Part shown: positions 1 to 64,000 of the stretch, piece by piece | Layout: each line of letters opens with the position of its first letter | Numbering within the stretch: position 1 is the stretch's first letter | From: Arenibacter sp. F20364 | GTDB lineage: Bacteria > Bacteroidota > Bacteroidia > Flavobacteriales > Flavobacteriaceae | DNA length: 64,000 nt | Assembly (NCBI RefSeq): GCF_023015905.1 | Contig: NZ_JALKBD010000014.1 | Coordinates: 62,001 to 126,000, forward strand | Reading direction: 5' to 3' | Notes under the pieces: model-generated | The model's input: the letters and a program-made list of their open reading frames with translations, nothing else | Database searches by the model: none | Told to the model about the DNA's origin: nothing | Translations under genes and position numbers: made by a program

Positions 1-98
1 AAGACTTTTTTTATATATTCTTGGTTGTTGCCCTGGGAAATTCCTGTCCATGAAATCAGCCCAAAAAATAATATAAGTCCTATTCTTTTCATTATCAT
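1..98 (-). CDS. Start of an exported protein, probably DUF3570 family (partial)
   Basis: An ATG at 98 on the minus strand opens a frame that runs off the left edge of the window. It encodes a short basic N-terminus, a hydrophobic stretch and an AQ-like signal cleavage region (ISQGNNQ), as in Sec-exported Bacteroidota proteins. It starts two bases after the stop of the DUF4266 gene, so it is translated from the same message. ApbE, thioredoxin and DUF4266 genes are often followed by a DUF3570 outer-membrane-type protein; that identity is inferred from context only, because just about 32 residues are visible. A second in-frame ATG at 92 could be the true start. Confidence 0.5.
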   Translation of the reverse strand, partial: MIMKRIGLILFFGLISWTGISQGNNQEYIKKV

Positions 99-99
99 T

Positions 100-309
100 T
101 TAATTGCATCCACATCCACCACCTGTTTTGCCTCCATTGGCGCCCGCAGCAGCTTCCCGATAAATGTGAAAATTAGTTTCAAAACGCTCCAAGCTTTTGG
201 TCGACAAGGTCATTTCTTCGTCATTGAGATATACCTTGTCGTATTCTTTTACGGCAACACATGAGGAGAGTGATAATATGCCAATAATGGGTATGAGTAA
301 ACATCGCAT
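100..309 (-). CDS. DUF4266 small lipoprotein with Cys-rich tail
   Basis: A 69-residue protein with a type II signal peptide (lipobox LSSC, Cys at about residue 17) and a glycine-rich C-terminus ending GGGCGCN. This layout is that of the DUF4266 family of small Bacteroidota lipoproteins. The two Cys in the CGC tail could bind a metal or form a redox pair; this is inference. The gene lies 4 bp after ApbE and 1 bp before the next frame, so it sits inside an operon with a thioredoxin, a flavin transferase and a probable DUF3570 protein. The biochemical role is unknown. Confidence 0.8.
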   Translation of the reverse strand: MRCLLIPIIGILSLSSCVAVKEYDKVYLNDEEMTLSTKSLERFETNFHIYREAAAGANGGKTGGGCGCN

Positions 310-313
310 AATG

Positions 314-1303
314 TTATTGGGTTTTGTTAAGTTCTATATTTTTGGAAGTGTGAATGTTGTCCTCATCGTCAATAATGATGCATTCCACCCCTTTAATCTG
401 ATTTATCATATTGAGACCGGTTTGCACCCCTGTTATGAAAACGGAGGTGGCCATGGCATCGCATAATTCAGCACTAGGGGCAAAAATGGTGACGCTAAGG
501 ATCCCTGTGGATGGGTATCCTGTTCTGGGATCTATGATGTGGCTGTATTTTTTTTCATCTAAGATTACATATTTCTCATAATTTCCGGAAGTGGCAACTG
601 CCGCATTGACCACTGGGAACCATGAAAATATGTTGTCCTTGTTAAGAGGGTTGGTAATGCCTACCATCCAATCCGAACCATCGGGCTGTTTCCCCCAGGT
701 GGTTAAATCTCCTGAAGCATTTATAATTCCAGAGGTGACCCCTTCTGCTTTTAGCATGCTCCTCACCTTATCGGCGGCATAGCCTTTTCCAATGGCTCCA
801 AAACCTATTTTCATACCTTCCAATTTTAGGAATACCGTTTGTGCCTTTTTATCGAGTATAATGTTCTGGTAACCTATCTTGGCAACAGAATTTTCTATGG
901 CCTCTTTGGACGGCATCTTCTTCATGCTGCCATCATATTTCCATACCTTGTCAATTGAGGCATAGCTAATATCGAAGGCACCATCAGTAATTTTGGAGAC
1001 GGTGATGCATCGCTCAATAAGATCTATTAATTCCTGATCAACTTTTACTGGATTCACACCTGCATTATTATTGATTTTGGAAGTTTGTGAGGAAGGGTTC
1101 CATGAGGAAATCAAGTTCTCTATTCTGGTGATTTCTTCAATGGCTTTGTCTATATAATGGTTGGCGGTAGCTTCGTCTTTTGCAACTAAAGTAATATCGA
1201 ACCTGCTCCCCATTAGTTTCGTGGTTCGTCTTTGTGCCAATTCCTGCGAAAAAACGAAACAATGAATCATAAGAGCAATCCCTATAAACAATGGGTTTTT
1301 CAA
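314..1303 (-). CDS. apbE: FAD:protein FMN transferase, ApbE family
   Basis: A 329-residue exported ApbE protein. ApbE enzymes use FAD and Mg2+ to attach FMN covalently to Thr/Ser of extracytoplasmic electron-transfer proteins. A signal peptide covers about residues 1-20. Family motifs are present in order: GAIGKGYAAD (169-178), ASGDL (196-200), HIIDPRTGYP (255-264) and the metal-binding DAMAT (282-286). The length fits the family. It overlaps the end of the thioredoxin gene by 4 bp (ATGA type), showing translational coupling, and is followed directly by a DUF4266 lipoprotein. Which protein it flavinylates is not evident in the window; no NqrC/RnfG-type target is visible. Confidence 0.95.
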   Translation of the reverse strand: MKNPLFIGIALMIHCFVFSQELAQRRTTKLMGSRFDITLVAKDEATANHYIDKAIEEITRIENLISSWNPSSQTSKINNNAGVNPVKVDQELIDLIERCITVSKITDGAFDISYASIDKVWKYDGSMKKMPSKEAIENSVAKIGYQNIILDKKAQTVFLKLEGMKIGFGAIGKGYAADKVRSMLKAEGVTSGIINASGDLTTWGKQPDGSDWMVGITNPLNKDNIFSWFPVVNAAVATSGNYEKYVILDEKKYSHIIDPRTGYPSTGILSVTIFAPSAELCDAMATSVFITGVQTGLNMINQIKGVECIIIDDEDNIHTSKNIELNKTQ

Positions 1304-1734
1304 CCTTCGAACGATTTTAAGAGTGCAATATATTCCTTAACGGATACATTTTTGAATCCAGTTTGGCCCAAAATATTGCCATTGGGGTCTAAAACCAGAA
1401 CCAATGGAAAGTAGCCATTTTTATTATATTTTTCAGCCAGTTGGGCGTTTTTAGTCTTTTGAGCTTCTGCCAATTGATTGGCTTTCTTTCTGGGAAAATC
1501 TGCCCTTAGCATGGTCCAATGGTCTTTGGCATACTCTTGAAATTCTGTGGACTGCCAAATACTCTTGTCCAATTTTATGCAAGGGGCGCACCAATCCGAC
1601 CCTGAAAAGACCAACACTACATTGTGGTGGTTTTGTTTGGCCAGTGCAGCCGCGGCCGACCAATCGCTTTCCCATTTTTGGGCAGTTATAAGACTAGAAA
1701 ACAACAACCCCATAATTAAAATCCACTTCTTCAT
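1300..1734 (-). CDS. Secreted thioredoxin-fold protein
   Basis: A 144-residue protein with a cleavable signal peptide (about residues 1-19) and one thioredoxin domain. The active-site motif WCAPC lies at 48-52 (Cys49, Cys52), preceded by the typical LVFSGSD strand; a cis-Pro region (FPLVLVLDP) follows. It probably reduces or exchanges disulfides in the periplasm, perhaps on the Cys-rich partner proteins encoded downstream. It is the first gene of the minus-strand unit thioredoxin-apbE-DUF4266-DUF3570 and overlaps apbE by 4 bp. The 155 bp upstream is AT-rich and should hold the promoter. Confidence 0.9.
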   Translation of the reverse strand: MKKWILIMGLLFSSLITAQKWESDWSAAAALAKQNHHNVVLVFSGSDWCAPCIKLDKSIWQSTEFQEYAKDHWTMLRADFPRKKANQLAEAQKTKNAQLAEKYNKNGYFPLVLVLDPNGNILGQTGFKNVSVKEYIALLKSFEG

Positions 1735-1889
1735 TCCAGAATATTTAATGGTAAAACTAAAGCCTTTGTTTATCTCAAAACATGATAACTATCATGTTGT
1801 TATTGTCGGGGATATATTTTTTCCTTACATTCTTATCGGCACTATTTTTCAATAATTATTAAAAGGATATTCAGTAATGGCCTACAGAA

Positions 1890-2804
1890 TTATTGTGTTA
1901 AGCTATTAAGCCAACCGATCCATTGGTCGGTCCAGGTTGCCAAATGTGAATCCTGTAATCCAAGGGCAAAACCATGGCCCCCTGTGGGATAGATATGCAT
2001 TTCGGCAGGAACCTTGTGCTTTAGAAGTGCTTTATAAAACAAAAGGCTGTTTTCTACAGGAACTGCGGTATCATCCGTGGCGTGCAGCAAAAATGTTGGA
2101 GGGGTATCGGCAGTAACCTGTAATTCGTTGGAAAAATGTTCTACCATTTGTTGTGTTGGGTCTTCGCCCAATAAGTTTTTTCTGGAGCCGCCATGGGTGT
2201 TCAATTCCCCAAAGGTGATTACAGGATAGGCCAAGGTCATAAAGTCTGGGCGTGCACTAAGTTGGTCAATGTCATCCTGTTTGGCATACACCTCTTCGTT
2301 ATAATGGGTACCCAGGGTAGAGGCCAGATGTCCTCCTGCGGAAAAACCTAGGATGCCAATATTGCTTGGATCTATATTCCATTCGGTTGCACTTGATCTA
2401 ACCAGCCGCAAGGCCCGCTGGGCATCTTGAAGGGGAACCTTATGTTTTTCTGTGACCGATTTGGAACCGGGCAATCTGTATTTAACTACTATTCCGGCAA
2501 TACCCTTGGCGTTTAGGAATTTTGCAAAGTCGGTCCCTTCCCAATCGTAGGCCAGTATGCCATAACCGCCTCCGGGAAAAATCAACACCGCCTGTCCCGT
2601 TGCTATTTTCTTGGCCGGCAGATAAACCTCTATTTGGGGTATTTGAACCTTGGCAATCCTAACAATGTCAGCACTAACCATCTCTTCCTTTTCGTCGGTT
2701 TTGATGGAGTTGGGAATGTCGTTGGGCCAAAGTGGAAGTATGGTGTTTTGGGCGTAAGTGTTCATAGAGAGGAATAGGGTGATAAGGAAAATAAATGATT
2801 TCAT
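1890..2804 (-). CDS. Secreted alpha/beta-hydrolase esterase (acetyl-xylan-esterase-like)
   Basis: A 304-residue alpha/beta hydrolase with an N-terminal signal peptide (about 1-19). The oxyanion motif FPGGGY (76-81), nucleophile elbow GFSAGG (Ser155), an acid in DDTAVP and the catalytic His in GGHGFALG make a complete triad. The pattern is that of the BD-FAE / acetyl-esterase group found in polysaccharide loci, so it may deacetylate glycans. It stands alone between the apbE operon and the fucose locus, with about 155 bp after it and more than 800 bp before it. Whether it belongs to the fucose locus is uncertain. Confidence 0.88.
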   Translation of the reverse strand: MKSFIFLITLFLSMNTYAQNTILPLWPNDIPNSIKTDEKEEMVSADIVRIAKVQIPQIEVYLPAKKIATGQAVLIFPGGGYGILAYDWEGTDFAKFLNAKGIAGIVVKYRLPGSKSVTEKHKVPLQDAQRALRLVRSSATEWNIDPSNIGILGFSAGGHLASTLGTHYNEEVYAKQDDIDQLSARPDFMTLAYPVITFGELNTHGGSRKNLLGEDPTQQMVEHFSNELQVTADTPPTFLLHATDDTAVPVENSLLFYKALLKHKVPAEMHIYPTGGHGFALGLQDSHLATWTDQWIGWLNSLTQ

Positions 2805-3648
2805 CTAAATTTTTGAATAGGTTGATACGGTTAAAGATAGAAAATATCGTGGAACACCTAGGTTTAATGTTTTTCAAGCTACTCCACGTCCAAAAAATGG
2901 GTTCTTAAAAGTTATTTTTGCCGTTTTAAGCCTTATTTTTAATACCTAATAATTATTAATGGTTAAAAGTTGATGCATATTAGTAATTTGTTGATTTTTA
3001 AAATATTGATAATAAGGGTATTGAAATTGTGTGGTGTTTTGGCGTGATGAAGGTAATGGGTTTTTTGGGAAAGTTCAATGTTGCTGTGGTCACCTCAATC
3101 ATTTCTACCTTATGGAAGAAACCGAAGTTTCAGAAATATCCCAGAAATAAAAAAAAAGGGTTAAATCTCACAAGTAGCCAAGCGTGCACTTAAAATTAGC
3201 ACACAACATCTAACTACCGACTACTCCCACTCAAAACCAATATGTGCGACTTCTCGTTGTCCCGAAAAAGGGACTCTGTCGAAGTGACTACAGCAGTCAT
3301 TTCGCCCAGAGGGAGAAACCGAAGGTTCACGAATACCCCTAAAATAAAAATGTCATTGGCTAAATCGCATATCTAGCTCCCGACTGCAGGTGCGACTTCT
3401 TTCTCTATGGTTGTCGAGAGTTGTAAAAGGACAATTTATTTCTTTAAATGGAACTATTTCCGTGCCAATATAATGTACCTCTTCCGTCCCCTCAGCCTAT
3501 GGGTGAAGATCCACTTTCCCTACCTAGGGGAAGGTGCCTTACTTTAGGTTCTCTATTGGGAATTTTATTCCATGTTGGACCTTGACTACTGGTGTAGACC
3601 TTTTGGATAATTCTGAGCACCGCATTTGGTGCAAAATGGCTTATTGCA
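2805..3648. other. Gene-free interval with REP-like repeats
   Basis: I see no convincing coding sequence in these 844 bp. The first about 150 bp after 2805 should hold the promoter of the minus-strand esterase. The middle part (about 3090-3400) carries degenerate copies of a dispersed repeat. The last 150 bp precede the stop of the GH95 gene, and no clear terminator was found there. Confidence 0.6.
3241..3400 (+). repeat. REP-like dispersed repeat, left copies
   Basis: Bases 3241-3290 match the reverse complement of 55159-55207 with about two differences. Within it, GTCCC and GGGAC (3258-3273) form a small hairpin. A second, more diverged piece at 3363-3400 matches the adjoining part of the right-hand element (reverse complement of about 55202-55238), and 3296-3320 resembles its GTCATTTCG...GAGAAA end. 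Such hairpin-bearing repeats are common between genes of Flavobacteriia. They are read here as non-coding, not as a transposon. Confidence 0.75.
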
Positions 3649-5946
3649 TCATGGCTTTAGCCATATTTCTTGACCAGGTTGGGTTTCAATTATCAATATA
3701 TCGCCATCCCAATGGGAGTTAACTTCATCTTTATTTGAAAATTCTTTATTCGTAAAGGGATTGTGAAGTCGGATCTCCCCGCCTTTTTCAGAAACGATCT
3801 TTACCCATTTTAGCTTCCCGTCCTGTTTTTGAGCGGAGATCAAAAAAGCACCCTCTGTTCGCAATTTGCTAAATCCAACGTTTTTCCAATCAGCGGGAAT
3901 GGCGGGAAAAAGCCGTACCGTTCCGGTGTGACTCTGGATCAGCATCTCTTGTAGGCCAGCAGCATAGGCAAAGTTGCCCTCTAAGGTAAATGGCCTATAG
4001 GTAAAATTTGATTTTCCGGTACCCGATTGATCACCATTGACATGAAAACTATTGGGCAGAACAAAAGAGGTGGCAAAATCTTTCAGTGCTTTTGCAGCTC
4101 CTTCCCCATTAAAAGCCCGTGCTTTTAGATTTCCCAGCCAGCTAAAGGAATAGCCTACCCATTGACTGGAACCAGTGGCATCCAAGTTGGCTATGGTTTT
4201 TTCAATGATCTCCATATCCTTTGAGCCGTTTGAAGGGTCTATAAGCCCTAGGGGATGAATAGCCATTAAATGGGAGAAGTGCCGGTGCGATTCGTTGAAA
4301 GGTAGGCTAGGGGAAAACATAAGTCCATGTTCGTTCACAGCATAATCCGGCCATTCATTTAATGCGGCCTTCCATTTTTCTGCTTCCTTTTCTAGTCCCA
4401 ATTCAAGGGCAAGTTCAGCGGCATGGGAATAGGTCCATTTGATCAGAGCAAGGTCGAAATTCGTTATTTCCCCAAACCAGGCTTCACGGGAATTATTGTG
4501 GATTTCGGGGCTGGAACTTAGAGGTAGTTTTCTTTTTCCATCCTCACCCAAAACCGACAATTCATTAAAATGAATAGCGACTTCCTTGATCCACGGATAA
4601 GCCTCGTTCTTTAGGAAATCACGATCCATGGTATAGCGCCAATGCAAATAAAAATGTTGTCCCAACCAAGCCCCTACAGTGAGGCCGAAGGAATACTGGA
4701 TCCACCCTCCCATAGGGTCGCCCGTTAGAGTGGTTACCCCGGGTACATTAAGTCCGTTAGTGCCGTAGAAATCTTTGGTATATTTTTTAAAAGTAGGCTT
4801 GTATTGGGTAAGCCAGTCAATAAAACCTTTTTCCAGATCCAGATGATTTCCAGAATAGGTGGGCCAATAACTTAATTGTGTATTAAGATCATGATGGTAA
4901 TCGCCTTTCCAGGGTGGTAATTTGCCATTATCTGCTGTCCATACACTTTGCAGGGATATGGGTGGAGCCCCTTGTCTGGCTGCCGATCCCAACTTGTACA
5001 TTTCCATATACCATTGATTCTGCAATACAGGATCGGGAACTTTTACAGTAGATTGGTTCCAAAAGGAATTCCACCAAGCAAGGTGACTTGCCATGGACGA
5101 TGCTATTCCTTGCTGAAGCGAATTTGTCACCACTTTCTCAGCCGTATCTTTGGACTCTTTCTTGGAGGTTTGGGAGCTTATGCTCCAACTGCCTTGTAAT
5201 CCAGTTGGTGTTGGCTCCCACTGGGTGTGTACCTGAAATTTAAAATTGGACCATCCCTGTTGGTCATAGGTTATAACATGATCTTTTTGGGTCACCCTAC
5301 CTCCATCATAATTTAACCTTCGGAGGTCTTGCCCGGTTACAGGATCGTCTGCACCTGCAGGTTTTACAGAGACATAGGCCGGGGGAATTAGGCTTGGATT
5401 TAAATCCCCGCCTACATTCTCAAAGGTATACCAGCCTAAGGGTTCCGTGGCATGGACAAAGGTTTTAAGGATGGCGCCATTCTTCCATTTTACTTCGCAT
5501 ATTGCTGAAGCCAAATTTAATTTTACGGATTCCACTTCTCCAAGGGCCTCAACATCAAATTCCAAAGCACCGCCAGGAATTTTGGAAGGGGCAGGTAATT
5601 GATCATAGGGCACATCATAACGATCCTGTACATTTTTATAGGTGTCTTTTTCCCATTGCTCCTTTACCCAATCAAAACCGTAGTTCGCGAAATCTAGATT
5701 TTCCATGGGCCGTAGGTCCCAAAGATCCGCTCTGTCCAAGGATAATCGCAGCTTTCCGTCATTTTCCCAAACCAAGGCTCCCACAGTTCCATTTCCCAAG
5801 GGAATAGCTTCGTCCCAACTAGTGGCCAACTTATCGAACTCTAGTTGGTATTTAGGAAGTCGGTCGAGTTCCAGTTCGTTTGGTTCAGATTCGCAACTCC
5901 ATAAGCTGATAACTATGGCCAGGAGGCATATTGTTTTAGCTTTCAT
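3649..5946 (-). CDS. GH95-type alpha-L-fucosidase lipoprotein
   Basis: About 765 residues from the ATG at 5946, which gives a clean lipoprotein signal (lipobox LWSC, Cys18) and avoids overlap with the upstream gene; a longer frame opens at 5982. GH95 enzymes are inverting alpha-L-fucosidases or galactosidases. Hallmarks seen are the N-terminal WDEAIPLGNGTVGALVW, a DYHHDLNTQLSYWP stretch in the (alpha/alpha)6 barrel, SHRHFSHLMAIHP, and a C-terminal GNFAYAAGLQEMLIQS followed by LFPAIPADW. The length fits the family. It probably sits on the outer membrane and removes terminal fucose. It lies 17 bp after the NPCBM glycosidase and is likely co-transcribed with it. Substrate linkage cannot be read from sequence. 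Confidence 0.88.
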   Translation of the reverse strand: MKAKTICLLAIVISLWSCESEPNELELDRLPKYQLEFDKLATSWDEAIPLGNGTVGALVWENDGKLRLSLDRADLWDLRPMENLDFANYGFDWVKEQWEKDTYKNVQDRYDVPYDQLPAPSKIPGGALEFDVEALGEVESVKLNLASAICEVKWKNGAILKTFVHATEPLGWYTFENVGGDLNPSLIPPAYVSVKPAGADDPVTGQDLRRLNYDGGRVTQKDHVITYDQQGWSNFKFQVHTQWEPTPTGLQGSWSISSQTSKKESKDTAEKVVTNSLQQGIASSMASHLAWWNSFWNQSTVKVPDPVLQNQWYMEMYKLGSAARQGAPPISLQSVWTADNGKLPPWKGDYHHDLNTQLSYWPTYSGNHLDLEKGFIDWLTQYKPTFKKYTKDFYGTNGLNVPGVTTLTGDPMGGWIQYSFGLTVGAWLGQHFYLHWRYTMDRDFLKNEAYPWIKEVAIHFNELSVLGEDGKRKLPLSSSPEIHNNSREAWFGEITNFDLALIKWTYSHAAELALELGLEKEAEKWKAALNEWPDYAVNEHGLMFSPSLPFNESHRHFSHLMAIHPLGLIDPSNGSKDMEIIEKTIANLDATGSSQWVGYSFSWLGNLKARAFNGEGAAKALKDFATSFVLPNSFHVNGDQSGTGKSNFTYRPFTLEGNFAYAAGLQEMLIQSHTGTVRLFPAIPADWKNVGFSKLRTEGAFLISAQKQDGKLKWVKIVSEKGGEIRLHNPFTNKEFSNKDEVNSHWDGDILIIETQPGQEIWLKP

Positions 5947-5963
5947 GTGTTTTGTTTTAGTGT

Positions 5964-8774
5964 TTAATATATTACAAACCAAGTATTATCGTTGGCGGGA
6001 ATTTCCACTTTTAATTCCACGGAATAATCCCTTGCCAATTTATATTCTATTCTTTTTCCTTCCTTTTCCTGAATACTTACCGTATCGGTATGTCCAGTAT
6101 AATATAGGGGGAGTTTTATGGTTTGGGTCAAGGTCTCGTTGGTTGGGTTAAAGAACAAGGCCATCCCTTTTTCATTCAATTCCGGGTCAACGTGCATAAT
6201 TCCATCTATTTCCCTTCCGTTGGCTCTTTTTATGTGGACTATGGACGCATTGAGGATGTTCCGGTATTTCTTGTACCAATCTACGACTTCAATTACCGTT
6301 TCCTTCGTTTTTGGGGTGTCATATAATCGCGGTCCCCTATAGCAGGCTTGTACTCCCATCCCGTAATTCTGCACCATATGTGCCTTATATGCGTTTAAAT
6401 GGGTGTCCAAAGGCTCAATGGTAGCCTCCGCTCCCCCGCCATGATATTCAGTAAGGGGCACAAAGGTCCAGCTCATACTCGGAAGTCGGTCATAAGTACC
6501 ATCGTACATATTTTGTCTCCCGAGCACCAACTGGCGTTCTCGGGGTAGGGACCAATTGACTTCCCTATATCCAATACCGTTTTTGGTGCTGCCACTAAGA
6601 TAATACCAATCTGGTATATTTAAAGAGATGCCATTTTCATTGCACCATTTGTAGAAATCGGTAATTCGTTTCCAAGATTTCCATTGGGAATCTTCTACCC
6701 CTTTGTGGCCTACATGGGCTGTGGAGGCACATAATTGACCTGGGTAGGAACCATCGTGTTCCAATAGGTCAAAGCCTGTTTTTTCGAAGAAAGTCCTCAA
6801 TTTTTCAAAATAGTCTATTCCCCACTGGCTGTTTAGGCAGGGAGAACTACCGTGAATTACGCCACCTCTTATACCAGTTTCTGGATTAATAACATCTACT
6901 TCCTCACTGATCCACCTACTGGACAACAGGGAATATCCACCTAATTCTATGCCCTTGGAATGGGCGTAATCTGCCAAGGTCTTGAATTTGGCAATATTGG
7001 TATCGGACAGGTCTTCCATATTCAGGCCGCTGCCAAAACTTAAAATGACCATTTCATAACCTGTTTCGGCGCATTGATCAATAGCTGCCTTTACTTTATT
7101 ATCGTCGGTGGTGGTCAAATGTAAAAACAAGGGATTTTCTGTTGTCCATGGCGCAATTTTGGAATACATGGCATTGGTATATAGACCTTTACGCTGCTTG
7201 TCGTGACTTTCAAAAGGCATTTCCCAGATTCTGAAGGATTCAAAATTGGTGCTTGGGGCAATAGTCTCATTGGGTCCGATCGGTAATTTACATTCCAATA
7301 AACAGGGAGTGGATAATAAATAACTGGCCTGTGAAGTATAACGTGGATCTTTTTCCCAGTGCACAACTTTATTTGCATTTTTCATGGACATGGAATGAAA
7401 CTCAAAATCGCTTTCCACATGTATGTTGGGAGTTTCCCATCCTCTTTGTTTTTCTACTGCACTTTCCGCCTCCACCATGGCAAGGATTTCGCTCTTAAAA
7501 TTATTCAGAACAACGGACTTGTTTCCATGGTTATCAATGGTGAACCATTTGCTGATCAAAGGAATACCGTCATAGATTTCATAGTGTACCTTCACCAGTA
7601 GATCTTGAAATTCCGGATGTGAATAGGAAAAACTAAGGCGCTTTCCTTTGGTAGTACTTTTTGGTTTGGAGGACCATCTATTGTTGGGCCAGTTTATACG
7701 TTCCTGTATTTCATCAATTTTAAAATCGCTTAGCTGAAAGGAACCTGCCGGGCTCCACATTTGGTCCAACCACTCCTCCTTTAAATAGCCGTATTCAATT
7801 TGTCCGTCCAAACCACCAACGGGATATTCCTGGCCGTCTATGGTAAGCATGGCCTCCGGACTAACCCCGCGAAGCAGGGATTCTCCCGTCACCAGGTTGA
7901 TGAGTCCAACGGTGGCACAATTAGGGGTAAGACGGAAAGTTCTACTGATCAAGCCGTTGGAAATAACAATTTCCATTCCATTGGCCTGTTGATAAATTAC
8001 GGACGGGAGATTTACCTTCTCTATCAGCCAGTCTGTCTTTACCCCTTGCTTATATACGTCTTGGCCGAGGGGCATTTTTTGAATGAGAGGTTTTATGTGC
8101 TTGTTAAAAGAGGTATCAACGGTTTTTAATTTATTGAAATAATCGGCATCTACCAATTGGGGTTTAAAGGTGCCGTAATGTATAGTGGGCTCGGCCCAAA
8201 CGGCATGATCGCCAGAGATACCATCGCCCACATCCTCCACGGAGAGCTCCAAGACCTGAATTCCTGTGAGTTCAAGATCAGCTGCTATAGCCTTGCTGCC
8301 ACCGCTTATTCTTTTACTTTGCCACAATACTTTGCCATCTCCCTTTATTATGAATCTCACACTGCCTTTGTCCATGGTATCCGATGAATTGGCTACCCCT
8401 ACAAAGGTCTTGACATCATTATTTAGGGTGTAGAAAAGTTTGTTGCCATCACTTAGGGTATTGAATTCAACATCCTGTGGAAAGTCCTGCTTATCCTGTA
8501 TTCCTACCCGAGTGCGAAACCTTTGGCTCTTGCCGCCCAAGAAAAAAAATAACTTACTTCCGGACAGGGTACCAATTCCCTTTTTAAAAGTTTCACCCCC
8601 TATTTGTATAGGCAGTCCGTTTATGGCCTTGTCTTTTTGGGCCGGCCACCAGGCCTGTTCCTGTTTATCAACATCCAAGTCGGATAGGCTCAAAGTCCCT
8701 TTTTCGGAATGCTGGGCATGGGTAGTTATGGAGAATAACAAGAAAAGTGTGAAATATATTTTTAGGAATTGCAT
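5964..8774 (-). CDS. NPCBM-domain glycoside hydrolase, family not assigned
   Basis: A 936-residue secreted protein (signal peptide about 1-20, cut after THAQ). Residues about 28-205 look like an NPCBM carbohydrate-binding jelly roll. A beta-rich region follows, then a TIM-barrel-like domain containing FDLLEHDGSYPG, SLNIPDWYYLSG and LTEYHGGGAEATIEP, and a C-terminal beta domain. The organisation resembles clan GH-D/GH31-like alpha-galactosidases, and EHDG may hold the nucleophile Asp, but I do not recognise the exact GH family. It probably acts on an alpha-linked sugar of the fucose-rich substrate. The GH95 gene starts 17 bp downstream; the 380 bp upstream is non-coding. Confidence 0.75.
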   Translation of the reverse strand: MQFLKIYFTLFLLFSITTHAQHSEKGTLSLSDLDVDKQEQAWWPAQKDKAINGLPIQIGGETFKKGIGTLSGSKLFFFLGGKSQRFRTRVGIQDKQDFPQDVEFNTLSDGNKLFYTLNNDVKTFVGVANSSDTMDKGSVRFIIKGDGKVLWQSKRISGGSKAIAADLELTGIQVLELSVEDVGDGISGDHAVWAEPTIHYGTFKPQLVDADYFNKLKTVDTSFNKHIKPLIQKMPLGQDVYKQGVKTDWLIEKVNLPSVIYQQANGMEIVISNGLISRTFRLTPNCATVGLINLVTGESLLRGVSPEAMLTIDGQEYPVGGLDGQIEYGYLKEEWLDQMWSPAGSFQLSDFKIDEIQERINWPNNRWSSKPKSTTKGKRLSFSYSHPEFQDLLVKVHYEIYDGIPLISKWFTIDNHGNKSVVLNNFKSEILAMVEAESAVEKQRGWETPNIHVESDFEFHSMSMKNANKVVHWEKDPRYTSQASYLLSTPCLLECKLPIGPNETIAPSTNFESFRIWEMPFESHDKQRKGLYTNAMYSKIAPWTTENPLFLHLTTTDDNKVKAAIDQCAETGYEMVILSFGSGLNMEDLSDTNIAKFKTLADYAHSKGIELGGYSLLSSRWISEEVDVINPETGIRGGVIHGSSPCLNSQWGIDYFEKLRTFFEKTGFDLLEHDGSYPGQLCASTAHVGHKGVEDSQWKSWKRITDFYKWCNENGISLNIPDWYYLSGSTKNGIGYREVNWSLPRERQLVLGRQNMYDGTYDRLPSMSWTFVPLTEYHGGGAEATIEPLDTHLNAYKAHMVQNYGMGVQACYRGPRLYDTPKTKETVIEVVDWYKKYRNILNASIVHIKRANGREIDGIMHVDPELNEKGMALFFNPTNETLTQTIKLPLYYTGHTDTVSIQEKEGKRIEYKLARDYSVELKVEIPANDNTWFVIY

Positions 8775-9156
8775 TGGGATTTATATCTTAATTATGGTGT
8801 TTTTAGGTTCTTATGGTACAATAAAAATGTATTTTTAATAACAGAGATCTCCTAGCAGTTGGTTGGCAATTGCCGACTTATAGGTTTTTAAATTTAGTAA
8901 CTATTTGTATTATGGTGAAAATTCCATTGTATACATTATTAAAAATATTAGCTATTTGTTAAGTCACTATAAATATATCGACCAATAACGATTTCAAATG
9001 GCTTAGTAACGGAATATTGGCAATTGTTCTTGGATTATGAAATTTGGGCTAGTAGAGGGTTAACGAGGTATGTTACTGTTTTCGCCTTTATAGGTTGGTT
9101 TGGGGTAGTTTTTTTTCGTTAGGGTAAACGAGAATTTTAAAGAATGTTTGGAATTA
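8775..9156. other. AT-rich non-coding interval
   Basis: No gene is supported in these 382 bp. The part next to 8774 should carry the promoter of the NPCBM glycosidase (minus strand). The part next to 9156 lies downstream of the isomerase/epimerase gene. Several TTAATA/ATTATT tracts are present, but I see no hairpin strong enough to call a terminator. Confidence 0.5.
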
Positions 9157-9993
9157 CTATGGGCATATAATCTTAGGAATATGCTTAACGGATTGGGCAA
9201 GATGATTCTTGATAAAATTATTAATTTCCCATTGATCTCCCAGTGGTATTTTAGTATTGGCCTTGTATATGGAATAGGGGTGTGGACCATATTCAGGGGT
9301 AATGGTTAAATAGGAGCGTTTTTTTTCCAATGCCTTTGTGATCATTAAACCCCACCATTCGGTAAAGCGTTGTAGCTCAGTTTTATAATTTCCGTCCCTA
9401 GGATCTATGACCTGTGGACTCTGGGCCGACCCTACCCTTGCGTGAATGTGATAAGTGTGCTCAATGGCTTTTTCAACCGTATAGGCCTGATTTTCCAATA
9501 AGGATTCGGCAACGCAACACCAGTGGGATAGATCCGAAGTGAGTTTCAGAAAAGGATATTCCTCCAAATACGATAAACAGACATGGGCAGCAAAGGAAAA
9601 CCTGGAGCGGTGGGTTTCGTGGGTAATGGTAACTCCGGATTCCAATTCTATTTCATGGGCCGTTTCAATTAGGGCGGAGTTTTGGCGGCGGGTAAAGAAG
9701 TCCATGCCAGTATGCGAATTCACGAATAGGGGGCTGGCTTCCACAAGGTTGTACAAATACCTTTTGTACTGTTCTTGATGCTTGGTAAAATCTACCTCCT
9801 TGGTTTCCCAATGTTGGGCTACAAAATCCAGTTCCAAATCCTTCAGCATGGAACATATTTCGTTCTTTTTAATGCTTTCTAGGGGAAGGTCTATTTCTAC
9901 ACCTTGATAGCCGGCTTTTTTTATATTGTTTAAAAAAACGGGCCAAGGTATTTCAGAACTTCCCCAACGTGGATATATAAATTTAATTTGCAC
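9157..9993 (-). CDS. Sugar phosphate isomerase/epimerase family (AP-endonuclease-2 TIM barrel)
   Basis: A 278-residue cytosolic protein of the xylose-isomerase-like TIM-barrel superfamily. It has the N-terminal KAGYQGVEIDL, mid-protein THETHRSRFSF, LTSDLSHWCCV and HIHARVGSAQSPQV, and a late ITPEYGPHPY; the His/Glu/Asp positions fit the divalent-metal site of this superfamily. Members isomerise or epimerise sugars or inositols, but the substrate here is unknown. It follows the phytanoyl-CoA-dioxygenase-like gene by 13 bp, so the two are co-transcribed and probably act on the same small molecule. Confidence 0.85.
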   Translation of the reverse strand: MQIKFIYPRWGSSEIPWPVFLNNIKKAGYQGVEIDLPLESIKKNEICSMLKDLELDFVAQHWETKEVDFTKHQEQYKRYLYNLVEASPLFVNSHTGMDFFTRRQNSALIETAHEIELESGVTITHETHRSRFSFAAHVCLSYLEEYPFLKLTSDLSHWCCVAESLLENQAYTVEKAIEHTYHIHARVGSAQSPQVIDPRDGNYKTELQRFTEWWGLMITKALEKKRSYLTITPEYGPHPYSIYKANTKIPLGDQWEINNFIKNHLAQSVKHIPKIICP

Positions 9994-10006
9994 GCATTGT
10001 ATTGTT

Positions 10007-10735
10007 TTAATTTCTCTGTTTTCTTTCCCCGGTATGATCTACCCCTTGTTCCATTTCAAATTCGATCATTTTTTTGGGTCTAAAGTTTAAAATTAAAGCT
10101 CTTCTTTGGGTATCGGTAGTGTTGCCCTGGCTAAAATGAAGCGTAAAACCATCATGAAAAGTACATCCACCAGGATTTAAGGGAATACTTAATGCCTTTG
10201 AGCTGTCGGTTTCGCAATATAGTGCTCCCCCATTGGGCAGATTTTTGTGGGGTAGAATGGGTTTGCCCTTTGTTTTGGGGATAAACCACATACATCCATT
10301 TTCCTCAAATACCTTGTCCAACGCAATCCAACAACTAGCCGATCTTTTGTCGGGCATGGCAATCCAATAGGCGGCGTCTTGATGCCATGGCGTGGGTGTA
10401 TTGGTGTTGGGGGCCTTGTTGATCATCATGTCAAAATCCAGTTCCATATCCTCGCCAAGTAGAGCTTTTGCCCATTGTTCCGCTTTTTTATAGGCACTAT
10501 TTTTAATAAGTTCCTTTGCTATGGTGCTGGGTCTCATAATTTGGGTAATACGCTCCATCTTTCTGTCTTCACCATTATCCGCTCCGGCAAGGTCACTTCT
10601 TAGGTGGGCGGTTTTAACTTTGTCCTGTAACAATTCGTCATAAATGGTCCTAAGGGTGTCCACTTCCTTCGCGGTGATTAATTGGTCTATTTTAATAAAA
10701 CCATCATTAATGAACTTTGATCTTTTGGTTTCCAT
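10007..10735 (-). CDS. Phytanoyl-CoA dioxygenase (PhyH) family oxygenase
   Basis: A 242-residue Fe(II)/2-oxoglutarate-dependent oxygenase of the PhyH family. The metal-binding HQD is at 118-120, the distal His probably at 200 in FHDGFTLHFSQGN, and a 2-oxoglutarate-binding Arg in QRRALILNF (211-212). There is no signal peptide, so it acts in the cytoplasm. PhyH-like enzymes hydroxylate or demethylate many small molecules; the substrate cannot be deduced. It shares an operon with the downstream isomerase/epimerase and is divergent from an AraC regulator 89 bp away, which is its likely controller. It may process a modified (for example methylated) sugar from the glycan; that is speculation. Confidence 0.88.
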   Translation of the reverse strand: METKRSKFINDGFIKIDQLITAKEVDTLRTIYDELLQDKVKTAHLRSDLAGADNGEDRKMERITQIMRPSTIAKELIKNSAYKKAEQWAKALLGEDMELDFDMMINKAPNTNTPTPWHQDAAYWIAMPDKRSASCWIALDKVFEENGCMWFIPKTKGKPILPHKNLPNGGALYCETDSSKALSIPLNPGGCTFHDGFTLHFSQGNTTDTQRRALILNFRPKKMIEFEMEQGVDHTGERKQRN

Positions 10736-10824
10736 TGTGGTATTTTATAGGCTTCAAAGATGTAATTAAAAAACATAAATATCTATCAATTTTGTACTAT
10801 ATTACTTTTTTATACATTTTTGTC
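10736..10824. promoter_or_regulatory. Divergent promoter region, PhyH operon and AraC regulator
   Basis: An 89-bp AT-rich gap lies between the divergent starts of the PhyH gene (minus) and the AraC-type regulator (plus). It must carry both promoters and is the natural site for regulator binding. I see no clear palindrome, as is usual for AraC sites, which tend to be direct repeats. Confidence 0.55.
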
Positions 10825-11685
10825 ATGGACTTGGGAACAAATGAAAGAAGAGTGTTCAATTTACAGAACTATGGAGTTAAAAGGGGATTGTCCTTTGGTC
10901 ATTATAGGTACAAACAAGTAAAACCGGGTCTTGAGAAGCATCAGCATGAAGGGGCTTTGGAAATTTGTTTTTGTATGAAGGGCCAGCAGCATTATAAAGT
11001 TGGTGAGCAATTATATGAACTGACCGGGAACGATATTTTTGTGGTGCCACCAAGTACCATGCATAGTACGGGAGAATTTCCCGAAGATAAGGGAGAATTG
11101 TTTTGGATTCAATTGCTTATGGACAGCTCAAAGGGTCAACTTTGCAATATGGCTAAGAAACAATCGGATTTTTTGCTCGCTGCACTTCTGGATAAATCCC
11201 AATATATATTTAAGGGTGCGTTTCAATTAAAGTTTATTCTGGAGAAATTGGTCGGTCAGTTGGAGAATTCCCGTTCCATGTTATCCGGAATAATGATTGA
11301 TCAATTGATTGCCCAATTGTTGCTGGAAACCGTTATACTTTCCAATAAGCCCCAAGAAAGCACGCCGTCCGTTAAGCTTTATGAATTGGACAACTATATT
11401 CATAAAAATTTACATAGAGTGATTTATGTAGATGAAATGGCCAATTTAGTGGGCATGTCCGAGGGGTATTTTAAGGCATGGTTTAAATCGAAATCGGGGA
11501 TGCCGCCCAAGGAGTATGTGAACCGGCTAAAGATAGAACAGGCGAAAATTGATTTGTTGGCTCGTAAAACGGTAACTGAAGTGGCATTTGGTCTGGGTTT
11601 TGGGTCCTCCCAATATTTTGCCACTACATTTAAGAGGTTTACGGGTACTACACCCAGATTCTATAAAAGTTTGCAAAGGGAATAA
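10825..11685 (+). CDS. AraC-family transcriptional regulator with cupin sensor
   Basis: About 286 residues from the ATG at 10825. A longer frame starts at 10717 but would cover the divergent promoter and the PhyH start, and its extra residues look non-coding. The N-terminal half is a cupin-type sensor (KHQHEGALEICFCMKG, FVVPPSTMHSTGEFP). The C-terminal 100 residues hold two helix-turn-helix motifs (VYVDEMANLVGMSEGYFKAWFK and TVTEVAFGLGFGSSQYFATTFKRFTGTTP), the AraC/XylS signature. It probably senses a sugar-like ligand and activates the divergent PhyH-isomerase operon. A terminator follows at about 11720. Confidence 0.9.
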   Translation: MDLGTNERRVFNLQNYGVKRGLSFGHYRYKQVKPGLEKHQHEGALEICFCMKGQQHYKVGEQLYELTGNDIFVVPPSTMHSTGEFPEDKGELFWIQLLMDSSKGQLCNMAKKQSDFLLAALLDKSQYIFKGAFQLKFILEKLVGQLENSRSMLSGIMIDQLIAQLLLETVILSNKPQESTPSVKLYELDNYIHKNLHRVIYVDEMANLVGMSEGYFKAWFKSKSGMPPKEYVNRLKIEQAKIDLLARKTVTEVAFGLGFGSSQYFATTFKRFTGTTPRFYKSLQRE

Positions 11686-11719
11686 TGGAGCATTGATTTA
11701 ATCTTCAAGCTACTTCAAA

Positions 11720-11753
11720 AAAAATCCGGAACCTTACAGGTGTCCGGATTTTT
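11720..11753 (+). terminator. Rho-independent terminator after AraC regulator
   Basis: AAAAATCCGGA at 11720-11730 pairs perfectly with TCCGGATTTTT at 11743-11753 around a 12-nt loop. The A and T flanks allow it to work in both directions. It stands 35 bp after the AraC stop codon. Confidence 0.85.
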
Positions 11754-11760
11754 CAAAACT

Positions 11761-12256
11761 AACTCAACTCAACTTTTATCAGGTCCACCTAGAGGAACAT
11801 GAAGTGAACCTGAAAAATTTTAAAACTCTAATATTTTAGCAATTAATCTCGTAACTAAAATCTTATGCAAGATAAGAGCTTAGTACCTTAAAAGCTACCA
11901 ATTTCCTGACAATCACCGATATCTTTTTTGCACTTATGGCTTTATAGTATAGTTTGCGGTATATATTTTGAATATGAACCTCATAAAAGAAGGGTAAACT
12001 ATTTTGACGTCTGTTGTATGCAATCTGTGTTTTTATGGGCACTTCGGCATGGTGTAAGTTGTATTTTTATAGGTCTAAATGCTATAATACATGAAATTGA
12101 AAAGTAATTGAGGTTAATAGCATTTTGGAATACACCTAGGAATGGAAGGATCAATGGCAATTAAATTGGTTTTGACCTTATTATTTTTTGTGCTGGAGGG
12201 TGATTTAAATTATTTGTTGTAAGGCCATAATTATTGAAACGGCATCAAAGTATTAT
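11761..12256. other. Non-coding interval between two terminators
   Basis: About 500 AT-rich bases separate the AraC terminator from the SusD terminator. I see no frame with coding character and no RNA gene. The two gene units converge here, so no promoter is needed. Confidence 0.5.
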
Positions 12257-12261
12257 AAACA

Positions 12262-12294
12262 AAGACACGGGTGGAAATTTCCTGCCCGTGTCTT
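12262..12294 (-). terminator. Terminator of the SusC/SusD unit
   Basis: AAGACACGGG (12262-12271) pairs perfectly with CCCGTGTCTT (12285-12294) around a 13-nt loop. On the minus strand the hairpin is followed by TTGTTT. It lies about 50 bp after the SusD stop codon, which ends the minus-strand transport unit. Confidence 0.85.
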
Positions 12295-12345
12295 GTTTAG
12301 TTACTTTTTTAATGAACCTTTTGGGTTTTCAAAAAAGCCTATTTA

Positions 12346-13854
12346 TTAGTATCCTGTATTTTGTACTAGATTAGGATTGTTCTGCATTTCAGATGTTGGT
12401 ATCGGAAACAAAAGTTCCCTTGCCGTTAGTGCCTTATTTGGTAAGTAAGAAAAGTTATGGCCAACAAAATCTTCCAATACATTGGTTTCAGTGTTATATG
12501 CTTTTCTCCATCTTACCATGTCGTACCATGTCTTGTTTTCAAAACTCAGTTCATGAATACGCTCTATTCTTACCGCATCCCTGAAAGCATCTTGCGAAAG
12601 ACCGGTCAAGCCCGCAAGTTCGGCACGATCTCTGACCAAGTTTACGGCGTTATATGCCTCGGTTGAAGGTCCGCTTTCCGCTTCGTTTGCTGCTTCCGCA
12701 TACATAAGCAATACATCGGCATAGCGATATAGGCACCAGTTTAAATCTGATTGGGCGCTTCCTTCGTTCGCTTCAATATCAAAATGTTTAAAGATATATG
12801 GCGCTCCCAGGTTAACACTGCTGTTGCGATCGGCCTCCAATGAATAGCTGGTAAAATAGAACTGTTTTTCTTCTGTTCTTTTGTCGCCTACCTCATAGGA
12901 GTCTACAAAGGCATTTGTTGAAAAGATACCTCCAGTTTGGGCCGAATAGGCCGAAATTCCCAAGTTATATGGTAAAATTCCCGGCTGCCAGTTACCTGAT
13001 TGAATACCTGCCGAAAATTGCGTCATAAAGATGTATTCGCCAGTGTTTTTGGTAGCAGGGTCGTGCAACTCGTCATAAGTATCAAAAAGAGAAAACTGGT
13101 CCGAATCCATGACCTCTTTTGCCTTGGCAGCGGCAAGCGCGTAATTTTCTGTTTTTTGGAGCGGGTAGCCAGCCATGGTCAAATATACGTCTGCCAATAA
13201 GGTTTTAACTGCGCCCAAAGAAACTCTGCCCGATGGAACTCTCCAAGCTAGGCCAGCGCTTTCAGCTTCTATAAGATCATTGACAATTAGGTCATAGACA
13301 GCTTCTGGCGAAGATTGTTCAGGGTATAATTGCTCAGAGCCCAAATCTACCGAATTGGTAATGATAGGAATATTTCCGAACATGCGTACCAAGCCAAAAT
13401 AATAGTAGGCTCTAAAGAATTTAGCTTCCGCCAAATAATTTTGCTTGAGAGTTTCGTCCATATTTATTTCAGGGATTTTTTCAATTGCCAAGTTGGCCCT
13501 TGAGATGCCTAAGTAATATTCGGTCCAGAAACTGTTGCCATATCCATTGTCCGAGTTATTAATTAAATCCTTTACCAAATAAATATTGGTAGCTTGCCCT
13601 AGGGAGGTATTGGCCAAGCCCGTAGCGAACTCGAGCATCATCCATGTGCCTCCGCCAAAACCACTATTGGTAATCGAAACCAATGGTTCATATGCCCCAT
13701 TAACGGCACTCTCGGCATGCGCAGCCGTGGTAAAGTAGGTGTCCGTTGTGAAGTTGGACTCATCTTCTTCATCCAAAAAATTACTACATGCCGTTATACT
13801 TGAAATTGCGGTTACGACGGCTATAGCTCTTATAAAGTTTCTATAGATTTTCAT
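12346..13854 (-). CDS. susD: SusD/RagB-like outer-membrane glycan-binding lipoprotein
   Basis: About 502 residues from the ATG at 13854, which gives a lipoprotein signal with an ITAC lipobox; a longer frame opens at 13887 but would run into the upstream gene. SusD family features are the N-terminal DEEDESNFTTDTYFTT segment, TPR-like helices (YLAEAKFFRAYYYFGLVRMFGNIPI) and the C-terminal RYADVLLMYAEAANE, AVNLVRDRA and LLFPIPTSEMQNNPNLVQNTGY. It sits on the cell surface and hands oligosaccharides to the SusC porin encoded 19 bp upstream. Paired with fucosidases and sulfatases, the likely ligand is a sulfated fucan oligosaccharide. Confidence 0.95.
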   Translation of the reverse strand: MKIYRNFIRAIAVVTAISSITACSNFLDEEDESNFTTDTYFTTAAHAESAVNGAYEPLVSITNSGFGGGTWMMLEFATGLANTSLGQATNIYLVKDLINNSDNGYGNSFWTEYYLGISRANLAIEKIPEINMDETLKQNYLAEAKFFRAYYYFGLVRMFGNIPIITNSVDLGSEQLYPEQSSPEAVYDLIVNDLIEAESAGLAWRVPSGRVSLGAVKTLLADVYLTMAGYPLQKTENYALAAAKAKEVMDSDQFSLFDTYDELHDPATKNTGEYIFMTQFSAGIQSGNWQPGILPYNLGISAYSAQTGGIFSTNAFVDSYEVGDKRTEEKQFYFTSYSLEADRNSSVNLGAPYIFKHFDIEANEGSAQSDLNWCLYRYADVLLMYAEAANEAESGPSTEAYNAVNLVRDRAELAGLTGLSQDAFRDAVRIERIHELSFENKTWYDMVRWRKAYNTETNVLEDFVGHNFSYLPNKALTARELLFPIPTSEMQNNPNLVQNTGY

Positions 13855-13873
13855 TTTTTTATCTTTTATATGG

Positions 13874-16800
13874 TTATAGTCCAACATTTAATCCTATCAT
13901 AAAGGTTCGAGGTCTCGGATAATCATAAAGAGAGTATCCTTGATCGAAAGCTCCGCCACCATTCGAACTTTCAGGGTCATACCCTGGATATTTCGTTGCT
14001 ACAAAAAAGTTCTGCACAGAGGTATATACTCTAAGACGATTTAAGTGTAAACGCTCCACCAATTCAGGTTTGAAGACATAGGAAAGCATCAGGTTTCTTC
14101 CCCTTAAAAAGGAAGCGTCCTTTAATTTTCCTGAATCGTTATTGGTATCGTATCCAGCGGCAATAGGTCTTATCTGGGCAATATCGGTATCTTGATTGTC
14201 CGGAGTCCACGCATTTAGAACGGTCTTGAAGCTGTTGGCAATTGTCTGACGGTCTTCTGCAGAGTGTTCGTCACGGTACATTACACTATTGCCGTATTGA
14301 AACTGCAGGTCTACCAGTAGTTCAAAATTACCATATCTGAAGGTGTTTGAAAAGGTTCCGAAACCGTCGGCAATACCCTTTCCGATGATGGCACGGTCAT
14401 CGCTATTGATGGCCCCATCATTGTTCAGGTCACGGTATTTGATATCACCTGGCAATCTGTCATAGATGGCTGCCTGTGCGGCTTCATCGGTGTTCCAGGT
14501 ACCCTCATCAATATATCCGAAGAATGTACCTACCGGTTCGCCAACACGGATCAATGTAGACCCCAAGAAAATATCGGAACCACCTGAAAGAGCAGTTACT
14601 TCGTTTTTGTTGATTGAAATATTGAAGTTACTGCTCCATCCAAATAATTCATTATCAAAATTGACAGTATTCAAATTAACTTCAATACCCTTGTTTTCCA
14701 AACTTCCAACATTTCTAAATACATTGGTAAAACCGCTTGAAGAGGGAACTGGAGCATTAAGAAGCATATCGGATGTCAACTTTCGGTACACATCAAGCTC
14801 TAACCCGATACGATTATTAAAAAGACCCAATTCAACACCGGCATCTACCTGTTCCGTTTTTTCCCATTTCAAATCGGGATTGGCCATACGACCTGGTACA
14901 GTATAGGCGGAGCGGGCTCCATTAAAAATTACAGAACCGTTGGACAAGCCGGCCAATGCTTGGTAAGCTGGTAATTCAGAGTTACCTGTTGCACCGTAAC
15001 TGGCTCTAATTTTAAGATTGGAAATGGTTTCGTTCTCTGAGAGAAAATCCTCTTCGGAAGCCCTCCAGGCCAATGCGGCCGATGGGAAAAAGGCAAACTG
15101 ATTTTCCGGTCCAAACTTAGAAGATCCGTCAGCCCTTCCTGTAAGGGTCAACAAGTATTTGTTCATGTAGTTATAGTTGACACGCCCAAAATAAGAGTTT
15201 AGTCCGTAAGCAGTTTTGCTCGAGGTTGGTGTCTGTGGGTTAGACCCTGCACCTAGATTGTTAAAACCGTAAAAGTCATCGGCAAACCCTCGTGTAGATG
15301 CCCTTGAGCCAAACTGATCAACATGTTGCCAGGAAAGTCCTGCCATAGCTGTTAATGAATTATTGCTGTCAAAATCTTTGTTATAGGTCAAATAGTTTTC
15401 AAATTGCCATGAATTATAACGGGAGTTATCTACATAGGCGGCACCATCTGGCATGGCTATATATCTTAAGTCCTTACCTCCGTAATAATCATTTCTTTGA
15501 TTAATGATATTGGTTCCTATTGTAGTGCGTAATACCAGGTTTTTATTGAATTCAATATTTCCGTAGAAGCTACCCAAAACGGTCTGGGTCTTAAGGAAAT
15601 ATCTACGATCGTTCGCAACTGCCACTGGGCTACCACCACCTTCCATTCCTGGATAGTGTATGTTGGAGCCCCAAGTGCCATCTTCGTAACGGACTGGTAT
15701 AATAGGTAGGGCTTCATATACTTGACGCATTGTAGTGATACCACCACCACCTAGTTGGTCTATTTGCTTTTCGTTTTGGTCGTTGTAGCTAAGGCTACCT
15801 CCAACTCTTAACCAGTCGGTGACCTCGGTATCCAAAGTAAATCTACCTGAATAACGTTTCAACCATGATTCTACGATAAGTCCCTCTTCATCCCTAAAGC
15901 CCATAAATAGGCCGAAATTGGATTTTTGGTTACCACCGGTAAAAGAGAGTTGGTGATTTTGGGTAATTGCGTCCCTAATAGCTTCATCTTGCCAATCGGT
16001 ATCATAAAGTGGATTGCCGCTGGCATCAAAAAGTCTTGGGTCGGTTCTCTTTAATCTTGGGTCGGTATATCTTCCACCGGCCCATCCCTCAGGGTCAAAT
16101 TTTTCAGCATTGGCATATGCTATTTCCTCAACAAGAAGAAACTCTTCAGAATTTAAAAGATCAAGCTTTTTGGGTAAGGTTCCTAAACTGAAATCCACAT
16201 CGTAATTAAGCCGGGTTTCACCAGTTGTTGTACCTTTTTTCGTAGATACAAGAATTACACCATTGGCGCCCCTTGCACCATATATGGCTGTCGCGGAAGC
16301 ATCCTTTAAAACTTCAATAGATTGTATGTCATTAGGGTTCAGGTAATCTATAGGGGTACTACCGTTAGGTAAATTGGCCGCATTTAGGATTACACCATCT
16401 ATTACGTATAGTGGTGTATTGGCAATACTTACCGAGGTATTACCACGGATTCTTACCACGGTTCTTCCTCCTGGTCGTCCAGAACCGGAAGTGATGTTTA
16501 CACCTGCTACTTTACCGGCCATGGCCTGGTTCAATGAGGCAGCCGGTCTTTCAGCCAATTCTTCCGACTTAATGGAACCTACGGCACCGGTAAGGTCACT
16601 TTTTTTCTGTGTACCATATCCGATCAATACTACCTCATCCAGCCCTGCAGCACTTTCTTCCAAACTAACGGAAACAGAGGATTGTCCATTAAGAGGTACT
16701 TCTTTTGATGCAAATCCAATATAGCTTACCACCAAGGTTGCATTTTCATTGGCTACATCAAGTGTAAAGTTACCGTCAAAATCTGCAGTAACCCCATTGG

Positions 16801-17281
16801 TGGTTCCTTTTTCCACAATGTTTGCCCCAGGTAAGGGGTTGCCGTCGGTATCGGTAATAGTTCCGCTTACTGAATGTTGGTCAATGACAGTTTTTATTGG
16901 GGAAACGGATTTATCCAATTTTCCCGTATTTAAGATAATCTGCTTGTTCTTAACGGTGAAATAAACATCCGTTGCTTCAAATATCCTGTCCAAGATATTG
17001 GAAATAGGTTCTTTCTTCGCATTTACAGAAACGGTTCTCTTTAAATTCACCTTTTCATGGTTGTACAAAAATCTAAAATCCGAAAGGGATTCTATTTCCT
17101 CAAAAACCTGTTGAACGCTTACGTTATTTAGGTTTAATGTGATTTTAGTATTCTGTCCATAGGTGTTGGCCTGAATTTTAAATAGAGAAACTATTAGTAA
17201 TAAGGTCGTTAGTTTCATCTTTAAATGATGTTTGCTTAGCCAATCCGAATGGAAAGGCCCTACTAAATTTAATTTTTTCAT
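13874..17281 (-). CDS. susC: SusC/RagA-type TonB-dependent transporter with STN domain
   Basis: A 1135-residue outer-membrane transporter. In order: signal peptide (about 22-43), an STN signalling domain (about 46-117), a carboxypeptidase-regulatory-like repeat (VSGTITDTDGNPLPGANI, about 138-210), the SusC box DEVVLIGYGTQKKSDLTGAV (215-234), the plug with IRGNTSVSIANTPLYVIDG, and a 22-strand barrel ending in RTFMIGLNVGL. The STN domain means it also signals to the FecR anti-sigma factor encoded just upstream, so uptake and induction are coupled. It works with the SusD protein 19 bp downstream. Confidence 0.96.
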   Translation of the reverse strand: MKKLNLVGPFHSDWLSKHHLKMKLTTLLLIVSLFKIQANTYGQNTKITLNLNNVSVQQVFEEIESLSDFRFLYNHEKVNLKRTVSVNAKKEPISNILDRIFEATDVYFTVKNKQIILNTGKLDKSVSPIKTVIDQHSVSGTITDTDGNPLPGANIVEKGTTNGVTADFDGNFTLDVANENATLVVSYIGFASKEVPLNGQSSVSVSLEESAAGLDEVVLIGYGTQKKSDLTGAVGSIKSEELAERPAASLNQAMAGKVAGVNITSGSGRPGGRTVVRIRGNTSVSIANTPLYVIDGVILNAANLPNGSTPIDYLNPNDIQSIEVLKDASATAIYGARGANGVILVSTKKGTTTGETRLNYDVDFSLGTLPKKLDLLNSEEFLLVEEIAYANAEKFDPEGWAGGRYTDPRLKRTDPRLFDASGNPLYDTDWQDEAIRDAITQNHQLSFTGGNQKSNFGLFMGFRDEEGLIVESWLKRYSGRFTLDTEVTDWLRVGGSLSYNDQNEKQIDQLGGGGITTMRQVYEALPIIPVRYEDGTWGSNIHYPGMEGGGSPVAVANDRRYFLKTQTVLGSFYGNIEFNKNLVLRTTIGTNIINQRNDYYGGKDLRYIAMPDGAAYVDNSRYNSWQFENYLTYNKDFDSNNSLTAMAGLSWQHVDQFGSRASTRGFADDFYGFNNLGAGSNPQTPTSSKTAYGLNSYFGRVNYNYMNKYLLTLTGRADGSSKFGPENQFAFFPSAALAWRASEEDFLSENETISNLKIRASYGATGNSELPAYQALAGLSNGSVIFNGARSAYTVPGRMANPDLKWEKTEQVDAGVELGLFNNRIGLELDVYRKLTSDMLLNAPVPSSSGFTNVFRNVGSLENKGIEVNLNTVNFDNELFGWSSNFNISINKNEVTALSGGSDIFLGSTLIRVGEPVGTFFGYIDEGTWNTDEAAQAAIYDRLPGDIKYRDLNNDGAINSDDRAIIGKGIADGFGTFSNTFRYGNFELLVDLQFQYGNSVMYRDEHSAEDRQTIANSFKTVLNAWTPDNQDTDIAQIRPIAAGYDTNNDSGKLKDASFLRGRNLMLSYVFKPELVERLHLNRLRVYTSVQNFFVATKYPGYDPESSNGGGAFDQGYSLYDYPRPRTFMIGLNVGL

Positions 17282-17429
17282 ACTTTTGTAAAGGTTTGGT
17301 GATTAAACATTTCGTTTGTTTATATCACTTTCTTATGCCGGGGAATGCGCCAACATTTTCCGGTTTTTTTTTGTAAAAGTGATATGTCTAGTGCTCATGT
17401 TTTTAATTCATTTTCATTGGCATCTTTTT

Positions 17430-18650
17430 TTAGTTAATATTAGTTGCGAGTATTATAATTTTGGAACCATCGTGTTTATATTCAAAGTAGGTGTCCTCTT
17501 TGAAAGCTTCCAAGATTTCTTCAATCGTCTCATTTCTAAATGTAGCCGTGTATATTTGGTTGTCCAGTCGGCCGCTTTTATCTTCGATGGTAATGTTGAA
17601 ATGACGTTCCAGTTTGGATCTAATGTTGTAAAAGGGGGCTGCCTTAAATAAAAGATAGCCGTCTTTCCAAGCGGTATAGATGTTGGTGTCTACCTCTTTT
17701 ATAGTCATCGTATTGTTGGCCTTGTTCCATGCCGCTCTTTGTCCAGGTGCCAATTGGGATGAGGAATTTGTATTTATGTTGGCCCCTTCCTTGTAAAGTA
17801 CTACGGCCCCTTCTACCAGAACGGTGCTGATGTCCTCATCTTCCGGATAGAAGGAAAGGTTAAATTGGGTGCCCAATACCCTTATGTTCATTTCGTCCGC
17901 ATTTACAATAAATGGATGTGCCCTATCTGTGGTTACATCAAAATAAGCTTCACCTGTTAAATAAACTTTTCGGTCTTGACCCTTTAGGAAACGGACCGGA
18001 TACTTAATGGAGCTTCCGGAATTTAATTTTACTTTGGTGCCATCGGACAGGACAAGGTCAAATTGTCGCCCAAATGGTATGTTAAGGGTGTTGTAAACTA
18101 ATTTGTTTTGATCTTCGGCAGCTGTATATTGTAGTGTGTTTCCCTGCTGTGAGGCAACTAAATTTCCGTTGGTAGTGGTAATTTTTCGCTCCCCATTTTC
18201 AGAAATGGTTTCAATAGTGCCATTGTCCAACTGCAATGTAATAACGCCGGAATTCAGGTCGTTTTCAATAGAAATTGGCACGGTCGATGTTTCTACTGTA
18301 TTTTGGTTGTAAAAGTAAACGCCCGCCAGCAATAAAAAGGTAGCAGCAATTCCGGACCAGAATCCAATATTAGGGTGCGGTAAAAAAGTTCTAACTTTTT
18401 TTTTCTTTTCAATGTCCTCTATTTTGAATAGTATATTCTGTAACAAAACTTCAGAATCCCCTTTTATTCTTTGTTTAATGGGCAAGTTTCCTGTTTTTAC
18501 ATTTTCCCAATGCTTGGCCAATATGTTATTCTTAACATCATCAGGATCGGAACTATCAATAAGCTCCATTAAACAATCCAATTCCTTTTCGGAAATGGTA
18601 TTGTCCACCAATTTTTGGAAGAGCTTATCCAATTTGTTCTCGTTGTGCAT
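17430..18650 (-). CDS. FecR-family anti-sigma factor
   Basis: A 406-residue inner-membrane regulator. Residues 1-90 are cytoplasmic and bind the sigma factor; one membrane helix lies at about 95-114 (GFWSGIAATFLLLAGVYFY). The periplasmic part holds a FecR domain (VLSDGTKVKLNSGSSIKYP, VYLTGEAYFDVTTDRAHPFIV, VLGTQFNLS) and a C-terminal DUF4974-like domain (FNITIEDKSGRL, LEAFKEDTYFEYKHDG) that resembles the STN fold and contacts the transporter. It sits between the sigma factor and susC, the usual order. It holds the sigma factor inactive until substrate reaches SusC. Confidence 0.95.
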   Translation of the reverse strand: MHNENKLDKLFQKLVDNTISEKELDCLMELIDSSDPDDVKNNILAKHWENVKTGNLPIKQRIKGDSEVLLQNILFKIEDIEKKKKVRTFLPHPNIGFWSGIAATFLLLAGVYFYNQNTVETSTVPISIENDLNSGVITLQLDNGTIETISENGERKITTTNGNLVASQQGNTLQYTAAEDQNKLVYNTLNIPFGRQFDLVLSDGTKVKLNSGSSIKYPVRFLKGQDRKVYLTGEAYFDVTTDRAHPFIVNADEMNIRVLGTQFNLSFYPEDEDISTVLVEGAVVLYKEGANINTNSSSQLAPGQRAAWNKANNTMTIKEVDTNIYTAWKDGYLLFKAAPFYNIRSKLERHFNITIEDKSGRLDNQIYTATFRNETIEEILEAFKEDTYFEYKHDGSKIIILATNIN

Positions 18651-18749
18651 CTAGAATATTTAAATAGCTGTATTATGGGCTGTATAAGTAATACACCTCA
18701 AAAATGCAAAAGTCCCAAATTAGGAGTGTTTTTTTACGAAATAGTCAAA

Positions 18750-19340
18750 TTATGTAAAAATCAGGAGATTTATTAGAAAAAAATATATGGTGTCTGCCAT
18801 ATGAGGTTTTAATTCTGTTCTAATAGTTTGTAGGGTTTTCCACAGATGGTTTTTAACCGTTTTTTGAGTGATTCCCAAAAGATCGGCAATTTCTTCATTG
18901 CTTTTTCCCTGTTGTTTGGACATAATGAATATACTTCGCTTTTGAGTGGGAATATTATCAAGGATGTCGTTTACTATATCCTCATATTCGGCAAGAAGAA
19001 TGGTATTCTCGGTTTCCTCGTTTAAAAAACTAATGTTTTTCCAGTATTCCTTTTTTAAGGATTCTTGACAGGCAATACTCCTTAAATAGTTGTAGGTTGA
19101 ATTTTTTGCAATAGTAAAAAGAAAGGCATCAAAAGAATGTTTTTCATTAATGGTTTCTTTTTTTGTCCAAATCTTTATAAATACTTCTTGAAGAATTTCC
19201 TCGGAGGCATAATCCGACTTCGTTATTGAGTGTATGAAATAATACAACCTTTTTTCGTACAGTTCAAATATGGTCTTGAATGCCGCCCTATTTCCTTTTA
19301 TCAAGGAAGCTATCAATTGGTCTAAGGGTTGTCGTGACAT
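18750..19340 (-). CDS. ECF RNA polymerase sigma factor (FecI-like)
   Basis: A 196-residue sigma-70 family protein with region 2 (about 20-90: YEKRLYYFIHSITKSDYASEEILQEVFIKIW) and region 4 (about 125-175: IPTQKRSIFIMSKQQGKSNEEIADLLGITQKTVKNHL). This is the Bacteroidota group that partners with FecR proteins. It is first in the minus-strand unit sigma-FecR-SusC-SusD and probably transcribes that unit and perhaps other parts of the locus. The C-terminus has a short hydrophobic extension (IYFFLINLLIF), which is common in this group. Confidence 0.95.
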   Translation of the reverse strand: MSRQPLDQLIASLIKGNRAAFKTIFELYEKRLYYFIHSITKSDYASEEILQEVFIKIWTKKETINEKHSFDAFLFTIAKNSTYNYLRSIACQESLKKEYWKNISFLNEETENTILLAEYEDIVNDILDNIPTQKRSIFIMSKQQGKSNEEIADLLGITQKTVKNHLWKTLQTIRTELKPHMADTIYFFLINLLIFT

Positions 19341-19564
19341 TTAGAAAGCAATTAAATGATTTGAGTTTTATTTAGAAAATTAAGGTAAGTTATTTCTTGG
19401 AAAAAAATAACAACCTAAAGGTAACAGCCGAAAATAAGATGTAATTTCTTTCATTTCAACTAAAAATTGCACATTTAGCAATACTTTTTTTGCCATAATT
19501 TTATCTGTTTAAAAAAAGATGTATATTTAAAATCTCATTATACTTTTTGCTATTTACTTTTTTT

Positions 19565-20431
19565 ATGAAATTACACCTTCTTAATAGGGCCAGTTTACAG
19601 AACAGTTCCTTTACAGTTACTCAAAACAAGTATTCCCATTTTCTGAAAATTTGGCATTACCACCCAGAATTGGAATTGGTTTATATTGCCAAAAGTACGG
19701 GGACCCGTTTTATTGGTGACGGAATTGAGAAATTCTCGGAAGGAGATCTTGTGTTGATAGGTAAAAACCTGCCGCATATGTGGTTAAATGATGAAATTTA
19801 TTTCGAAGATGATACGGGCTTGATTTCTGAGGCAATTGCGATACACTTTAAGGAAGATTTTTTGGGGATGGAATTTCTAAATGCCATAGAGATGAAACCA
19901 ATATTGCAATTGATAAAAAGGGCAAGCCAAGGCATAAAATTTTCCAATATTGATGCTAAACTTATTGAAAAAATTAAGAAACTCCATAGCCACGAGCCTT
20001 TTGAAAAAACTATAAAACTCATAGAAATTTTGCACAAATTGGCAAATCATGAGGAGTATCAATTATTGTCAAGTCCGGGATTTTTAAATTCCTTCAATAA
20101 AACTGATAATAAAGGATTAGATGAAATTTATGAGTTTGTCTTTAAAAATTTCAATCAGCCAATTGGTTCCAAAGATGTGGCGGAAATTGCCAAAATGAAT
20201 CCCTCTGCATTTAGTAGATTTTTTAAACGTATTCATAGGAAGACATTTACCCGTTATTTAAATGAAATACGCATTGGGTACGCCTGTAAATTGTTGATCG
20301 AGAATAAGAACAACATTACTCCGGTATGTTATGAATCCGGATTTAACAATATTTCAAATTTTAACCGACACTTTAAGTCCATAACTGGGATGTCGCCCTC
20401 TGATTACATTAAACTTCATACTCAAAATTGA
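19565..20431 (+). CDS. AraC-family transcriptional regulator with cupin sensor
   Basis: About 288 residues from the ATG at 19565; an ATG 18 bp upstream is less likely. The N-terminal cupin has HYHPELELVYIAKSTGTRFIGDG and GDLVLIGKNLPHMW. The C-terminal HTH pair is IGSKDVAEIAKMNPSAFSRFFKRI and NNITPVCYESGFNNISNFNRHFKSITGMSP. It is divergent from the sigma factor (225 bp gap) and points at the L-fuconate dehydratase gene 101 bp downstream, so control of fucose oxidation genes is its likely job. The ligand may be L-fucose or a pathway intermediate; this is inference. Confidence 0.9.
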   Translation: MKLHLLNRASLQNSSFTVTQNKYSHFLKIWHYHPELELVYIAKSTGTRFIGDGIEKFSEGDLVLIGKNLPHMWLNDEIYFEDDTGLISEAIAIHFKEDFLGMEFLNAIEMKPILQLIKRASQGIKFSNIDAKLIEKIKKLHSHEPFEKTIKLIEILHKLANHEEYQLLSSPGFLNSFNKTDNKGLDEIYEFVFKNFNQPIGSKDVAEIAKMNPSAFSRFFKRIHRKTFTRYLNEIRIGYACKLLIENKNNITPVCYESGFNNISNFNRHFKSITGMSPSDYIKLHTQN

Positions 20432-20505
20432 TAAAAATGTTAATTTCGGTCAAAAAAGTATCGGAATTGGTCCTTCTAGTGGTGGGAATGGACCAGGTTT
20501 GGATT

Positions 20506-20513
20506 TAGATTTG
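20506..20513 (+). promoter_or_regulatory. Bacteroidota-type -7 box upstream of fuconate dehydratase
   Basis: TAGATTTG fits the Bacteroidota -7 consensus TAnnTTTG and lies 19 bp before the start codon of the dehydratase. I do not see a good -33 TTG element at the expected spacing, which would fit an activator-dependent promoter. TGGTCC and GGACCA, spaced 16 bp, flank the missing -33 region (about 20468-20495). Confidence 0.5.
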
Positions 20514-20532
20514 TTCAATTAATATTATACAA

Positions 20533-21855
20533 ATGAACAGTAAAATTATAATTACGGATGTTTTGGTGAAAGACGTCCGTTTTCCTACGAGCAAATCTTT
20601 GGATGGATCGGATGCCATGAATCCAGATCCTGACTATTCCGCGGCTTACGTTATTTTAAAAACCAACCATCCGGATAAATTGGAGGGGCATGGTTTAACC
20701 TTTACCATCGGTAGGGGGAATGAGTTATGTGCGGCTGCCATCGATTCATTGGCGCCCTTGGTGAAAGGAAAATCTTTAGGGAGTTTTACCGCAAATATGG
20801 GTGCATTTTGGAAAATGATCACCGGCGACAGTCAATTGCGATGGTTGGGGCCTGAAAAAGGTGTGATTCATTTGGCTACAGGTGCCGTGGTCAACGCCGT
20901 TTGGGATCTTTACGCCAAAGTAGAAAAGAAGCCACTATGGAAATTATTGGCGGACATGACTCCGGAAGAATTGGTATCATGTATAGATTTTACCTACATT
21001 ACAGATGCCGTTACACCGAAGGAGGCATTGGAATTGCTTAAGGCTAAAGAGTCCGGTAAACAGGAACGTATAGATAAACTCCTGCAGGATGGGTATCCTG
21101 CATATACTACTTCTGCCGGTTGGTTGGGGTATCCTGATGATAAAATGAGGAGGTTGTGCAAGGAGGCGAAAGCTTCTGGCTTTAAGCATATGAAAATAAA
21201 GGTGGGGTCAGATTTAAAGGATGATATGCGCAGGGCCGCAATAATCCGTGAAGAGATCGGTACCGATTTAAAACTTATGATGGATGCCAATCAGAAATGG
21301 GATGTGGACGAGGCCATTGCGAATATGGCCGAGCTCAAGAAGTTCGATCCTTGGTGGATTGAGGAGCCTACCAGTCCGGATGATATTTTGGGCCATGCAA
21401 AAATAGCAAAGGCTGTACATCCTATTAAAGTGGCCACAGGAGAACACTGTCAGAATAGGGTTGTATTTAAGCAATTAATGCAGGCCGATGCCATTGGGAT
21501 CTGTCAGATAGATAGTTGCAGGGTAGGAGGGGTCAATGAAATTTTGGCAATCCTGTTAATGGCCGCAAAATTCAATATTCCTGTTTGTCCACATGCAGGA
21601 GGGGTTGGACTTTGCGAATACGTACAGCATCTTTCCATGATCGATTATATAGCGATAAGCGGTTCTTTGGAGAATCGTATCATTGAATATGTAGATCATT
21701 TACACGAACATTTTTATGACCCGGTGGTTATAAAAAACGGGGCCTATATGCCACCGTCCATGGCGGGTTATAGTATTACCATGAAAGAGCAATCTTTGGA
21801 GGACTATAGTTTCCCTGATGGTGTAATTTGGAAAGAAGAAGTAACGGCCAAATAA
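20533..21855 (+). CDS. fucD: L-fuconate dehydratase (enolase superfamily)
   Basis: A 440-residue enolase-superfamily protein that removes water from L-fuconate to give 2-keto-3-deoxy-L-fuconate. Its start (MNSKIIITDVLVKDVRFPTS) and the insert AMNPDPDYSAAYVIL are typical of fuconate dehydratases. Active-site elements are KIKVG (Lys221, Lys223), metal ligands Asp251 (MMDANQKW), Glu277/278 (WWIEEP) and Glu304 (TGEHCQ), and the acid/base His354 (CPHAGG). The length matches the family. It is followed by the dehydrogenase for its product, 48 bp downstream, and preceded by an AraC regulator. This is a key marker for the non-phosphorylating fucose pathway. Confidence 0.93.
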   Translation: MNSKIIITDVLVKDVRFPTSKSLDGSDAMNPDPDYSAAYVILKTNHPDKLEGHGLTFTIGRGNELCAAAIDSLAPLVKGKSLGSFTANMGAFWKMITGDSQLRWLGPEKGVIHLATGAVVNAVWDLYAKVEKKPLWKLLADMTPEELVSCIDFTYITDAVTPKEALELLKAKESGKQERIDKLLQDGYPAYTTSAGWLGYPDDKMRRLCKEAKASGFKHMKIKVGSDLKDDMRRAAIIREEIGTDLKLMMDANQKWDVDEAIANMAELKKFDPWWIEEPTSPDDILGHAKIAKAVHPIKVATGEHCQNRVVFKQLMQADAIGICQIDSCRVGGVNEILAILLMAAKFNIPVCPHAGGVGLCEYVQHLSMIDYIAISGSLENRIIEYVDHLHEHFYDPVVIKNGAYMPPSMAGYSITMKEQSLEDYSFPDGVIWKEEVTAK

Positions 21856-21903
21856 CGGCAATCAAATTAAATTGTAAATAAGATAAATAATCTAAAGAAT
21901 AAT

Positions 21904-22680
21904 ATGTCACTTTTTAGTTTAGAAAACAAAACCGCGGTCGTAACCGGTGGCGCCAGTGGTATAGGTGAAGCTATTTCCAAAGCTTTTGCCGGCCAAGGGG
22001 CCGATGTACACATTTTGGAATTTAATGCGGAAAATGGAGAACGGGTTGTTGGGGAAATAGAAGCAAAGGGCGGAAAGGCTACTTTTCACGCTTGTGATGT
22101 ATCCAACAATGCCCAAGTCGCTGAAATAATTGCCGCTATTAGTGCCAATAAGTATATAAATATTTTGGTGAACAATGCCGGGATAGCCCATGTGGGCAAC
22201 TTGGAAGGTACTGCCGTAGAGGATATGGATCGCATTTATAATGTAAACATCAAAGGGGTGTATAATTGTATGCACGCGGTTGTCTCGAAGATGAAGGAGA
22301 AGGGTGGAGTTATATTAAATATGGCCTCTATTGCATCCTCTGTCGGTATTGTTGATCGATTTGCTTATTCCATGTCCAAAGGAGCCGTACTGACTATGAC
22401 TTATTCGGTAGCAAGGGATTATTTGGAACAGGGTATTCGCTGCAATAGCATTTCCCCAGCACGGATTCATACGCCATTTGTAGACGGATTTATTAAGAAA
22501 AATTACCCAGGGAAAGAAGCGGAAATGTTCGAAAAGCTTTCCAAATCCCAGCCTATCGGCAGGATGGGAAAACCAGAAGAGGTGGCCAATTTGGCGGTTT
22601 ATCTCTGCTCGGATGAGGCTTCCTTTATAACCGGTACCGATTTCCCCATAGACGGCGGTTATATAAAATTGAACGGATAG
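21904..22680 (+). CDS. SDR oxidoreductase, probable 2-keto-3-deoxy-L-fuconate dehydrogenase
   Basis: A 258-residue classical short-chain dehydrogenase: cofactor motif TGGASGIG (14-21), NNAG (90-93), catalytic Ser142 and YSMSK (Tyr155, Lys159). An acidic residue after beta2 (LEF, Glu39) favours NAD+. Sitting directly after L-fuconate dehydratase, it most likely oxidises 2-keto-3-deoxy-L-fuconate to 2,4-diketo-3-deoxy-L-fuconate, the substrate of the FAH-type hydrolase at 29.2 kb. Assignment to this step rather than to fucose oxidation rests on neighbourhood and on the presence of a second SDR at 41.4 kb. A perfect terminator hairpin follows. Confidence 0.85.
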   Translation: MSLFSLENKTAVVTGGASGIGEAISKAFAGQGADVHILEFNAENGERVVGEIEAKGGKATFHACDVSNNAQVAEIIAAISANKYINILVNNAGIAHVGNLEGTAVEDMDRIYNVNIKGVYNCMHAVVSKMKEKGGVILNMASIASSVGIVDRFAYSMSKGAVLTMTYSVARDYLEQGIRCNSISPARIHTPFVDGFIKKNYPGKEAEMFEKLSKSQPIGRMGKPEEVANLAVYLCSDEASFITGTDFPIDGGYIKLNG

Positions 22681-22714
22681 GTTTAAACTGAAAATCTGCT
22701 TATAGGCTGATTTG

Positions 22715-22757
22715 AAAATGGAGCTGGATATCAATTTTGATGTTCCAGCTCCATTTT
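22715..22757 (+). terminator. Strong rho-independent terminator
   Basis: AAAATGGAGCTGGA (22715-22728) pairs without mismatch with TCCAGCTCCATTTT (22744-22757) around a 15-nt loop, 35 bp after the SDR stop. It separates the dehydratase-SDR unit from the long glycosidase unit. A second short hairpin (TGCTCC/GGAGCA, 22772-22789) follows before the GH29 start and may belong to the next leader. Confidence 0.9.
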
Positions 22758-22821
22758 AAGAAACTAGAATCTGCTCCCCTCGCGGAGCAAATAGGAATTT
22801 TACATAAAACAAGTACTATTA

Positions 22822-25065
22822 ATGATTAAATTATTTCAATACCTAGCTCTGATAGCTCTTTTGACCGCCTGTTCCCAAAAATCGGAGCCTAATGCCTTGG
22901 TACTGCCCGTCTCCAATACCATTAAAGTACAGGAGAGCGATAGTAAGGATACTATTTTGCTTAAGGCGGCCCATGTAGTGCCAACTTCCAATCAGTTTGA
23001 TGCTTTGCAGAACGAGTTTATAGCTTTTATTCATTTTGGACCCAATACGTTTACCCGAATGGAGTGGGGAAATGGGATGGAGGATCCCAAAATATTCGAC
23101 CTGCAGAATTTGGATACGGATCAGTGGTGCAAGGCTATGAAGGATGCCGGGATGAAGATGGTAATTTTTACCGCCAAGCATCACGATGGTTTTGTGCTGT
23201 GGCAGAGCCGCTATACCAAGCACGGTGTAATGTCTTCCCCATTTAAGGATGGAAAGGGGGATGTCCTGAAGGAATTATCCGAGTCCTGTAAAAAATATGG
23301 GCTAAAATTAGGGGTGTACCTATCTCCGGCAGATTTGTTCCAAATAGAGAACAAGGAAGGGCTTTATGGCAATTTAAGTGAGTATACAGAAAGAACCATC
23401 CCAAGACAGGTAGAAGGAAGGCCTTTTGAGAACAAGACCAAATTCACTTTTGAAGTGGACGACTACAATGAGTATTTTCTAAATCAACTCTTTGAATTGC
23501 TTACGGAATACGGGCCTATACATGAGGTTTGGTTTGATGGTGCACACCCAAAAAGAAAAGGGGGGCAGACCTACAACTATTTGGCATGGAAAGAATTGAT
23601 TAGGGCTTTGGCGCCTAAAGCGGTCATTTTTGGAAAAGAGGATATTCGTTGGTGTGGTAATGAAGCAGGGAAGACCAGGGATACGGAATGGAATGTAATC
23701 CCCTATCAAGAAGATCCCGATCAGATGAACAGCTTTGCAGATTTAACCGAGGAATCCTTGGGTAGCAGGGAGGACCTATATAAGGGGAAATATCTTCATT
23801 ATCAACAGGCAGAGACCAATACCTCCATTCGGGAAGGTTGGTTCTATAGGGATGACACGGATCAGAAAGTACGAAGTACGGACGATGTGTTCGATATGTA
23901 TGAAAGATCCGTTGGTGGAAACTCCACCTTCCTATTAAACATTCCGCCCAATAGGGAGGGTAATTTTTCTCCCCGGGATGTCTCCGTATTGGAAGAAGTG
24001 GGTGAAAGGATCAAAGAAACCTACGGAGAAAACTTGTTGTCCGGGGCCAATGGACCTCAAGGGGTTTTGGATGACGACCCGTCAAGTTTCGAGTTATTGG
24101 GTGGGGGAGCCCAAGAGATGGTTGTTGAAACCAATGCTCCGATCACTGTCAACAGATTGGCTATTCAGGAAGCTATAGATACCCATAGTGAGAGGGTAGA
24201 GAAACATGCCGTGGATGCTTGGGTGGACAATACCTGGAAAGAAATTGCTACAGCTACCAATATTGGGTATAAAAGAATTTTACGATTCCCAGAAATTACT
24301 ACCCAAAAATTGCGAATTAGAATTTTGGAGTCCCGTTTTTATCCTGCCATTGCAAACGTTTCGGCCTATTATTATAAGGCAAGACCTCCCCAACTCAGTA
24401 TTGAAAGATCGGTTGAGGGATCCGTAGCCATATCCCCCAAAAAAGACACCTTTGGTTGGAAACCCCATGGGGAAGATATTGCGGGAAACATAAATTCCGG
24501 ATACAACATTAGATACACTACGGATGGAAGCGAACCTACTGTAGCTTCGGAAATTTATACTGGGCCTTTTAAAATACCTTCAGGAGAGATTCAGGCGGTA
24601 GCTGAGGTAAATGGAAAACTGGGGAGTGTTGCTTCGCAGCTTTTCGGAATTGTAAAAAAGGATTGGAAGTCAGTCGGAGAAGATAGTTTTGAGGGGGAAA
24701 ATGTTGCCCAAAATGCCTTTGATGGTGATTCCAATACCTATTGGAGCTCTAGTGATAAAGCTGGAAAACACTTTATCAATATAGATCTTGGTAAGGAATA
24801 TTCCATAACCGGCTTTACCTACACCCCTCAAGTTCTTTCCGCTGACGGGATGATAGAAAAGGGTACAGTCAGGATGAGTACCGATGGAAAAACTTGGAAA
24901 AGTGTTGAGGATTTCCAGTTCGGAAACTTGATAAATGACCCAACTACCAGAACCCATATGTTCCAGTCCAAGATCAATGCCAGATATATCGGGATTGAAT
25001 CCAAAGTAATTGCCGGAAATGGCAAAACTGCTGCCATTGCGGAATTGGATTTTTTATTGGATTAA
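22822..25065 (+). CDS. GH29 alpha-L-fucosidase lipoprotein with C-terminal F5/8-type domain
   Basis: A 747-residue lipoprotein (lipobox LLTAC, Cys17). The GH29 catalytic domain spans about 55-410, with FIHFGPNT (69-76), TAKHHDGF (117-124) and the nucleophile Asp239 in VWFDGAHP. The layout is closer to GH29 subfamily B, which prefers branched alpha-1,3/1,4 fucose. A beta-sandwich follows, then a chitobiase-C-like segment (IRYTTDGSEPTVASEIYTGP) and a terminal F5/8-type-C / CBM32-like domain (NAFDGDSNTYWSS to the end). It probably trims fucose at the cell surface. It is the first gene after a strong terminator and leads a long plus-strand unit; the GH141 gene follows in 31 bp. Confidence 0.93.
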   Translation: MIKLFQYLALIALLTACSQKSEPNALVLPVSNTIKVQESDSKDTILLKAAHVVPTSNQFDALQNEFIAFIHFGPNTFTRMEWGNGMEDPKIFDLQNLDTDQWCKAMKDAGMKMVIFTAKHHDGFVLWQSRYTKHGVMSSPFKDGKGDVLKELSESCKKYGLKLGVYLSPADLFQIENKEGLYGNLSEYTERTIPRQVEGRPFENKTKFTFEVDDYNEYFLNQLFELLTEYGPIHEVWFDGAHPKRKGGQTYNYLAWKELIRALAPKAVIFGKEDIRWCGNEAGKTRDTEWNVIPYQEDPDQMNSFADLTEESLGSREDLYKGKYLHYQQAETNTSIREGWFYRDDTDQKVRSTDDVFDMYERSVGGNSTFLLNIPPNREGNFSPRDVSVLEEVGERIKETYGENLLSGANGPQGVLDDDPSSFELLGGGAQEMVVETNAPITVNRLAIQEAIDTHSERVEKHAVDAWVDNTWKEIATATNIGYKRILRFPEITTQKLRIRILESRFYPAIANVSAYYYKARPPQLSIERSVEGSVAISPKKDTFGWKPHGEDIAGNINSGYNIRYTTDGSEPTVASEIYTGPFKIPSGEIQAVAEVNGKLGSVASQLFGIVKKDWKSVGEDSFEGENVAQNAFDGDSNTYWSSSDKAGKHFINIDLGKEYSITGFTYTPQVLSADGMIEKGTVRMSTDGKTWKSVEDFQFGNLINDPTTRTHMFQSKINARYIGIESKVIAGNGKTAAIAELDFLLD

Positions 25066-25096
25066 TAGTATGATTACCATTTCATTTTAAAACTTA

Positions 25097-27448
25097 ATGA
25101 ACCAAAAAGCACTGTATTATTTTGTAATTGCCCTGTCCTTAATTGGTTGCGCACCAACCGTTTCTGATGTTTACATTGCTGCCAATAAAGAGGAATTTAG
25201 TAATGGGGAGTTAGTTTATTCTTCTATTGGAGAAGGAATAAATGCCGTGGCCCAGCTCAGAAAAGAGGGAATTAAAAATACCTTGACCCTACATATAATG
25301 AAGGGAGAACATAGAATAAACACTCCCATAAGGATAACACCAGAACTTGGTCCTTTGAGTCTTGAAGGAGAAGGCACTGATAAATCGGTAATCAAAGGAT
25401 CCAAAGTGCTCAACCCTAAATGGGAAAAGTACAATGACCATATTTGGGTGGCACAATTGCAAAAGGAGGATAATTTTGACCAGCTTTTTATTGACGGAAA
25501 TAAACAAATATTGGCGCGTTATCCCAATTATGACGAAAACGGAGGGCACTGGCAAGGTCATGCCGCAGATGCTATTGCTCTGGAAAGGGTGGAAACTTGG
25601 TCCAACCCCAAAGGCGCCATAGTGCATGCCATGCACAGCGGAGAATGGGGTGGATTTCACTACTTTGCTACTGGTGTTGATGAAAATGGGGAACTTATAT
25701 TGTCCGGGGGATATCAGAATAATCGTCCTTCAAAGATGCACGCCAAGTACCGTATGGTAGAAAATGTATTCGAAGAATTGGATGCGGCAGGGGAGTGGTA
25801 CTTGGACAAGGACTATAAATTATATTATTGGCCTACCCTGGGAACGGATATTACCAATGTCTTGGTAGAAGGGGTTCAACAAAAACATTTGTTAGAAGTT
25901 GTTGGCTCCGAGGAAGACCCTGTTCGGGATATTAATATAAGTGGAATTAGGTTTGAACATGCCAAGCGTACTTTTATCGAGGATTATGAACCCTTGCTGC
26001 GAAGCGATTGGACCATATATAGGGGGGCAGCCCTTTTTATGGAAGGCGCACAAAAAGTAAATATCCAAAATTGTGAATTTACCAATTTGGGCGGCAACGC
26101 CATATTGGTAAGTAACTTTAACAGGGAGGTGCGCATTGTGGATAACCATATTCACGAATGTGGCGCTTCTGGGATCAGTTTTGTAGGTAGTCCCGAAGCG
26201 GTAAGGTCGCCTTCGTTTCAATATGATGAATTTATTCCTTTGGTGGAACTGGATACTGTTCTAGGTCCTAAATCCAACAAATATCCCAGTAATTCGGTGG
26301 CGGAGAACAATCTGATCTATCGCATAGGGAGGGTGGAAAAGCAAACGGCCGGAGTACAAATTGCCATGGCCATGGATATTACAGTAAGTCACAATAGTAT
26401 ATATGATGTTCCAAGGGCCGGGATTAATATTGGTGATGGTACTTGGGGCGGACATATTATTGAATACAATGATGTTTTTAATACCGTCCTGGAATCTGGG
26501 GATCACGGCGCATTTAATTCTTGGGGGAGGGACCGATTTTGGCATCCAAACCGCGAAACTTTGAATGAAATGGTAGCCGCCAACCCGGAGATGCCCAAAT
26601 GGGATGCCATTCATACCACGGTAATAAGAAATAATAGGTTTCGTTGCGATCATGGATGGGATATAGATCTAGACGATGGTTCGTCCAATTACCACATTTA
26701 TAACAATCTGTGTTTAAATGGTGGTATTAAATTACGCGAAGGCTTCTATCGCACTGTGGAAAACAACATCATGATAAATAACGGTTTCCATCCACATGTA
26801 TGGTTCAAGAACAGTGGAGATGTTTTTAAACACAATATTGTTTTTACGGAGCACAAGGACATAAGATTGCAGGAATGGGGTAAGGAAGTGGATTATAACC
26901 TTTTTCCTGATGCCGAAACTTTGCTGCAAACCCAAAATAAGGGTGTGGATGAAAACAGCATTTTCGGTGATGCATTATTTGTGGATGCCAAATTGGGGAA
27001 CTATACGGTAAAAGAAGAATCAGCTGCTCATAAAGTTGGGTTTAAAAACTTTGATATGGATAGTTTTGGGGTTACCAATAGTGGGCTAAAGTCTTTGGCC
27101 AAATCCCCTACTATTCCCACAATGTTTTTTGGCAATAACAATGAAAAGGATGTGGAGTTCGATTGGCTGGGCTCAAAAATTAAAAGTATTGCTACTATGG
27201 CCGAAAGGTCGGCTTCAGGTTTAAACAAGACTGCAGGTGTCTTGCTGCTTTCAATAGAGCCACAGACCGTTATAGGAAATTCTCCCCTTCAGGTAGGGGA
27301 TGTTATTATATCCGCCGAAGGCGATGAAATAAATACAGTGGCAGATTTAATGAAATCTTATCAAAATAATAATTGGAAAGGGAAATTGAATCTAACTATA
27401 TTTAGAAATCAAAAAGAAAAGGAAGTATCATTCACAACTAAAAAATAA
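25097..27448 (+). CDS. GH141-like right-handed beta-helix glycosidase with C-terminal PDZ domain
   Basis: A 783-residue lipoprotein (LIGC, Cys18). Most of it is a right-handed parallel beta-helix with repeated N-rich rungs (VNIQNCEFTNLGGNAILVSN, VRIVDNHIHECGASGISF, HIIEYNDVFNTVLESGDHGAFNSWGRDRFW). This is the pattern of GH141, whose characterised members include an alpha-L-fucosidase and a xylanase. Residues about 703-783 form a PDZ-like domain (AGVLLLSIEP, SPLQVGDVIISAEGDEINTVADL), unusual for a glycosidase. It lies between a GH29 fucosidase and a sulfatase, so a fucose-releasing role is likely. Family assignment is by motif only. Confidence 0.8.
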   Translation: MNQKALYYFVIALSLIGCAPTVSDVYIAANKEEFSNGELVYSSIGEGINAVAQLRKEGIKNTLTLHIMKGEHRINTPIRITPELGPLSLEGEGTDKSVIKGSKVLNPKWEKYNDHIWVAQLQKEDNFDQLFIDGNKQILARYPNYDENGGHWQGHAADAIALERVETWSNPKGAIVHAMHSGEWGGFHYFATGVDENGELILSGGYQNNRPSKMHAKYRMVENVFEELDAAGEWYLDKDYKLYYWPTLGTDITNVLVEGVQQKHLLEVVGSEEDPVRDINISGIRFEHAKRTFIEDYEPLLRSDWTIYRGAALFMEGAQKVNIQNCEFTNLGGNAILVSNFNREVRIVDNHIHECGASGISFVGSPEAVRSPSFQYDEFIPLVELDTVLGPKSNKYPSNSVAENNLIYRIGRVEKQTAGVQIAMAMDITVSHNSIYDVPRAGINIGDGTWGGHIIEYNDVFNTVLESGDHGAFNSWGRDRFWHPNRETLNEMVAANPEMPKWDAIHTTVIRNNRFRCDHGWDIDLDDGSSNYHIYNNLCLNGGIKLREGFYRTVENNIMINNGFHPHVWFKNSGDVFKHNIVFTEHKDIRLQEWGKEVDYNLFPDAETLLQTQNKGVDENSIFGDALFVDAKLGNYTVKEESAAHKVGFKNFDMDSFGVTNSGLKSLAKSPTIPTMFFGNNNEKDVEFDWLGSKIKSIATMAERSASGLNKTAGVLLLSIEPQTVIGNSPLQVGDVIISAEGDEINTVADLMKSYQNNNWKGKLNLTIFRNQKEKEVSFTTKK

Positions 27449-27463
27449 TAAAGGAACAGAATT

Positions 27464-29047
27464 ATGAAGGGTTGGTATAAGTATTTTTTTGTGGCTGTAT
27501 TATTTGTTGTAACCGTCAATTGCCAAAGTGTTAAAACGACGGAGACAGAGGAAGCACGTCCCAATATTATTTACGTTTTGGCAGATGATCTGGGTTATGG
27601 TGATATTTCTATCTATTATCCAGAAGGTAAAATAAGCACCCCCAATTTGGATGCTTTGGGCGCAGCCGGAATGATATTTACGGATGCCCATACCTCTTCG
27701 GCGGTATGTACTCCTACCCGATACGGGATTATTACCGGAAGATATAATTGGAGAAGTCCTTTAAAAAGTTCGGTCCTCACAGGAAATTCCAAGGCCTTGA
27801 TTCCTCAAAAAAGGACTACCGTGGCTTCACTGCTCAAAAAGGAAGGCTATGAAACGGCTTTTATAGGCAAATGGCATTTGGGATGGGATTGGGCATTAAA
27901 GGATCCAACAGTGGAATCTGGTGAGGGCTGGGATCCTGGCGACTTCGATAATATAGATTTTTCCAAGAAGGTGGGTAACTCTCCCAATACACTTGGTTTT
28001 ACATATTCTTACGGACATTGTGGATCTTTGGATATGGCCCCATATGTGTACGTGGAAAACGGAATGCCAACTATGGTTCCCGATTCGGTTACGGTAAGTA
28101 AGACAAAATATGGTTGGTGGCGCAAGGGGCCTACCGCCCGGGATTTTGATTTTGACGATGTTACTCCTAACTTTTTTAGAAAATCCTTCGGTTACATCAA
28201 AGAAAAGGCAAAAGGGAAATCTCCATTCTTTTTGTATTTGGCACTGCCTTCTCCCCATACCCCCATTCTTCCCACAGAAGAATGGCAGGGAAAAAGTGAT
28301 TTACTTCCTTACGGGGATTTTATGATGATGATCGATGCCTATATGGGGCAACTTACGGCCGTGATAAAGGAAGCTGGGATAGAAGAAAATACCATAGTGA
28401 TCTTTACAAGTGACAATGGCTGCTCCCCAGCTGCCGGTATTGATGAAATGATGGCCAAAGGGCATAATCCAACAGGTATCTATAGAGGCCATAAGGCAGA
28501 TATTTTTGAAGGAGGCCATCGTGTGCCGTTTATGGTTAAATGGCCCTCTAAGATTAAGCCAGATTCCCAATCGGATAAAACCATATGTACAACAGATCTG
28601 ATGGCTACCTGTGCTGAAATAGTGGGTGTTGATTTGAAGGATTCCGAAGGGGAGGATAGTTTTTCCATGCTGCCCTTATTCAATAATCCTACTTCGCCCG
28701 ATTATAAAAGGGAAGCTACGGTACATCATTCCATTAATGGAAGTTTTGCAATAAGAAAGGATAATTGGAAAATGATATTTTGCCCAGGTTCAGGGGGTTG
28801 GAGTGCGCCAAAACCGAACTCGGAAGGGATAGGCGATCTGCCTAAATTTCAGTTGTACGACCTAAGCAAGGATCCACAGGAAAAGAATAATGTTTATGGG
28901 CAGTTTCATGATGTGGAAAGTGCACTGACCAGACTAATGGTCTCCTATATTGAAAATGGCAGAAGTAATCCAGGAGAAAAGCAAAAAAACGACCCAGATG
29001 GTTATGGCAGCAAGGAATGGAAGCAATTGGAGGTATTCTATAATTGA
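27464..29047 (+). CDS. S1-family sulfatase lipoprotein
   Basis: A 527-residue formylglycine-dependent sulfatase. The lipobox Cys is at about 20. The metal-binding DD is at 41-42 (VLADDLGYGD) and the maturation motif is CTPTR (82-86), where Cys82 must be converted to formylglycine. Further marks are GKWHLGWDW, SPHTPILP, and TSDNGCSP, with HKADIFEGGHRVPF near the C-terminal part. It removes sulfate esters from the glycan at the cell surface or in the periplasm. The exact S1 subfamily, and so the sulfate position, cannot be fixed here. It follows the GH141 gene by 15 bp in the same operon. No maturase gene is in the window. Confidence 0.93.
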   Translation: MKGWYKYFFVAVLFVVTVNCQSVKTTETEEARPNIIYVLADDLGYGDISIYYPEGKISTPNLDALGAAGMIFTDAHTSSAVCTPTRYGIITGRYNWRSPLKSSVLTGNSKALIPQKRTTVASLLKKEGYETAFIGKWHLGWDWALKDPTVESGEGWDPGDFDNIDFSKKVGNSPNTLGFTYSYGHCGSLDMAPYVYVENGMPTMVPDSVTVSKTKYGWWRKGPTARDFDFDDVTPNFFRKSFGYIKEKAKGKSPFFLYLALPSPHTPILPTEEWQGKSDLLPYGDFMMMIDAYMGQLTAVIKEAGIEENTIVIFTSDNGCSPAAGIDEMMAKGHNPTGIYRGHKADIFEGGHRVPFMVKWPSKIKPDSQSDKTICTTDLMATCAEIVGVDLKDSEGEDSFSMLPLFNNPTSPDYKREATVHHSINGSFAIRKDNWKMIFCPGSGGWSAPKPNSEGIGDLPKFQLYDLSKDPQEKNNVYGQFHDVESALTRLMVSYIENGRSNPGEKQKNDPDGYGSKEWKQLEVFYN

Positions 29048-29074
29048 TTTGAAAATTAAAAAAAAAGGATTTTT

Positions 29075-29102
29075 AGAAACTAGAAACTAGAAACTAGAAA
29101 CC
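29075..29102 (+). repeat. Short tandem repeat, 7-bp unit x4
   Basis: AGAAACT is repeated three times in perfect tandem, followed by AGAAACC. It lies in the 112-bp gap between the sulfatase and the FAH-type hydrolase. It could change length by slippage; a regulatory effect is speculative. Confidence 0.85.
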
Positions 29103-29159
29103 AGTAACGGAATATTATATAAACAATAAAAGAAATATTAACTGTATAAATAGGAACAA

Positions 29160-30020
29160 ATGAAACTAATAAGATTTGGAGAAGTAGGTCAAGAAAAACC
29201 GGGAGTGCAATTGGAAAATGGTACCCGATTGGACATATCTGCTTTTGGAAGGGATTACAACGAGGATTTTTTTGGTACCGATGGCGTTGCCCAGCTAAAA
29301 AGCTGGTTGGCCAAAAATGAAAGTAGCTGTCCTAAAGTGGATAATAATATTCGTTTGGGGGCTCCATTGGTGAGACCTTCAAAAATTGTATGTGTAGGTC
29401 TCAATTACGCCAAACATGCTGCTGAAAGTGGTATGGCAGTACCCAAGGAACCTGTATTGTTCTTTAAGGCTACTTCCGCAATCGTTGGGCCCAATGATGA
29501 CGTTATTATTCCAAAAGGAAGCGAAAAAACCGATTGGGAAGTAGAGCTGGCCGTGGTTATAGGTAAGAAGGCATCCTATGTGTCTGAAGCAGATGCCTTA
29601 GATCATGTTGCAGGATACGTATTGCACAACGATTACAGTGAAAGGGCCTTTCAGATTGAAAGGGAAGGACAATGGGTAAAGGGAAAAAGTTGTGATACTT
29701 TTGCTCCTGTTGGACCTTTCATCGCTACAAAGGATGAAATTAAAGACCCCAATAACCTGAACTTATGGTTAAAATTAAATGGGGAAACGGTTCAGGATAG
29801 TTCTACCTCCGATTTTATATTCAATGTACAAGAGGTGGTGAGCTATATCAGTCAGTTTATGACCTTGTTGCCGGGGGATATTATTTCAACTGGAACTCCT
29901 TTTGGAGTGGGACTTGGGTTTAATCCACCGAAATATTTGAAAGCAGGAGATGTGGTAGAGTTGGGGATAGAGGGACTTGGAACTTCCAAGCAAACTGCGA
30001 AGGCATATAGCGGGAAATAG
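29160..30020 (+). CDS. FAH-family hydrolase, probable 2,4-diketo-3-deoxy-L-fuconate hydrolase
   Basis: A 286-residue fumarylacetoacetate-hydrolase-family enzyme. Motifs are VCVGLNYAKHAAE, the metal-site region SEKTDWEVELAVVIG, HNDYSERAFQIE, KSCDTFAPVGP and ISTGTPFGVG. In the oxidative L-fucose pathway this family cleaves 2,4-diketo-3-deoxy-L-fuconate to pyruvate and L-lactate, and both the upstream dehydrogenase and a lactate dehydrogenase are in this locus. It is a cytosolic enzyme encoded among secreted ones. Homologues hydrolyse other acylpyruvates, so the substrate is inferred from context. Confidence 0.88.
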   Translation: MKLIRFGEVGQEKPGVQLENGTRLDISAFGRDYNEDFFGTDGVAQLKSWLAKNESSCPKVDNNIRLGAPLVRPSKIVCVGLNYAKHAAESGMAVPKEPVLFFKATSAIVGPNDDVIIPKGSEKTDWEVELAVVIGKKASYVSEADALDHVAGYVLHNDYSERAFQIEREGQWVKGKSCDTFAPVGPFIATKDEIKDPNNLNLWLKLNGETVQDSSTSDFIFNVQEVVSYISQFMTLLPGDIISTGTPFGVGLGFNPPKYLKAGDVVELGIEGLGTSKQTAKAYSGK

Positions 30021-30245
30021 GATTAGACTAATTTTGGATCTACCGCAATTTTTGTGGTCTGGTCCATCCTGATAATTCAATTTTAGAATCATTGAGGTCT
30101 CGACTGCGCCTGTCTCTAGGCAGGCTCGGCCGGATAATGTTTGTTTAATCATAATAGTGTCCCCTTGACCGGAGTATAGAGGTCATAAGTTTTGTTGATC
30201 TGGTTAAATTTGTGACGGTGACTTAATTTAATAATTCCAAGTAGC
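30021..30245. other. Intergenic spacer with GC-richer hairpin repeat
   Basis: The stretch TCTCGACTGCGCCTGTCTCTAGG followed by CAGGC (about 30098-30124) is GC-richer than its surroundings and can form a small CCTG/CAGG hairpin. It looks like a fragment of the dispersed intergenic repeats of Flavobacteriia. CCCTTGACCGGA at about 30163-30175 recurs in the same orientation near 55368, also between genes. The repeat may mark a transcript processing point inside the operon. Confidence 0.5.
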
Positions 30246-32399
30246 ATGAATTCCAAATTCCATGTAATTATTTTGTGTCTTATAACTAATTTGTATGTCT
30301 CTCCCAACTTTGGACAGGAGTTGGAGTGGGCCGAAATTGAAAATGGAATTTGGAAAACCAGTGTTGGGGAGCCAGAGGATATAAGTTTACTTGCGGCTGC
30401 TGATGTAAGGCCCAAGGTGGAGGCCCTTGACAAATTGCCCTCGGCAGTTTTTCCTTTTTTAAAGGATAAGATCAAAACCAAAATTATCGATGGAAAGACC
30501 TATTTGCAGTTTCCCTTAGCCAGGGAAGAACAAATTTATGGCTTGGGACTCAATTTTAAAACAGTACATCAAAGAGGTCGAATTATGCAATTGCACGTGG
30601 ATCACTACGGTGGCCGTGATGACGGTCGTACCCACGCCCCAGTTCCGTTCTACGTATCTTCCAAAGGTTATGGTGTCTTGATAGACGCTGCAAGGTATAT
30701 CACCGTGTATGCCGGCACAGGTATTAGGGTCGATGCCGATGATAAACCGGTTTTGAGAGACAGGAACACTGACAAGCAATGGCAGGCGCAACCCTATTCC
30801 GACGCTGTCGAAATTTTGGTACCGGCTAAAGGAACCGATGTTTATGTTTATGGGGGCTCTTCCCCTATGGAGGCGGTACAACGCTATAATTTATACAACG
30901 GCGGGGGTTATATTCCCCCGAAATGGGGTTTGGGATTTACCCAAAGAGTACCCACCTTATATAGCCAAGATGATATAGCCAGGGAAGCCCAAGAGTTTGA
31001 AGATCACGATTTTCCCTTAGATTTTATTGGAGTGGAACCAGGTTGGCACAGTATGTCCTATCCCTGTACTTTTGAATGGGACAAAAAACGCTTTCCGGAT
31101 CCTGAAAAATTTAATAATGAATTATTGGCCAAGGGGATAAGGACCAATTTATGGTTGAATCCCTATGTTTCCCCGGTGGGTTCCCTATATCCTAAATTGA
31201 AAGGTCTTTCTGCTTCGCATACAGTTTGGAATGGAATTGTGCCCGATTTGATGCTAGCCGAAACTCGGGATATTTTGAAGAATCACTTTATTGAAAATCA
31301 TTTAAGTATTGGTGTCAGTGGCTATAAGATAGATGAGGTTGACGGATTTGACTTTTGGGTATGGCCGGATGTGGCTACATTTCCCTCCGGCTATAGTGGC
31401 GAACAAATGCGACAGGTCTACGGTCTGTTGATCCAGGATATGACCGCAAAATGGTTCAAGGAAAAAAATCAGAGGACCTATGGTTTGGTCAGGGCTTCAA
31501 ATGCTGGGGCCAGTCCTTTGCCCTATGTAATTTACAACGATTATTACAGTCATAAAGATTTTATAACGGCCCTTGTAAACAGTAGTTTTATAGGCGTGCT
31601 GTGGACGCCTGAGGTACGTGCTTCAAAAACTGCCGAGGAGTGGTTGCGAAGAATGCAATCCGTTTGTTTCTCACCCATGGCCATGCTGAATGCTTGGGCA
31701 GATGGAACCAAACCTTGGTCATTTCCCGAAGTGGAATCGGCCGTGAGGGATGTCGCTAATTTAAGGATGCAGTTATTGCCTTATATCTATTCTACTTTTT
31801 CACAGTATCATTTTAAAGGCCTGCCTCCATTTAGGGCAATGAATTTGGTGGATGGTTTTTCCTATGACCAAAAGGTGTCTGAAGGTGAACTGGACTCTAC
31901 GGACAATCCCTATAAAATAGCTGTTAAGAGTGAAATAAAGGATCAATACATGATGGGCGACAATATCTTGGTAGCCCCAATGTTTGTAGGGAAAAAGGAA
32001 AGAAAGGTTATTCTTCCCAAAGGAAAATGGTTTGATTTCTACAATGGGGAATTCGTTGGGGAAAACCAGGTGATTTCCGTAACTCCAGGATTGGAAAAAA
32101 TTCCATTATTTGTTAGGGATGGTGGTATTGTTCCCATGCGGCCCATACAGAGACAGGCTCCAAAAATAGGAGAAAAGGTGGACCTGATCATTCGTCATTA
32201 TGGGACGAAGGAAGGGGAATATACACTTTATGATGATGATGGGTTAAGCTTTGATTTTGAAAAAGGACAATTTTCCGAGGTCGAAATAAAGGTAAAAAAA
32301 GACCGTAAAGGAAATCTAAGAGGTAGTATAGGCACTCCAGAAAAAGGCAAGCCATATGGTTATAACAAGAAAGTAACTTGGGAATTTAAAACAAAATAA
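30246..32399 (+). CDS. GH31 alpha-glycosidase, secreted
   Basis: A 717-residue protein with a signal peptide (about 1-23). The N-terminal GH31 beta-sandwich contains EEQIYGLGLNF; the TIM barrel has FPLDFIGVEPGW and the nucleophile region GYKIDEVDG (Asp363). NDYYS takes the place of the usual acid/base segment, and LLPYIYS and YMMGDNILVAPMF lead into the C-terminal beta domains (LPKGKWFDFYNGEF). GH31 includes alpha-glucosidases, alpha-xylosidases and alpha-galactosidases; the specificity is not readable, but a side-chain sugar of a fucan is plausible. It starts about 225 bp after the hydrolase gene and is followed by an esterase at 33 bp. Confidence 0.9.
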   Translation: MNSKFHVIILCLITNLYVSPNFGQELEWAEIENGIWKTSVGEPEDISLLAAADVRPKVEALDKLPSAVFPFLKDKIKTKIIDGKTYLQFPLAREEQIYGLGLNFKTVHQRGRIMQLHVDHYGGRDDGRTHAPVPFYVSSKGYGVLIDAARYITVYAGTGIRVDADDKPVLRDRNTDKQWQAQPYSDAVEILVPAKGTDVYVYGGSSPMEAVQRYNLYNGGGYIPPKWGLGFTQRVPTLYSQDDIAREAQEFEDHDFPLDFIGVEPGWHSMSYPCTFEWDKKRFPDPEKFNNELLAKGIRTNLWLNPYVSPVGSLYPKLKGLSASHTVWNGIVPDLMLAETRDILKNHFIENHLSIGVSGYKIDEVDGFDFWVWPDVATFPSGYSGEQMRQVYGLLIQDMTAKWFKEKNQRTYGLVRASNAGASPLPYVIYNDYYSHKDFITALVNSSFIGVLWTPEVRASKTAEEWLRRMQSVCFSPMAMLNAWADGTKPWSFPEVESAVRDVANLRMQLLPYIYSTFSQYHFKGLPPFRAMNLVDGFSYDQKVSEGELDSTDNPYKIAVKSEIKDQYMMGDNILVAPMFVGKKERKVILPKGKWFDFYNGEFVGENQVISVTPGLEKIPLFVRDGGIVPMRPIQRQAPKIGEKVDLIIRHYGTKEGEYTLYDDDGLSFDFEKGQFSEVEIKVKKDRKGNLRGSIGTPEKGKPYGYNKKVTWEFKTK

Positions 32400-32432
32400 T
32401 ATCCTTCTTAAAAAATGGTTGGATAAAAAGAT

Positions 32433-34568
32433 ATGATAGGTAAGAGGCTACTATATGTATTTTTAGGATTATTTATAATATCTGAATCCGTAGGTGCAAC
32501 CGTTCAGGAACCTATAAAGATTGCCTGTGTAGGGAACAGCATCACTTACGGGTCGCAAGTGGCCAATAAAGAAAAAAATGCCTACCCGGCGCAACTTCAG
32601 GCTATGTTGGGTGAACAGTATACAGTACGGAATTTTGGGATTAGTGGACGTACCCTGTTGAAAAAGGGAGATAGGCCCTACTGGGAAACCAAAGCCTATG
32701 AAGAAGCCCTTCAGTTTAAGCCTGATGTGGTATTCATTAAATTGGGCACCAATGATAGTAAACTTCAAAATCGGGTACATATGGCCGATTTCGAGACGGA
32801 CTATATAGACCTGATCAACAGTTTTATCGAGACAAACAAAGATGCCCGGATAATTCTTTTGCTTCCGGTTCCAGCCTTTACAACTGATACTACGGGGATT
32901 TGGAACCAGGTCATTACAAAGAAAATTATCCCTTTAACACAGTCGGTTGCCAATAAGACCAAATCGGAGGTATTGGATCTATACCATTTGTTTATAGATC
33001 AACCGGGTTTACTGCCAGACAATGTTCATCCGTCTTCTTTGGGGGCAACGGTAATAGCTAAACGCTTGTATGAAACGGTAATCCAAAAAGAAATCCAACC
33101 CTTGGAAATATTAAAATCCAAGGAGATAAAAGTTTTGCAAACCGAAAATTTTTATGGTTACGATCTCACAGATTTTGAATATAAAGGTATCCTATGTAAG
33201 GTTGTCAAGCCCAAAAAAGGGGCTCCAGGAGCTCCATGGGTACTGAGGGCACGCTTTTGGGGTCATGAACCACAAACGGATATTGCCTTATTGGAAAGAG
33301 GTTTTCATATTGCTTATTGCGATGTGGCAAATTTGTTTGGTGGTCCCGAAGCGGTAAAGCGTTGGGATAGATTTTATAGGTTATTGACCCAGGCCGGACT
33401 TTCCAAAAAAGTAGTGTTGGAAGGAATGAGTAGAGGAGGTTTGATCGTTTATAATTGGGCAGAAAAAAATCCTGAAAAGGTTGCCTGTGTCTATGCCGAT
33501 GCACCTGTACTGGATGGAAAGAGTTGGCCAGGTGGATTGGGTAATGGCAAGGGAAGTTTTGCAGATTGGGAGACCTTTAAAAAAGTATATGACTTAAAGA
33601 CTGAAGGGAATGTTTCCAAATTTAAAGGAAATCCTATTCATAAAATAAAATCAATCGCCCACGGGGGTTATCCCATGATGCACGTATGTGGCGCTGCCGA
33701 TGGGGTGGTACCCATAGATGAAAATACAAAGCCTTTCGAAACAGGAATCAAAGCATTCGGAGGTCTTATCGATGTTGTTTACAAGGAGGGTGTAGGTCAT
33801 CACCCCCATAGCCTGGAGAATCCCAGTCCTATTGTGGATTTTATCCTAAGGGCAACGGGTAAAAAAGTAAATTTCGCCCTTGTACCTGCACCTAGCGCTG
33901 AATATAGATCTGCCGCAGGCTGGAAGGAAGGAAAGGATTGGTGGGCACAGGCCAATGATATTGATTCCTTATGTCTTGACTACAAAGAAATTGATTTACT
34001 CCTTATCGGGAATTCCATCACCCAAGGGTGGGGAGGAAATAGGCCCAATGTCACCCATGCACCAGGAACGGAGGCCGCTGAGTTATATTTTAAGGATTTA
34101 AGATGGATCGGTGCAGGTATTTCAGGGGACAGAACCCAGCATATTTTATATCGCTTAAGTAAGGGAAACTATGAGTCTTCACGGCCAAAAGTGGCAGTGC
34201 TGGCCATAGGAGTCAATAATTTTGAAGATAATACAACAGAGGAAATTGTAGAGGGTATTAGGGAGGTATTGAAAGTAGCCAAGGAGAAATTTACACCCTC
34301 CACAAAAATATTATTTCTTGGGCCCTTGCCTACAGGCCTTGATCTGAACACGGAAAGAAGGGAGAAATACAATAAAATTCATTCTATTATAAAGGAATTT
34401 GGAGACCAGAAGAATGTTTTTTATTACAATACGATCAAGGAATTTTCAGATATAAAAGGATTTTTAAGGACAGATCTTTATTCCCAGGATGGCATTCATT
34501 TATTGCCGGAGGGCTATAAAGTTTGGGGAAGATTTATCAGGGATAAGTATAATGCTATTACTAAATAA
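32433..34568 (+). CDS. Three-domain esterase: SGNH, alpha/beta hydrolase, SGNH
   Basis: A 711-residue secreted protein (signal peptide about 1-22) with three separate hydrolase units. Residues 25-220 are a GDSL/SGNH domain (GNSIT 34-38, Ser36; GTND; DNVHP with Asp196 and His199). Residues about 235-475 look like an alpha/beta hydrolase (nucleophile elbow GMSRGG, Ser333; AADGVVP; His456/457). Residues about 515-711 are a second SGNH domain (GNSIT 526-530, Ser528; GVNN; DGIH with Asp686 and His689). All three nucleophile motifs look intact. It probably removes acetyl or other acyl groups from the glycan. It lies between GH31 and a sialate-O-acetylesterase-type gene. Confidence 0.85.
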   Translation: MIGKRLLYVFLGLFIISESVGATVQEPIKIACVGNSITYGSQVANKEKNAYPAQLQAMLGEQYTVRNFGISGRTLLKKGDRPYWETKAYEEALQFKPDVVFIKLGTNDSKLQNRVHMADFETDYIDLINSFIETNKDARIILLLPVPAFTTDTTGIWNQVITKKIIPLTQSVANKTKSEVLDLYHLFIDQPGLLPDNVHPSSLGATVIAKRLYETVIQKEIQPLEILKSKEIKVLQTENFYGYDLTDFEYKGILCKVVKPKKGAPGAPWVLRARFWGHEPQTDIALLERGFHIAYCDVANLFGGPEAVKRWDRFYRLLTQAGLSKKVVLEGMSRGGLIVYNWAEKNPEKVACVYADAPVLDGKSWPGGLGNGKGSFADWETFKKVYDLKTEGNVSKFKGNPIHKIKSIAHGGYPMMHVCGAADGVVPIDENTKPFETGIKAFGGLIDVVYKEGVGHHPHSLENPSPIVDFILRATGKKVNFALVPAPSAEYRSAAGWKEGKDWWAQANDIDSLCLDYKEIDLLLIGNSITQGWGGNRPNVTHAPGTEAAELYFKDLRWIGAGISGDRTQHILYRLSKGNYESSRPKVAVLAIGVNNFEDNTTEEIVEGIREVLKVAKEKFTPSTKILFLGPLPTGLDLNTERREKYNKIHSIIKEFGDQKNVFYYNTIKEFSDIKGFLRTDLYSQDGIHLLPEGYKVWGRFIRDKYNAITK

Positions 34569-34654
34569 GGATAGGATGGAATCTTGGAGGATTAAAAGAA
34601 CCATAGAATTCCGGGAATTGACAAGAACTATAAAAAACAATTAAATATAAACAG

Positions 34655-36049
34655 ATGAAAAAGTTATTAGGATTCCTGCTTTTGCTTTTTACAGCCAATA
34701 CTTATGGAGAAATTTGGCTTCCTTCCATTCTTTCGGACAATATGGTTTTGCAACAAGAATCGAATGTTACCATTTGGGGGTGGACCACGGCTACCAGTGA
34801 GGAAATTACGGTATATGGTACTTGGAACAATGAAAAAGTGACTGCCAAAGCATATCAAGGGGTCTGGTCTTTGCAGCTACCAACACCCAAAGCAGGGGGC
34901 ACCTATAGCGTTATGGTGGAGGGTCACGAGAACTTGGAGCTGAAGAATGTATTGATAGGGGAAGTATGGCTGGGCTCTGGACAGAGTAATATGCAATGGA
35001 CTCCAAAAAACGGCTTGGAGAATGCCGAGGAAGAAATAAAAAATGCGAACTATCCGGAGATACGCTTTTTTCAGGTAGCGCAGCAGATATCGGACCATCC
35101 TCAAGACCAACTAAAGGGTAAATGGGAGATTTGTACACCGGAAACTATGTCGAAGTTTAGTTCTGTAGCTTATTTTTTTGGTAGGGAACTGCACCAGAAT
35201 TTGGCAGTACCTGTAGGTATGATCAATTCTAGTTGGGGTGGTACACCGGTGGAAGTTTGGTTAAAACAGGAGTTGATATCGGAAGATGCCGAATTGAAAG
35301 TAGCCGCGGAAAAACTGAATGAAGTGGCTTGGTGGCCCAGCGATCCGGGTTTTGCTTACAATGCCATGATACATCCGATTACCAAATTCAATATAGCTGG
35401 GTGTATTTGGTACCAAGGGGAATCCAATAGGGTAAATCCTGTTTCCTATTACAAATCCTTTCCTTTGATGATCGAATCCTGGAGGGAGGAATGGGGCAAG
35501 GATCTGCCATTTTATTTTGTGCAAATAGCCCCTTATAAATATGACGACCCCATGGCTACGGATGCGGCACATGTAAGGGATGCACAACTGTATACCATGC
35601 AAAATTTGGACAATACGGGCATGGTGGTTACTAACGATATCGGGAACCTGGAGAACATCCACCCCACCAATAAGCAGGACGTAGGACATCGTTTGGCACT
35701 TTGGGCCTTGGGCAAAACCTATGGTAGGGATGGGCTGGAATATTCGGGACCTGTTTATAAATCCATGGAAATAAAGAATAAAAAAGTTGTCCTCAATTTT
35801 AATCATGCCGAGAAGGGTTTAATGAAAAAAGGAAAAGACTTACGAGAATTTTTTATTGCAGGTGAAGACCAAATATTTTATCCCGCCAAGGCTAAAATTA
35901 AGGGTAATACTGTAGAAGTGTCGTCTTCAAAAGTAAAAAAACCAGCAGCGGTGCGGTTTGCTTTTACCAATGGGGCATTGCCCAATCTATACAATTCAGA
36001 GGGCCTACCAGCCTCCGCTTTTAGAACGGATAAGTGGAAATTGAAATAA
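34655..36049 (+). CDS. Sialate O-acetylesterase-family carbohydrate esterase
   Basis: A 464-residue secreted protein (signal peptide about 1-18, cut after TYG). Family marks are the N-terminal LPSILSDNMVLQQ, the nucleophile block GEVWLGSGQSNM (Ser111), INSSWGGTPVEVW, CIWYQGESN, and the catalytic pair region VVTNDIGNLENIHPTNKQDVGHRLA. It removes O-acetyl groups. In Bacteroidota these proteins occur in many polysaccharide loci and act on plant or algal glycans rather than sialic acid. Together with the three-domain esterase upstream it argues that the target glycan is acetylated. A GH29 gene follows at 24 bp. Confidence 0.9.
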   Translation: MKKLLGFLLLLFTANTYGEIWLPSILSDNMVLQQESNVTIWGWTTATSEEITVYGTWNNEKVTAKAYQGVWSLQLPTPKAGGTYSVMVEGHENLELKNVLIGEVWLGSGQSNMQWTPKNGLENAEEEIKNANYPEIRFFQVAQQISDHPQDQLKGKWEICTPETMSKFSSVAYFFGRELHQNLAVPVGMINSSWGGTPVEVWLKQELISEDAELKVAAEKLNEVAWWPSDPGFAYNAMIHPITKFNIAGCIWYQGESNRVNPVSYYKSFPLMIESWREEWGKDLPFYFVQIAPYKYDDPMATDAAHVRDAQLYTMQNLDNTGMVVTNDIGNLENIHPTNKQDVGHRLALWALGKTYGRDGLEYSGPVYKSMEIKNKKVVLNFNHAEKGLMKKGKDLREFFIAGEDQIFYPAKAKIKGNTVEVSSSKVKKPAAVRFAFTNGALPNLYNSEGLPASAFRTDKWKLK

Positions 36050-36072
36050 ATTAAATTGCTTACTTTTTATAC

Positions 36073-37413
36073 ATGAAGAAACTTATTACCTCTATTTTAC
36101 TATTGACGATCATGGCAACTTCTGCCCAAGAACAGCTTACGGATACCGTTTTGCAAAAAGAACAGAAAATGCAGTGGTTCAAGGATGCCAAATTGGGAAT
36201 TTTTATCCATTGGGGCTTGTATTCGGTCAATGGAATAGACGAATCCTGGTCATTTTACAATGGGTATATTTCCCATAAGGATTATTTAAAACAGACCAAG
36301 GGGTTCACTGCCAAAAAATACAACCCACAAGCTTGGGCGGATTTGATAAAGCGCAGTGGCGCCAAATATTCGGTCATTACCGCCAAACACCATGAAGGCT
36401 TCGCCCTTTGGAATACCAAGTTTGGGGATTTTAATGCGGTAGAAGGAGCCACCTCCAAGCAAGACGTGCTTACCCCCTTTGTATCGGAACTCCGAAAAAA
36501 TAATTTAAAAGTAGGGATCTATTATTCTTTACCCGATTGGTCATACGATGATTATACCCATTTTACGCGGGATTCCATTCGATATCAAATTTCTGAAGAA
36601 CCTAAGCGATGGAACAAGTTCCTAAACTATTATCAAGGCCAATTAAAGGAATTGTCCAATAATTATAATCCTGACCTGTATTGGTTTGATGGGGATTGGG
36701 AACACAATTCGGAGGAATGGCAAGTGCCCAAGGTGAGGCAAATGCTCTTTGATAAAAATCCCAATACCATTTTAAATTCTAGATTGCGGGAGCAAGGGGA
36801 TTACGCTACCCCGGAACAGGGGATGCCGATCACTCGGCCAAAAAACAAGTATTGGGAACTATGTCTTACCATGAATGATTCATGGGGATTTCAAAAAAAC
36901 GATCACAACTACAAAACCACTGACCAAATAATTGGAATTTTTGTAGATGTCATTGGTAACGGGGGCAATATGTTACTGGATATAGGTCCCAAAGGCGATG
37001 GTAGTATTCCGGAGGAGCAGGTGGCCATCTTGGAAGGATTGGGTAGGTGGACCAGCAAACACAAGGAAGCCATTTACGGTACCCGCTCCGGGATTCCTAA
37101 AGAACACTTCTATGGCCCCACTACCTTGTCCAAAGACGGAAAAGTTCTCTATTTATTTGTAAAGGGCAACCCCAATGGTGAGGTCGTTATTCGAGGACTT
37201 AAAAATAAGATAAACCGCATTTATGTGGTGGGCGAGGGTACCAAGCTATCACATCAGGTAATTGGTAAGGTATATTGGAGCCATTACCCAGGTATTAATT
37301 ATATAAAGTTACCGGAACATGTTCTGGATGAAAACATGACCGTTCTAGCCTTAATGTTGGATGGCGAGGTAGATCTATATCGCGAAGATGGTGCGGTGAT
37401 AGAAAGTAATTAG
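36073..37413 (+). CDS. GH29 alpha-L-fucosidase (single-domain type)
   Basis: A 446-residue secreted enzyme (signal peptide about 1-19). Motifs are KLGIFIHWGLYSV (40-52), ITAKHHEGFALW (102-113), the nucleophile Asp206 in LYWFDGDWEH, and DVIGNGGNMLLDIGPKGDG with GTRSGIP toward the end. The compact layout and motifs fit GH29 subfamily A, with broad exo-alpha-L-fucosidase activity. It lies between an acetylesterase and a sulfatase (24 bp on each side), which fits stepwise deacetylation, desulfation and fucose release. The acid/base residue cannot be pointed out with certainty by eye. Confidence 0.94.
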   Translation: MKKLITSILLLTIMATSAQEQLTDTVLQKEQKMQWFKDAKLGIFIHWGLYSVNGIDESWSFYNGYISHKDYLKQTKGFTAKKYNPQAWADLIKRSGAKYSVITAKHHEGFALWNTKFGDFNAVEGATSKQDVLTPFVSELRKNNLKVGIYYSLPDWSYDDYTHFTRDSIRYQISEEPKRWNKFLNYYQGQLKELSNNYNPDLYWFDGDWEHNSEEWQVPKVRQMLFDKNPNTILNSRLREQGDYATPEQGMPITRPKNKYWELCLTMNDSWGFQKNDHNYKTTDQIIGIFVDVIGNGGNMLLDIGPKGDGSIPEEQVAILEGLGRWTSKHKEAIYGTRSGIPKEHFYGPTTLSKDGKVLYLFVKGNPNGEVVIRGLKNKINRIYVVGEGTKLSHQVIGKVYWSHYPGINYIKLPEHVLDENMTVLALMLDGEVDLYREDGAVIESN

Positions 37414-37437
37414 GCCATCATAAGAAAAAGTACAAAG

Positions 37438-38997
37438 ATGAAAAGATACGTATTGTGGTGTTTTAGTGTTGGCCTTCTAATATTGGGCTGTAAGGAGAAA
37501 GTGATTCCTAAGGATGATAGTGCACCCTCAGTACCTAATATGATACTTTTTTTCGTGGATGATATGGGTTGGCAGGATACATCGGTCCCCTTTTGGAGTC
37601 GAAGAACCGCTTATAATGAGCTCTACCAAACCCCAAATATGGAGCGATTGGCAAAGGAAGGAATGAAATTTACCCAGGCCTATTCAACAGCAGTATGTTC
37701 ACCTACAAGGGTAAGTCTAATGACGGGCATGAATGCGGCCAGGCATAGAGTCACCAACTGGACCTTGCAAAAGGATAAACTACAACCCATGGAAACCAAC
37801 CATAAGACCCTTCATTTTCCAGAGTGGAACGTAAATGGTTTGAGTCCGGTTGCAGGGATAGAAAAGGCAGTATATGCAACTCCCTTGCCACAGGTTTTGA
37901 AGGAAGCAGGCTATCATACCATACATGCCGGAAAGGCCCATTTGGGAGCCATAGGTACACCAGGGGAAGATCCCTTAAAACTTGGATTTGAAATTAATAT
38001 TGCTGGCCATGCGGCTGGGGCCCCTGGGAGTTACTTGGGGACCGATAATTTTGGGAATGGAATTGAAGGTAAGGAAGTGTGGGCGGTACCGGGATTGGAT
38101 AAATATCACGGCAAGGATATATTTTTAACGGAGGCCATTACCCAAGAGGCACAACTGGCCATGGATTCGGCCTTGGAAAGAAACAAGCCTTTCTTTTTGT
38201 ATATGGCGCATTATGCCGTACATACCCCCATAATGGCCGATAGCAGATTTGTGCAGAAATATTATGACAAAGGGCTAGATTCCACCGAAGCCAAATACGC
38301 TGCCTTGGTAGAGGGAATGGATAAGAGTTTGGGAGATATTATGGATTATCTGGACAACAAAAATATTTCGGACAATACCATTATACTTTTCATGTCGGAC
38401 AATGGCGGACTTAGTGCCCTGGCCAGGGGAGGTGAAAAGCACAGCCATAACAAACCCTTGAGCAGTGGAAAAGGCTCGGCACATGAAGGGGGGATCCGGG
38501 AGCCCATGTTGGTAAAATGGCCTGGAAAAATAGCTCCCAATACCGTTACAGATCAACAAGTAATTATCGAAGATTTTTACCCGACCATTTTGGAAATGGC
38601 AGGTGTTGAAAACTATGAAACAATACAGCAGGTAGATGGAATTAGTTTTGTGCCGGTACTTTCTGGAAACAGCAGTAGCGGCAATCGACCCTTATTTTGG
38701 CATTATCCCAATGAATGGGGGCCATCAGGTCCCGGGATTGGGGCTTCCAGTAGCACCAGGGTGGGCGACTGGAAATTTATTTATTACTACAATGACGGTA
38801 GTATGGAGTTGTTCAACCTAAAGGAGGATATTGGGGAAACGCAGAATTTGGTAAAAGAGCAGCCGGAAAAAGCACGGGAGTTGGCAAAGACATTAGCGAA
38901 TTACCTAAGAAAAGTGGAGGCCCAAATACCTTCACGAAAAGATACTGGGGAGCAGATTGCCTATCCTGATGAGGTTTTGAATTCCCAGAAAATGTAA
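37438..38997 (+). CDS. S1-family sulfatase lipoprotein
   Basis: A 519-residue sulfatase. Lipobox LILGC (Cys18); metal-binding DD at 41-42 (FFVDDMGWQD); maturation motif CSPTR (87-91). Also present are HAGKAHLGAIGTPG, AHYAVHTPI, MSDNGGLSALARGG and GSAHEGGIREPMLVKWPG. The layout resembles the S1_16-like group common in fucan and carrageenan loci; that subgroup is a guess. It hydrolyses sulfate esters outside the cytoplasm. It ends one base before the propeller-GH29 gene, which shows tight coupling between the two. Confidence 0.93.
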   Translation: MKRYVLWCFSVGLLILGCKEKVIPKDDSAPSVPNMILFFVDDMGWQDTSVPFWSRRTAYNELYQTPNMERLAKEGMKFTQAYSTAVCSPTRVSLMTGMNAARHRVTNWTLQKDKLQPMETNHKTLHFPEWNVNGLSPVAGIEKAVYATPLPQVLKEAGYHTIHAGKAHLGAIGTPGEDPLKLGFEINIAGHAAGAPGSYLGTDNFGNGIEGKEVWAVPGLDKYHGKDIFLTEAITQEAQLAMDSALERNKPFFLYMAHYAVHTPIMADSRFVQKYYDKGLDSTEAKYAALVEGMDKSLGDIMDYLDNKNISDNTIILFMSDNGGLSALARGGEKHSHNKPLSSGKGSAHEGGIREPMLVKWPGKIAPNTVTDQQVIIEDFYPTILEMAGVENYETIQQVDGISFVPVLSGNSSSGNRPLFWHYPNEWGPSGPGIGASSSTRVGDWKFIYYYNDGSMELFNLKEDIGETQNLVKEQPEKARELAKTLANYLRKVEAQIPSRKDTGEQIAYPDEVLNSQKM

Positions 38998-38998
38998 T

Positions 38999-41389
38999 AT
39001 GGATATGAAACTTAGACTGCTCTTTATTTTCTGCTTCAGTCTCCTGCTGGCCAATGCCCAAAATGGGGAGGATGATCTGTACCTATATGACGATTTTAAG
39101 GCGGTGTCCGAAGAAAATATATTTAAAACGGAAGGATATTATAATTGGGGAAGTTCCATCATCAAGGAAAGGGACGGAAAATATCATCTATTTTATTCCC
39201 GCTGGAAAAAACAATACGGGTTTTATGGATGGCTTACCCATTCGGAAATAGCCCATGCCACTAGTAAAAGTCCAGCCGGGCCATGGAAATTTAAGGAAAC
39301 TGTACTTAAAGGTAGGGGCAATGGCTACTGGGATGCTATTACTGCACACAATCCAAAAATCAAATATTTTGAGGGCAAGTACTACTTGTATTATATAGCG
39401 ACCAATTTGGGAGGCAAGGATTATACTGATAATGATCTGGTGCAAACTGCTAAAACCGGTTATAGTCACCCCAACTGGAAATTACTACGCCCCAATCAAA
39501 GGACAGGGGTGGCCGTATCAAATTCGCTTAATGGACCTTGGTCCAGAATGGACAAACCCTTGGTGGAGCCCTCTGGACCCATAGCTACCCTTACGGTTAA
39601 TCCGGCTATTGATCGCGGCAAGGATGGTAGGTATTATTTAATAATAAAAGGCGATAAGCCCAACGAAAAGAATTTTGTTAGGAACCAGGCGGTGGCGGTG
39701 GCGGAACATCCTGACGGGCCTTTTACTATTCAAGGGAATCCGGTAATAGATTATATGGATACCGAGGATATGTCTATTTGGTACGATGAAAATCGAGATA
39801 GGTTCTATGGCGTTTTCCATGCCCATAATTATATTGGACTAGTAACCTCAAATGACGGAACCGATTGGGAAAAGGCCAATGAGTTTGTTGTTAAAAATAA
39901 AGAAATTTTATTGGAAGAGGGTACTACACTAGTGCCAGATAGGATGGAACGACCTTTTATTTATAAGGAGAATGGCCAGCCGACAGTTTTGTCCGTAGCG
40001 GTAAAAAAGGGGGACGAATCCTATACCGTTTTTATTCCCATAAACAAACATGAATTTCCCGTTCCCAATAAAAGACAATTGGTATGGCAAGAAGCAGAGC
40101 TTGGGGTGGTGTTTCATTATGACCTTCACGTGTTCGATGGAATAAAATATGGGCAGGGAAACAATAGGATAGATCCTGTTGAGGACTATCAAATTTTTAA
40201 TCCAGAAAAACTGGATACCGACCAATGGGTAAAGGCAGCCAAAGATGCTGGAGCTACCTTTGCAATTTTGACGGCCACTCATGAGACAGGATTCGCCTTG
40301 TATCAATCGAACGTTAATCCATACAGTGTAAAGGCCTTAAAATGGAAGGATGGAAAAGGGGATGTAGTGGCGGATTTTGTAGCATCATGCAGGAAATATG
40401 GAATTAAGCCGGGGATTTACCTGGGAATCAGGTGGAATTCATTTTTGGGAGTGCACGATTTTAAAGTAAACGGGGAGGGCGATTTTAAGAAGAACCGACA
40501 GCAATGGTACAATAGGATGGTAGAGGGAATGGTCAAGGAAATATGTACGAATTATGGGGAACTGTTTGAAATTTGGTTCGATGGGGGCGCGGACCATCCA
40601 AAAAATGGGGCTCCTGATGTTTTGCCCATAGTAAGGCAGTACCAACCCAATTGTTTGTTTTACCACAATGGGCAATTGGCAGAGGCCCGTTGGGGAGGGT
40701 CTGAATCTGGAACGGTTGCCTATCCCAATTGGTCCACTTTTCCATATAGGGCCACAGGGGCAGGTGAAACTGCCAAAAAGAATATAGCAGATAACAATTT
40801 TCAATTACTGAAAGAAGGGGATGCCAAGGGTAAATTCTGGGTGCCTGCCATGGCAGATGCTCCGCTAAGGGGTTATAATGGCCGGCATGAATGGTTTTGG
40901 GAACCTGGGGATGAGGCCCATATATTTCCTTTGGAAAATTTAATGGATATGTACTATAAATCGGTAGGGAGAAATGCCACTTTGATAATGGGGCTTACCC
41001 CTGACCCGGATGGATTGCTTCCAGAGCCAGATGTGCAGCGCTTAAAGGAATGGGGAGAGGAGATAAATAGAAGGTTTTCCAATCCTTTGGCTTCCACAAA
41101 AGGCATGGGTAAGGTGTTGGAATTAAAGTTAAAGGAATCCCTGCCAGTGAACCATGTAATAATTCAGGAAGACATTGCCATGGGCGAACGTATAAGGAAA
41201 TATCAAATTGAAGGTTACTCCGGTGGTCGCTGGATTACTTTGGCCAATGGGGAGAGCATAGGAAACAAAAGAATTGAGAAATTTGACACTATAAAATTAA
41301 GTAGATTACGAATAAAAATTATAGATTCGGACGGTTTGGCGCAAATTAAGAATATGAGTGCCTATTTTGTTGCTGAAAATGGAAGTTAA
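38999..41389 (+). CDS. Bimodular glycosidase: beta-propeller (GH43/GH117-like) fused to GH29
   Basis: A 796-residue secreted protein (signal peptide about 1-20). Residues about 24-350 look like a five-bladed propeller of the GH43/GH117 type (HLFYSRWKK, YWDAITAHNPKI, NPAIDRGKDGRYYLI, TEDMSIWYDENRDRFYGVFH, MERPFIY). Residues about 360-700 are GH29-like, with the nucleophile-type motif IWFDGGADHP (Asp528) and SVGRNATLIMGLTPDPDG, followed by a beta domain. The conserved GH29 block TAKHHDGF is replaced by TATHETGF (425-432), and HFG/HWG by FHYD. The GH29 half may therefore have altered activity. The first residues could start at Met1 or Met3. Confidence 0.82.
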   Translation: MDMKLRLLFIFCFSLLLANAQNGEDDLYLYDDFKAVSEENIFKTEGYYNWGSSIIKERDGKYHLFYSRWKKQYGFYGWLTHSEIAHATSKSPAGPWKFKETVLKGRGNGYWDAITAHNPKIKYFEGKYYLYYIATNLGGKDYTDNDLVQTAKTGYSHPNWKLLRPNQRTGVAVSNSLNGPWSRMDKPLVEPSGPIATLTVNPAIDRGKDGRYYLIIKGDKPNEKNFVRNQAVAVAEHPDGPFTIQGNPVIDYMDTEDMSIWYDENRDRFYGVFHAHNYIGLVTSNDGTDWEKANEFVVKNKEILLEEGTTLVPDRMERPFIYKENGQPTVLSVAVKKGDESYTVFIPINKHEFPVPNKRQLVWQEAELGVVFHYDLHVFDGIKYGQGNNRIDPVEDYQIFNPEKLDTDQWVKAAKDAGATFAILTATHETGFALYQSNVNPYSVKALKWKDGKGDVVADFVASCRKYGIKPGIYLGIRWNSFLGVHDFKVNGEGDFKKNRQQWYNRMVEGMVKEICTNYGELFEIWFDGGADHPKNGAPDVLPIVRQYQPNCLFYHNGQLAEARWGGSESGTVAYPNWSTFPYRATGAGETAKKNIADNNFQLLKEGDAKGKFWVPAMADAPLRGYNGRHEWFWEPGDEAHIFPLENLMDMYYKSVGRNATLIMGLTPDPDGLLPEPDVQRLKEWGEEINRRFSNPLASTKGMGKVLELKLKESLPVNHVIIQEDIAMGERIRKYQIEGYSGGRWITLANGESIGNKRIEKFDTIKLSRLRIKIIDSDGLAQIKNMSAYFVAENGS

Positions 41390-41400
41390 AATATAAAAAC

Positions 41401-42183
41401 ATGGATTTACAACTGAAGGATAAAGTAATATTGGTAACAGGGGGTTCCAAAGGAATTGGTCAAGGTATAAGCATGCTATTGGCTGCCGAAGGCGCTATTC
41501 CGGTCATTGTTGGAAGGGACAGAAAAAGTATGTTGGAGGTGGTTGCGGATATCGAAAGAAGTGGTGGAAAAGCCTCTTTTGCTACAGCAGAACTTACCGA
41601 TCCGGAACAATGTAGACTTGCCGTTGAAAGCGCCGTTGAAAAATTTGGTAAGATTGATGGTGTGGTAAACAATGCTGGGGTCAATGACGGCGTTGGACTG
41701 GAGAATGGGAATTATGAAGATTTTATAAGGTCTATCAACCGCAACCTTACCCACTATTATTTAATGGCGCATTATGCCTTGCCGGAACTAAAGAAAACTC
41801 AGGGGTCTATTGTCAATATTGGTTCTAAGACCTCGGTGACCGGGCAAGGGGGTACTTCGGGCTATGCAGCGGCCAATGGTGGGCGTAATGCCATTACAAG
41901 GGAATGGGCCGTGGAACTGCTTCCGTTCAATATACGGGTCAATGCGGTTATTGTGGCCGAATGTTATACCCCATTATATGATAGATGGATAAAGACTTTT
42001 GACAATCCAGAAGAAAAATTAAAGGGTATAACCGATAAAATTCCGTTGGGACAAAGAATGACCACGGCGGAGGAAATTGCAAGTATGGTGGCCTTTTTAC
42101 TTTCCAATAGATCCAGTCACACCACAGGGCAACTACTATTCGTTGACGGGGGATATACCCATTTGGATAGGTCGATCACTTAG
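41401..42183 (+). CDS. SDR oxidoreductase, probable L-fucose dehydrogenase (Asn in place of catalytic Lys)
   Basis: A 260-residue short-chain dehydrogenase with TGGSKGIG (13-20), NNAG (90-93) and Tyr155. The usual YxxxK reads YAAAN, so the catalytic Lys159 is Asn (codon AAT at 41875). The flanking GGRNAITREWAVELLPFNIRVNAVIVAECYTPLYDRW is of the type seen in an SDR group linked to L-fucose and similar sugars. By position, next to FucP and a mutarotase, it probably oxidises L-fucose to L-fuconolactone. The function is inferred from pathway gaps, and the substitution makes catalysis less certain. It starts 12 bp after the fused glycosidase. Confidence 0.78.
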   Translation: MDLQLKDKVILVTGGSKGIGQGISMLLAAEGAIPVIVGRDRKSMLEVVADIERSGGKASFATAELTDPEQCRLAVESAVEKFGKIDGVVNNAGVNDGVGLENGNYEDFIRSINRNLTHYYLMAHYALPELKKTQGSIVNIGSKTSVTGQGGTSGYAAANGGRNAITREWAVELLPFNIRVNAVIVAECYTPLYDRWIKTFDNPEEKLKGITDKIPLGQRMTTAEEIASMVAFLLSNRSSHTTGQLLFVDGGYTHLDRSIT

Positions 42184-42251
42184 ACACATGAATAAAATTA
42201 TAACAACAATCATATTAAAGGTATTAATCAATAACAATAATCAACAATCCA

Positions 42252-43562
42252 ATGAAAGACCAAAGACCAGTAGTAGTATCTAAAAAGGTACTAATTCCCT
42301 TTATTTTAATTACTTCCCTATTCGCACTTTGGGGTTTTGCCAATGCAGTTACCGATCCAATGGTGCAAGCCTTTAAAAAGGTTTTGGAACTCTCCAATTC
42401 GCAGGCTGCTTGGGTGCAAATGGCCTTTTATGGCGGTTACTTTTGTATGGCCCTACCGGCAGCACTTTTTGTGCGCAAATACTCCTATAAAGTGGGGGTA
42501 TTAATTGGCTTGGCCTTATACGCAGGAGGGGCTTTGTTATTCTATCCCGCGGCCATTACGGAACAATTTTGGTTTTTTTGCTTGGGGCTCTATGTACTTA
42601 CCTTTGGGTTGGCATTTTTGGAAACTACTGCCAATCCCTATATTTTGGCCATGGGAGCCCCAGAAACGGCTACCCAGCGTTTAAATTTGGCCCAAGCCTT
42701 TAATCCAGTAGGATTATTGTTGGGCTTATTGGTGGCGCAGCAATTTGTACTTAAGAAATTGCAGTCGGATGATATCGCGGATTATTCATCCCTTGATGAG
42801 GCCAAAAAAGCATTGATCAGGACTACGGACCTAATGGTCATTAGGGATCCTTATGTTATTTTGGGCTTGGTAATTTTGGCGGTTTTTGTCCTCATAGTCA
42901 TCAGTAAAATGCCGCAGGCCAAAGATGAAGGAGGTATCCCAAGTTTGAGAGATACCTTTAGTGGTCTGTTCAAAAACAAGAAATATGTGCTGGGTGTTTT
43001 GGCACAAATATTTTATGTAGGGGCACAGATCATGTGCTGGACCTATATTTATCAATACGCGGAGGCCATAGGGATTTCTAGCGAGGATGCCGCCAATTAC
43101 CAATTTGCCGCCTTTATCCTTTTCTTGGTGGGAAGGGCCATTGGAACTTATATGTTGCGATTTATGAGCCCGGGTAAACTGTTGATGTACTTTGCCGTTT
43201 TTGCAACGCTGTGTTGTATAGGTACCATTTATATTGAGGGAATGATAGGATTGTACTGTTTGGTCGGTATAACTTTTTTTATGTCTCTAATGTTCCCTAC
43301 CATTTATGGCATTGCGCTTAACGGACTCAATGAGGAAGAATCCAAAATTGGCGCTGCAGGTCTGGTGATGGCAATTGTAGGGGGGGCTTTAATGCCTAAA
43401 CTGCAGGGAATGATTATTGATGCCGGGGGAAATGCAGTAAATGATATAAAGATAATGGGGGCCACCGAGGTTAATTTTTCCTTTATCCTTCCAGCCTTGT
43501 GTTTTGTCTATATCGCATGGTACGGATTAAGGGTATTTAAAAAATATGAACTAGCAGCTTAG
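42252..43562 (+). CDS. fucP: L-fucose:proton symporter, FucP-type MFS permease
   Basis: A 436-residue inner-membrane protein with about 12 hydrophobic helices. Motifs of the fucose-galactose-glucose:H+ symporter family are FALWGFANAVTDPMVQAFKK, QMAFYGGYFCMALPAAL, FGLAFLETTANPYILAMG and RLNLAQAFNPVG. Homologous FucP imports L-fucose with a proton. Its place between the probable fucose dehydrogenase (68 bp) and a mutarotase (59 bp) supports L-fucose as the substrate. Confidence 0.92.
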   Translation: MKDQRPVVVSKKVLIPFILITSLFALWGFANAVTDPMVQAFKKVLELSNSQAAWVQMAFYGGYFCMALPAALFVRKYSYKVGVLIGLALYAGGALLFYPAAITEQFWFFCLGLYVLTFGLAFLETTANPYILAMGAPETATQRLNLAQAFNPVGLLLGLLVAQQFVLKKLQSDDIADYSSLDEAKKALIRTTDLMVIRDPYVILGLVILAVFVLIVISKMPQAKDEGGIPSLRDTFSGLFKNKKYVLGVLAQIFYVGAQIMCWTYIYQYAEAIGISSEDAANYQFAAFILFLVGRAIGTYMLRFMSPGKLLMYFAVFATLCCIGTIYIEGMIGLYCLVGITFFMSLMFPTIYGIALNGLNEEESKIGAAGLVMAIVGGALMPKLQGMIIDAGGNAVNDIKIMGATEVNFSFILPALCFVYIAWYGLRVFKKYELAA

Positions 43563-43621
43563 GGTACAATTCTGCTACTTAGAGAGGATATTAATAATTA
43601 TTAACTAAAAAATTTAAAGTT

Positions 43622-43951
43622 ATGAAAAGATATTGTTTGGCGTTGGATCTTAAGGATGATCCCGAGTTGATCAAGGCGTATGACGATTACCATAAGGCGG
43701 TCTGGCCAGAGATCCTTCAAAGCCTTAGGGAATCGGGGATAAAGGACATGGAAATCTATAGGGTAAGGAACCGTATGTTTATGATTATTGATGCAGATGA
43801 AAGTTTTTCCTTTGAGAAAAAGGCAAAGGTGGATGCCAAGTATCCTGAGAATGAAAAGTGGGAGGAGTTGATGTGGAAATATCAACAGGCGCTACCATTT
43901 GCTAAACCTGGGGAAAAATGGATGCTTATGGAAAAGGTTTTTCAATTATAG
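43622..43951 (+). CDS. L-fucose/L-rhamnose mutarotase (RhaM-like family)
   Basis: A 109-residue cytosolic protein of the RhaM/YiiL dimeric alpha-beta-barrel family: MKRYCLALDLKDDPELIKAYDDYHKAVWPEI carries the conserved catalytic-type Tyr and His, and the C-terminus KPGEKWMLMEKVF is typical. It interconverts the alpha and beta anomers of 6-deoxy sugars. RhaM-fold enzymes also serve as type-2 L-fucose mutarotases, and the neighbouring FucP and fucose pathway genes favour fucose over rhamnose here. Its last 53 bases may overlap an upstream ATG of the next gene. Confidence 0.88.
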   Translation: MKRYCLALDLKDDPELIKAYDDYHKAVWPEILQSLRESGIKDMEIYRVRNRMFMIIDADESFSFEKKAKVDAKYPENEKWEELMWKYQQALPFAKPGEKWMLMEKVFQL

Positions 43952-43988
43952 AAATCAAAAACGTAGGCAAAAACTAAAAAATACCAAC

Positions 43989-45248
43989 TTGGAAAGTGTA
44001 TTTAATTTTTTCAAATTTAGAATCGTTTTCAGATCATTAGTGCTCTGTACTCTCCTGTGTTCATTAGGTTGTAAAACTAAGAATGACCAAAGTGTAAATA
44101 CTTTAGTGAAAGATGAAGCGACTTTAGTGAAGGGCTCCTTTGGATATGACAGGGAGTTTTTGTCAAAACACTATAAGCACTTGGTCGTTCTGGAAAATGG
44201 GGAGTCGAGCATCTTGATTTCTCCAGAGCTTCAGGGTCGGGTAATGACGAGTACGGCCAATGGGGATGAAGGAAAAAGCTTTGGGTGGATCAATCATGAT
44301 CTGATCGCATCAGGGGAAATAAACGAACAATTTAACCCTACTGGCGGTGAAGAGCGTTTTTGGTTGGGACCTGAGGGTGGGCAGTTTGCCCTTTACTTTG
44401 AAAAGGACACCAAGTTTGAATTGGACGATTGGTTTGTACCTAAGGAATTGGATACCGAAGCCTTTAATTTGGTACGGAGCAGTGAAAACAGCGCCTTCTT
44501 TGAAAGGGATATGAAATTGGTGAATTATACCGGAACCACATTCGAATTGCGTGTTCAAAGGAATATTACACTTTTGGACAGGGAAGATGCCGGTGAAATT
44601 CTAGGGGTCAATATTCCTGAAACCGTAAAAATGGTCGGATTTGCTTCGGAAAATAACTTGATCAATATAGGGCCTGAAGATTGGGACAAAAAAACTGGCT
44701 TAATGTCCATCTGGATATTGAGCATGTTCAATGCTTCGGACCAGACCACTATAATTGTACCATTTAAAAAAGGAGATGAGGACATGTTGGGCAAGAAGGT
44801 TACGGACGATTATTTTGGAAAAATTCCCAAGGAGCGTCTACAGGTAAAGGATAGTGTCCTATTCTTTAAAGCCGATGGAAAAGAAAGGGGGAAAATTGGT
44901 ATTTCTCCCCAAAGGGCACTACCGGTTTTGGGCAGTTTTGATGCCGAAAACAAGGTGCTTACCATTGCTTGGTTCAGTCTTCGGGAGGGTACAACAGACT
45001 ATGTTAATTCCCTTTGGGAGATACAGGAGTTTCCGTTTTCAGGTGATGCTGTAAATGCATATAATGACGGAGGGGCTTTGGGTCCATTCTATGAATTGGA
45101 AAGTTCGTCCCCGGCAATGGACCTCAAATCCAATGAAAGCAGTAGCCATATTCACCAGACTTTTCATTTTATGGGTGACCTAGGTGAACTGGACAATCTG
45201 GCTAAAGGAATATTGGGAGTATCCATTAGAGAATTATCCGGGGAATAG
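43989..45248 (+). CDS. DUF6786-like lipoprotein of unknown function
   Basis: An exported protein of about 420 residues with a lipobox (LLCSLGC). The frame has no ATG between 43899, which lies inside the mutarotase gene, and the hydrophobic signal. I place the start at the TTG at 43989, which gives a normal signal peptide; an ATG start at 43899 with a 53-bp overlap is the alternative. The body has ILISPELQGRVMTSTANGDEGKSFGWI, GGEERFWLGPEGGQFALYF and SHIHQTFHFMGD, a beta-rich pattern recalling the aldose-epimerase/galactose-mutarotase fold. I believe this is the DUF6786 group, but only from memory. No function is known; the context suggests a role in fucose or substrate handling. Confidence 0.65.
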   Translation: MESVFNFFKFRIVFRSLVLCTLLCSLGCKTKNDQSVNTLVKDEATLVKGSFGYDREFLSKHYKHLVVLENGESSILISPELQGRVMTSTANGDEGKSFGWINHDLIASGEINEQFNPTGGEERFWLGPEGGQFALYFEKDTKFELDDWFVPKELDTEAFNLVRSSENSAFFERDMKLVNYTGTTFELRVQRNITLLDREDAGEILGVNIPETVKMVGFASENNLINIGPEDWDKKTGLMSIWILSMFNASDQTTIIVPFKKGDEDMLGKKVTDDYFGKIPKERLQVKDSVLFFKADGKERGKIGISPQRALPVLGSFDAENKVLTIAWFSLREGTTDYVNSLWEIQEFPFSGDAVNAYNDGGALGPFYELESSSPAMDLKSNESSSHIHQTFHFMGDLGELDNLAKGILGVSIRELSGE

Positions 45249-45346
45249 TAAATATAAATATCTTCTCCCTTCAGATTATGTAATATTAATTAGGGAGCAG
45301 GAAAACAAAAGAAAAACATTCAAGAACAATTGCAGATTAAAATGCC

Positions 45347-46504
45347 ATGGAGAAAAAAAAAGAAATAAAGATCAACAGCAAATATCCATCTGTTGTCGAT
45401 TTAAGGAACAAAGCCCAAAAAAGGATTCCCAAGTTCGCTTTTGAGTACTTGGATGGAGGCTGTAATGAAGATGTAAACCTACATAAGAATACCTCTGAAA
45501 TTAGAGAGATAGAGCTACTGCCTTATTACCTTAGTAAACATACTGGATCCAGTATGAAGACCGAATTGTTCGGACATGTGTATGACGCCCCTTTTGGAAT
45601 TGCTCCAGTGGGACTCCAAGGATTAATGTGGCCCAATGCCCCGGAAATATTGGCTAAATCGGCCTTTGAGCATAATATTCCCTTTATTTTAAGTACGGTG
45701 ACTACAAGTAGTATCGAACGTATAAGCGAGATAACCGAGGGGAGGGCCTGGTTTCAGCTTTACCATCCTACCGAAGATAGCGTTAGAAACGATATTATAA
45801 AAAGGGCCGAAGCTGCTGAATGTCCGGTACTGGTGATTTTGGCCGATGTACCCACCTTTGGTTTCCGTCCCAGGGATATAAGGAACGGATTAGCCATGCC
45901 TCCGAAAATGTCAGTGAAGAATATACTTCAGATATTGGGCAAACCAAATTGGGCTATGAGGACCCTAATCCACGGGCAACCAAATTTTGAAACCCTTAAA
46001 CCGTACATGCCTAAAGGACTGGATTTGGCACAGCTTGGTAAATTTATGGATCAAACCTTTTCAGGGAGGCTAAATGAGGAGAAAATAAAGCCTATTAGGG
46101 ATATGTGGAAGGGTAAATTGGTGATCAAGGGAGTTGCCAACGAGGCCGATGCGGAAAGTGCTATCAAATTGGGATTGGATGGTATAATTGTTTCCAATCA
46201 TGGGGGTAGGCAATTGGATGCTGGCGAATCTACTATAAAACCTTTGACTAGAATAGCGGCAAAATATGGAGACCAAATTAAGGTAATGATGGATAGTGGC
46301 CTAAGGGGCGGTCCGGATATTGCCAGAACTATGGCAAGTGGTGCCGAATTTACCTTTATGGGGCGTTCCTTTATGTACGGCGTGGCAGCATTGGGTGCTA
46401 AAGGTGGGGACCATACTATTTCACTTTTAAAAACAGAATTACAACAGGTAATGGAGCAAATCTGCTGTGAAGAGGTAAAGGATTTCCCCAATCACATTAT
46501 TTAG
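45347..46504 (+). CDS. lldD: FMN-dependent L-lactate dehydrogenase / alpha-hydroxy-acid oxidase
   Basis: A 385-residue FMN enzyme of the alpha-hydroxy-acid oxidase family. It has the substrate/FMN motif VSNHGGRQLD (catalytic His285, Arg288), the flavin-site KGV (Lys261), a typical N-terminal RIPKFAFEYLDGGCN, and MDSGLRGGPDIARTMASGAEFTFMGR. It probably oxidises the L-lactate released by the diketo-deoxy-fuconate hydrolase to pyruvate, passing electrons to quinone or oxygen. That makes it the last step of the oxidative fucose pathway encoded in this plus-strand unit. It converges with the LacI-type gene 47 bp away. Confidence 0.9.
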   Translation: MEKKKEIKINSKYPSVVDLRNKAQKRIPKFAFEYLDGGCNEDVNLHKNTSEIREIELLPYYLSKHTGSSMKTELFGHVYDAPFGIAPVGLQGLMWPNAPEILAKSAFEHNIPFILSTVTTSSIERISEITEGRAWFQLYHPTEDSVRNDIIKRAEAAECPVLVILADVPTFGFRPRDIRNGLAMPPKMSVKNILQILGKPNWAMRTLIHGQPNFETLKPYMPKGLDLAQLGKFMDQTFSGRLNEEKIKPIRDMWKGKLVIKGVANEADAESAIKLGLDGIIVSNHGGRQLDAGESTIKPLTRIAAKYGDQIKVMMDSGLRGGPDIARTMASGAEFTFMGRSFMYGVAALGAKGGDHTISLLKTELQQVMEQICCEEVKDFPNHII

Positions 46505-46551
46505 GAGTTCTTTTCTTTGAGGAGATTAATGGGTTAGTAGGCGTTGGGACC

Positions 46552-47577
46552 CTAATTCTTTTTGGGTTCCAATGAACTACTACTTTCCAATCTGGTATCA
46601 AAAGATATCTGTTGTAGCTCTTGGGTAGGCTCCTTGATCTGTTCTATGAGGATACGCAATGCTTTTTGCCCTATTTCCTTTATGGGTTGATGAAGATATG
46701 GGATAGGGTCTTCCAAGAAATTGTAGGACGAATTTTGGTCGAATACCACCACATCCACCTTCTTAAGTATCTTTCTGTCCAAGCCCAGCATTTGGGTCAG
46801 TCCTTCCTCTGCCAAGGTATTGGTGTGAAAATAGATGGCATCCACTCCGGCATCCTGTATCAATTCTTTTACAACATTTTTCATATCGGCTTTTAAGGAC
46901 CCGTGATTAATTTTTTTTATCAATTCGGTATCCACGGGCAATCCAGCCTGTTTAAGAGCTTCTGCGTAGCCCTGATGTCTTTCTTGGTAGTGGTGCAAGG
47001 TGGAGTCATAAAGTACAGCTCCAATTTTCTTGTTTCCCTTTCCAAGCAAATAATTGGTGGCCTGCATAGAGGCCTTATAATTGTCTACGGTGACATAATT
47101 GGTGTTAAGGTCATTGAAGAATCTATCTATAAGCACAAAGGGAATCCCTGCTTTTGCCAAATCGGAAATAATATCTTTGGATCCCTCGGGGGCCGCGATG
47201 ATAAAGCCATCGACCTGCCTCATTTTAAGAAAATCCAAAACCTTGTTGAATTTTTCCACCTTTTCGTCCGATGAGCCAAATATCACCGTATAGTCTTGTG
47301 AAAATGCTTCGTCCTCTATAGTTCGGGCCAAATGGGAGAAAAACGGGTTGGAAATATCGGCCACAATAACTCCAATAGACCTGGTTTTATTGGTTTTAAG
47401 GCTCCGTGCATTCCAGTTGGGATGATAGTTCAGTTCCTTGGCCACCTGTCTTATCCTTTTGGCGGTCTTTTCGGATACCCTATTTTCCTTCCCCTTATTG
47501 CTAAGAACATACGAAACCAAGGGTATGGAAACACCCACAATTTTTGCGATATCCTTTAATGATGTTTTAGGTTTCAT
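46552..47577 (-). CDS. LacI-family transcriptional regulator
   Basis: About 341 residues from the ATG at 47577; a longer frame opens at 47613. The N-terminal HTH is SLKDIAKIVGVSIPLVSYVLSNKG with the hinge LNYHPNWNARSLKTNKTRSIGVIVADI, followed by a periplasmic-binding-protein-like sensor domain. This is a classic LacI/GalR regulator binding palindromes with a central CG. It is on the same strand as the SSS transporter, 206 bp downstream of it. Candidate operators are the palindromes at 49428-49445 and 58965-58976. It may repress the SSS/sulfatase/sialidase-fold or fucose isomerase units; the ligand is unknown. Confidence 0.92.
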   Translation of the reverse strand: MKPKTSLKDIAKIVGVSIPLVSYVLSNKGKENRVSEKTAKRIRQVAKELNYHPNWNARSLKTNKTRSIGVIVADISNPFFSHLARTIEDEAFSQDYTVIFGSSDEKVEKFNKVLDFLKMRQVDGFIIAAPEGSKDIISDLAKAGIPFVLIDRFFNDLNTNYVTVDNYKASMQATNYLLGKGNKKIGAVLYDSTLHHYQERHQGYAEALKQAGLPVDTELIKKINHGSLKADMKNVVKELIQDAGVDAIYFHTNTLAEEGLTQMLGLDRKILKKVDVVVFDQNSSYNFLEDPIPYLHQPIKEIGQKALRILIEQIKEPTQELQQISFDTRLESSSSLEPKKN

Positions 47578-47783
47578 CTTCGTCTTAGGTTCAAACTGGC
47601 GGGTTGACGCCAATTCTTTGTGTAATATGTTGTTAATACGTGAGTTATAAGTTTGGGGCTAAATATCTTTAAGATGTTAAAATTACGAAATTCATACTGA
47701 ATAGAGATAATCGACCTTATTTGGTACTTGTTTACATATTCGTATTGTCGCGCCCTTTCAATCCCATATAACTACTTACTTAT

Positions 47784-49268
47784 TTAATTCTCATAGATTT
47801 CATCGGTATTCTTGTTGATTATAGATATTATGAAGCCTACTATAAAGATGGCCGCTGTCCCAAATACTATGGTTAAATAGGTGTGGAAGGAGGCTCCCAG
47901 TGAATCCTCGCCAAAAAGGGTGCCGGAAAGACTCATCCAGATAATAACCATTATACCTGCCAATACCCCTATAAGGGCTCCCTTTACATTTTTCGTTTTT
48001 GAAAAAAGGCCTAGCAGAAGTAGCCCCAGCATGCCCCCACTGAAAATGGAAGAGAGTTTCCACCAGGCATCCAAGGCACTTTTTACGTTGATCATGGCTA
48101 TGGCGATAACAATCCCGATAACGCTAATGATAGCTGATGAAATATAGAGTACTCGCATTCCTTCCTTGTCCGATGCGGTCTTCTTAAAGTATTTATTGTA
48201 ATAATCCGTTAGAAAAACGGTTGCCGAACTATTAAAACTTGTTGATATGGTACTCATTCCTGCCGCAAAGATGGAGGCGATCATTAAGCCCGTTATACCA
48301 GCAGGCAAGGCATTTACTATGAAATAAGGAAATACACTGTCGCTTTTATTGATATCCTGCAACTCTAGTGGCAAAGTGGCGGCAGAGTGGTAGTAGGCAA
48401 AAAGCGAGGTTCCTATAAAAAGGAATACAGCGGAAATGGGCAGATAGATCAGACCGCCTATCAGTGCCGATTTTTGGGCTTCCTTATCCGATTTCGAGGC
48501 CATATAGCGCTGCACATAATTCTGATCTATACCATAATTTTGTAAATTGATGAATACACCGTAAACGAGTACCACCCAGAAAGTGGGTTCGGTGAGGCTA
48601 AGACTGAAACTTCCCAGTCCTAACTTATCGTTTTCAGCTGCTATGCTAAATACCTGTCCTGGACCTTCCGGCATATTAAAGAGAATAAAACCAACACAGA
48701 CCAGAGCACCAACTATTAAAATAATACCTTGGATGGCATCGGTCCATAATACGGCCGTAATTCCGCCCAACATGGAGTAAATGGATACAACCAGGCCGGT
48801 AAAAATAATTATGGTAACCATATCCCAACCTACAATTGCATTCAGGGTAAGGGCCAATAGGTACAAAATGGTTCCTATCCTCATCAATTGGGTCAATAGA
48901 TAGCACAAGGATACATAGATTCGGGCCCAAGCCCCAAAGCGTTGCTCCATATAGGTGTAGGCTGAGGGACTGTTGATCTTTCTATATAGGGGAACGAAAT
49001 ATTTTACGGCAATCAAGGAGGCAATGGGAAGCGACAGGCTAAATGCCAAAGCATTCCAATTGGATTGATAGGCGTTTCCCGGTAGTGCAAGGTAACTTAT
49101 GCTACTTACAAAGGTGGCAAAAATGGACATGGTCACAACCCATCCCGGGATGTCGTTGTTGCCCATGGTGTAGGAAGAGGAAGTTCTGCTCTTTTTGAAA
49201 AATGAGCCTCCGAAAAGAGCTATGCCCCCTATGTAAATGAAGAATACGATTAAATCTAAACTGTTCAT
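47784..49268 (-). CDS. Sodium:solute symporter (SSS family)
   Basis: A 494-residue inner-membrane protein with about 13-14 hydrophobic helices. SSS features are YTMGNNDIPGWVVTMSIFATFVSSISYLALPG near the start, MLGGITAVLWTDAIQGIILI and the sodium-site region ASIFAAGMSTISTSFNSSATVFLTDYY. It imports a small solute with Na+. Relatives near sialidase-fold proteins often carry sugars or sugar acids, so it may take up the monosaccharide released by the three BNR proteins encoded upstream on the same strand. It is separated from the sulfatase by 352 bp containing a palindromic operator candidate. Confidence 0.92.
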   Translation of the reverse strand: MNSLDLIVFFIYIGGIALFGGSFFKKSRTSSSYTMGNNDIPGWVVTMSIFATFVSSISYLALPGNAYQSNWNALAFSLSLPIASLIAVKYFVPLYRKINSPSAYTYMEQRFGAWARIYVSLCYLLTQLMRIGTILYLLALTLNAIVGWDMVTIIIFTGLVVSIYSMLGGITAVLWTDAIQGIILIVGALVCVGFILFNMPEGPGQVFSIAAENDKLGLGSFSLSLTEPTFWVVLVYGVFINLQNYGIDQNYVQRYMASKSDKEAQKSALIGGLIYLPISAVFLFIGTSLFAYYHSAATLPLELQDINKSDSVFPYFIVNALPAGITGLMIASIFAAGMSTISTSFNSSATVFLTDYYNKYFKKTASDKEGMRVLYISSAIISVIGIVIAIAMINVKSALDAWWKLSSIFSGGMLGLLLLGLFSKTKNVKGALIGVLAGIMVIIWMSLSGTLFGEDSLGASFHTYLTIVFGTAAIFIVGFIISIINKNTDEIYEN

Positions 49269-49620
49269 TGGTGTTGGCTAATTAGGTTTATATGGTATAA
49301 GCTTTAAAAGTAGGATATTCGCGCTACTTTAGTGTTGGTTAATTGTAAATTCCTCAATTTGCTATAATGTCAAAACAGAGGATTAATGAATCGTATTAAA
49401 AAAATGGATTTTCAGACTGTTAATTTTTGCTTTATCGATTAAGCAATGATAATTAATTATTTCCTGATTTCAAAAGAAAGTAGGTTTATTTTGAAAGAAG
49501 CCTATTGATTGTGGTTTAAATTTAACAATCTTCATATTCCCTAGCAGGAAAGGGTTTTATTTGATGCTATATCTTGAAATTATCGAAATCTGAAATTATT
49601 ATTTTCTGCTAAGCCTCGCC
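49269..49620. other. Intergenic region upstream of the SSS symporter
   Basis: These 352 bp contain no supported gene. They hold the likely promoter of the minus-strand symporter and a near-perfect 18-bp palindrome at 49428-49445. I see no strong terminator for the sulfatase gene that ends at 49621. Confidence 0.5.
49428..49445. promoter_or_regulatory. Candidate LacI-type operator
   Basis: TGCTTTATCGATTAAGCA is an 18-bp palindrome with a central CG and a single mismatched pair, the form used by LacI/GalR regulators. It lies 160 bp upstream of the symporter start and within 2 kb of a LacI-family gene. Confidence 0.55.
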
Positions 49621-51087
49621 CTACCAATTCCCTGGCACATATAAAGGATTAAAACTGGGTAATTGGGCATCTATGTCTTTACGCCAGGTTTTTAGCTCCT
49701 CATATAATTTTTTTGCCTTTTCAGGATAGGTATCTGCAAGGTTATTTTTTTCGCCCAAGTCCTTGTTCAGGTCAAAAAGTTCCAAATGGTCGTCCTCAAA
49801 GAAATGTATCAGTTTCCAATTCTGTTCACGAATGGCACTAACTGGGGAGGTAGTGGTGTAATAATGGGGAGAATGCCAAAAAAGTGCCTGCCTTTCCAGG
49901 CGCGATTTTGGATTTTTCAAAAGGGGCAATAGCGAGACTCCATCGTTCTGGTCGGGCTTTATTTTTGCCTTTTTCAATGCCGGAATTTCCATTAAAGTGG
50001 GAAAGAAATCGTTCGAAATTACAGGGGAATCACAGCGGCTTCCGGCCTTGGTAATCCCTGGCCATTTTATAATTAGGGGTTCCCGTATTCCTCCTTCATA
50101 TAAGGATCCTTTTCCTGAACGTAAAGGAGAGTTGTTGGCAACTGTCTCCCAGTCCTTGTATTTGCCAATTCTTCCACCATTGTCCGAAAAGAAGATAATA
50201 ATAGTATTATTACCAATTCCGGCATCGGTAATGGCTTTAAGTACCCGGCCGACATTTTCATCCAAACTGGAGACCATGGCGGCATATTCATAATTCTGAT
50301 CTTTCATGCCCGGTTTAACCTTTTTTTTATAGTACTCTACCAATTTAGGCTTTCCCTCTATAGGGGTATGCACGGTGTGGTACCATAGGTTTAGAAAAAA
50401 TGGGGTATTACTGTTTTCTTTTATGATCTGTACCGCCTTATCCGTAAGTGCATCGGTGAGGTAAGCGGGGGCCTTATTTTTTTCATCAGTGGACGCTGAC
50501 CCTACATCTGGGATATACCTATACTCATTTTGAAATTTTTGCCCTCTAAAGGGCGACCAATAGGTGTCCGGGGCTCCCCACATTGTTCCGCCAATATTAA
50601 CTTCAAATCCATGTGTTTGTGGATAATGGGCGGCGTCTCCTAAATGCCACTTTCCAACATGGGCCGTGAAATAGCCGGCCTCTTGAAAGACTTCGGCAAT
50701 AGTGGTTTCTTCCAATGGTAAATTACCAACGGTAACCGGAGGTACTAATTTATCCCTGTTGTTGGGGGTTGGGGTTCCTGAATTCTCATGCCAGGTGGTC
50801 ATATGGAGTCTCGCGGGAAATTTTCCCGTCATTATGGATGCCCGGCTGGGAGTGCAAATAGGAGCCGCGGCATAGGCATTTGTAAATTTCATTCCCTGCT
50901 TGGCCAAACGATCCAAATTAGGAGTTTCATGTAGATCGCTACCGTATCCACTCAGGTCTGACCAACCTAGGTCGTCCCCAAGTATAAATACCACATTTAA
51001 TTTTTCGGTTTCCGTTTGGGCCAAAGCCTGAGCGGTGATAAATAGAATAAGCAGAGAACCTGAAATTGTTTTTAAAATGTGCCTCAT
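49621..51087 (-). CDS. S1-family sulfatase, secreted
   Basis: About 488 residues from the ATG at 51087, which gives a normal signal peptide (ALAQ at 21-24); a longer frame opens at 51144. The metal-binding DD is at 38-39 (ILGDDLGWSD) and the maturation motif is CTPSR (78-82). Also seen are HVGKWHLGDAAHYPQTHGFEVNIGG, WYHTVHTPI, FSDNGGRIG and GSLYEGGIREPLIIKWPG. It is probably S1_16-like. The gene closes a minus-strand row of three sialidase-fold proteins (81 bp gap), so it may remove sulfate before or after their action. Confidence 0.92.
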   Translation of the reverse strand: MRHILKTISGSLLILFITAQALAQTETEKLNVVFILGDDLGWSDLSGYGSDLHETPNLDRLAKQGMKFTNAYAAAPICTPSRASIMTGKFPARLHMTTWHENSGTPTPNNRDKLVPPVTVGNLPLEETTIAEVFQEAGYFTAHVGKWHLGDAAHYPQTHGFEVNIGGTMWGAPDTYWSPFRGQKFQNEYRYIPDVGSASTDEKNKAPAYLTDALTDKAVQIIKENSNTPFFLNLWYHTVHTPIEGKPKLVEYYKKKVKPGMKDQNYEYAAMVSSLDENVGRVLKAITDAGIGNNTIIIFFSDNGGRIGKYKDWETVANNSPLRSGKGSLYEGGIREPLIIKWPGITKAGSRCDSPVISNDFFPTLMEIPALKKAKIKPDQNDGVSLLPLLKNPKSRLERQALFWHSPHYYTTTSPVSAIREQNWKLIHFFEDDHLELFDLNKDLGEKNNLADTYPEKAKKLYEELKTWRKDIDAQLPSFNPLYVPGNW

Positions 51088-51167
51088 GATAAATAAGCTT
51101 ATAATGTTATTTGGTAAGGTATTTTTAATTTTAAATGGGCCCATAGTTTGGAGGCCAACTATAATAC

Positions 51168-52391
51168 CTATTTCATTTTGATCGTATCCAAATCCGAGAC
51201 CTTCACTTTTACCACTTCTATTTTCTGTTTGGCATCTCCGGCAAAGGCTATCAATAGATATCCATTGTGTTCCAACACATGGGGGTAATCTATGTGTCTT
51301 CCTCCAACCAAATACCCCATTTTTGTAAATACCATGCCATCTTCGCTGATGGCCAAGGTTAAAGGGTCCCTTTTTTTATAGTTGGAATTGGAAACAAGAA
51401 CATATCTCCCATCCTGTAACCGCAGGCCGTGGAATTTGGACCTTGCGTCCGGAAAGTTGGTTTGTACAGGTGAGCTCCAAGTACGGCCATTGTCGGTTGA
51501 AAAGGAGCGATACAAGTACCCGCTTTTGCGATTGTCCCTAAAAAGCGCCATTAGGTTTTTATTGTCGGGCAAGATCCACCAGTAAGGTTCTTCCGCTTCC
51601 AGATGTGTACTTGTTCCAAAAACTGGGTAGACTTCCCACTGATTAAAACGCTCTTCTGCCCCTACCATAAAATCGACCCCTCTTTCCACATAATCAAAAG
51701 ATCTGCGCGACATTAGCCACTCGCCCGATGGCAATTTCTTGGGCGGAAAATTATTGATTGCATTTTCCATAACTAATCCATGGGGTTCCCAGCTCTGGCT
51801 TTCTTTGTTCCACTTAAAGGCATGTAGACTTAGGGAGGGACCAAAAAAACCTGCGGCCTCGTCCAAGGAGGCCAAGGCCAAAAAATCGCCCTTGTATTCC
51901 CAAAATCCTCTTGAAATCCACCTTAGGCCCTCATCCGTTCTTGTATTGTAATGGGGAGATCCTGGCTCTGAACCTTCAGGATAGGAGGTAAGGAATTTTG
52001 GTTTTTCCCAGTTTAGGCCATCCGTGCTGGTGGAGTATTTTACAACTTGTCCCACCCTGTCCTCAACCCCTGGGCCATCGCTCCACATAAGCCAATAACG
52101 ATTGTCATAGTAGGCCAGATAATTGTGTTGGTTAACTCCCTCTGGGGTAACATCGCTTACCACAGCATGCTGCAGAGGGATCTTGGGAAGTTCATCAAAA
52201 TAAATTTGATGGGGGTCCTTTAGCCAATCTCCTTCTAGCATCAGTTTGGAACTTGGATTGGTAACCGGATCTGGATAATCTATGGTTTTACTCCCTTTAC
52301 AACCAAAGAACATGATGGAAATTGTAAACAACAGCATTAGAGCAGTAGTGAAATACAATTTTACTAAACCCTTCAAATTTTTCATCTTCAT
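51168..52391 (-). CDS. Sialidase-fold (BNR/Asp-box) lipoprotein
   Basis: A 407-residue lipoprotein (lipobox FFGC) predicted to be a six-bladed propeller. Asp-box-like motifs include STSTDGLNWEKP and SFSTDNGRTWSSP; YDNRYWLMWSDGPG and WWILPDNKNLMALFRDNRKSGYLYRS give the blade pattern. Such proteins are often labelled exo-alpha-sialidase, but the Arg triad of true sialidases cannot be confirmed by eye. Related folds hydrolyse or eliminate many other sugars. It is the third of three related genes in tandem, followed by a sulfatase. Substrate unknown. Confidence 0.8.
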   Translation of the reverse strand: MKMKNLKGLVKLYFTTALMLLFTISIMFFGCKGSKTIDYPDPVTNPSSKLMLEGDWLKDPHQIYFDELPKIPLQHAVVSDVTPEGVNQHNYLAYYDNRYWLMWSDGPGVEDRVGQVVKYSTSTDGLNWEKPKFLTSYPEGSEPGSPHYNTRTDEGLRWISRGFWEYKGDFLALASLDEAAGFFGPSLSLHAFKWNKESQSWEPHGLVMENAINNFPPKKLPSGEWLMSRRSFDYVERGVDFMVGAEERFNQWEVYPVFGTSTHLEAEEPYWWILPDNKNLMALFRDNRKSGYLYRSFSTDNGRTWSSPVQTNFPDARSKFHGLRLQDGRYVLVSNSNYKKRDPLTLAISEDGMVFTKMGYLVGGRHIDYPHVLEHNGYLLIAFAGDAKQKIEVVKVKVSDLDTIKMK

Positions 52392-52448
52392 TTCTTGGTT
52401 ATAAAAAGCGTTCCCGTACTATCCATTCTTCTTTTTATCTTTTACTAA

Positions 52449-53609
52449 CTACAACTGCTTAGGGTCTATGACCACATGTTTTACGGACTGTCTTAGGTAG
52501 GTGTAGGTGATGTGCACCAAGCCATCCGAAGTCTGTATAATGGCCGGATAGGAATAGCCAGACTCTGCCGGTACATTTTCCAAGGTCATAACGGGTTCCC
52601 AATTGATGCCATCATCGGAAATGGCCAGATTTATCATATTTCTGCCTTTGGGCTCTTCCCCTTCCTTTGTGGTGTGATTGTATATAAGTAATTGCCTGTT
52701 ATCTGTCAGGGTTACGGCATCGGTTCCCGAATTGGGATTGGGAAGTTCGGTAGCCGTCATTTTGCTCCAGGTCTTGCCTTGATCCTCTGACCAGCTTTGG
52801 GAAATTACATTTTGCCTTGTTCTGCACAATACCTGCATTTTCCCATTGGGATAGGTAAGTATACTGGGCTGAATTGCATCAAACTCCTTCCCGTCATTAA
52901 TAGGTCCTACTACTTCCCAGGTTTTACCATTGTCCTTGCTTATTTCAAAATGTACCATCCAATCCACATCGCCATCTTCCAATTTAATCTCTGTACTAGA
53001 AGGGCTAATGATAGTGCCGTCTTCCAATTGAATAGGCTTGTTCTTGACGGGGCCCAACAAATGACCAATTTTTTCGTCCATTCCCATTTTTTCCGGTTTG
53101 GACCACGTTTTTCCGTCATCTGACGAGGTCATTAACATGCCCCACCAAGTCCTTGGGTCCGGTCCCTCCTTATAAAACAACAAGAGTGGTCCTTCCTTAG
53201 GCTGAAATAGCACCGGATTCCATAGGGGGTAACGCAAAGTGTCGTTTTGCACCCCATTTACAACTTCTTTCGGCCAGGTCCATTTACCATCCACCATTCT
53301 GGAAACCCGGATCCCGACATCGGGATTTTTTTCATGGGTACCCGCAAAAAAAGCACTTACCAGTCCAGTGGGGGTTTCCACTATGGTAGAGGCGTGGCAT
53401 TCCGGAGTGGGCTTATTGTCCAAGGGGTAGATAAGCTCTCCACTTAGATAGGCTCCTTGACCTAGTTGGGCCAAGGGAGGTAAGGTAAAATTTCCGGTGA
53501 TGTCGTTGCTGCTTTTAACCGCTTCGGTCGGAGTGGTTTTTTCAGCCTTATCCTTACATGAGAAAATGATAAAGGTAAGTGCGGTTAAATAATAGTAAAT
53601 GCTTTTCAT
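52449..53609 (-). CDS. Sialidase-fold (BNR/Asp-box) lipoprotein
   Basis: A 386-residue lipoprotein (lipobox IFSC). Clear Asp-boxes are SSDDGKTWSKP, SKDNGKTWEVV and SEDQGKTWSKM, with a further ISDDGINWEPV. PTPECHASTIVETPTGLVSAFFAGTHE and LYPLWNPVLFQP-like segments match a large Bacteroidota group of sialidase-family proteins found in glycan loci. The fold is a six-bladed propeller. It probably acts on terminal sugars outside the cytoplasm; real sialidase activity is doubtful in an algal-glycan locus. It lies 57 bp from its downstream neighbour. Confidence 0.83.
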   Translation of the reverse strand: MKSIYYYLTALTFIIFSCKDKAEKTTPTEAVKSSNDITGNFTLPPLAQLGQGAYLSGELIYPLDNKPTPECHASTIVETPTGLVSAFFAGTHEKNPDVGIRVSRMVDGKWTWPKEVVNGVQNDTLRYPLWNPVLFQPKEGPLLLFYKEGPDPRTWWGMLMTSSDDGKTWSKPEKMGMDEKIGHLLGPVKNKPIQLEDGTIISPSSTEIKLEDGDVDWMVHFEISKDNGKTWEVVGPINDGKEFDAIQPSILTYPNGKMQVLCRTRQNVISQSWSEDQGKTWSKMTATELPNPNSGTDAVTLTDNRQLLIYNHTTKEGEEPKGRNMINLAISDDGINWEPVMTLENVPAESGYSYPAIIQTSDGLVHITYTYLRQSVKHVVIDPKQL

Positions 53610-53688
53610 GGTGATTTTTGTTTTATCTATTTGACAATCAATAAATGGGGGATTTATAACTTAGTTTGTATGGTTAAAATAATGAACT

Positions 53689-54873
53689 TTATTCTTCAAT
53701 TGATGGAGGATCCCAAATGGTTGCCGCAATATAGCGTTCGGGACCTGTTTCCTTGTCCATAAAATAATAGAGGGATACTATTTTACCATCTGGCCGTTGT
53801 ACTACCCGTGGGTAGCCCAAGTCTTTTCCCGAACCGTCATCGCGCAGCACATAATCTTTGCTCCATGTTTTACCATTGTCCTTACTAATTTTGGCCCTGA
53901 TCTCGCTCTTGTCCCGATTGTTTTTGATGTCCTCTTCCAGGGCCCGGTATCCATAGATCAGGCAAATTCTTCCATCTTTCATTTTTACCATGGCGGGGGG
54001 ATTGCCCTGGCCACAATTCTCCACCGGGTTGGCCAAGGGTTGCCAAGTTGCACCATTGTCTTGGGAAAGATAGGCATCTATAAATCGGCCAGATTCTTCC
54101 CTTCTGCGAGTGGTGACCAATATTTCCGTATCGGATATTCTAACGGATGCGGGCATAATTGAAAAACCATCAGGTTCCGGACCTATCCAAGAAACGAAGT
54201 TCCAATTTTCCCCCCCGTCGATAGTTTTTACACCCATAACCCGACCCTCTTTTCCATTGGCCTTTGCTGCGTTAAGAAAAAGCATGCACTCATTTCTGCT
54301 ATCAATGATATAGTCGGTCCGTGCCCCAATACCCGGTGTTCCAAAATTGGGAAGACCAAATGGGCCCTTCCAGTCCTTTCCTCTGTCATAGGAATACCAA
54401 ATACGGGATTCGGCGCCGTGGTGGTCCGTCATACGTACAGTGAAAGCCAGATTGGGATGGGTGAAATCTATTTGTTCGGCTGGAATCGGCTCAGGTGCTT
54501 TAACATCTTTTCTTATGAGGCCATGATAACTTCCGTTATCGGGAACCACAAGGTCTCCATCCCCAACACCAGGGTCTTCCAACTTCCATGTTTCACCTCC
54601 GTCAAGACTTCGTGCCAGCACATGTAGCTCCGGATTTTCCTTGTCGAAATTATGACGCTCGGGTCCCAAATCCTTGTAATGACCCTTGGAAAAACCAACC
54701 AAAATCTCATCGCCCCAATTCCACACCCCATGGTTGGCCGGCCAGCCGCCGAACATGCCCGGTTCATAATAGACTTTTACATGTTTAATATTTTCTAGGG
54801 CACCCTGGCCATAGAAATTGGTAAACATGAACATTGATATAAGTAGTGTAACCAAGGTGAATTCTGTTCTCAT
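53689..54873 (-). CDS. Sialidase-fold (BNR/Asp-box) secreted protein
   Basis: A 394-residue secreted protein (signal peptide about 1-22, FYGQ). Asp-box motifs are SLDGGETWKLE, YSYDRGKDWKGP, TIDGGENWNFV, SQDNGATWQPL and SKDNGKTWSKD, so nearly every blade of the propeller carries one. YYEPGMFGGWPANHGVWNWGDEILVGFSKG is typical of a sialidase-like group in marine Bacteroidota and Planctomycetes. It is first in the minus-strand unit of three such proteins plus a sulfatase. Substrate unknown. Confidence 0.83.
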   Translation of the reverse strand: MRTEFTLVTLLISMFMFTNFYGQGALENIKHVKVYYEPGMFGGWPANHGVWNWGDEILVGFSKGHYKDLGPERHNFDKENPELHVLARSLDGGETWKLEDPGVGDGDLVVPDNGSYHGLIRKDVKAPEPIPAEQIDFTHPNLAFTVRMTDHHGAESRIWYSYDRGKDWKGPFGLPNFGTPGIGARTDYIIDSRNECMLFLNAAKANGKEGRVMGVKTIDGGENWNFVSWIGPEPDGFSIMPASVRISDTEILVTTRRREESGRFIDAYLSQDNGATWQPLANPVENCGQGNPPAMVKMKDGRICLIYGYRALEEDIKNNRDKSEIRAKISKDNGKTWSKDYVLRDDGSGKDLGYPRVVQRPDGKIVSLYYFMDKETGPERYIAATIWDPPSIEE

Positions 54874-55434
54874 TGTGTATGTTATTTGATGGCTTCGGTC
54901 TGAATTTTAATACCCAATATATAGAATACGAATGTTGTTATTAGCCGTCATGATTCCTTTCAATATAAGTTTGATTTAAAATAAAATACATATCAACGCG
55001 TATTAAATAATTAAAATTAATGTTTTTGTCTCCTATAGCTTACCTTCCGCAATCTATCTTTAACAATTTTGATAAACACCTTAAAACCAATGATATAAAA
55101 TAATATCATATTGGCTGCTTGAAAATTATTTCAATCACTAATTTCGACTGGTCAACGGTAGTCACTTCGACAGAGTCCCTTTTCGGGACGACGAGAAGTC
55201 GCACATACAGGTTGGGAGCTAGTTGTGCGATTTCTCATATTCATTCGAAATGACGATCTAGAAACCTTCAACTATTTCTCTGCCAGTGTCGTCTTTATTA
55301 TGCGTCCTAAAATCAATGTTTTGAAATAGTGCAATTTTAGTCGCTTGAGATTTTTTTGTATGATCCCTTGACCGGACAACATTATCTAGAACATTTGATC
55401 AACAATTAAAAATCTATCGAACTTACGTTTTTCA
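54874..55434. other. Intergenic region with REP-like repeat
   Basis: About 560 bp without a supported gene. The left 100 bp should hold the promoter of the sialidase-fold/sulfatase unit (minus strand). The right half carries the inverted copy of the dispersed repeat described separately and the short motif CCCTTGACCGGA near 55368, and it lies downstream of fucI. Confidence 0.55.
55159..55253 (-). repeat. REP-like dispersed repeat, right copy (inverted relative to left)
   Basis: Bases 55159-55207 are the near-exact reverse complement of 3241-3290, and 55206-55253 continue the unit with sequence related to 3296-3400. The core includes the GGGAC/GTCCC hairpin, and the outer end reads GTCATTTCGAATGAATATGA on the minus strand. 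One copy lies at each side of the 52-kb fucose locus, in opposite orientation. Confidence 0.78.
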
Positions 55435-57216
55435 TTAATAAAGCGGGCCGTAATTCTTACATGCCCTGTAATCGGCAGCTTCCTGATCCATGCCGAACGA
55501 AGCCCAGTCCTTGGGTCTAAAAATACGTTCGGGTTCAACATTGTGCATATTTACCGGAATCCTGAGCATGGAACAGAGTGTTATTATTTCGTCCCCATAA
55601 TGCCCATAACTGAAAGCTCCATGATTTGCTCCCCAATTGTTCATAACGCTGTACACACCCTTGAATGCTTGGTCATTGTTCAATCTCGGTGCAAACCAAG
55701 TGGTGGGCCAGGTTGGATTGGTCCTTGCATCCAAAGTGTTGTGTATTTCCTCAGGAAGATCTACCGTCCATCCTTCCACGATTTGCATAACCGGTCCGAG
55801 GCCTTTTATCACGTTGATCCTGCACATGGTTACGGGCATTTCGCCTTTGGTGACAAAATGGGAGGAGTATCCTCCACCTCCAAAATATTCGTACATAGCC
55901 GGTGGCCAATCTGTGGCTTCCAAGCATTTTTCCGCTTCGGTTTCCGAAATTTGCCAGAAGGGTTTCATAGCGGGTTTCCCATCTATTTTCTGTTGTCCGG
56001 TACCATCCAGTGTTGATGAACCGGAATTGATGAGGTGTATTATTCCATTGGCCGCCTTACCTTGTAGTTTATGGCCGGTTACCCTTTCTACGGAAGCCGG
56101 ACTCCAAAAGGTCCTAACGTCCGAAAACATCTGGGCCTGGTTGGTAAGTAGATAGCCAAATAGCATGGAGATGCCGTTTAGGCTGTCATTTTCGGTCGCC
56201 ATCATATAGGGGGGGCGAATTCCGCCCCAATCAAAGGAGGAGTTTAGTATGGCTTCCATAAAATCCCCGTTCGGCATATAGTCGTTCCACTGTCGTTGTC
56301 CTTGGAATCCGGCGGCTATGGCACCGTGACCCAGGGACTCTTCCCCAAAGCCCAATGCAGCCAATTTGGGATTGCCGATCATAAGATCGCGTGAGATAAG
56401 TGTCATTTTTACCACGGTCTCCCATTCTTCATCCATACGCTCCCTGGATTTCTGTATTTCTTTCGCATTGTAGTTTTTACCTTCTTTGCAATGCTCTTTG
56501 GTCCATTTTAGGGCTTTTTCAAATTCTTCGGGATCAAATATTCCGAGTTGCATACGGCGGTTAACCTCGCTCATATCCACATATTCGTTCCTCATGCCCA
56601 AGTAGTTCTGAAAGAAGCTCTCATTTACAATAGATCCGGCAATTCCCATGGACACAGAGCCTATGGATAGGTAAGACTTTCCGTTCATCATTGCTACGGC
56701 CAGTCCGGCTTTGGTAAATTGCAGCAACAGTTTTTGTACGTCCTCGGGAATGTTTTCATCGTCGCCGTCCTGTACTTCTTTACCATAGATGCTAAAGGCC
56801 GGGACTCCTTTTTGGGCATGGCCGGCCAAGGCGGCGGCTAGGTAAACCGCACCGGGTCTTTCGGTACCGTTGAAGCCCCAGATGGCTTTTGGTCGGGTTG
56901 GATTCATGTCTATGGTCTCGGTGCCGTAGCACCAGCAAGAAGTTACCGTAATGGAAAGTCCTACGCCCTCCCTAAGGAATTTTTCCTCACATTTCTGTGC
57001 TTCCGGGACCCTGCCAATGGTAGTGTCGGCAATAACGCATTCTACCCTGCTGCCGTTATAGTTTCTTAGGTTGTTGGAAAGGAAATTGGCCACACGTTCG
57101 GCCATGGCCATGGTGGTCTGTTCCAATGATTCCCTTATACCGCCCAGACGGGCATCGATTACAGGTCTTATCCCTACTTTGGGTATTGCTCCTAGATGGT
57201 TGTGTTTGTTTTGCAT
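55435..57216 (-). CDS. fucI: L-fucose isomerase
   Basis: A 593-residue cytosolic ketol isomerase converting L-fucose to L-fuculose (and D-arabinose to D-ribulose), Mn2+-dependent. It opens with [21 protein letters not shown] and contains [46 protein letters not shown] and a C-terminal [19 protein letters not shown] that holds a catalytic-site His. Length and motifs match FucI along the whole protein. It is encoded 32 bp after the kinase, so the pair forms one transcript. It gives the cell a second, phosphorylating route for fucose beside the oxidative genes. Confidence 0.96.
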
Positions 57217-57248
57217 TACTTTAATTTTTGTGTATTGAATTTTATCTT

Positions 57249-58934
57249 TTAGACTTTCTGTAATTCTTGGGTTTCTATAAAGTCGCCCAAGGTGCCGTAT
57301 TGTTCATACAGCTCCATATATTTTTTGACATTTTCCGGGATGGGGAGGTATTCTTTTTGAAATCCGCTGCCCATTGCATTTTGTGCTTCAAGAAAGGTCT
57401 TATAGATTCCCGAGGCTACCGCTGCTGCCATGGCTGCACCAAGGGCACAGGTCTGTTCCGATTTAATTATCCGAATGGGAAAGTTTAGGACATCGGCCAG
57501 GATCTGCATTACGAATTCCGACTTTTGGGCCACCCCGCCAATGGCGATAATGCCGTCTATACGGACTCCCTCTGCTTGGAATTGTTCCACTATTTTTTTG
57601 GAACCAAAAGCCGTGGCCTCTACCAAGGCCCTAAAGATGTGCGGGGCCGTAGTTCCCAAGGTCAGGCCCTGAATGGCGCCTTTAAGATTCTGATTGGAGT
57701 CCGGCGTTCTCCTGCCGTTCATCCAGTCCAGCGCAATTATTCCAGAGGTGTCGATTTCTATTTTACTGGCGGCCAATGTCAATTCGTTAAGGATGCCATC
57801 GGCCATTTCTTCCATTAATTTGGCTTTGGTTTCTGCCTCCATTAAGTTGCTGTTCCCTATAATTTTGTTTGCGGGCCATAGCAACAACTCCCTAAACCAG
57901 GCATAAAGATCGCCAAAGGCGGCTTGTCCGGCTTCCAGCCCTATCATGTTTGGAATTATGGAGCCATCTACCTGTCCACAGATACCGCGGATAGCCTTTT
58001 TTCCTATTTCCTCTGTGGGAGCAACTATCATATCGCAGGTAGAGGTACCTATCACTTTCACCATATGATATGGTTTTATGGCACTGCCAATGGCCCCAAT
58101 ATGGGCGTCAATAGATCCGGTGCCGATGATGACATCTTCGGGCAAGCCAAGTAGCTCTGCCCATTCCGCGGAAATTGTACCCACGGCATGGTCGGAAGTG
58201 TAGGTATCGGTATATAACCTATCCCTTAATCCGGTCAATAGAGGGTCCAACTCTGTCCAAAATGCGTCGGGAGGTAATCCGTCCCACTCGGGGTGCCACA
58301 TGGCTTTGTGCCCTGCCGCACACCTGCTTCTTTTTAATTTTAGGGGGTCGGTATTTCTTGTAAGAAGGGCCGGAATCCAGTCGCAGTGTTCTATCCATGA
58401 GAAGGCCGCTTGGCGGACGGTTTTGTCTACTCTCAGGGTGTGTAGGATCTTGGCCCAAAACCATTCCGAGGAATATTCCCCTCCACTGTATTTGGTATAG
58501 TCAATTCCATTTTCATGGTGTGCCAATGCGTTGATTTCTTTGGCTTCCCCAACGGCTGTATGGTCTTTCCATAGGATAAACATGGCGTTTGGATTTTCTT
58601 CAAATCCCGGGAGCATTGACAAGGGGGTTCCCTCCTGGTTAATAGCTATTGGCGTTGAGCCGGTGGTGGCCACGGAAATAGCGGCTATACCGTCTATGAC
58701 TTCTTGGGAAAGTGGAGCTATGGCCTCTTTGACGGCTTTTTTTAGGCCATCAATGTAATCCAAGGGGTGTTGTCTAAACTGGTTGGTTTCCGGTTGGCAG
58801 TACATGCCTTTGCCCCATCTTTCGTATAAGGCAACGGCCTGACCCATAATTTTGCCATTGCTGGTATCTATTATCATGGTCCTTACGGAATCCGTTCCAT
58901 AGTCGACCCCAAGGGTATATTTCCGGTTTTGCAT
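57249..58934 (-). CDS. FGGY-family kinase, ribulokinase-like (probable fuculose/ribulose kinase)
   Basis: A 561-residue sugar kinase. [16 protein letters not shown] (phosphate 1 loop) and [11 protein letters not shown] are typical of the AraB-type ribulokinases, whose length (about 550-560) it shares; classic FucK proteins are shorter (about 480). The second half has [26 protein letters not shown] and [20 protein letters not shown]. With fucI next to it the likely substrate is L-fuculose, but L- or D-ribulose is also possible. No aldolase gene is present in the window. A perfect 12-bp palindrome lies 31 bp before the start codon. Confidence 0.88.
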
Positions 58935-58964
58935 GAGTGGTTTGGATGAATTATTTAGATTAAT

Positions 58965-58976
58965 TTAAACGTTTAA
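58965..58976. promoter_or_regulatory. Candidate LacI-type operator upstream of kinase-fucI
   Basis: TTAAACGTTTAA is a perfect 12-bp palindrome with central CG, 31 bp before the kinase start. This form and position fit repression by a LacI/GalR regulator, such as the one encoded at 46.6 kb. Confidence 0.6.
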
Positions 58977-59224
58977 GCAAGCAATGTAAAAAATTATCTC
59001 CATACTGCTGTTATAAATCCAATTTTTTAACAAATGGGGATATTGGTGAGTAAATGTGGAATTTTGAAGCTTAAAAACGGAATTTTTGGGCTGTTCTAAG
59101 GTTGCAAGGCATCGAAAAATCGCAGTCCATTGCAATTATTCAAAAACTATCCATAAAGTATCGAGTTTTTTTATCAAATAAATTTTACTTTTGCACCCGC
59201 GGTTTTAGATATTGAACTGCGAAT

Positions 59225-59296
59225 GGCCTCATAGTTCAACGGATAGAATAGAAGTTTCCTAAACTTTAGATCCAAGTTCGATTCTTGGTGAGGTCA
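59225..59296 (+). tRNA. tRNA-Arg(CCT)
   Basis: 72 nt that fold as a standard tRNA. The acceptor stem is GGCCTCA/TGAGGTC with one G-T pair, the D stem GTTC/GAAT and the anticodon stem GAAGT/ACTTT with loop TTCCTAA. Anticodon CCT is at 59258-59260, the T arm is CCAAG-TTCGATT-CTTGG and the discriminator is A. CCA is not encoded. Its 3' end faces a tyrosine recombinase 239 bp downstream, so it is a probable integration site. Confidence 0.93.
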
Positions 59297-59362
59297 CTTT
59301 TTAACATTTAAAGTAGCCTAATTTATTACAAATTAAGCTGATTTACAGTGTTTTAGGTATTT

Positions 59363-59394
59363 TTTGATATCAAATGGCATCATTTGATATCAAA
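59363..59394. repeat. Perfect 14-bp inverted repeat, each arm a 12-bp palindrome
   Basis: TTTGATATCAAATG (59363-59376) and CATTTGATATCAAA (59381-59394) are exact inverted repeats around a 4-nt spacer. Each arm contains the self-complementary TTTGATATCAAA. It lies between the tRNA and the integrase gene and may bind the integrase, an excision factor or a repressor of the integrase. Confidence 0.85.
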
Positions 59395-59534
59395 CGATGG
59401 AGTTCACAAATCGTCAACATTTTTCTCTAAATGTTTTCGTAACTTGAAACTACTTGTTTTCAAGTTCTAAGATGAACTTTTTGCTGGTGATTTGACTTTC
59501 GTCTTCAATTAAGTTTAACTTAAAGATGATTGTT

Positions 59535-60803
59535 ATGCGCTCTACCACAACATTTTCTATCCTATTCTGGATATACGCTAAAAGAACAAAGAACAACCTG
59601 GCGCCACTCTACGCTAGGATAACCGTAGATGGGAAAAAGCTCAACATTAGCCTTAAAATGAGAATTGATACACAGCTTTGGAGCCCTCAGAAGCAACGGA
59701 TAAAGGGAACGGGCAAAAATGCAAGGGACCTCAATCAGTACTTGAACGAGGTGCATTCCAAACTCTTCCAATGCTATCAGGAATTAAGGGCAGAGGATAG
59801 GCGTATCACTCCCCAGATAATCAAATCCAAATTCCTTGGGGATGCCAAAGTAGTGCATTACACCTTAAAGGATATTATCAATTACCACAATACCAAGATG
59901 TTCCACAAACTACACCATAATACTTCCCGGCTTTATCTCATTAGCCAAAAGTATATCCTACTTTTTGTAAAAAAAGAATACAAGGTGGACAACATGGAGC
60001 TGGCGGAACTTGACTACCAGTTTATCCTGAATTTTGAAAGTTTCCTACGAGGCCATACCCCAAGACACTATCAACAGCAAATAGGGAACAATGCAGTAAT
60101 GAAACATATACAGCGACTTCGTAGAATGGTTACCCTGGCCTACAACATTGAATGGATAGACAAGGACCCTTTCCGTAAATTCAAACAAAAATTGGTGCCC
60201 ACTCACAGGGGATTCCTAACTGCCGAAGAGCTGGAGAGCTTGGAGCAATTAAGTATTGATTCTGAACGGTTAAAAACGGTAAGGGATCTGTTCATATTCA
60301 GTTGTTATACTGGCATCAGCTATGCGGATTTAATGCTACTGACCAAGCAAAGTGTTGTTTTGGGAATGGATAAAACCTATTGGATTATTACCAAAAGACA
60401 AAAAACGGGAAATGCGGTCAAAATCCCGCTGCTATCAAAAGCATTCGACTTGATAAAACATTACATGAACGATAAACGGTCTATGATCAATGGCACCTTG
60501 TTCCCGAAAATTTCAAATCAAAAAATGAACGCGTATTTAAAAGAAATAGCACAGCCGGCAGGAATCCATAAGAACCTTACCTTTCACATGGCGAGACACA
60601 CCTTCGCAACAACTGTCACCCTGACAAATGGGGTGCCCATTGAAACCATTTCCAAAATGTTGGGCCACACCAAACTGGCAACAACTCAAATTTACGCTAA
60701 GGTGATCGAGAGAAAGGTATCCGATGATATGCAATTGTTAAGGGAGAAATTGGAAGTAGATAACGAAATTGGCATATCGGAATTAGAAAACGGATCTTAT
60801 TGA
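59535..60803 (+). CDS. Tyrosine recombinase / integrase (Bacteroidota type)
   Basis: About 422 residues from the ATG at 59535; an ATG at 59526 is also possible. The N-terminus (STTTFSILFWIYAKRTKNNLAPLYARITVDGKK) is an arm-DNA-binding domain, and residues about 110-215 are the SAM-like core-binding domain. In the catalytic part the box I Arg is replaced by Ser (TGISYAD), as in the IntDOT integrase. The other residues are present: Lys in KRQKTG, HMAR (His and Arg), LGHTKLATTQIYA (His and nucleophile Tyr). Its place beside a tRNA gene and before broken replication genes marks an integrated element. Confidence 0.93.
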   Translation: MRSTTTFSILFWIYAKRTKNNLAPLYARITVDGKKLNISLKMRIDTQLWSPQKQRIKGTGKNARDLNQYLNEVHSKLFQCYQELRAEDRRITPQIIKSKFLGDAKVVHYTLKDIINYHNTKMFHKLHHNTSRLYLISQKYILLFVKKEYKVDNMELAELDYQFILNFESFLRGHTPRHYQQQIGNNAVMKHIQRLRRMVTLAYNIEWIDKDPFRKFKQKLVPTHRGFLTAEELESLEQLSIDSERLKTVRDLFIFSCYTGISYADLMLLTKQSVVLGMDKTYWIITKRQKTGNAVKIPLLSKAFDLIKHYMNDKRSMINGTLFPKISNQKMNAYLKEIAQPAGIHKNLTFHMARHTFATTVTLTNGVPIETISKMLGHTKLATTQIYAKVIERKVSDDMQLLREKLEVDNEIGISELENGSY

Positions 60804-60830
60804 GAATTTTAATTGCAATAACCAAACTGA

Positions 60831-61385
60831 CAGACAAACGGAAAAGGATTAGAAGATTATGAACGATTGCCCTACGACAGGAAGAACACGACCCTTCCCA
60901 GGATCTGTTCTTTTTTAGGCTCCACCAATATGTCCTCCTTTCTGAACGACGAGACGGGATCGGTACGGTGGCTTTGCTTCGAACTCAAGGACAGGATCGA
61001 TTTCTCCTATTCCAAGGAAATGGAGATCAAGGACGTCTGGATGCAGGCATACCATCTCGCCTATCATGATCCCAATTTCAATCCGGAGCTCACCTTGACC
61101 GATATTTTGGAGAACGAGGAGCGCAATAAAAAATACACCAAATTGACCACCGAGGAGGAACTGGTCTCCAAATACTTTGAAAAATCCAACGACATAGTGG
61201 ATTTCGTGACAGCCTCGGACGTGTTGGTGAAGTTAAGGCACCTCAATCTGAGACTGAACCAGATCAACCTAGGGCGGGCACTGTCCGGGTTCAACTTCCA
61301 AAGGGTAAAACATCCCAAGCGGCAGGTCTATGGGTATCTGGCAAAACCTGTATTTATTGATAGCCCTCTGGAGATGGAAGTTTAG
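60831..61385 (+). pseudogene. C-terminal remnant of a VapE-like primase/helicase (N-terminus lost)
   Basis: The frame opens after a stop at 60828 without a convincing start codon; TTG at 60867 is the first possible one. The start of the visible protein, ERLPYDRKNTTLPRICSFLGSTNMSSFLNDETGSVRW, is a motif from the middle of VapE/DUF3874-type phage-element helicases, where it follows the Walker region. The ATPase part is absent. The C-terminal 130 residues (NEERNKKYTKLTTEEELVSKYF to GYLAKPVFID) look intact. It lies 28 bp after the integrase stop, so a deletion probably removed the rest. Confidence 0.75.
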
Positions 61386-61403
61386 AAAAAGTGCATAAGC
61401 ACC

Positions 61404-61576
61404 TACCTAGTTACCTAATGGACCATGACCTCCCCAACAGCGGGAGCTACCTCTAGGTAGGATACATTAACCTTTGGTTACCTAGGTATTACCTAACCTA
61501 CCTTTTAGGGTAGGATGGGTAACATTAAAATCATAACTACCTAGGCCCTTAACCTTTATAAACAGGGACTTAGGTA
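61404..61576. repeat. Iteron-like cluster of TACCTA/TAGGTA hexamers
   Basis: The hexamer TACCTA or its complement occurs eight times in 173 bp: 61404, 61412, 61454 (complement), 61479, 61483 (complement, forming the palindrome TACCTAGGTA), 61490, 61538 and 61571 (complement). Near-matches fill the gaps, including TACCTC/TAGGTA at 61448-61459. Chance would give well under one. It sits between remnants of replication genes and may be the old replication origin or a repressor site of the element. Confidence 0.75.
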
Positions 61577-61612
61577 AGAAGGTAAGAGAAAACCCAACAA
61601 AAGAACCGGCTG

Positions 61613-61942
61613 ATGAAAAGAAAAAAAACATTTAGTACACGGTGTGAAACAGCCCGGGATTTTCCCATCGAAAAGGCGCTGGCAAAACTCGGGCACTTTC
61701 CCACCCGGACATCGGTCAAAGAAGCTTGGTTCCTGAGTCCTTTCAGGTCAGAAACCCAAGCCTCTTTCAATGTATTTAATAAACTTAATAGCGGGCAAAC
61801 CACTTCGGGAGTGCCCAGATTAAACGGACTGCTTTTATATAAAGTTTTTCAGCAAGATAAACCTGTTATTAGTTTCAAAAGGACCATATCTTTTTTTCTT
61901 TTCACAAGCAACCTTATTTACAAAACAGAATGCACGGAATAG
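61613..61942 (+). pseudogene. N-terminal remnant of a CHC2/Toprim-type element primase
   Basis: The frame encodes up to 109 residues. The first about 70 (IEKALAKLGHFPTRTSVKEAWFLSPFRSETQASFNVFNKLN) match the zinc-finger start of primases found on Bacteroidota mobile elements, where the pattern LG...P......WYLSPFR.E..PSF.V....N is followed by WYDHG...GG. Here the reading changes to unrelated sequence right after the LN position, so the gene is broken. The last part overlaps one copy of a direct repeat that reappears beyond the Fic gene. Confidence 0.65.
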
Positions 61943-61949
61943 TCACATT
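61888..61949 (+). repeat. Imperfect direct repeat, left copy
   Basis: About 62 bp beginning ATCTTTTTTTCTTTTCAC and ending GTCACATT that recur with roughly three-quarters identity at 63244-63306. The two copies flank the Fic gene. Confidence 0.6.
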
Positions 61950-62007
61950 GGCACAGGGCATCTTCAATGTTTCCTAAATAAGATTTCCAAAGTTGGTTCT
62001 TTAATTC

Positions 62008-63081
62008 TTATTGTTTCATTATTTCAAACAATTGCTTATTCAGATATAAATTTTCAACACCTACTTTCTTCGATTTAAGAATACCTATTTTTTCTAATTC
62101 ATGTAAATATTCTGCTGCGGTTTGGCGTTTCGCAATATCTTTATCGACCAAAAATTTCACTTTGCAATATGGTTGTTCAAAAAGCAATTCTATTAACTCT
62201 TTGGAATATACACGGGAGGGTAATTTTTCCTTTGCTAAGGCTATGGTTTCCTGCATCAAGTCATTAATGGCATTTATCTTTTTCAAAGTATAAATAGCCG
62301 TTTCTTCAACCCCTCTAAGCATAAATAGAATCCATCCCTCCCAATCCTGCTTTTCAGTAACCGATCGGAGTTTTATGTAATACTGGTTTTTATTTTCAAT
62401 AATGTATTTGCTTAGGTATAGAATTGGTGCGTCTAACAGGCCTTTTTCCACCATATAAAGAATATTTAAAACCCGTCCAGTTCTTCCATTACCGTCGGGA
62501 AATGGATGTATCGCCTCAAATTGGTAGTGCATTACTGCTAACCTCACCAAATCATCAATGCCATTTTCTGAATGGATAAAGTCTTCTAGATTCTTTAATA
62601 AGTCACGAATTACGATTTCCCCTTCCGGTGGTGTGTAAATTGTTTGATTATTACTTGTTATTCTGGTGCCTGTTGTTTTTCTAATCCCGGCATTATTTTC
62701 TTTTATGGTCTGTACAATGGAAACAAAGGTATTGGTAGAAAGTGGGCGTTTATCCAAATTGCTATATCCTTCCCATAAGGCTTGTCGGTACCTTAATACT
62801 TCTTTGGTCTGCGCATCCGTAGTTTGAATATTTGCCGAAAATGCCTGATATAAGTTGTCTTGGGTAGTAACTATGTTTTCAATTTCTGAACTGTCCTTCG
62901 CTTCCTGTAAGGTAATCGCGTTGACCAACATGGATTGGTTCGGAATCTCATTTGCCCTACCTTTTAGCTCAGCCAGTACTCGTGTTGCCGCAATGGCTTG
63001 CTTCAGAACCTTCTTAGTTTCAAGTTCTATTTTTGGAGGCAATAGTGGTAAATCGTTATACGGTTCTTTTGGGTTATACAT
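62008..63081 (-). CDS. Fic-family protein (predicted AMP-transferase)
   Basis: About 357 residues from the ATG at 63081; an upstream start at 63102 would run into operator-like repeats. It has an N-terminal Fic_N region with the inhibitory-helix type motif SSEIEN (64-69), the flap region (TIYTPPEGE), and the active motif HPFPDGNGRTGR (192-203) complete with catalytic His. A winged-helix-like C-terminal part follows (FLVDKDIAKRQTAAEYLHELEKIGIL). Fic proteins transfer AMP to target proteins; the inhibitory motif in the same chain suggests self-inhibition. The C-terminal DNA-binding-like segment and the repeated sites upstream suggest autoregulation. It lies within the decayed mobile region. Confidence 0.92.
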   Translation of the reverse strand: MYNPKEPYNDLPLLPPKIELETKKVLKQAIAATRVLAELKGRANEIPNQSMLVNAITLQEAKDSSEIENIVTTQDNLYQAFSANIQTTDAQTKEVLRYRQALWEGYSNLDKRPLSTNTFVSIVQTIKENNAGIRKTTGTRITSNNQTIYTPPEGEIVIRDLLKNLEDFIHSENGIDDLVRLAVMHYQFEAIHPFPDGNGRTGRVLNILYMVEKGLLDAPILYLSKYIIENKNQYYIKLRSVTEKQDWEGWILFMLRGVEETAIYTLKKINAINDLMQETIALAKEKLPSRVYSKELIELLFEQPYCKVKFLVDKDIAKRQTAAEYLHELEKIGILKSKKVGVENLYLNKQLFEIMKQ

Positions 63082-63084
63082 AAT

Positions 63085-63162
63085 TTCGACATATAAATAC
63101 AACTATGTCGATGATATCGACACAATACAAATATATGTCGATTTTTTTATATTTTATCGACA
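63085..63162. promoter_or_regulatory. Phased TGTCGAT/ATCGACA operator array upstream of fic
   Basis: Five copies of a TGTCGA-type half-site lie just upstream of the Fic start: 63085-63091 (TTCGACA), 63106-63112, 63116-63122, 63136-63142 and 63156-63162. Steps between starts are about 20, 10, 20 and 20 bp, that is one or two helical turns, so all face one side of the DNA. The spacing fits cooperative binding by a repressor, possibly the C-terminal wing of Fic itself. Confidence 0.7.
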
Positions 63163-63243
63163 CATGTTAAAAATAATTATAAAGCTAATTCAGTATTACG
63201 GATATTCGGTAAGAGAAACTTTGGGTTGTAAGGAACAAGTCAA

Positions 63244-63306
63244 ATCTTTTTTTTCTTTTCACTAGTAACCTATTTTAAGATACGAAATACAGAAAAAAGT
63301 CACATT
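63244..63306 (+). repeat. Imperfect direct repeat, right copy
   Basis: Matches 61888-61949 in the same orientation. Together the copies bracket about 1.3 kb containing only the Fic gene and its control region. Confidence 0.6.
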
Positions 63307-63377
63307 TTTACAAGTAATTTATTGAGGTCTAAACACGGTAGATCACGTAATAGTTTTGACCCGTTGGGAAAGGAATT

Positions 63378-63412
63378 CAAGATGTGTCTTTGTTGCCACA
63401 AAGACGATCTTG
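63378..63412. repeat. Long imperfect hairpin
   Basis: CAAGAT...GTCTTTGT and ACAAAGAC.ATCTTG pair almost throughout around a 4-nt loop (35 nt in all). There is no T-run after it on plus, so a simple terminator is not certain. It lies about 110 bp before the small membrane protein gene. Confidence 0.65.
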
Positions 63413-63525
63413 CTTTGCTCCCGATGGTTGCAAAGAAGGTTAAAAAAAAATAGAAAAAGCGATGAACCTGAAGTTGACAGTCTACTTAATTTTGTAAATT
63501 GCATAACAGCCATTCAAAAAATACA

Positions 63526-63705
63526 ATGCTAAACATACTATATCCTTTACTATTACAATTGCCAATAGGCACACGAAACCCAGATGACAATAGTCCCATT
63601 GATCTTACAAGCGCATTTGATATCATTGTATATATTATTCTGCCAGTATTAATGATCATCTTTTACATTCTATGGAGGAAGAAAAAGAAGAAGGATAAGA
63701 ATTAA
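63526..63705 (+). CDS. Small single-span membrane protein
   Basis: About 59 residues from the ATG at 63526. A TTG start 27 bp upstream is possible but the ATG product is cleaner. An N-terminal hydrophobic stretch (MLNILYPLLLQLPIG) precedes NPDDNSPIDLTSAFD, a membrane helix (IIVYIILPVLMIIFYILW) and a very basic tail (RKKKKKDKN). Short proteins of this layout are common and conserved in Flavobacteriia, but no function is known to me. It is flanked by hairpins on both sides. Confidence 0.7.
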   Translation: MLNILYPLLLQLPIGTRNPDDNSPIDLTSAFDIIVYIILPVLMIIFYILWRKKKKKDKN

Positions 63706-63772
63706 AATGACCTGCAAATAAGTTGTTTACATGTTTCTAATATAATTAAGGATCATAGCATAAAGCGCCCTA

Positions 63773-63820
63773 TTTCGATTTTATGTAACGCTTATCTACC
63801 GGAACCCTATAAAATCGAAA
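63773..63820. repeat. Inverted repeat, 12-bp perfect arms in a longer imperfect fold
   Basis: TTTCGATTTTAT (63773-63784) and ATAAAATCGAAA (63809-63820) are exact inverted repeats. The fold extends outward through CCT/AGG to GCGCC/GGCGC (about 63766 and 63829). It lies between the small membrane protein and the last gene. It could be a terminator for either side or a recombination hairpin. Confidence 0.65.
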
Positions 63821-63935
63821 CAGGATCCGGCGCAAGGTTAGTCATGGTAAGATTTGGGGAAAAATGGTCTGGGCAAATCAAAAGCTTTAACCATCATCAA
63901 ATCATTAGGATTAGGTCACAAATTCAATAATTCTG

Positions 63936-63943
63936 TATCTTTG
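63936..63943 (+). promoter_or_regulatory. Bacteroidota-type -7 box for the last gene
   Basis: TATCTTTG matches the TAnnTTTG consensus exactly and ends 17 bp before the ATG at 63961. Confidence 0.6.
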
Positions 63944-63960
63944 AGTAAAAGCTAATTAAA

Positions 63961-64000
63961 ATGGACCTACAATCTAGAAAAATTAAGTTTGTACAGGAGT
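63961..64000 (+). CDS. Start of a short protein, possibly an antitoxin-like gene (partial)
   Basis: The ATG at 63961 opens MDLQSRKIKFVQE and runs off the window. Similar N-termini (MDLQxRKxxFVQEF) begin short Flavobacteriia proteins that sit before RelE/ParE-type toxins. Only 13 residues are visible, so this is a guess; a good promoter box precedes it. Confidence 0.45.
   Translation, partial: MDLQSRKIKFVQE

Follow-up and report, generated by a model that had tools for sequence, protein, structure and literature searches.

Multicatalytic carbohydrate esterases, including one with three esterase domains, are already known. BoCE6-CE1 and DmCE1B carry several esterase domains per chain; each is reported to have two catalytic domains and to act on xylan (PMC8040265). 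Fll4 of Flavimarina sp. Hel_I_48, published in 2025, has the order CE6-CE1a-CE1b. Its authors present it as the first enzyme to combine three distinct esterase domains and report no activity of the third one on any tested substrate (PMC12247016). It is a single polypeptide from a marine member of the Bacteroidota, encoded in a PUL, and mixes an SGNH fold (CE6) with CE1.

Acetylation of fucoidan is reported to hinder GH141 endo-fucanases (PMC12786026). Among the best matches in the open-licence literature on fucoidan, judged by title and the opening of the abstract, no fucoidan deacetylase was described. A conserved three-site enzyme in fucose loci is a candidate deacetylase for fucoidan breakdown and a possible tool in seaweed-polymer processing. 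It also raises the question of why multiple accessory esterases are gathered on a single chain.

Here we describe a chain with three predicted esterase domains in a window of 64,000 nucleotides (the whole stretch of DNA that was analysed) from Arenibacter sp. F20364. Its domain combination differs from those of the known enzymes. Fll4 belongs to a xylan locus and has its CE6 and CE1 domains around a CBM48-like center, with no activity detected for the third domain, whereas the window chain is built from other domain families and lies in a fucose locus.

Domain structure of the chain

The order SGNH, alpha/beta hydrolase, SGNH in one open reading frame is confirmed at the level of sequence by Pfam and by residue conservation (Table 1). 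PF13472 matches the protein in two separate stretches (1.4e-46, above cut-off), of which the one on the N-terminal SGNH domain covers residues 32-205. The original prediction had given this order, had placed Ser36 and Ser528 each with its own D-x-x-H, and had called the protein a fusion of dissimilar SGNH units. All three points hold: the two motifs are D196/H199 and D686/H689, and the best BLASTP match between the units is a mere 13 residues around GNSIT (E 0.15), which rules out a recent duplication.

The N-terminal domain has profile matches to many SGNH structures. It also matches the AxeA1 model NF042968, at 190.3 bits, which is far under the curated cut-off of 700 and does not reach the equivalog threshold; the alignment covers the C-terminal part of the model (positions 269-457) and leaves the first 268 positions unmatched. 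The closest solved relatives of the C-terminal domain are PAF-AH Ib (1fxw, 3e-16) and sialate O-acetylesterases of Bacteroidota. Structure comparison likewise finds a PAF-AH fold (3dt8, E 8.9e-12, TMt 0.80). Identities are 22-29% to the former and 23-25% to the latter, and unlike the window chain these were solved as single SGNH domains. The chain is not of the Fll4 type, as Pfam gave no match at E 0.01 to CBM48 or to PF00756 (Esterase, CE1-type); the CE1 domains of Fll4 are alpha/beta hydrolases.

Table 1. Features of the window around the three-domain chain
Feature	Position	Strand	Basis and remarks
GH29 with F5/8C domain, beta-helix/PDZ protein (GH141-like), sulfatase	22822..29047	+	Pfam; sulfatase 3.4 kb upstream of chain
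Right-handed beta-helix protein with C-terminal PDZ	25097-27448	+	Distantly like GH141 BT_1002 (5mqp 9.9e-8) and 9rx2
GH31 glycoside hydrolase, upstream neighbor	30246..32399	+	PF01055
Three-domain esterase ORF (predicted)	32433..34568	+	711 aa, ATG start, signal-like N-terminus; homologues similar in length
N-terminal SGNH hydrolase domain	32505..33086	+	About residues 25-218; Ser36, Gly69, Asn107, Asp196-x-x-His199
Middle domain, predicted alpha/beta hydrolase	33129..33878	+	Residues 233-482; GMSRGG with Ser333, Asp423, His457
C-terminal SGNH domain and conserved entry segment	33879..34565	+	Residues 483-711; Ser528, Gly562/565, Asn595/596, Asp686-x-x-His689
SASA-family CE20-type esterase, next gene	34655..36049	+	PF03629; PDB 9h4u 'Carbohydrate esterase FI8' 2.9e-98
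GH29 alpha-L-fucosidase	36073..37413	+	PF01120 5.7e-91
Sulfatase	37438..38997	+	PF00884; 2.9 kb downstream of chain
GH43-like + GH29 fusion	38999..41389	+	Pfam; 3gza 4.6e-199 over residues 350-791
L-fucose dehydrogenase and FucP fucose:H+ symporter	41401..43562	+	NF052481, TIGR00885, both above cut-off
Third sulfatase	49621-51144

The fucose locus and the proposed role

The Pfam scan covered 29 proteins lying between the two ends of the window. The CE20-type protein of the next gene is predicted to be a fourth esterase in the gene cluster; its structural match 9h4u is, going by the name of the structure, presumably the Fl8 CE20 enzyme. Further genes of the locus encode mandelate-racemase-like, SDR and FAH-family enzymes (the last with 355 bits to a model whose cut-off is 500), as well as SusC/SusD, accompanied by FecR and an ECF sigma factor.

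Several neighbors deserve mention in their own right. The protein at 38999-41389 appears to be two fused glycosidases: its N-terminal half is weakly GH43-like, and its C-terminal half is a GH29 near 3gza. The PDZ domain on a glycan enzyme (25097-27448) seems unusual. Enzymes that would suit an oxidative fucose pathway and, separately, a fucose isomerase and an FGGY kinase are found in the same 64 kb (20533-22680, 29160-30020, 41401-43562, 55435-58934). Three adjoining BNR-repeat proteins lie beside a sulfatase on the minus strand (51168-54873).

Fucose genes are also found near the chain in other genomes. We compared 26 three-domain loci (the 28 distinct chains described below, minus those of the window and L187) with 40 hand-picked loci. 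Twenty of the latter have the middle domain in another setting (L146-L165), and 20 have a match to the N-terminal SGNH domain only (L166-L185; proteins of about 700 residues with such a match were passed over). Within about 10 kb, GH29-type genes were found in 20/26 three-domain loci versus 7/40 comparison loci, and the same counts were obtained for sulfatases. The figures were 14/26 versus 3/40 for CE20-type genes and 17/26 versus 2/40 for genes of fucose uptake or catabolism. Fisher p values run from 1.4e-7 to 7.6e-5 and overstate the case, the loci being related and the comparison loci picked by hand from match lists; also, searching with proteins of the window itself favors near relatives. 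Without the seven loci of the genus Arenibacter, the share with GH29-type genes is 13/19. Six of the 26 have none by this test (L129, L130, L143, L144, L145 and L070); those scanned in L070 are housekeeping genes. Among the stand-alone or two-domain relatives tested, the majority are not near such genes (AB_other, 2/20).

On balance we favor the reading that the chain is an exported multi-position deacylase, most likely a deacetylase, that works together with the CE20-type esterase encoded next to it on a glycan that is sulfated, contains fucose and probably comes from seaweed. We infer that one exported polypeptide carries three independent Ser-His-Asp ester hydrolases, each of them catalytic. 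The chain and its neighbor would remove O-acyl groups, most likely acetyl, at different positions of the glycan or of oligosaccharides derived from it. Deacylation would clear the way for the fucosidases (GH29), the beta-helix protein (GH141-like) and the sulfatases encoded in the locus, and the freed fucose would then enter through FucP and be degraded by the adjoining fucose enzymes. In favor of this reading, the enzymes to which the outer domains are most closely related (AxeA1, below cut-off; PAF acetylhydrolase; sialate O-acetylesterase) have acetyl esters as substrates, and nine catalytic residues are invariant (see below). Further points for it are the content of the locus, the co-location with GH29 and fucose genes, the fusion of the first two domains to GH29 and the split form of L165 described below, and the reported effect of acetylation on GH141 enzymes. 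Points against the reading are the six loci without GH29-type genes, a decayed relative (L012) and the lack of activity seen for the third domain of Fll4. The original prediction had spoken of a sulfated-fucan locus and of a processive or multi-position deacylase for a heavily acylated glycan. Fucose-glycan genes with sulfatases are indeed present, brown-algal sulfated fucan itself being one reading of them, and multi-position action is the best reading; for "processive" there is no evidence either way, and "heavily acylated" is an inference.

The true substrate might instead be a different glycan that carries fucose, such as a xyloglucan-like one or a xylose-containing exopolysaccharide, and not brown-algal sulfated fucan. 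GH31 and GH43-like genes adjoin the chain, and CE20 is linked to xyloglucan, but the chain is flanked by sulfatases on both sides, with a third farther on, and the nearest named genomes belong to Arenibacter, a marine genus. We consider such a substrate rather unlikely, though worth keeping in view.

Catalytic residues and their conservation

The triads are assigned as Ser36-Asp196-His199, Ser333-Asp423-His457 and Ser528-Asp686-His689. Across the 28 distinct three-domain homologues, which reach down to about 45% identity to the window protein, not one of these nine residues varies, so the three active sites are probably maintained. The 28 are the window's chain, six named relatives (L006-L011), chains from 16 genomes of the same family (L013-L019, L021-L029), L042, L082 and L111 from two other families, the Phocaeicola record L070 and the IMG/VR contig L187; L020 is identical to L009 and was merged with it. 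Mean pairwise identities of the N-terminal, middle and C-terminal domains are 62, 63 and 54%, and the minima are 36, 49 and 36%. The SGNH blocks were counted in a first set of 28, which held one identical pair, lacked L187 and gave the same nine-residue invariance. Blocks I, II, III and V are present in the N-terminal domain (S36, G69, N107, D196, H199), as are the blocks of the C-terminal domain (S528, G562, G565, N595, N596, D686, H689), each residue in 28/28.

In the middle domain, G-x-S-x-G, an acid and a His are present in order; the first Gly of the nucleophile elbow is Ala in 7/28 of the first set. A census of 90 middle domains in all architectures found Ser333 in 89, Asp423 and His457 in 90 each, and His456 in 68, with Ser, Asp and His457 jointly kept in 89. 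Since Asp423 and His457 are universal and His456 is not, the triad is most likely Ser333-Asp423-His457. The site had been proposed as Ser333 in GMSRGG with His456/457: Ser333 and His457 stand, His456 drops out and the acid is new. The sole middle domain of the 90 that lacks the nucleophile Ser (L069, 1486-2355) has Val in its place and sits on a long branch.

It could also be that just one or two of the three domains catalyze on the glycan, with the others binding sugar or acting on something minor. L012 (Chitinophaga barathri, 10007-11638) has lost the Ser of the N-terminal domain and most of the middle domain; the C-terminal site alone is intact, and the gene adjoins a GH29 that shares 62% identity with the window's GH29a across 737 aligned positions. 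No activity was reported for the third domain of Fll4 (PMC12247016), and the same could hold for the window chain. These cases have to be set against the nine residues kept in every one of the 28 chains and the complete triad in 89 of 90 middle domains, which make partial catalysis unlikely. The preferred reading is still that of three working sites.

The middle domain and its fusions

The middle domain is assigned to an alpha/beta-hydrolase family without a clear relative in the PDB. In the window protein it scores below the Pfam gathering cut-offs (PF00561 20.9/25.8, PF00326 19.6/22.6, PF12146 15.8/27 bits); several relatives score above them (L096, PF00326, 38.2/22.6; L078, PF00561, 37.2/25.8 bits). 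The predicted fold is better argued by these relatives than by the structure models. AF2 with an 8-sequence alignment gave pLDDT 57 for the full chain, mostly <50 in the middle domain, and 53 for the middle domain alone. Foldseek on such a low-pLDDT model gave a best E of 1.3e-5 and TM values of 0.19-0.27 among the 50 matches listed, which their names or known classification place among the alpha/beta hydrolases. When 17 middle domains were used for a profile search of the PDB, nothing convincing emerged: the best E was 0.0019 and the longest good stretch 40 residues. NCBIfam gave no name to the middle domain in any of eight relatives, three of which had esterase or depolymerase matches far below cut-off.

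The middle domain is widely fused and is the more novel part of the chain. The 90 proteins leave out L012 (67 middle-domain residues) and L073 (an overlapping copy of L043) and include the added L165 and L187; L047 and L099 were omitted at one step of the analysis. The architectures are SGNH-middle-SGNH in 28, the middle domain alone in 19, middle plus a CE17-like SGNH in 19, and SGNH-middle in 11. Rarer forms are SGNH-middle-CE17-like (3), SASA (CE20-type)-middle (2), SGNH-middle-GH29 (2) and SGNH-middle-GH99-like (2, the label resting in one of them on a Pfam match below cut-off). SGNH-middle-GH95-like, GH43-middle, beta-helix/PDZ-middle and BNR-middle-CE17-like were seen once each. Six proteins are cut by the ends of their stretches (L035, L043, L092, L100, L113, L120), so their architectures are minimal.

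The CE17-like module is fused to the middle domain in 23 proteins and is absent from the window protein. Its label rests on a match to 6hfz (3.4e-25), the structure named RiCE17 in PMC9487903. Three predicted esterases on one chain thus occur in at least two forms, the second ending in this CE17-like domain. The window arrangement is one among a family of fusions, uncommon but not unique.

When the twelve architecture labels are mapped on a maximum-likelihood middle-domain tree, 22 changes are needed, against a possible minimum of eleven. SGNH-middle-SGNH needs 3, with 23 chains in one well-supported clade. Domain trees of the 28 chains point mostly to joint inheritance: of the 13-14 well-supported splits in each comparison, 1-3 conflict. 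The pair of N-terminal SGNH and middle domain is fused directly to GH29 in two genomes (L043, L165). L165 shows a split form, with a relative of the C-terminal SGNH (79.6 bits) as a separate gene two genes upstream of the fusion. In L100, a beta-helix/PDZ protein, the middle esterase domain stands behind the PDZ.

One could tentatively go further and propose, against somewhat more doubt than confidence, that the middle domain founds its own carbohydrate-esterase family, a portable module joined to deacetylases, fucosidases, GH43, GH95-like and beta-helix enzymes. The window chain would then deacetylate at three positions and strip a sulfated fucan completely ahead of the fucosidases and sulfatases. 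Another possibility is that the middle domain is an esterase of a different kind, such as a uronate-ester or methyl-ester hydrolase, and that the chain acts on esters of different chemistry instead of acetyl groups at three positions. In 90/90 middle domains an Arg follows the nucleophile, much as in the GCSR motif of CE15 glucuronoyl esterases, and the PDB profile search brought up no close acetylesterase. Relatives of the domain are nonetheless joined to esterase modules of SASA type and CE17-like kind, and the Pfam scan of 29 window proteins brought up no name of a uronate-processing family. We regard a second ester chemistry as improbable.

Distribution

The chain is uncommon, as the original prediction had held. 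In full length it was found in 18 of the 397 genomes sampled from the family to which the window belongs (its own genome included), in 2/395 genomes of a phylum sample, one being the window's own, and in 2/244 and 1/199 genomes of two other families, the samples overlapping. It occurs in at least three bacterial families. The nearest named relatives are five Arenibacter (74-79% identity), and two further genomes of the window's genus have it at 77 and 74%. That a misassembly or an accidental fusion produced the chain can be dismissed, the same domain order and a similar length being kept in 28 distinct sequences.

The middle domain in any form was found in 10/395 genomes of a class sample (E 1e-20). 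The C-terminal SGNH subtype is largely restricted to the three-domain chain: in samples of 150 and 149 genomes, 6 of 8 matches at E 1e-20 were in three-domain proteins. The other two were the stand-alone gene that lies close to the fusion in L165 and, in G1361, an open frame of 588 aa.

Among 72,556 plasmid records, one covers at least 80% of the query chain. L070, a record labeled as a plasmid of Phocaeicola massiliensis, carries RecQ, IMPDH, PPIases and LPS-transport genes and therefore looks chromosomal. A search of viral contigs for more chains gave one useful sequence, L187 (4998-7109 of an IMG/VR contig), with a gene that by eye is helicase/methylase-like about 2.3 kb upstream; L186 and L188 are the same contig, and L189 is a 27% SGNH match. 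Carriage as cargo of mobile elements was rejected, even though L187 comes from an IMG/VR contig and L070, whose scanned genes are housekeeping genes, from a record named as a plasmid.

Export

Most of the 28 chains have a plain signal-like N-terminus, as read by eye, and the chain is predicted to be exported to the periplasm or the cell surface. About six have a Cys at a lipobox-like place, four flagged by a script (L009, L016, L018, L019) and two seen by eye (L017, L023); the script's flag on L042 looks spurious. The window chain is probably periplasmic, and some of its relatives are probably lipoproteins.
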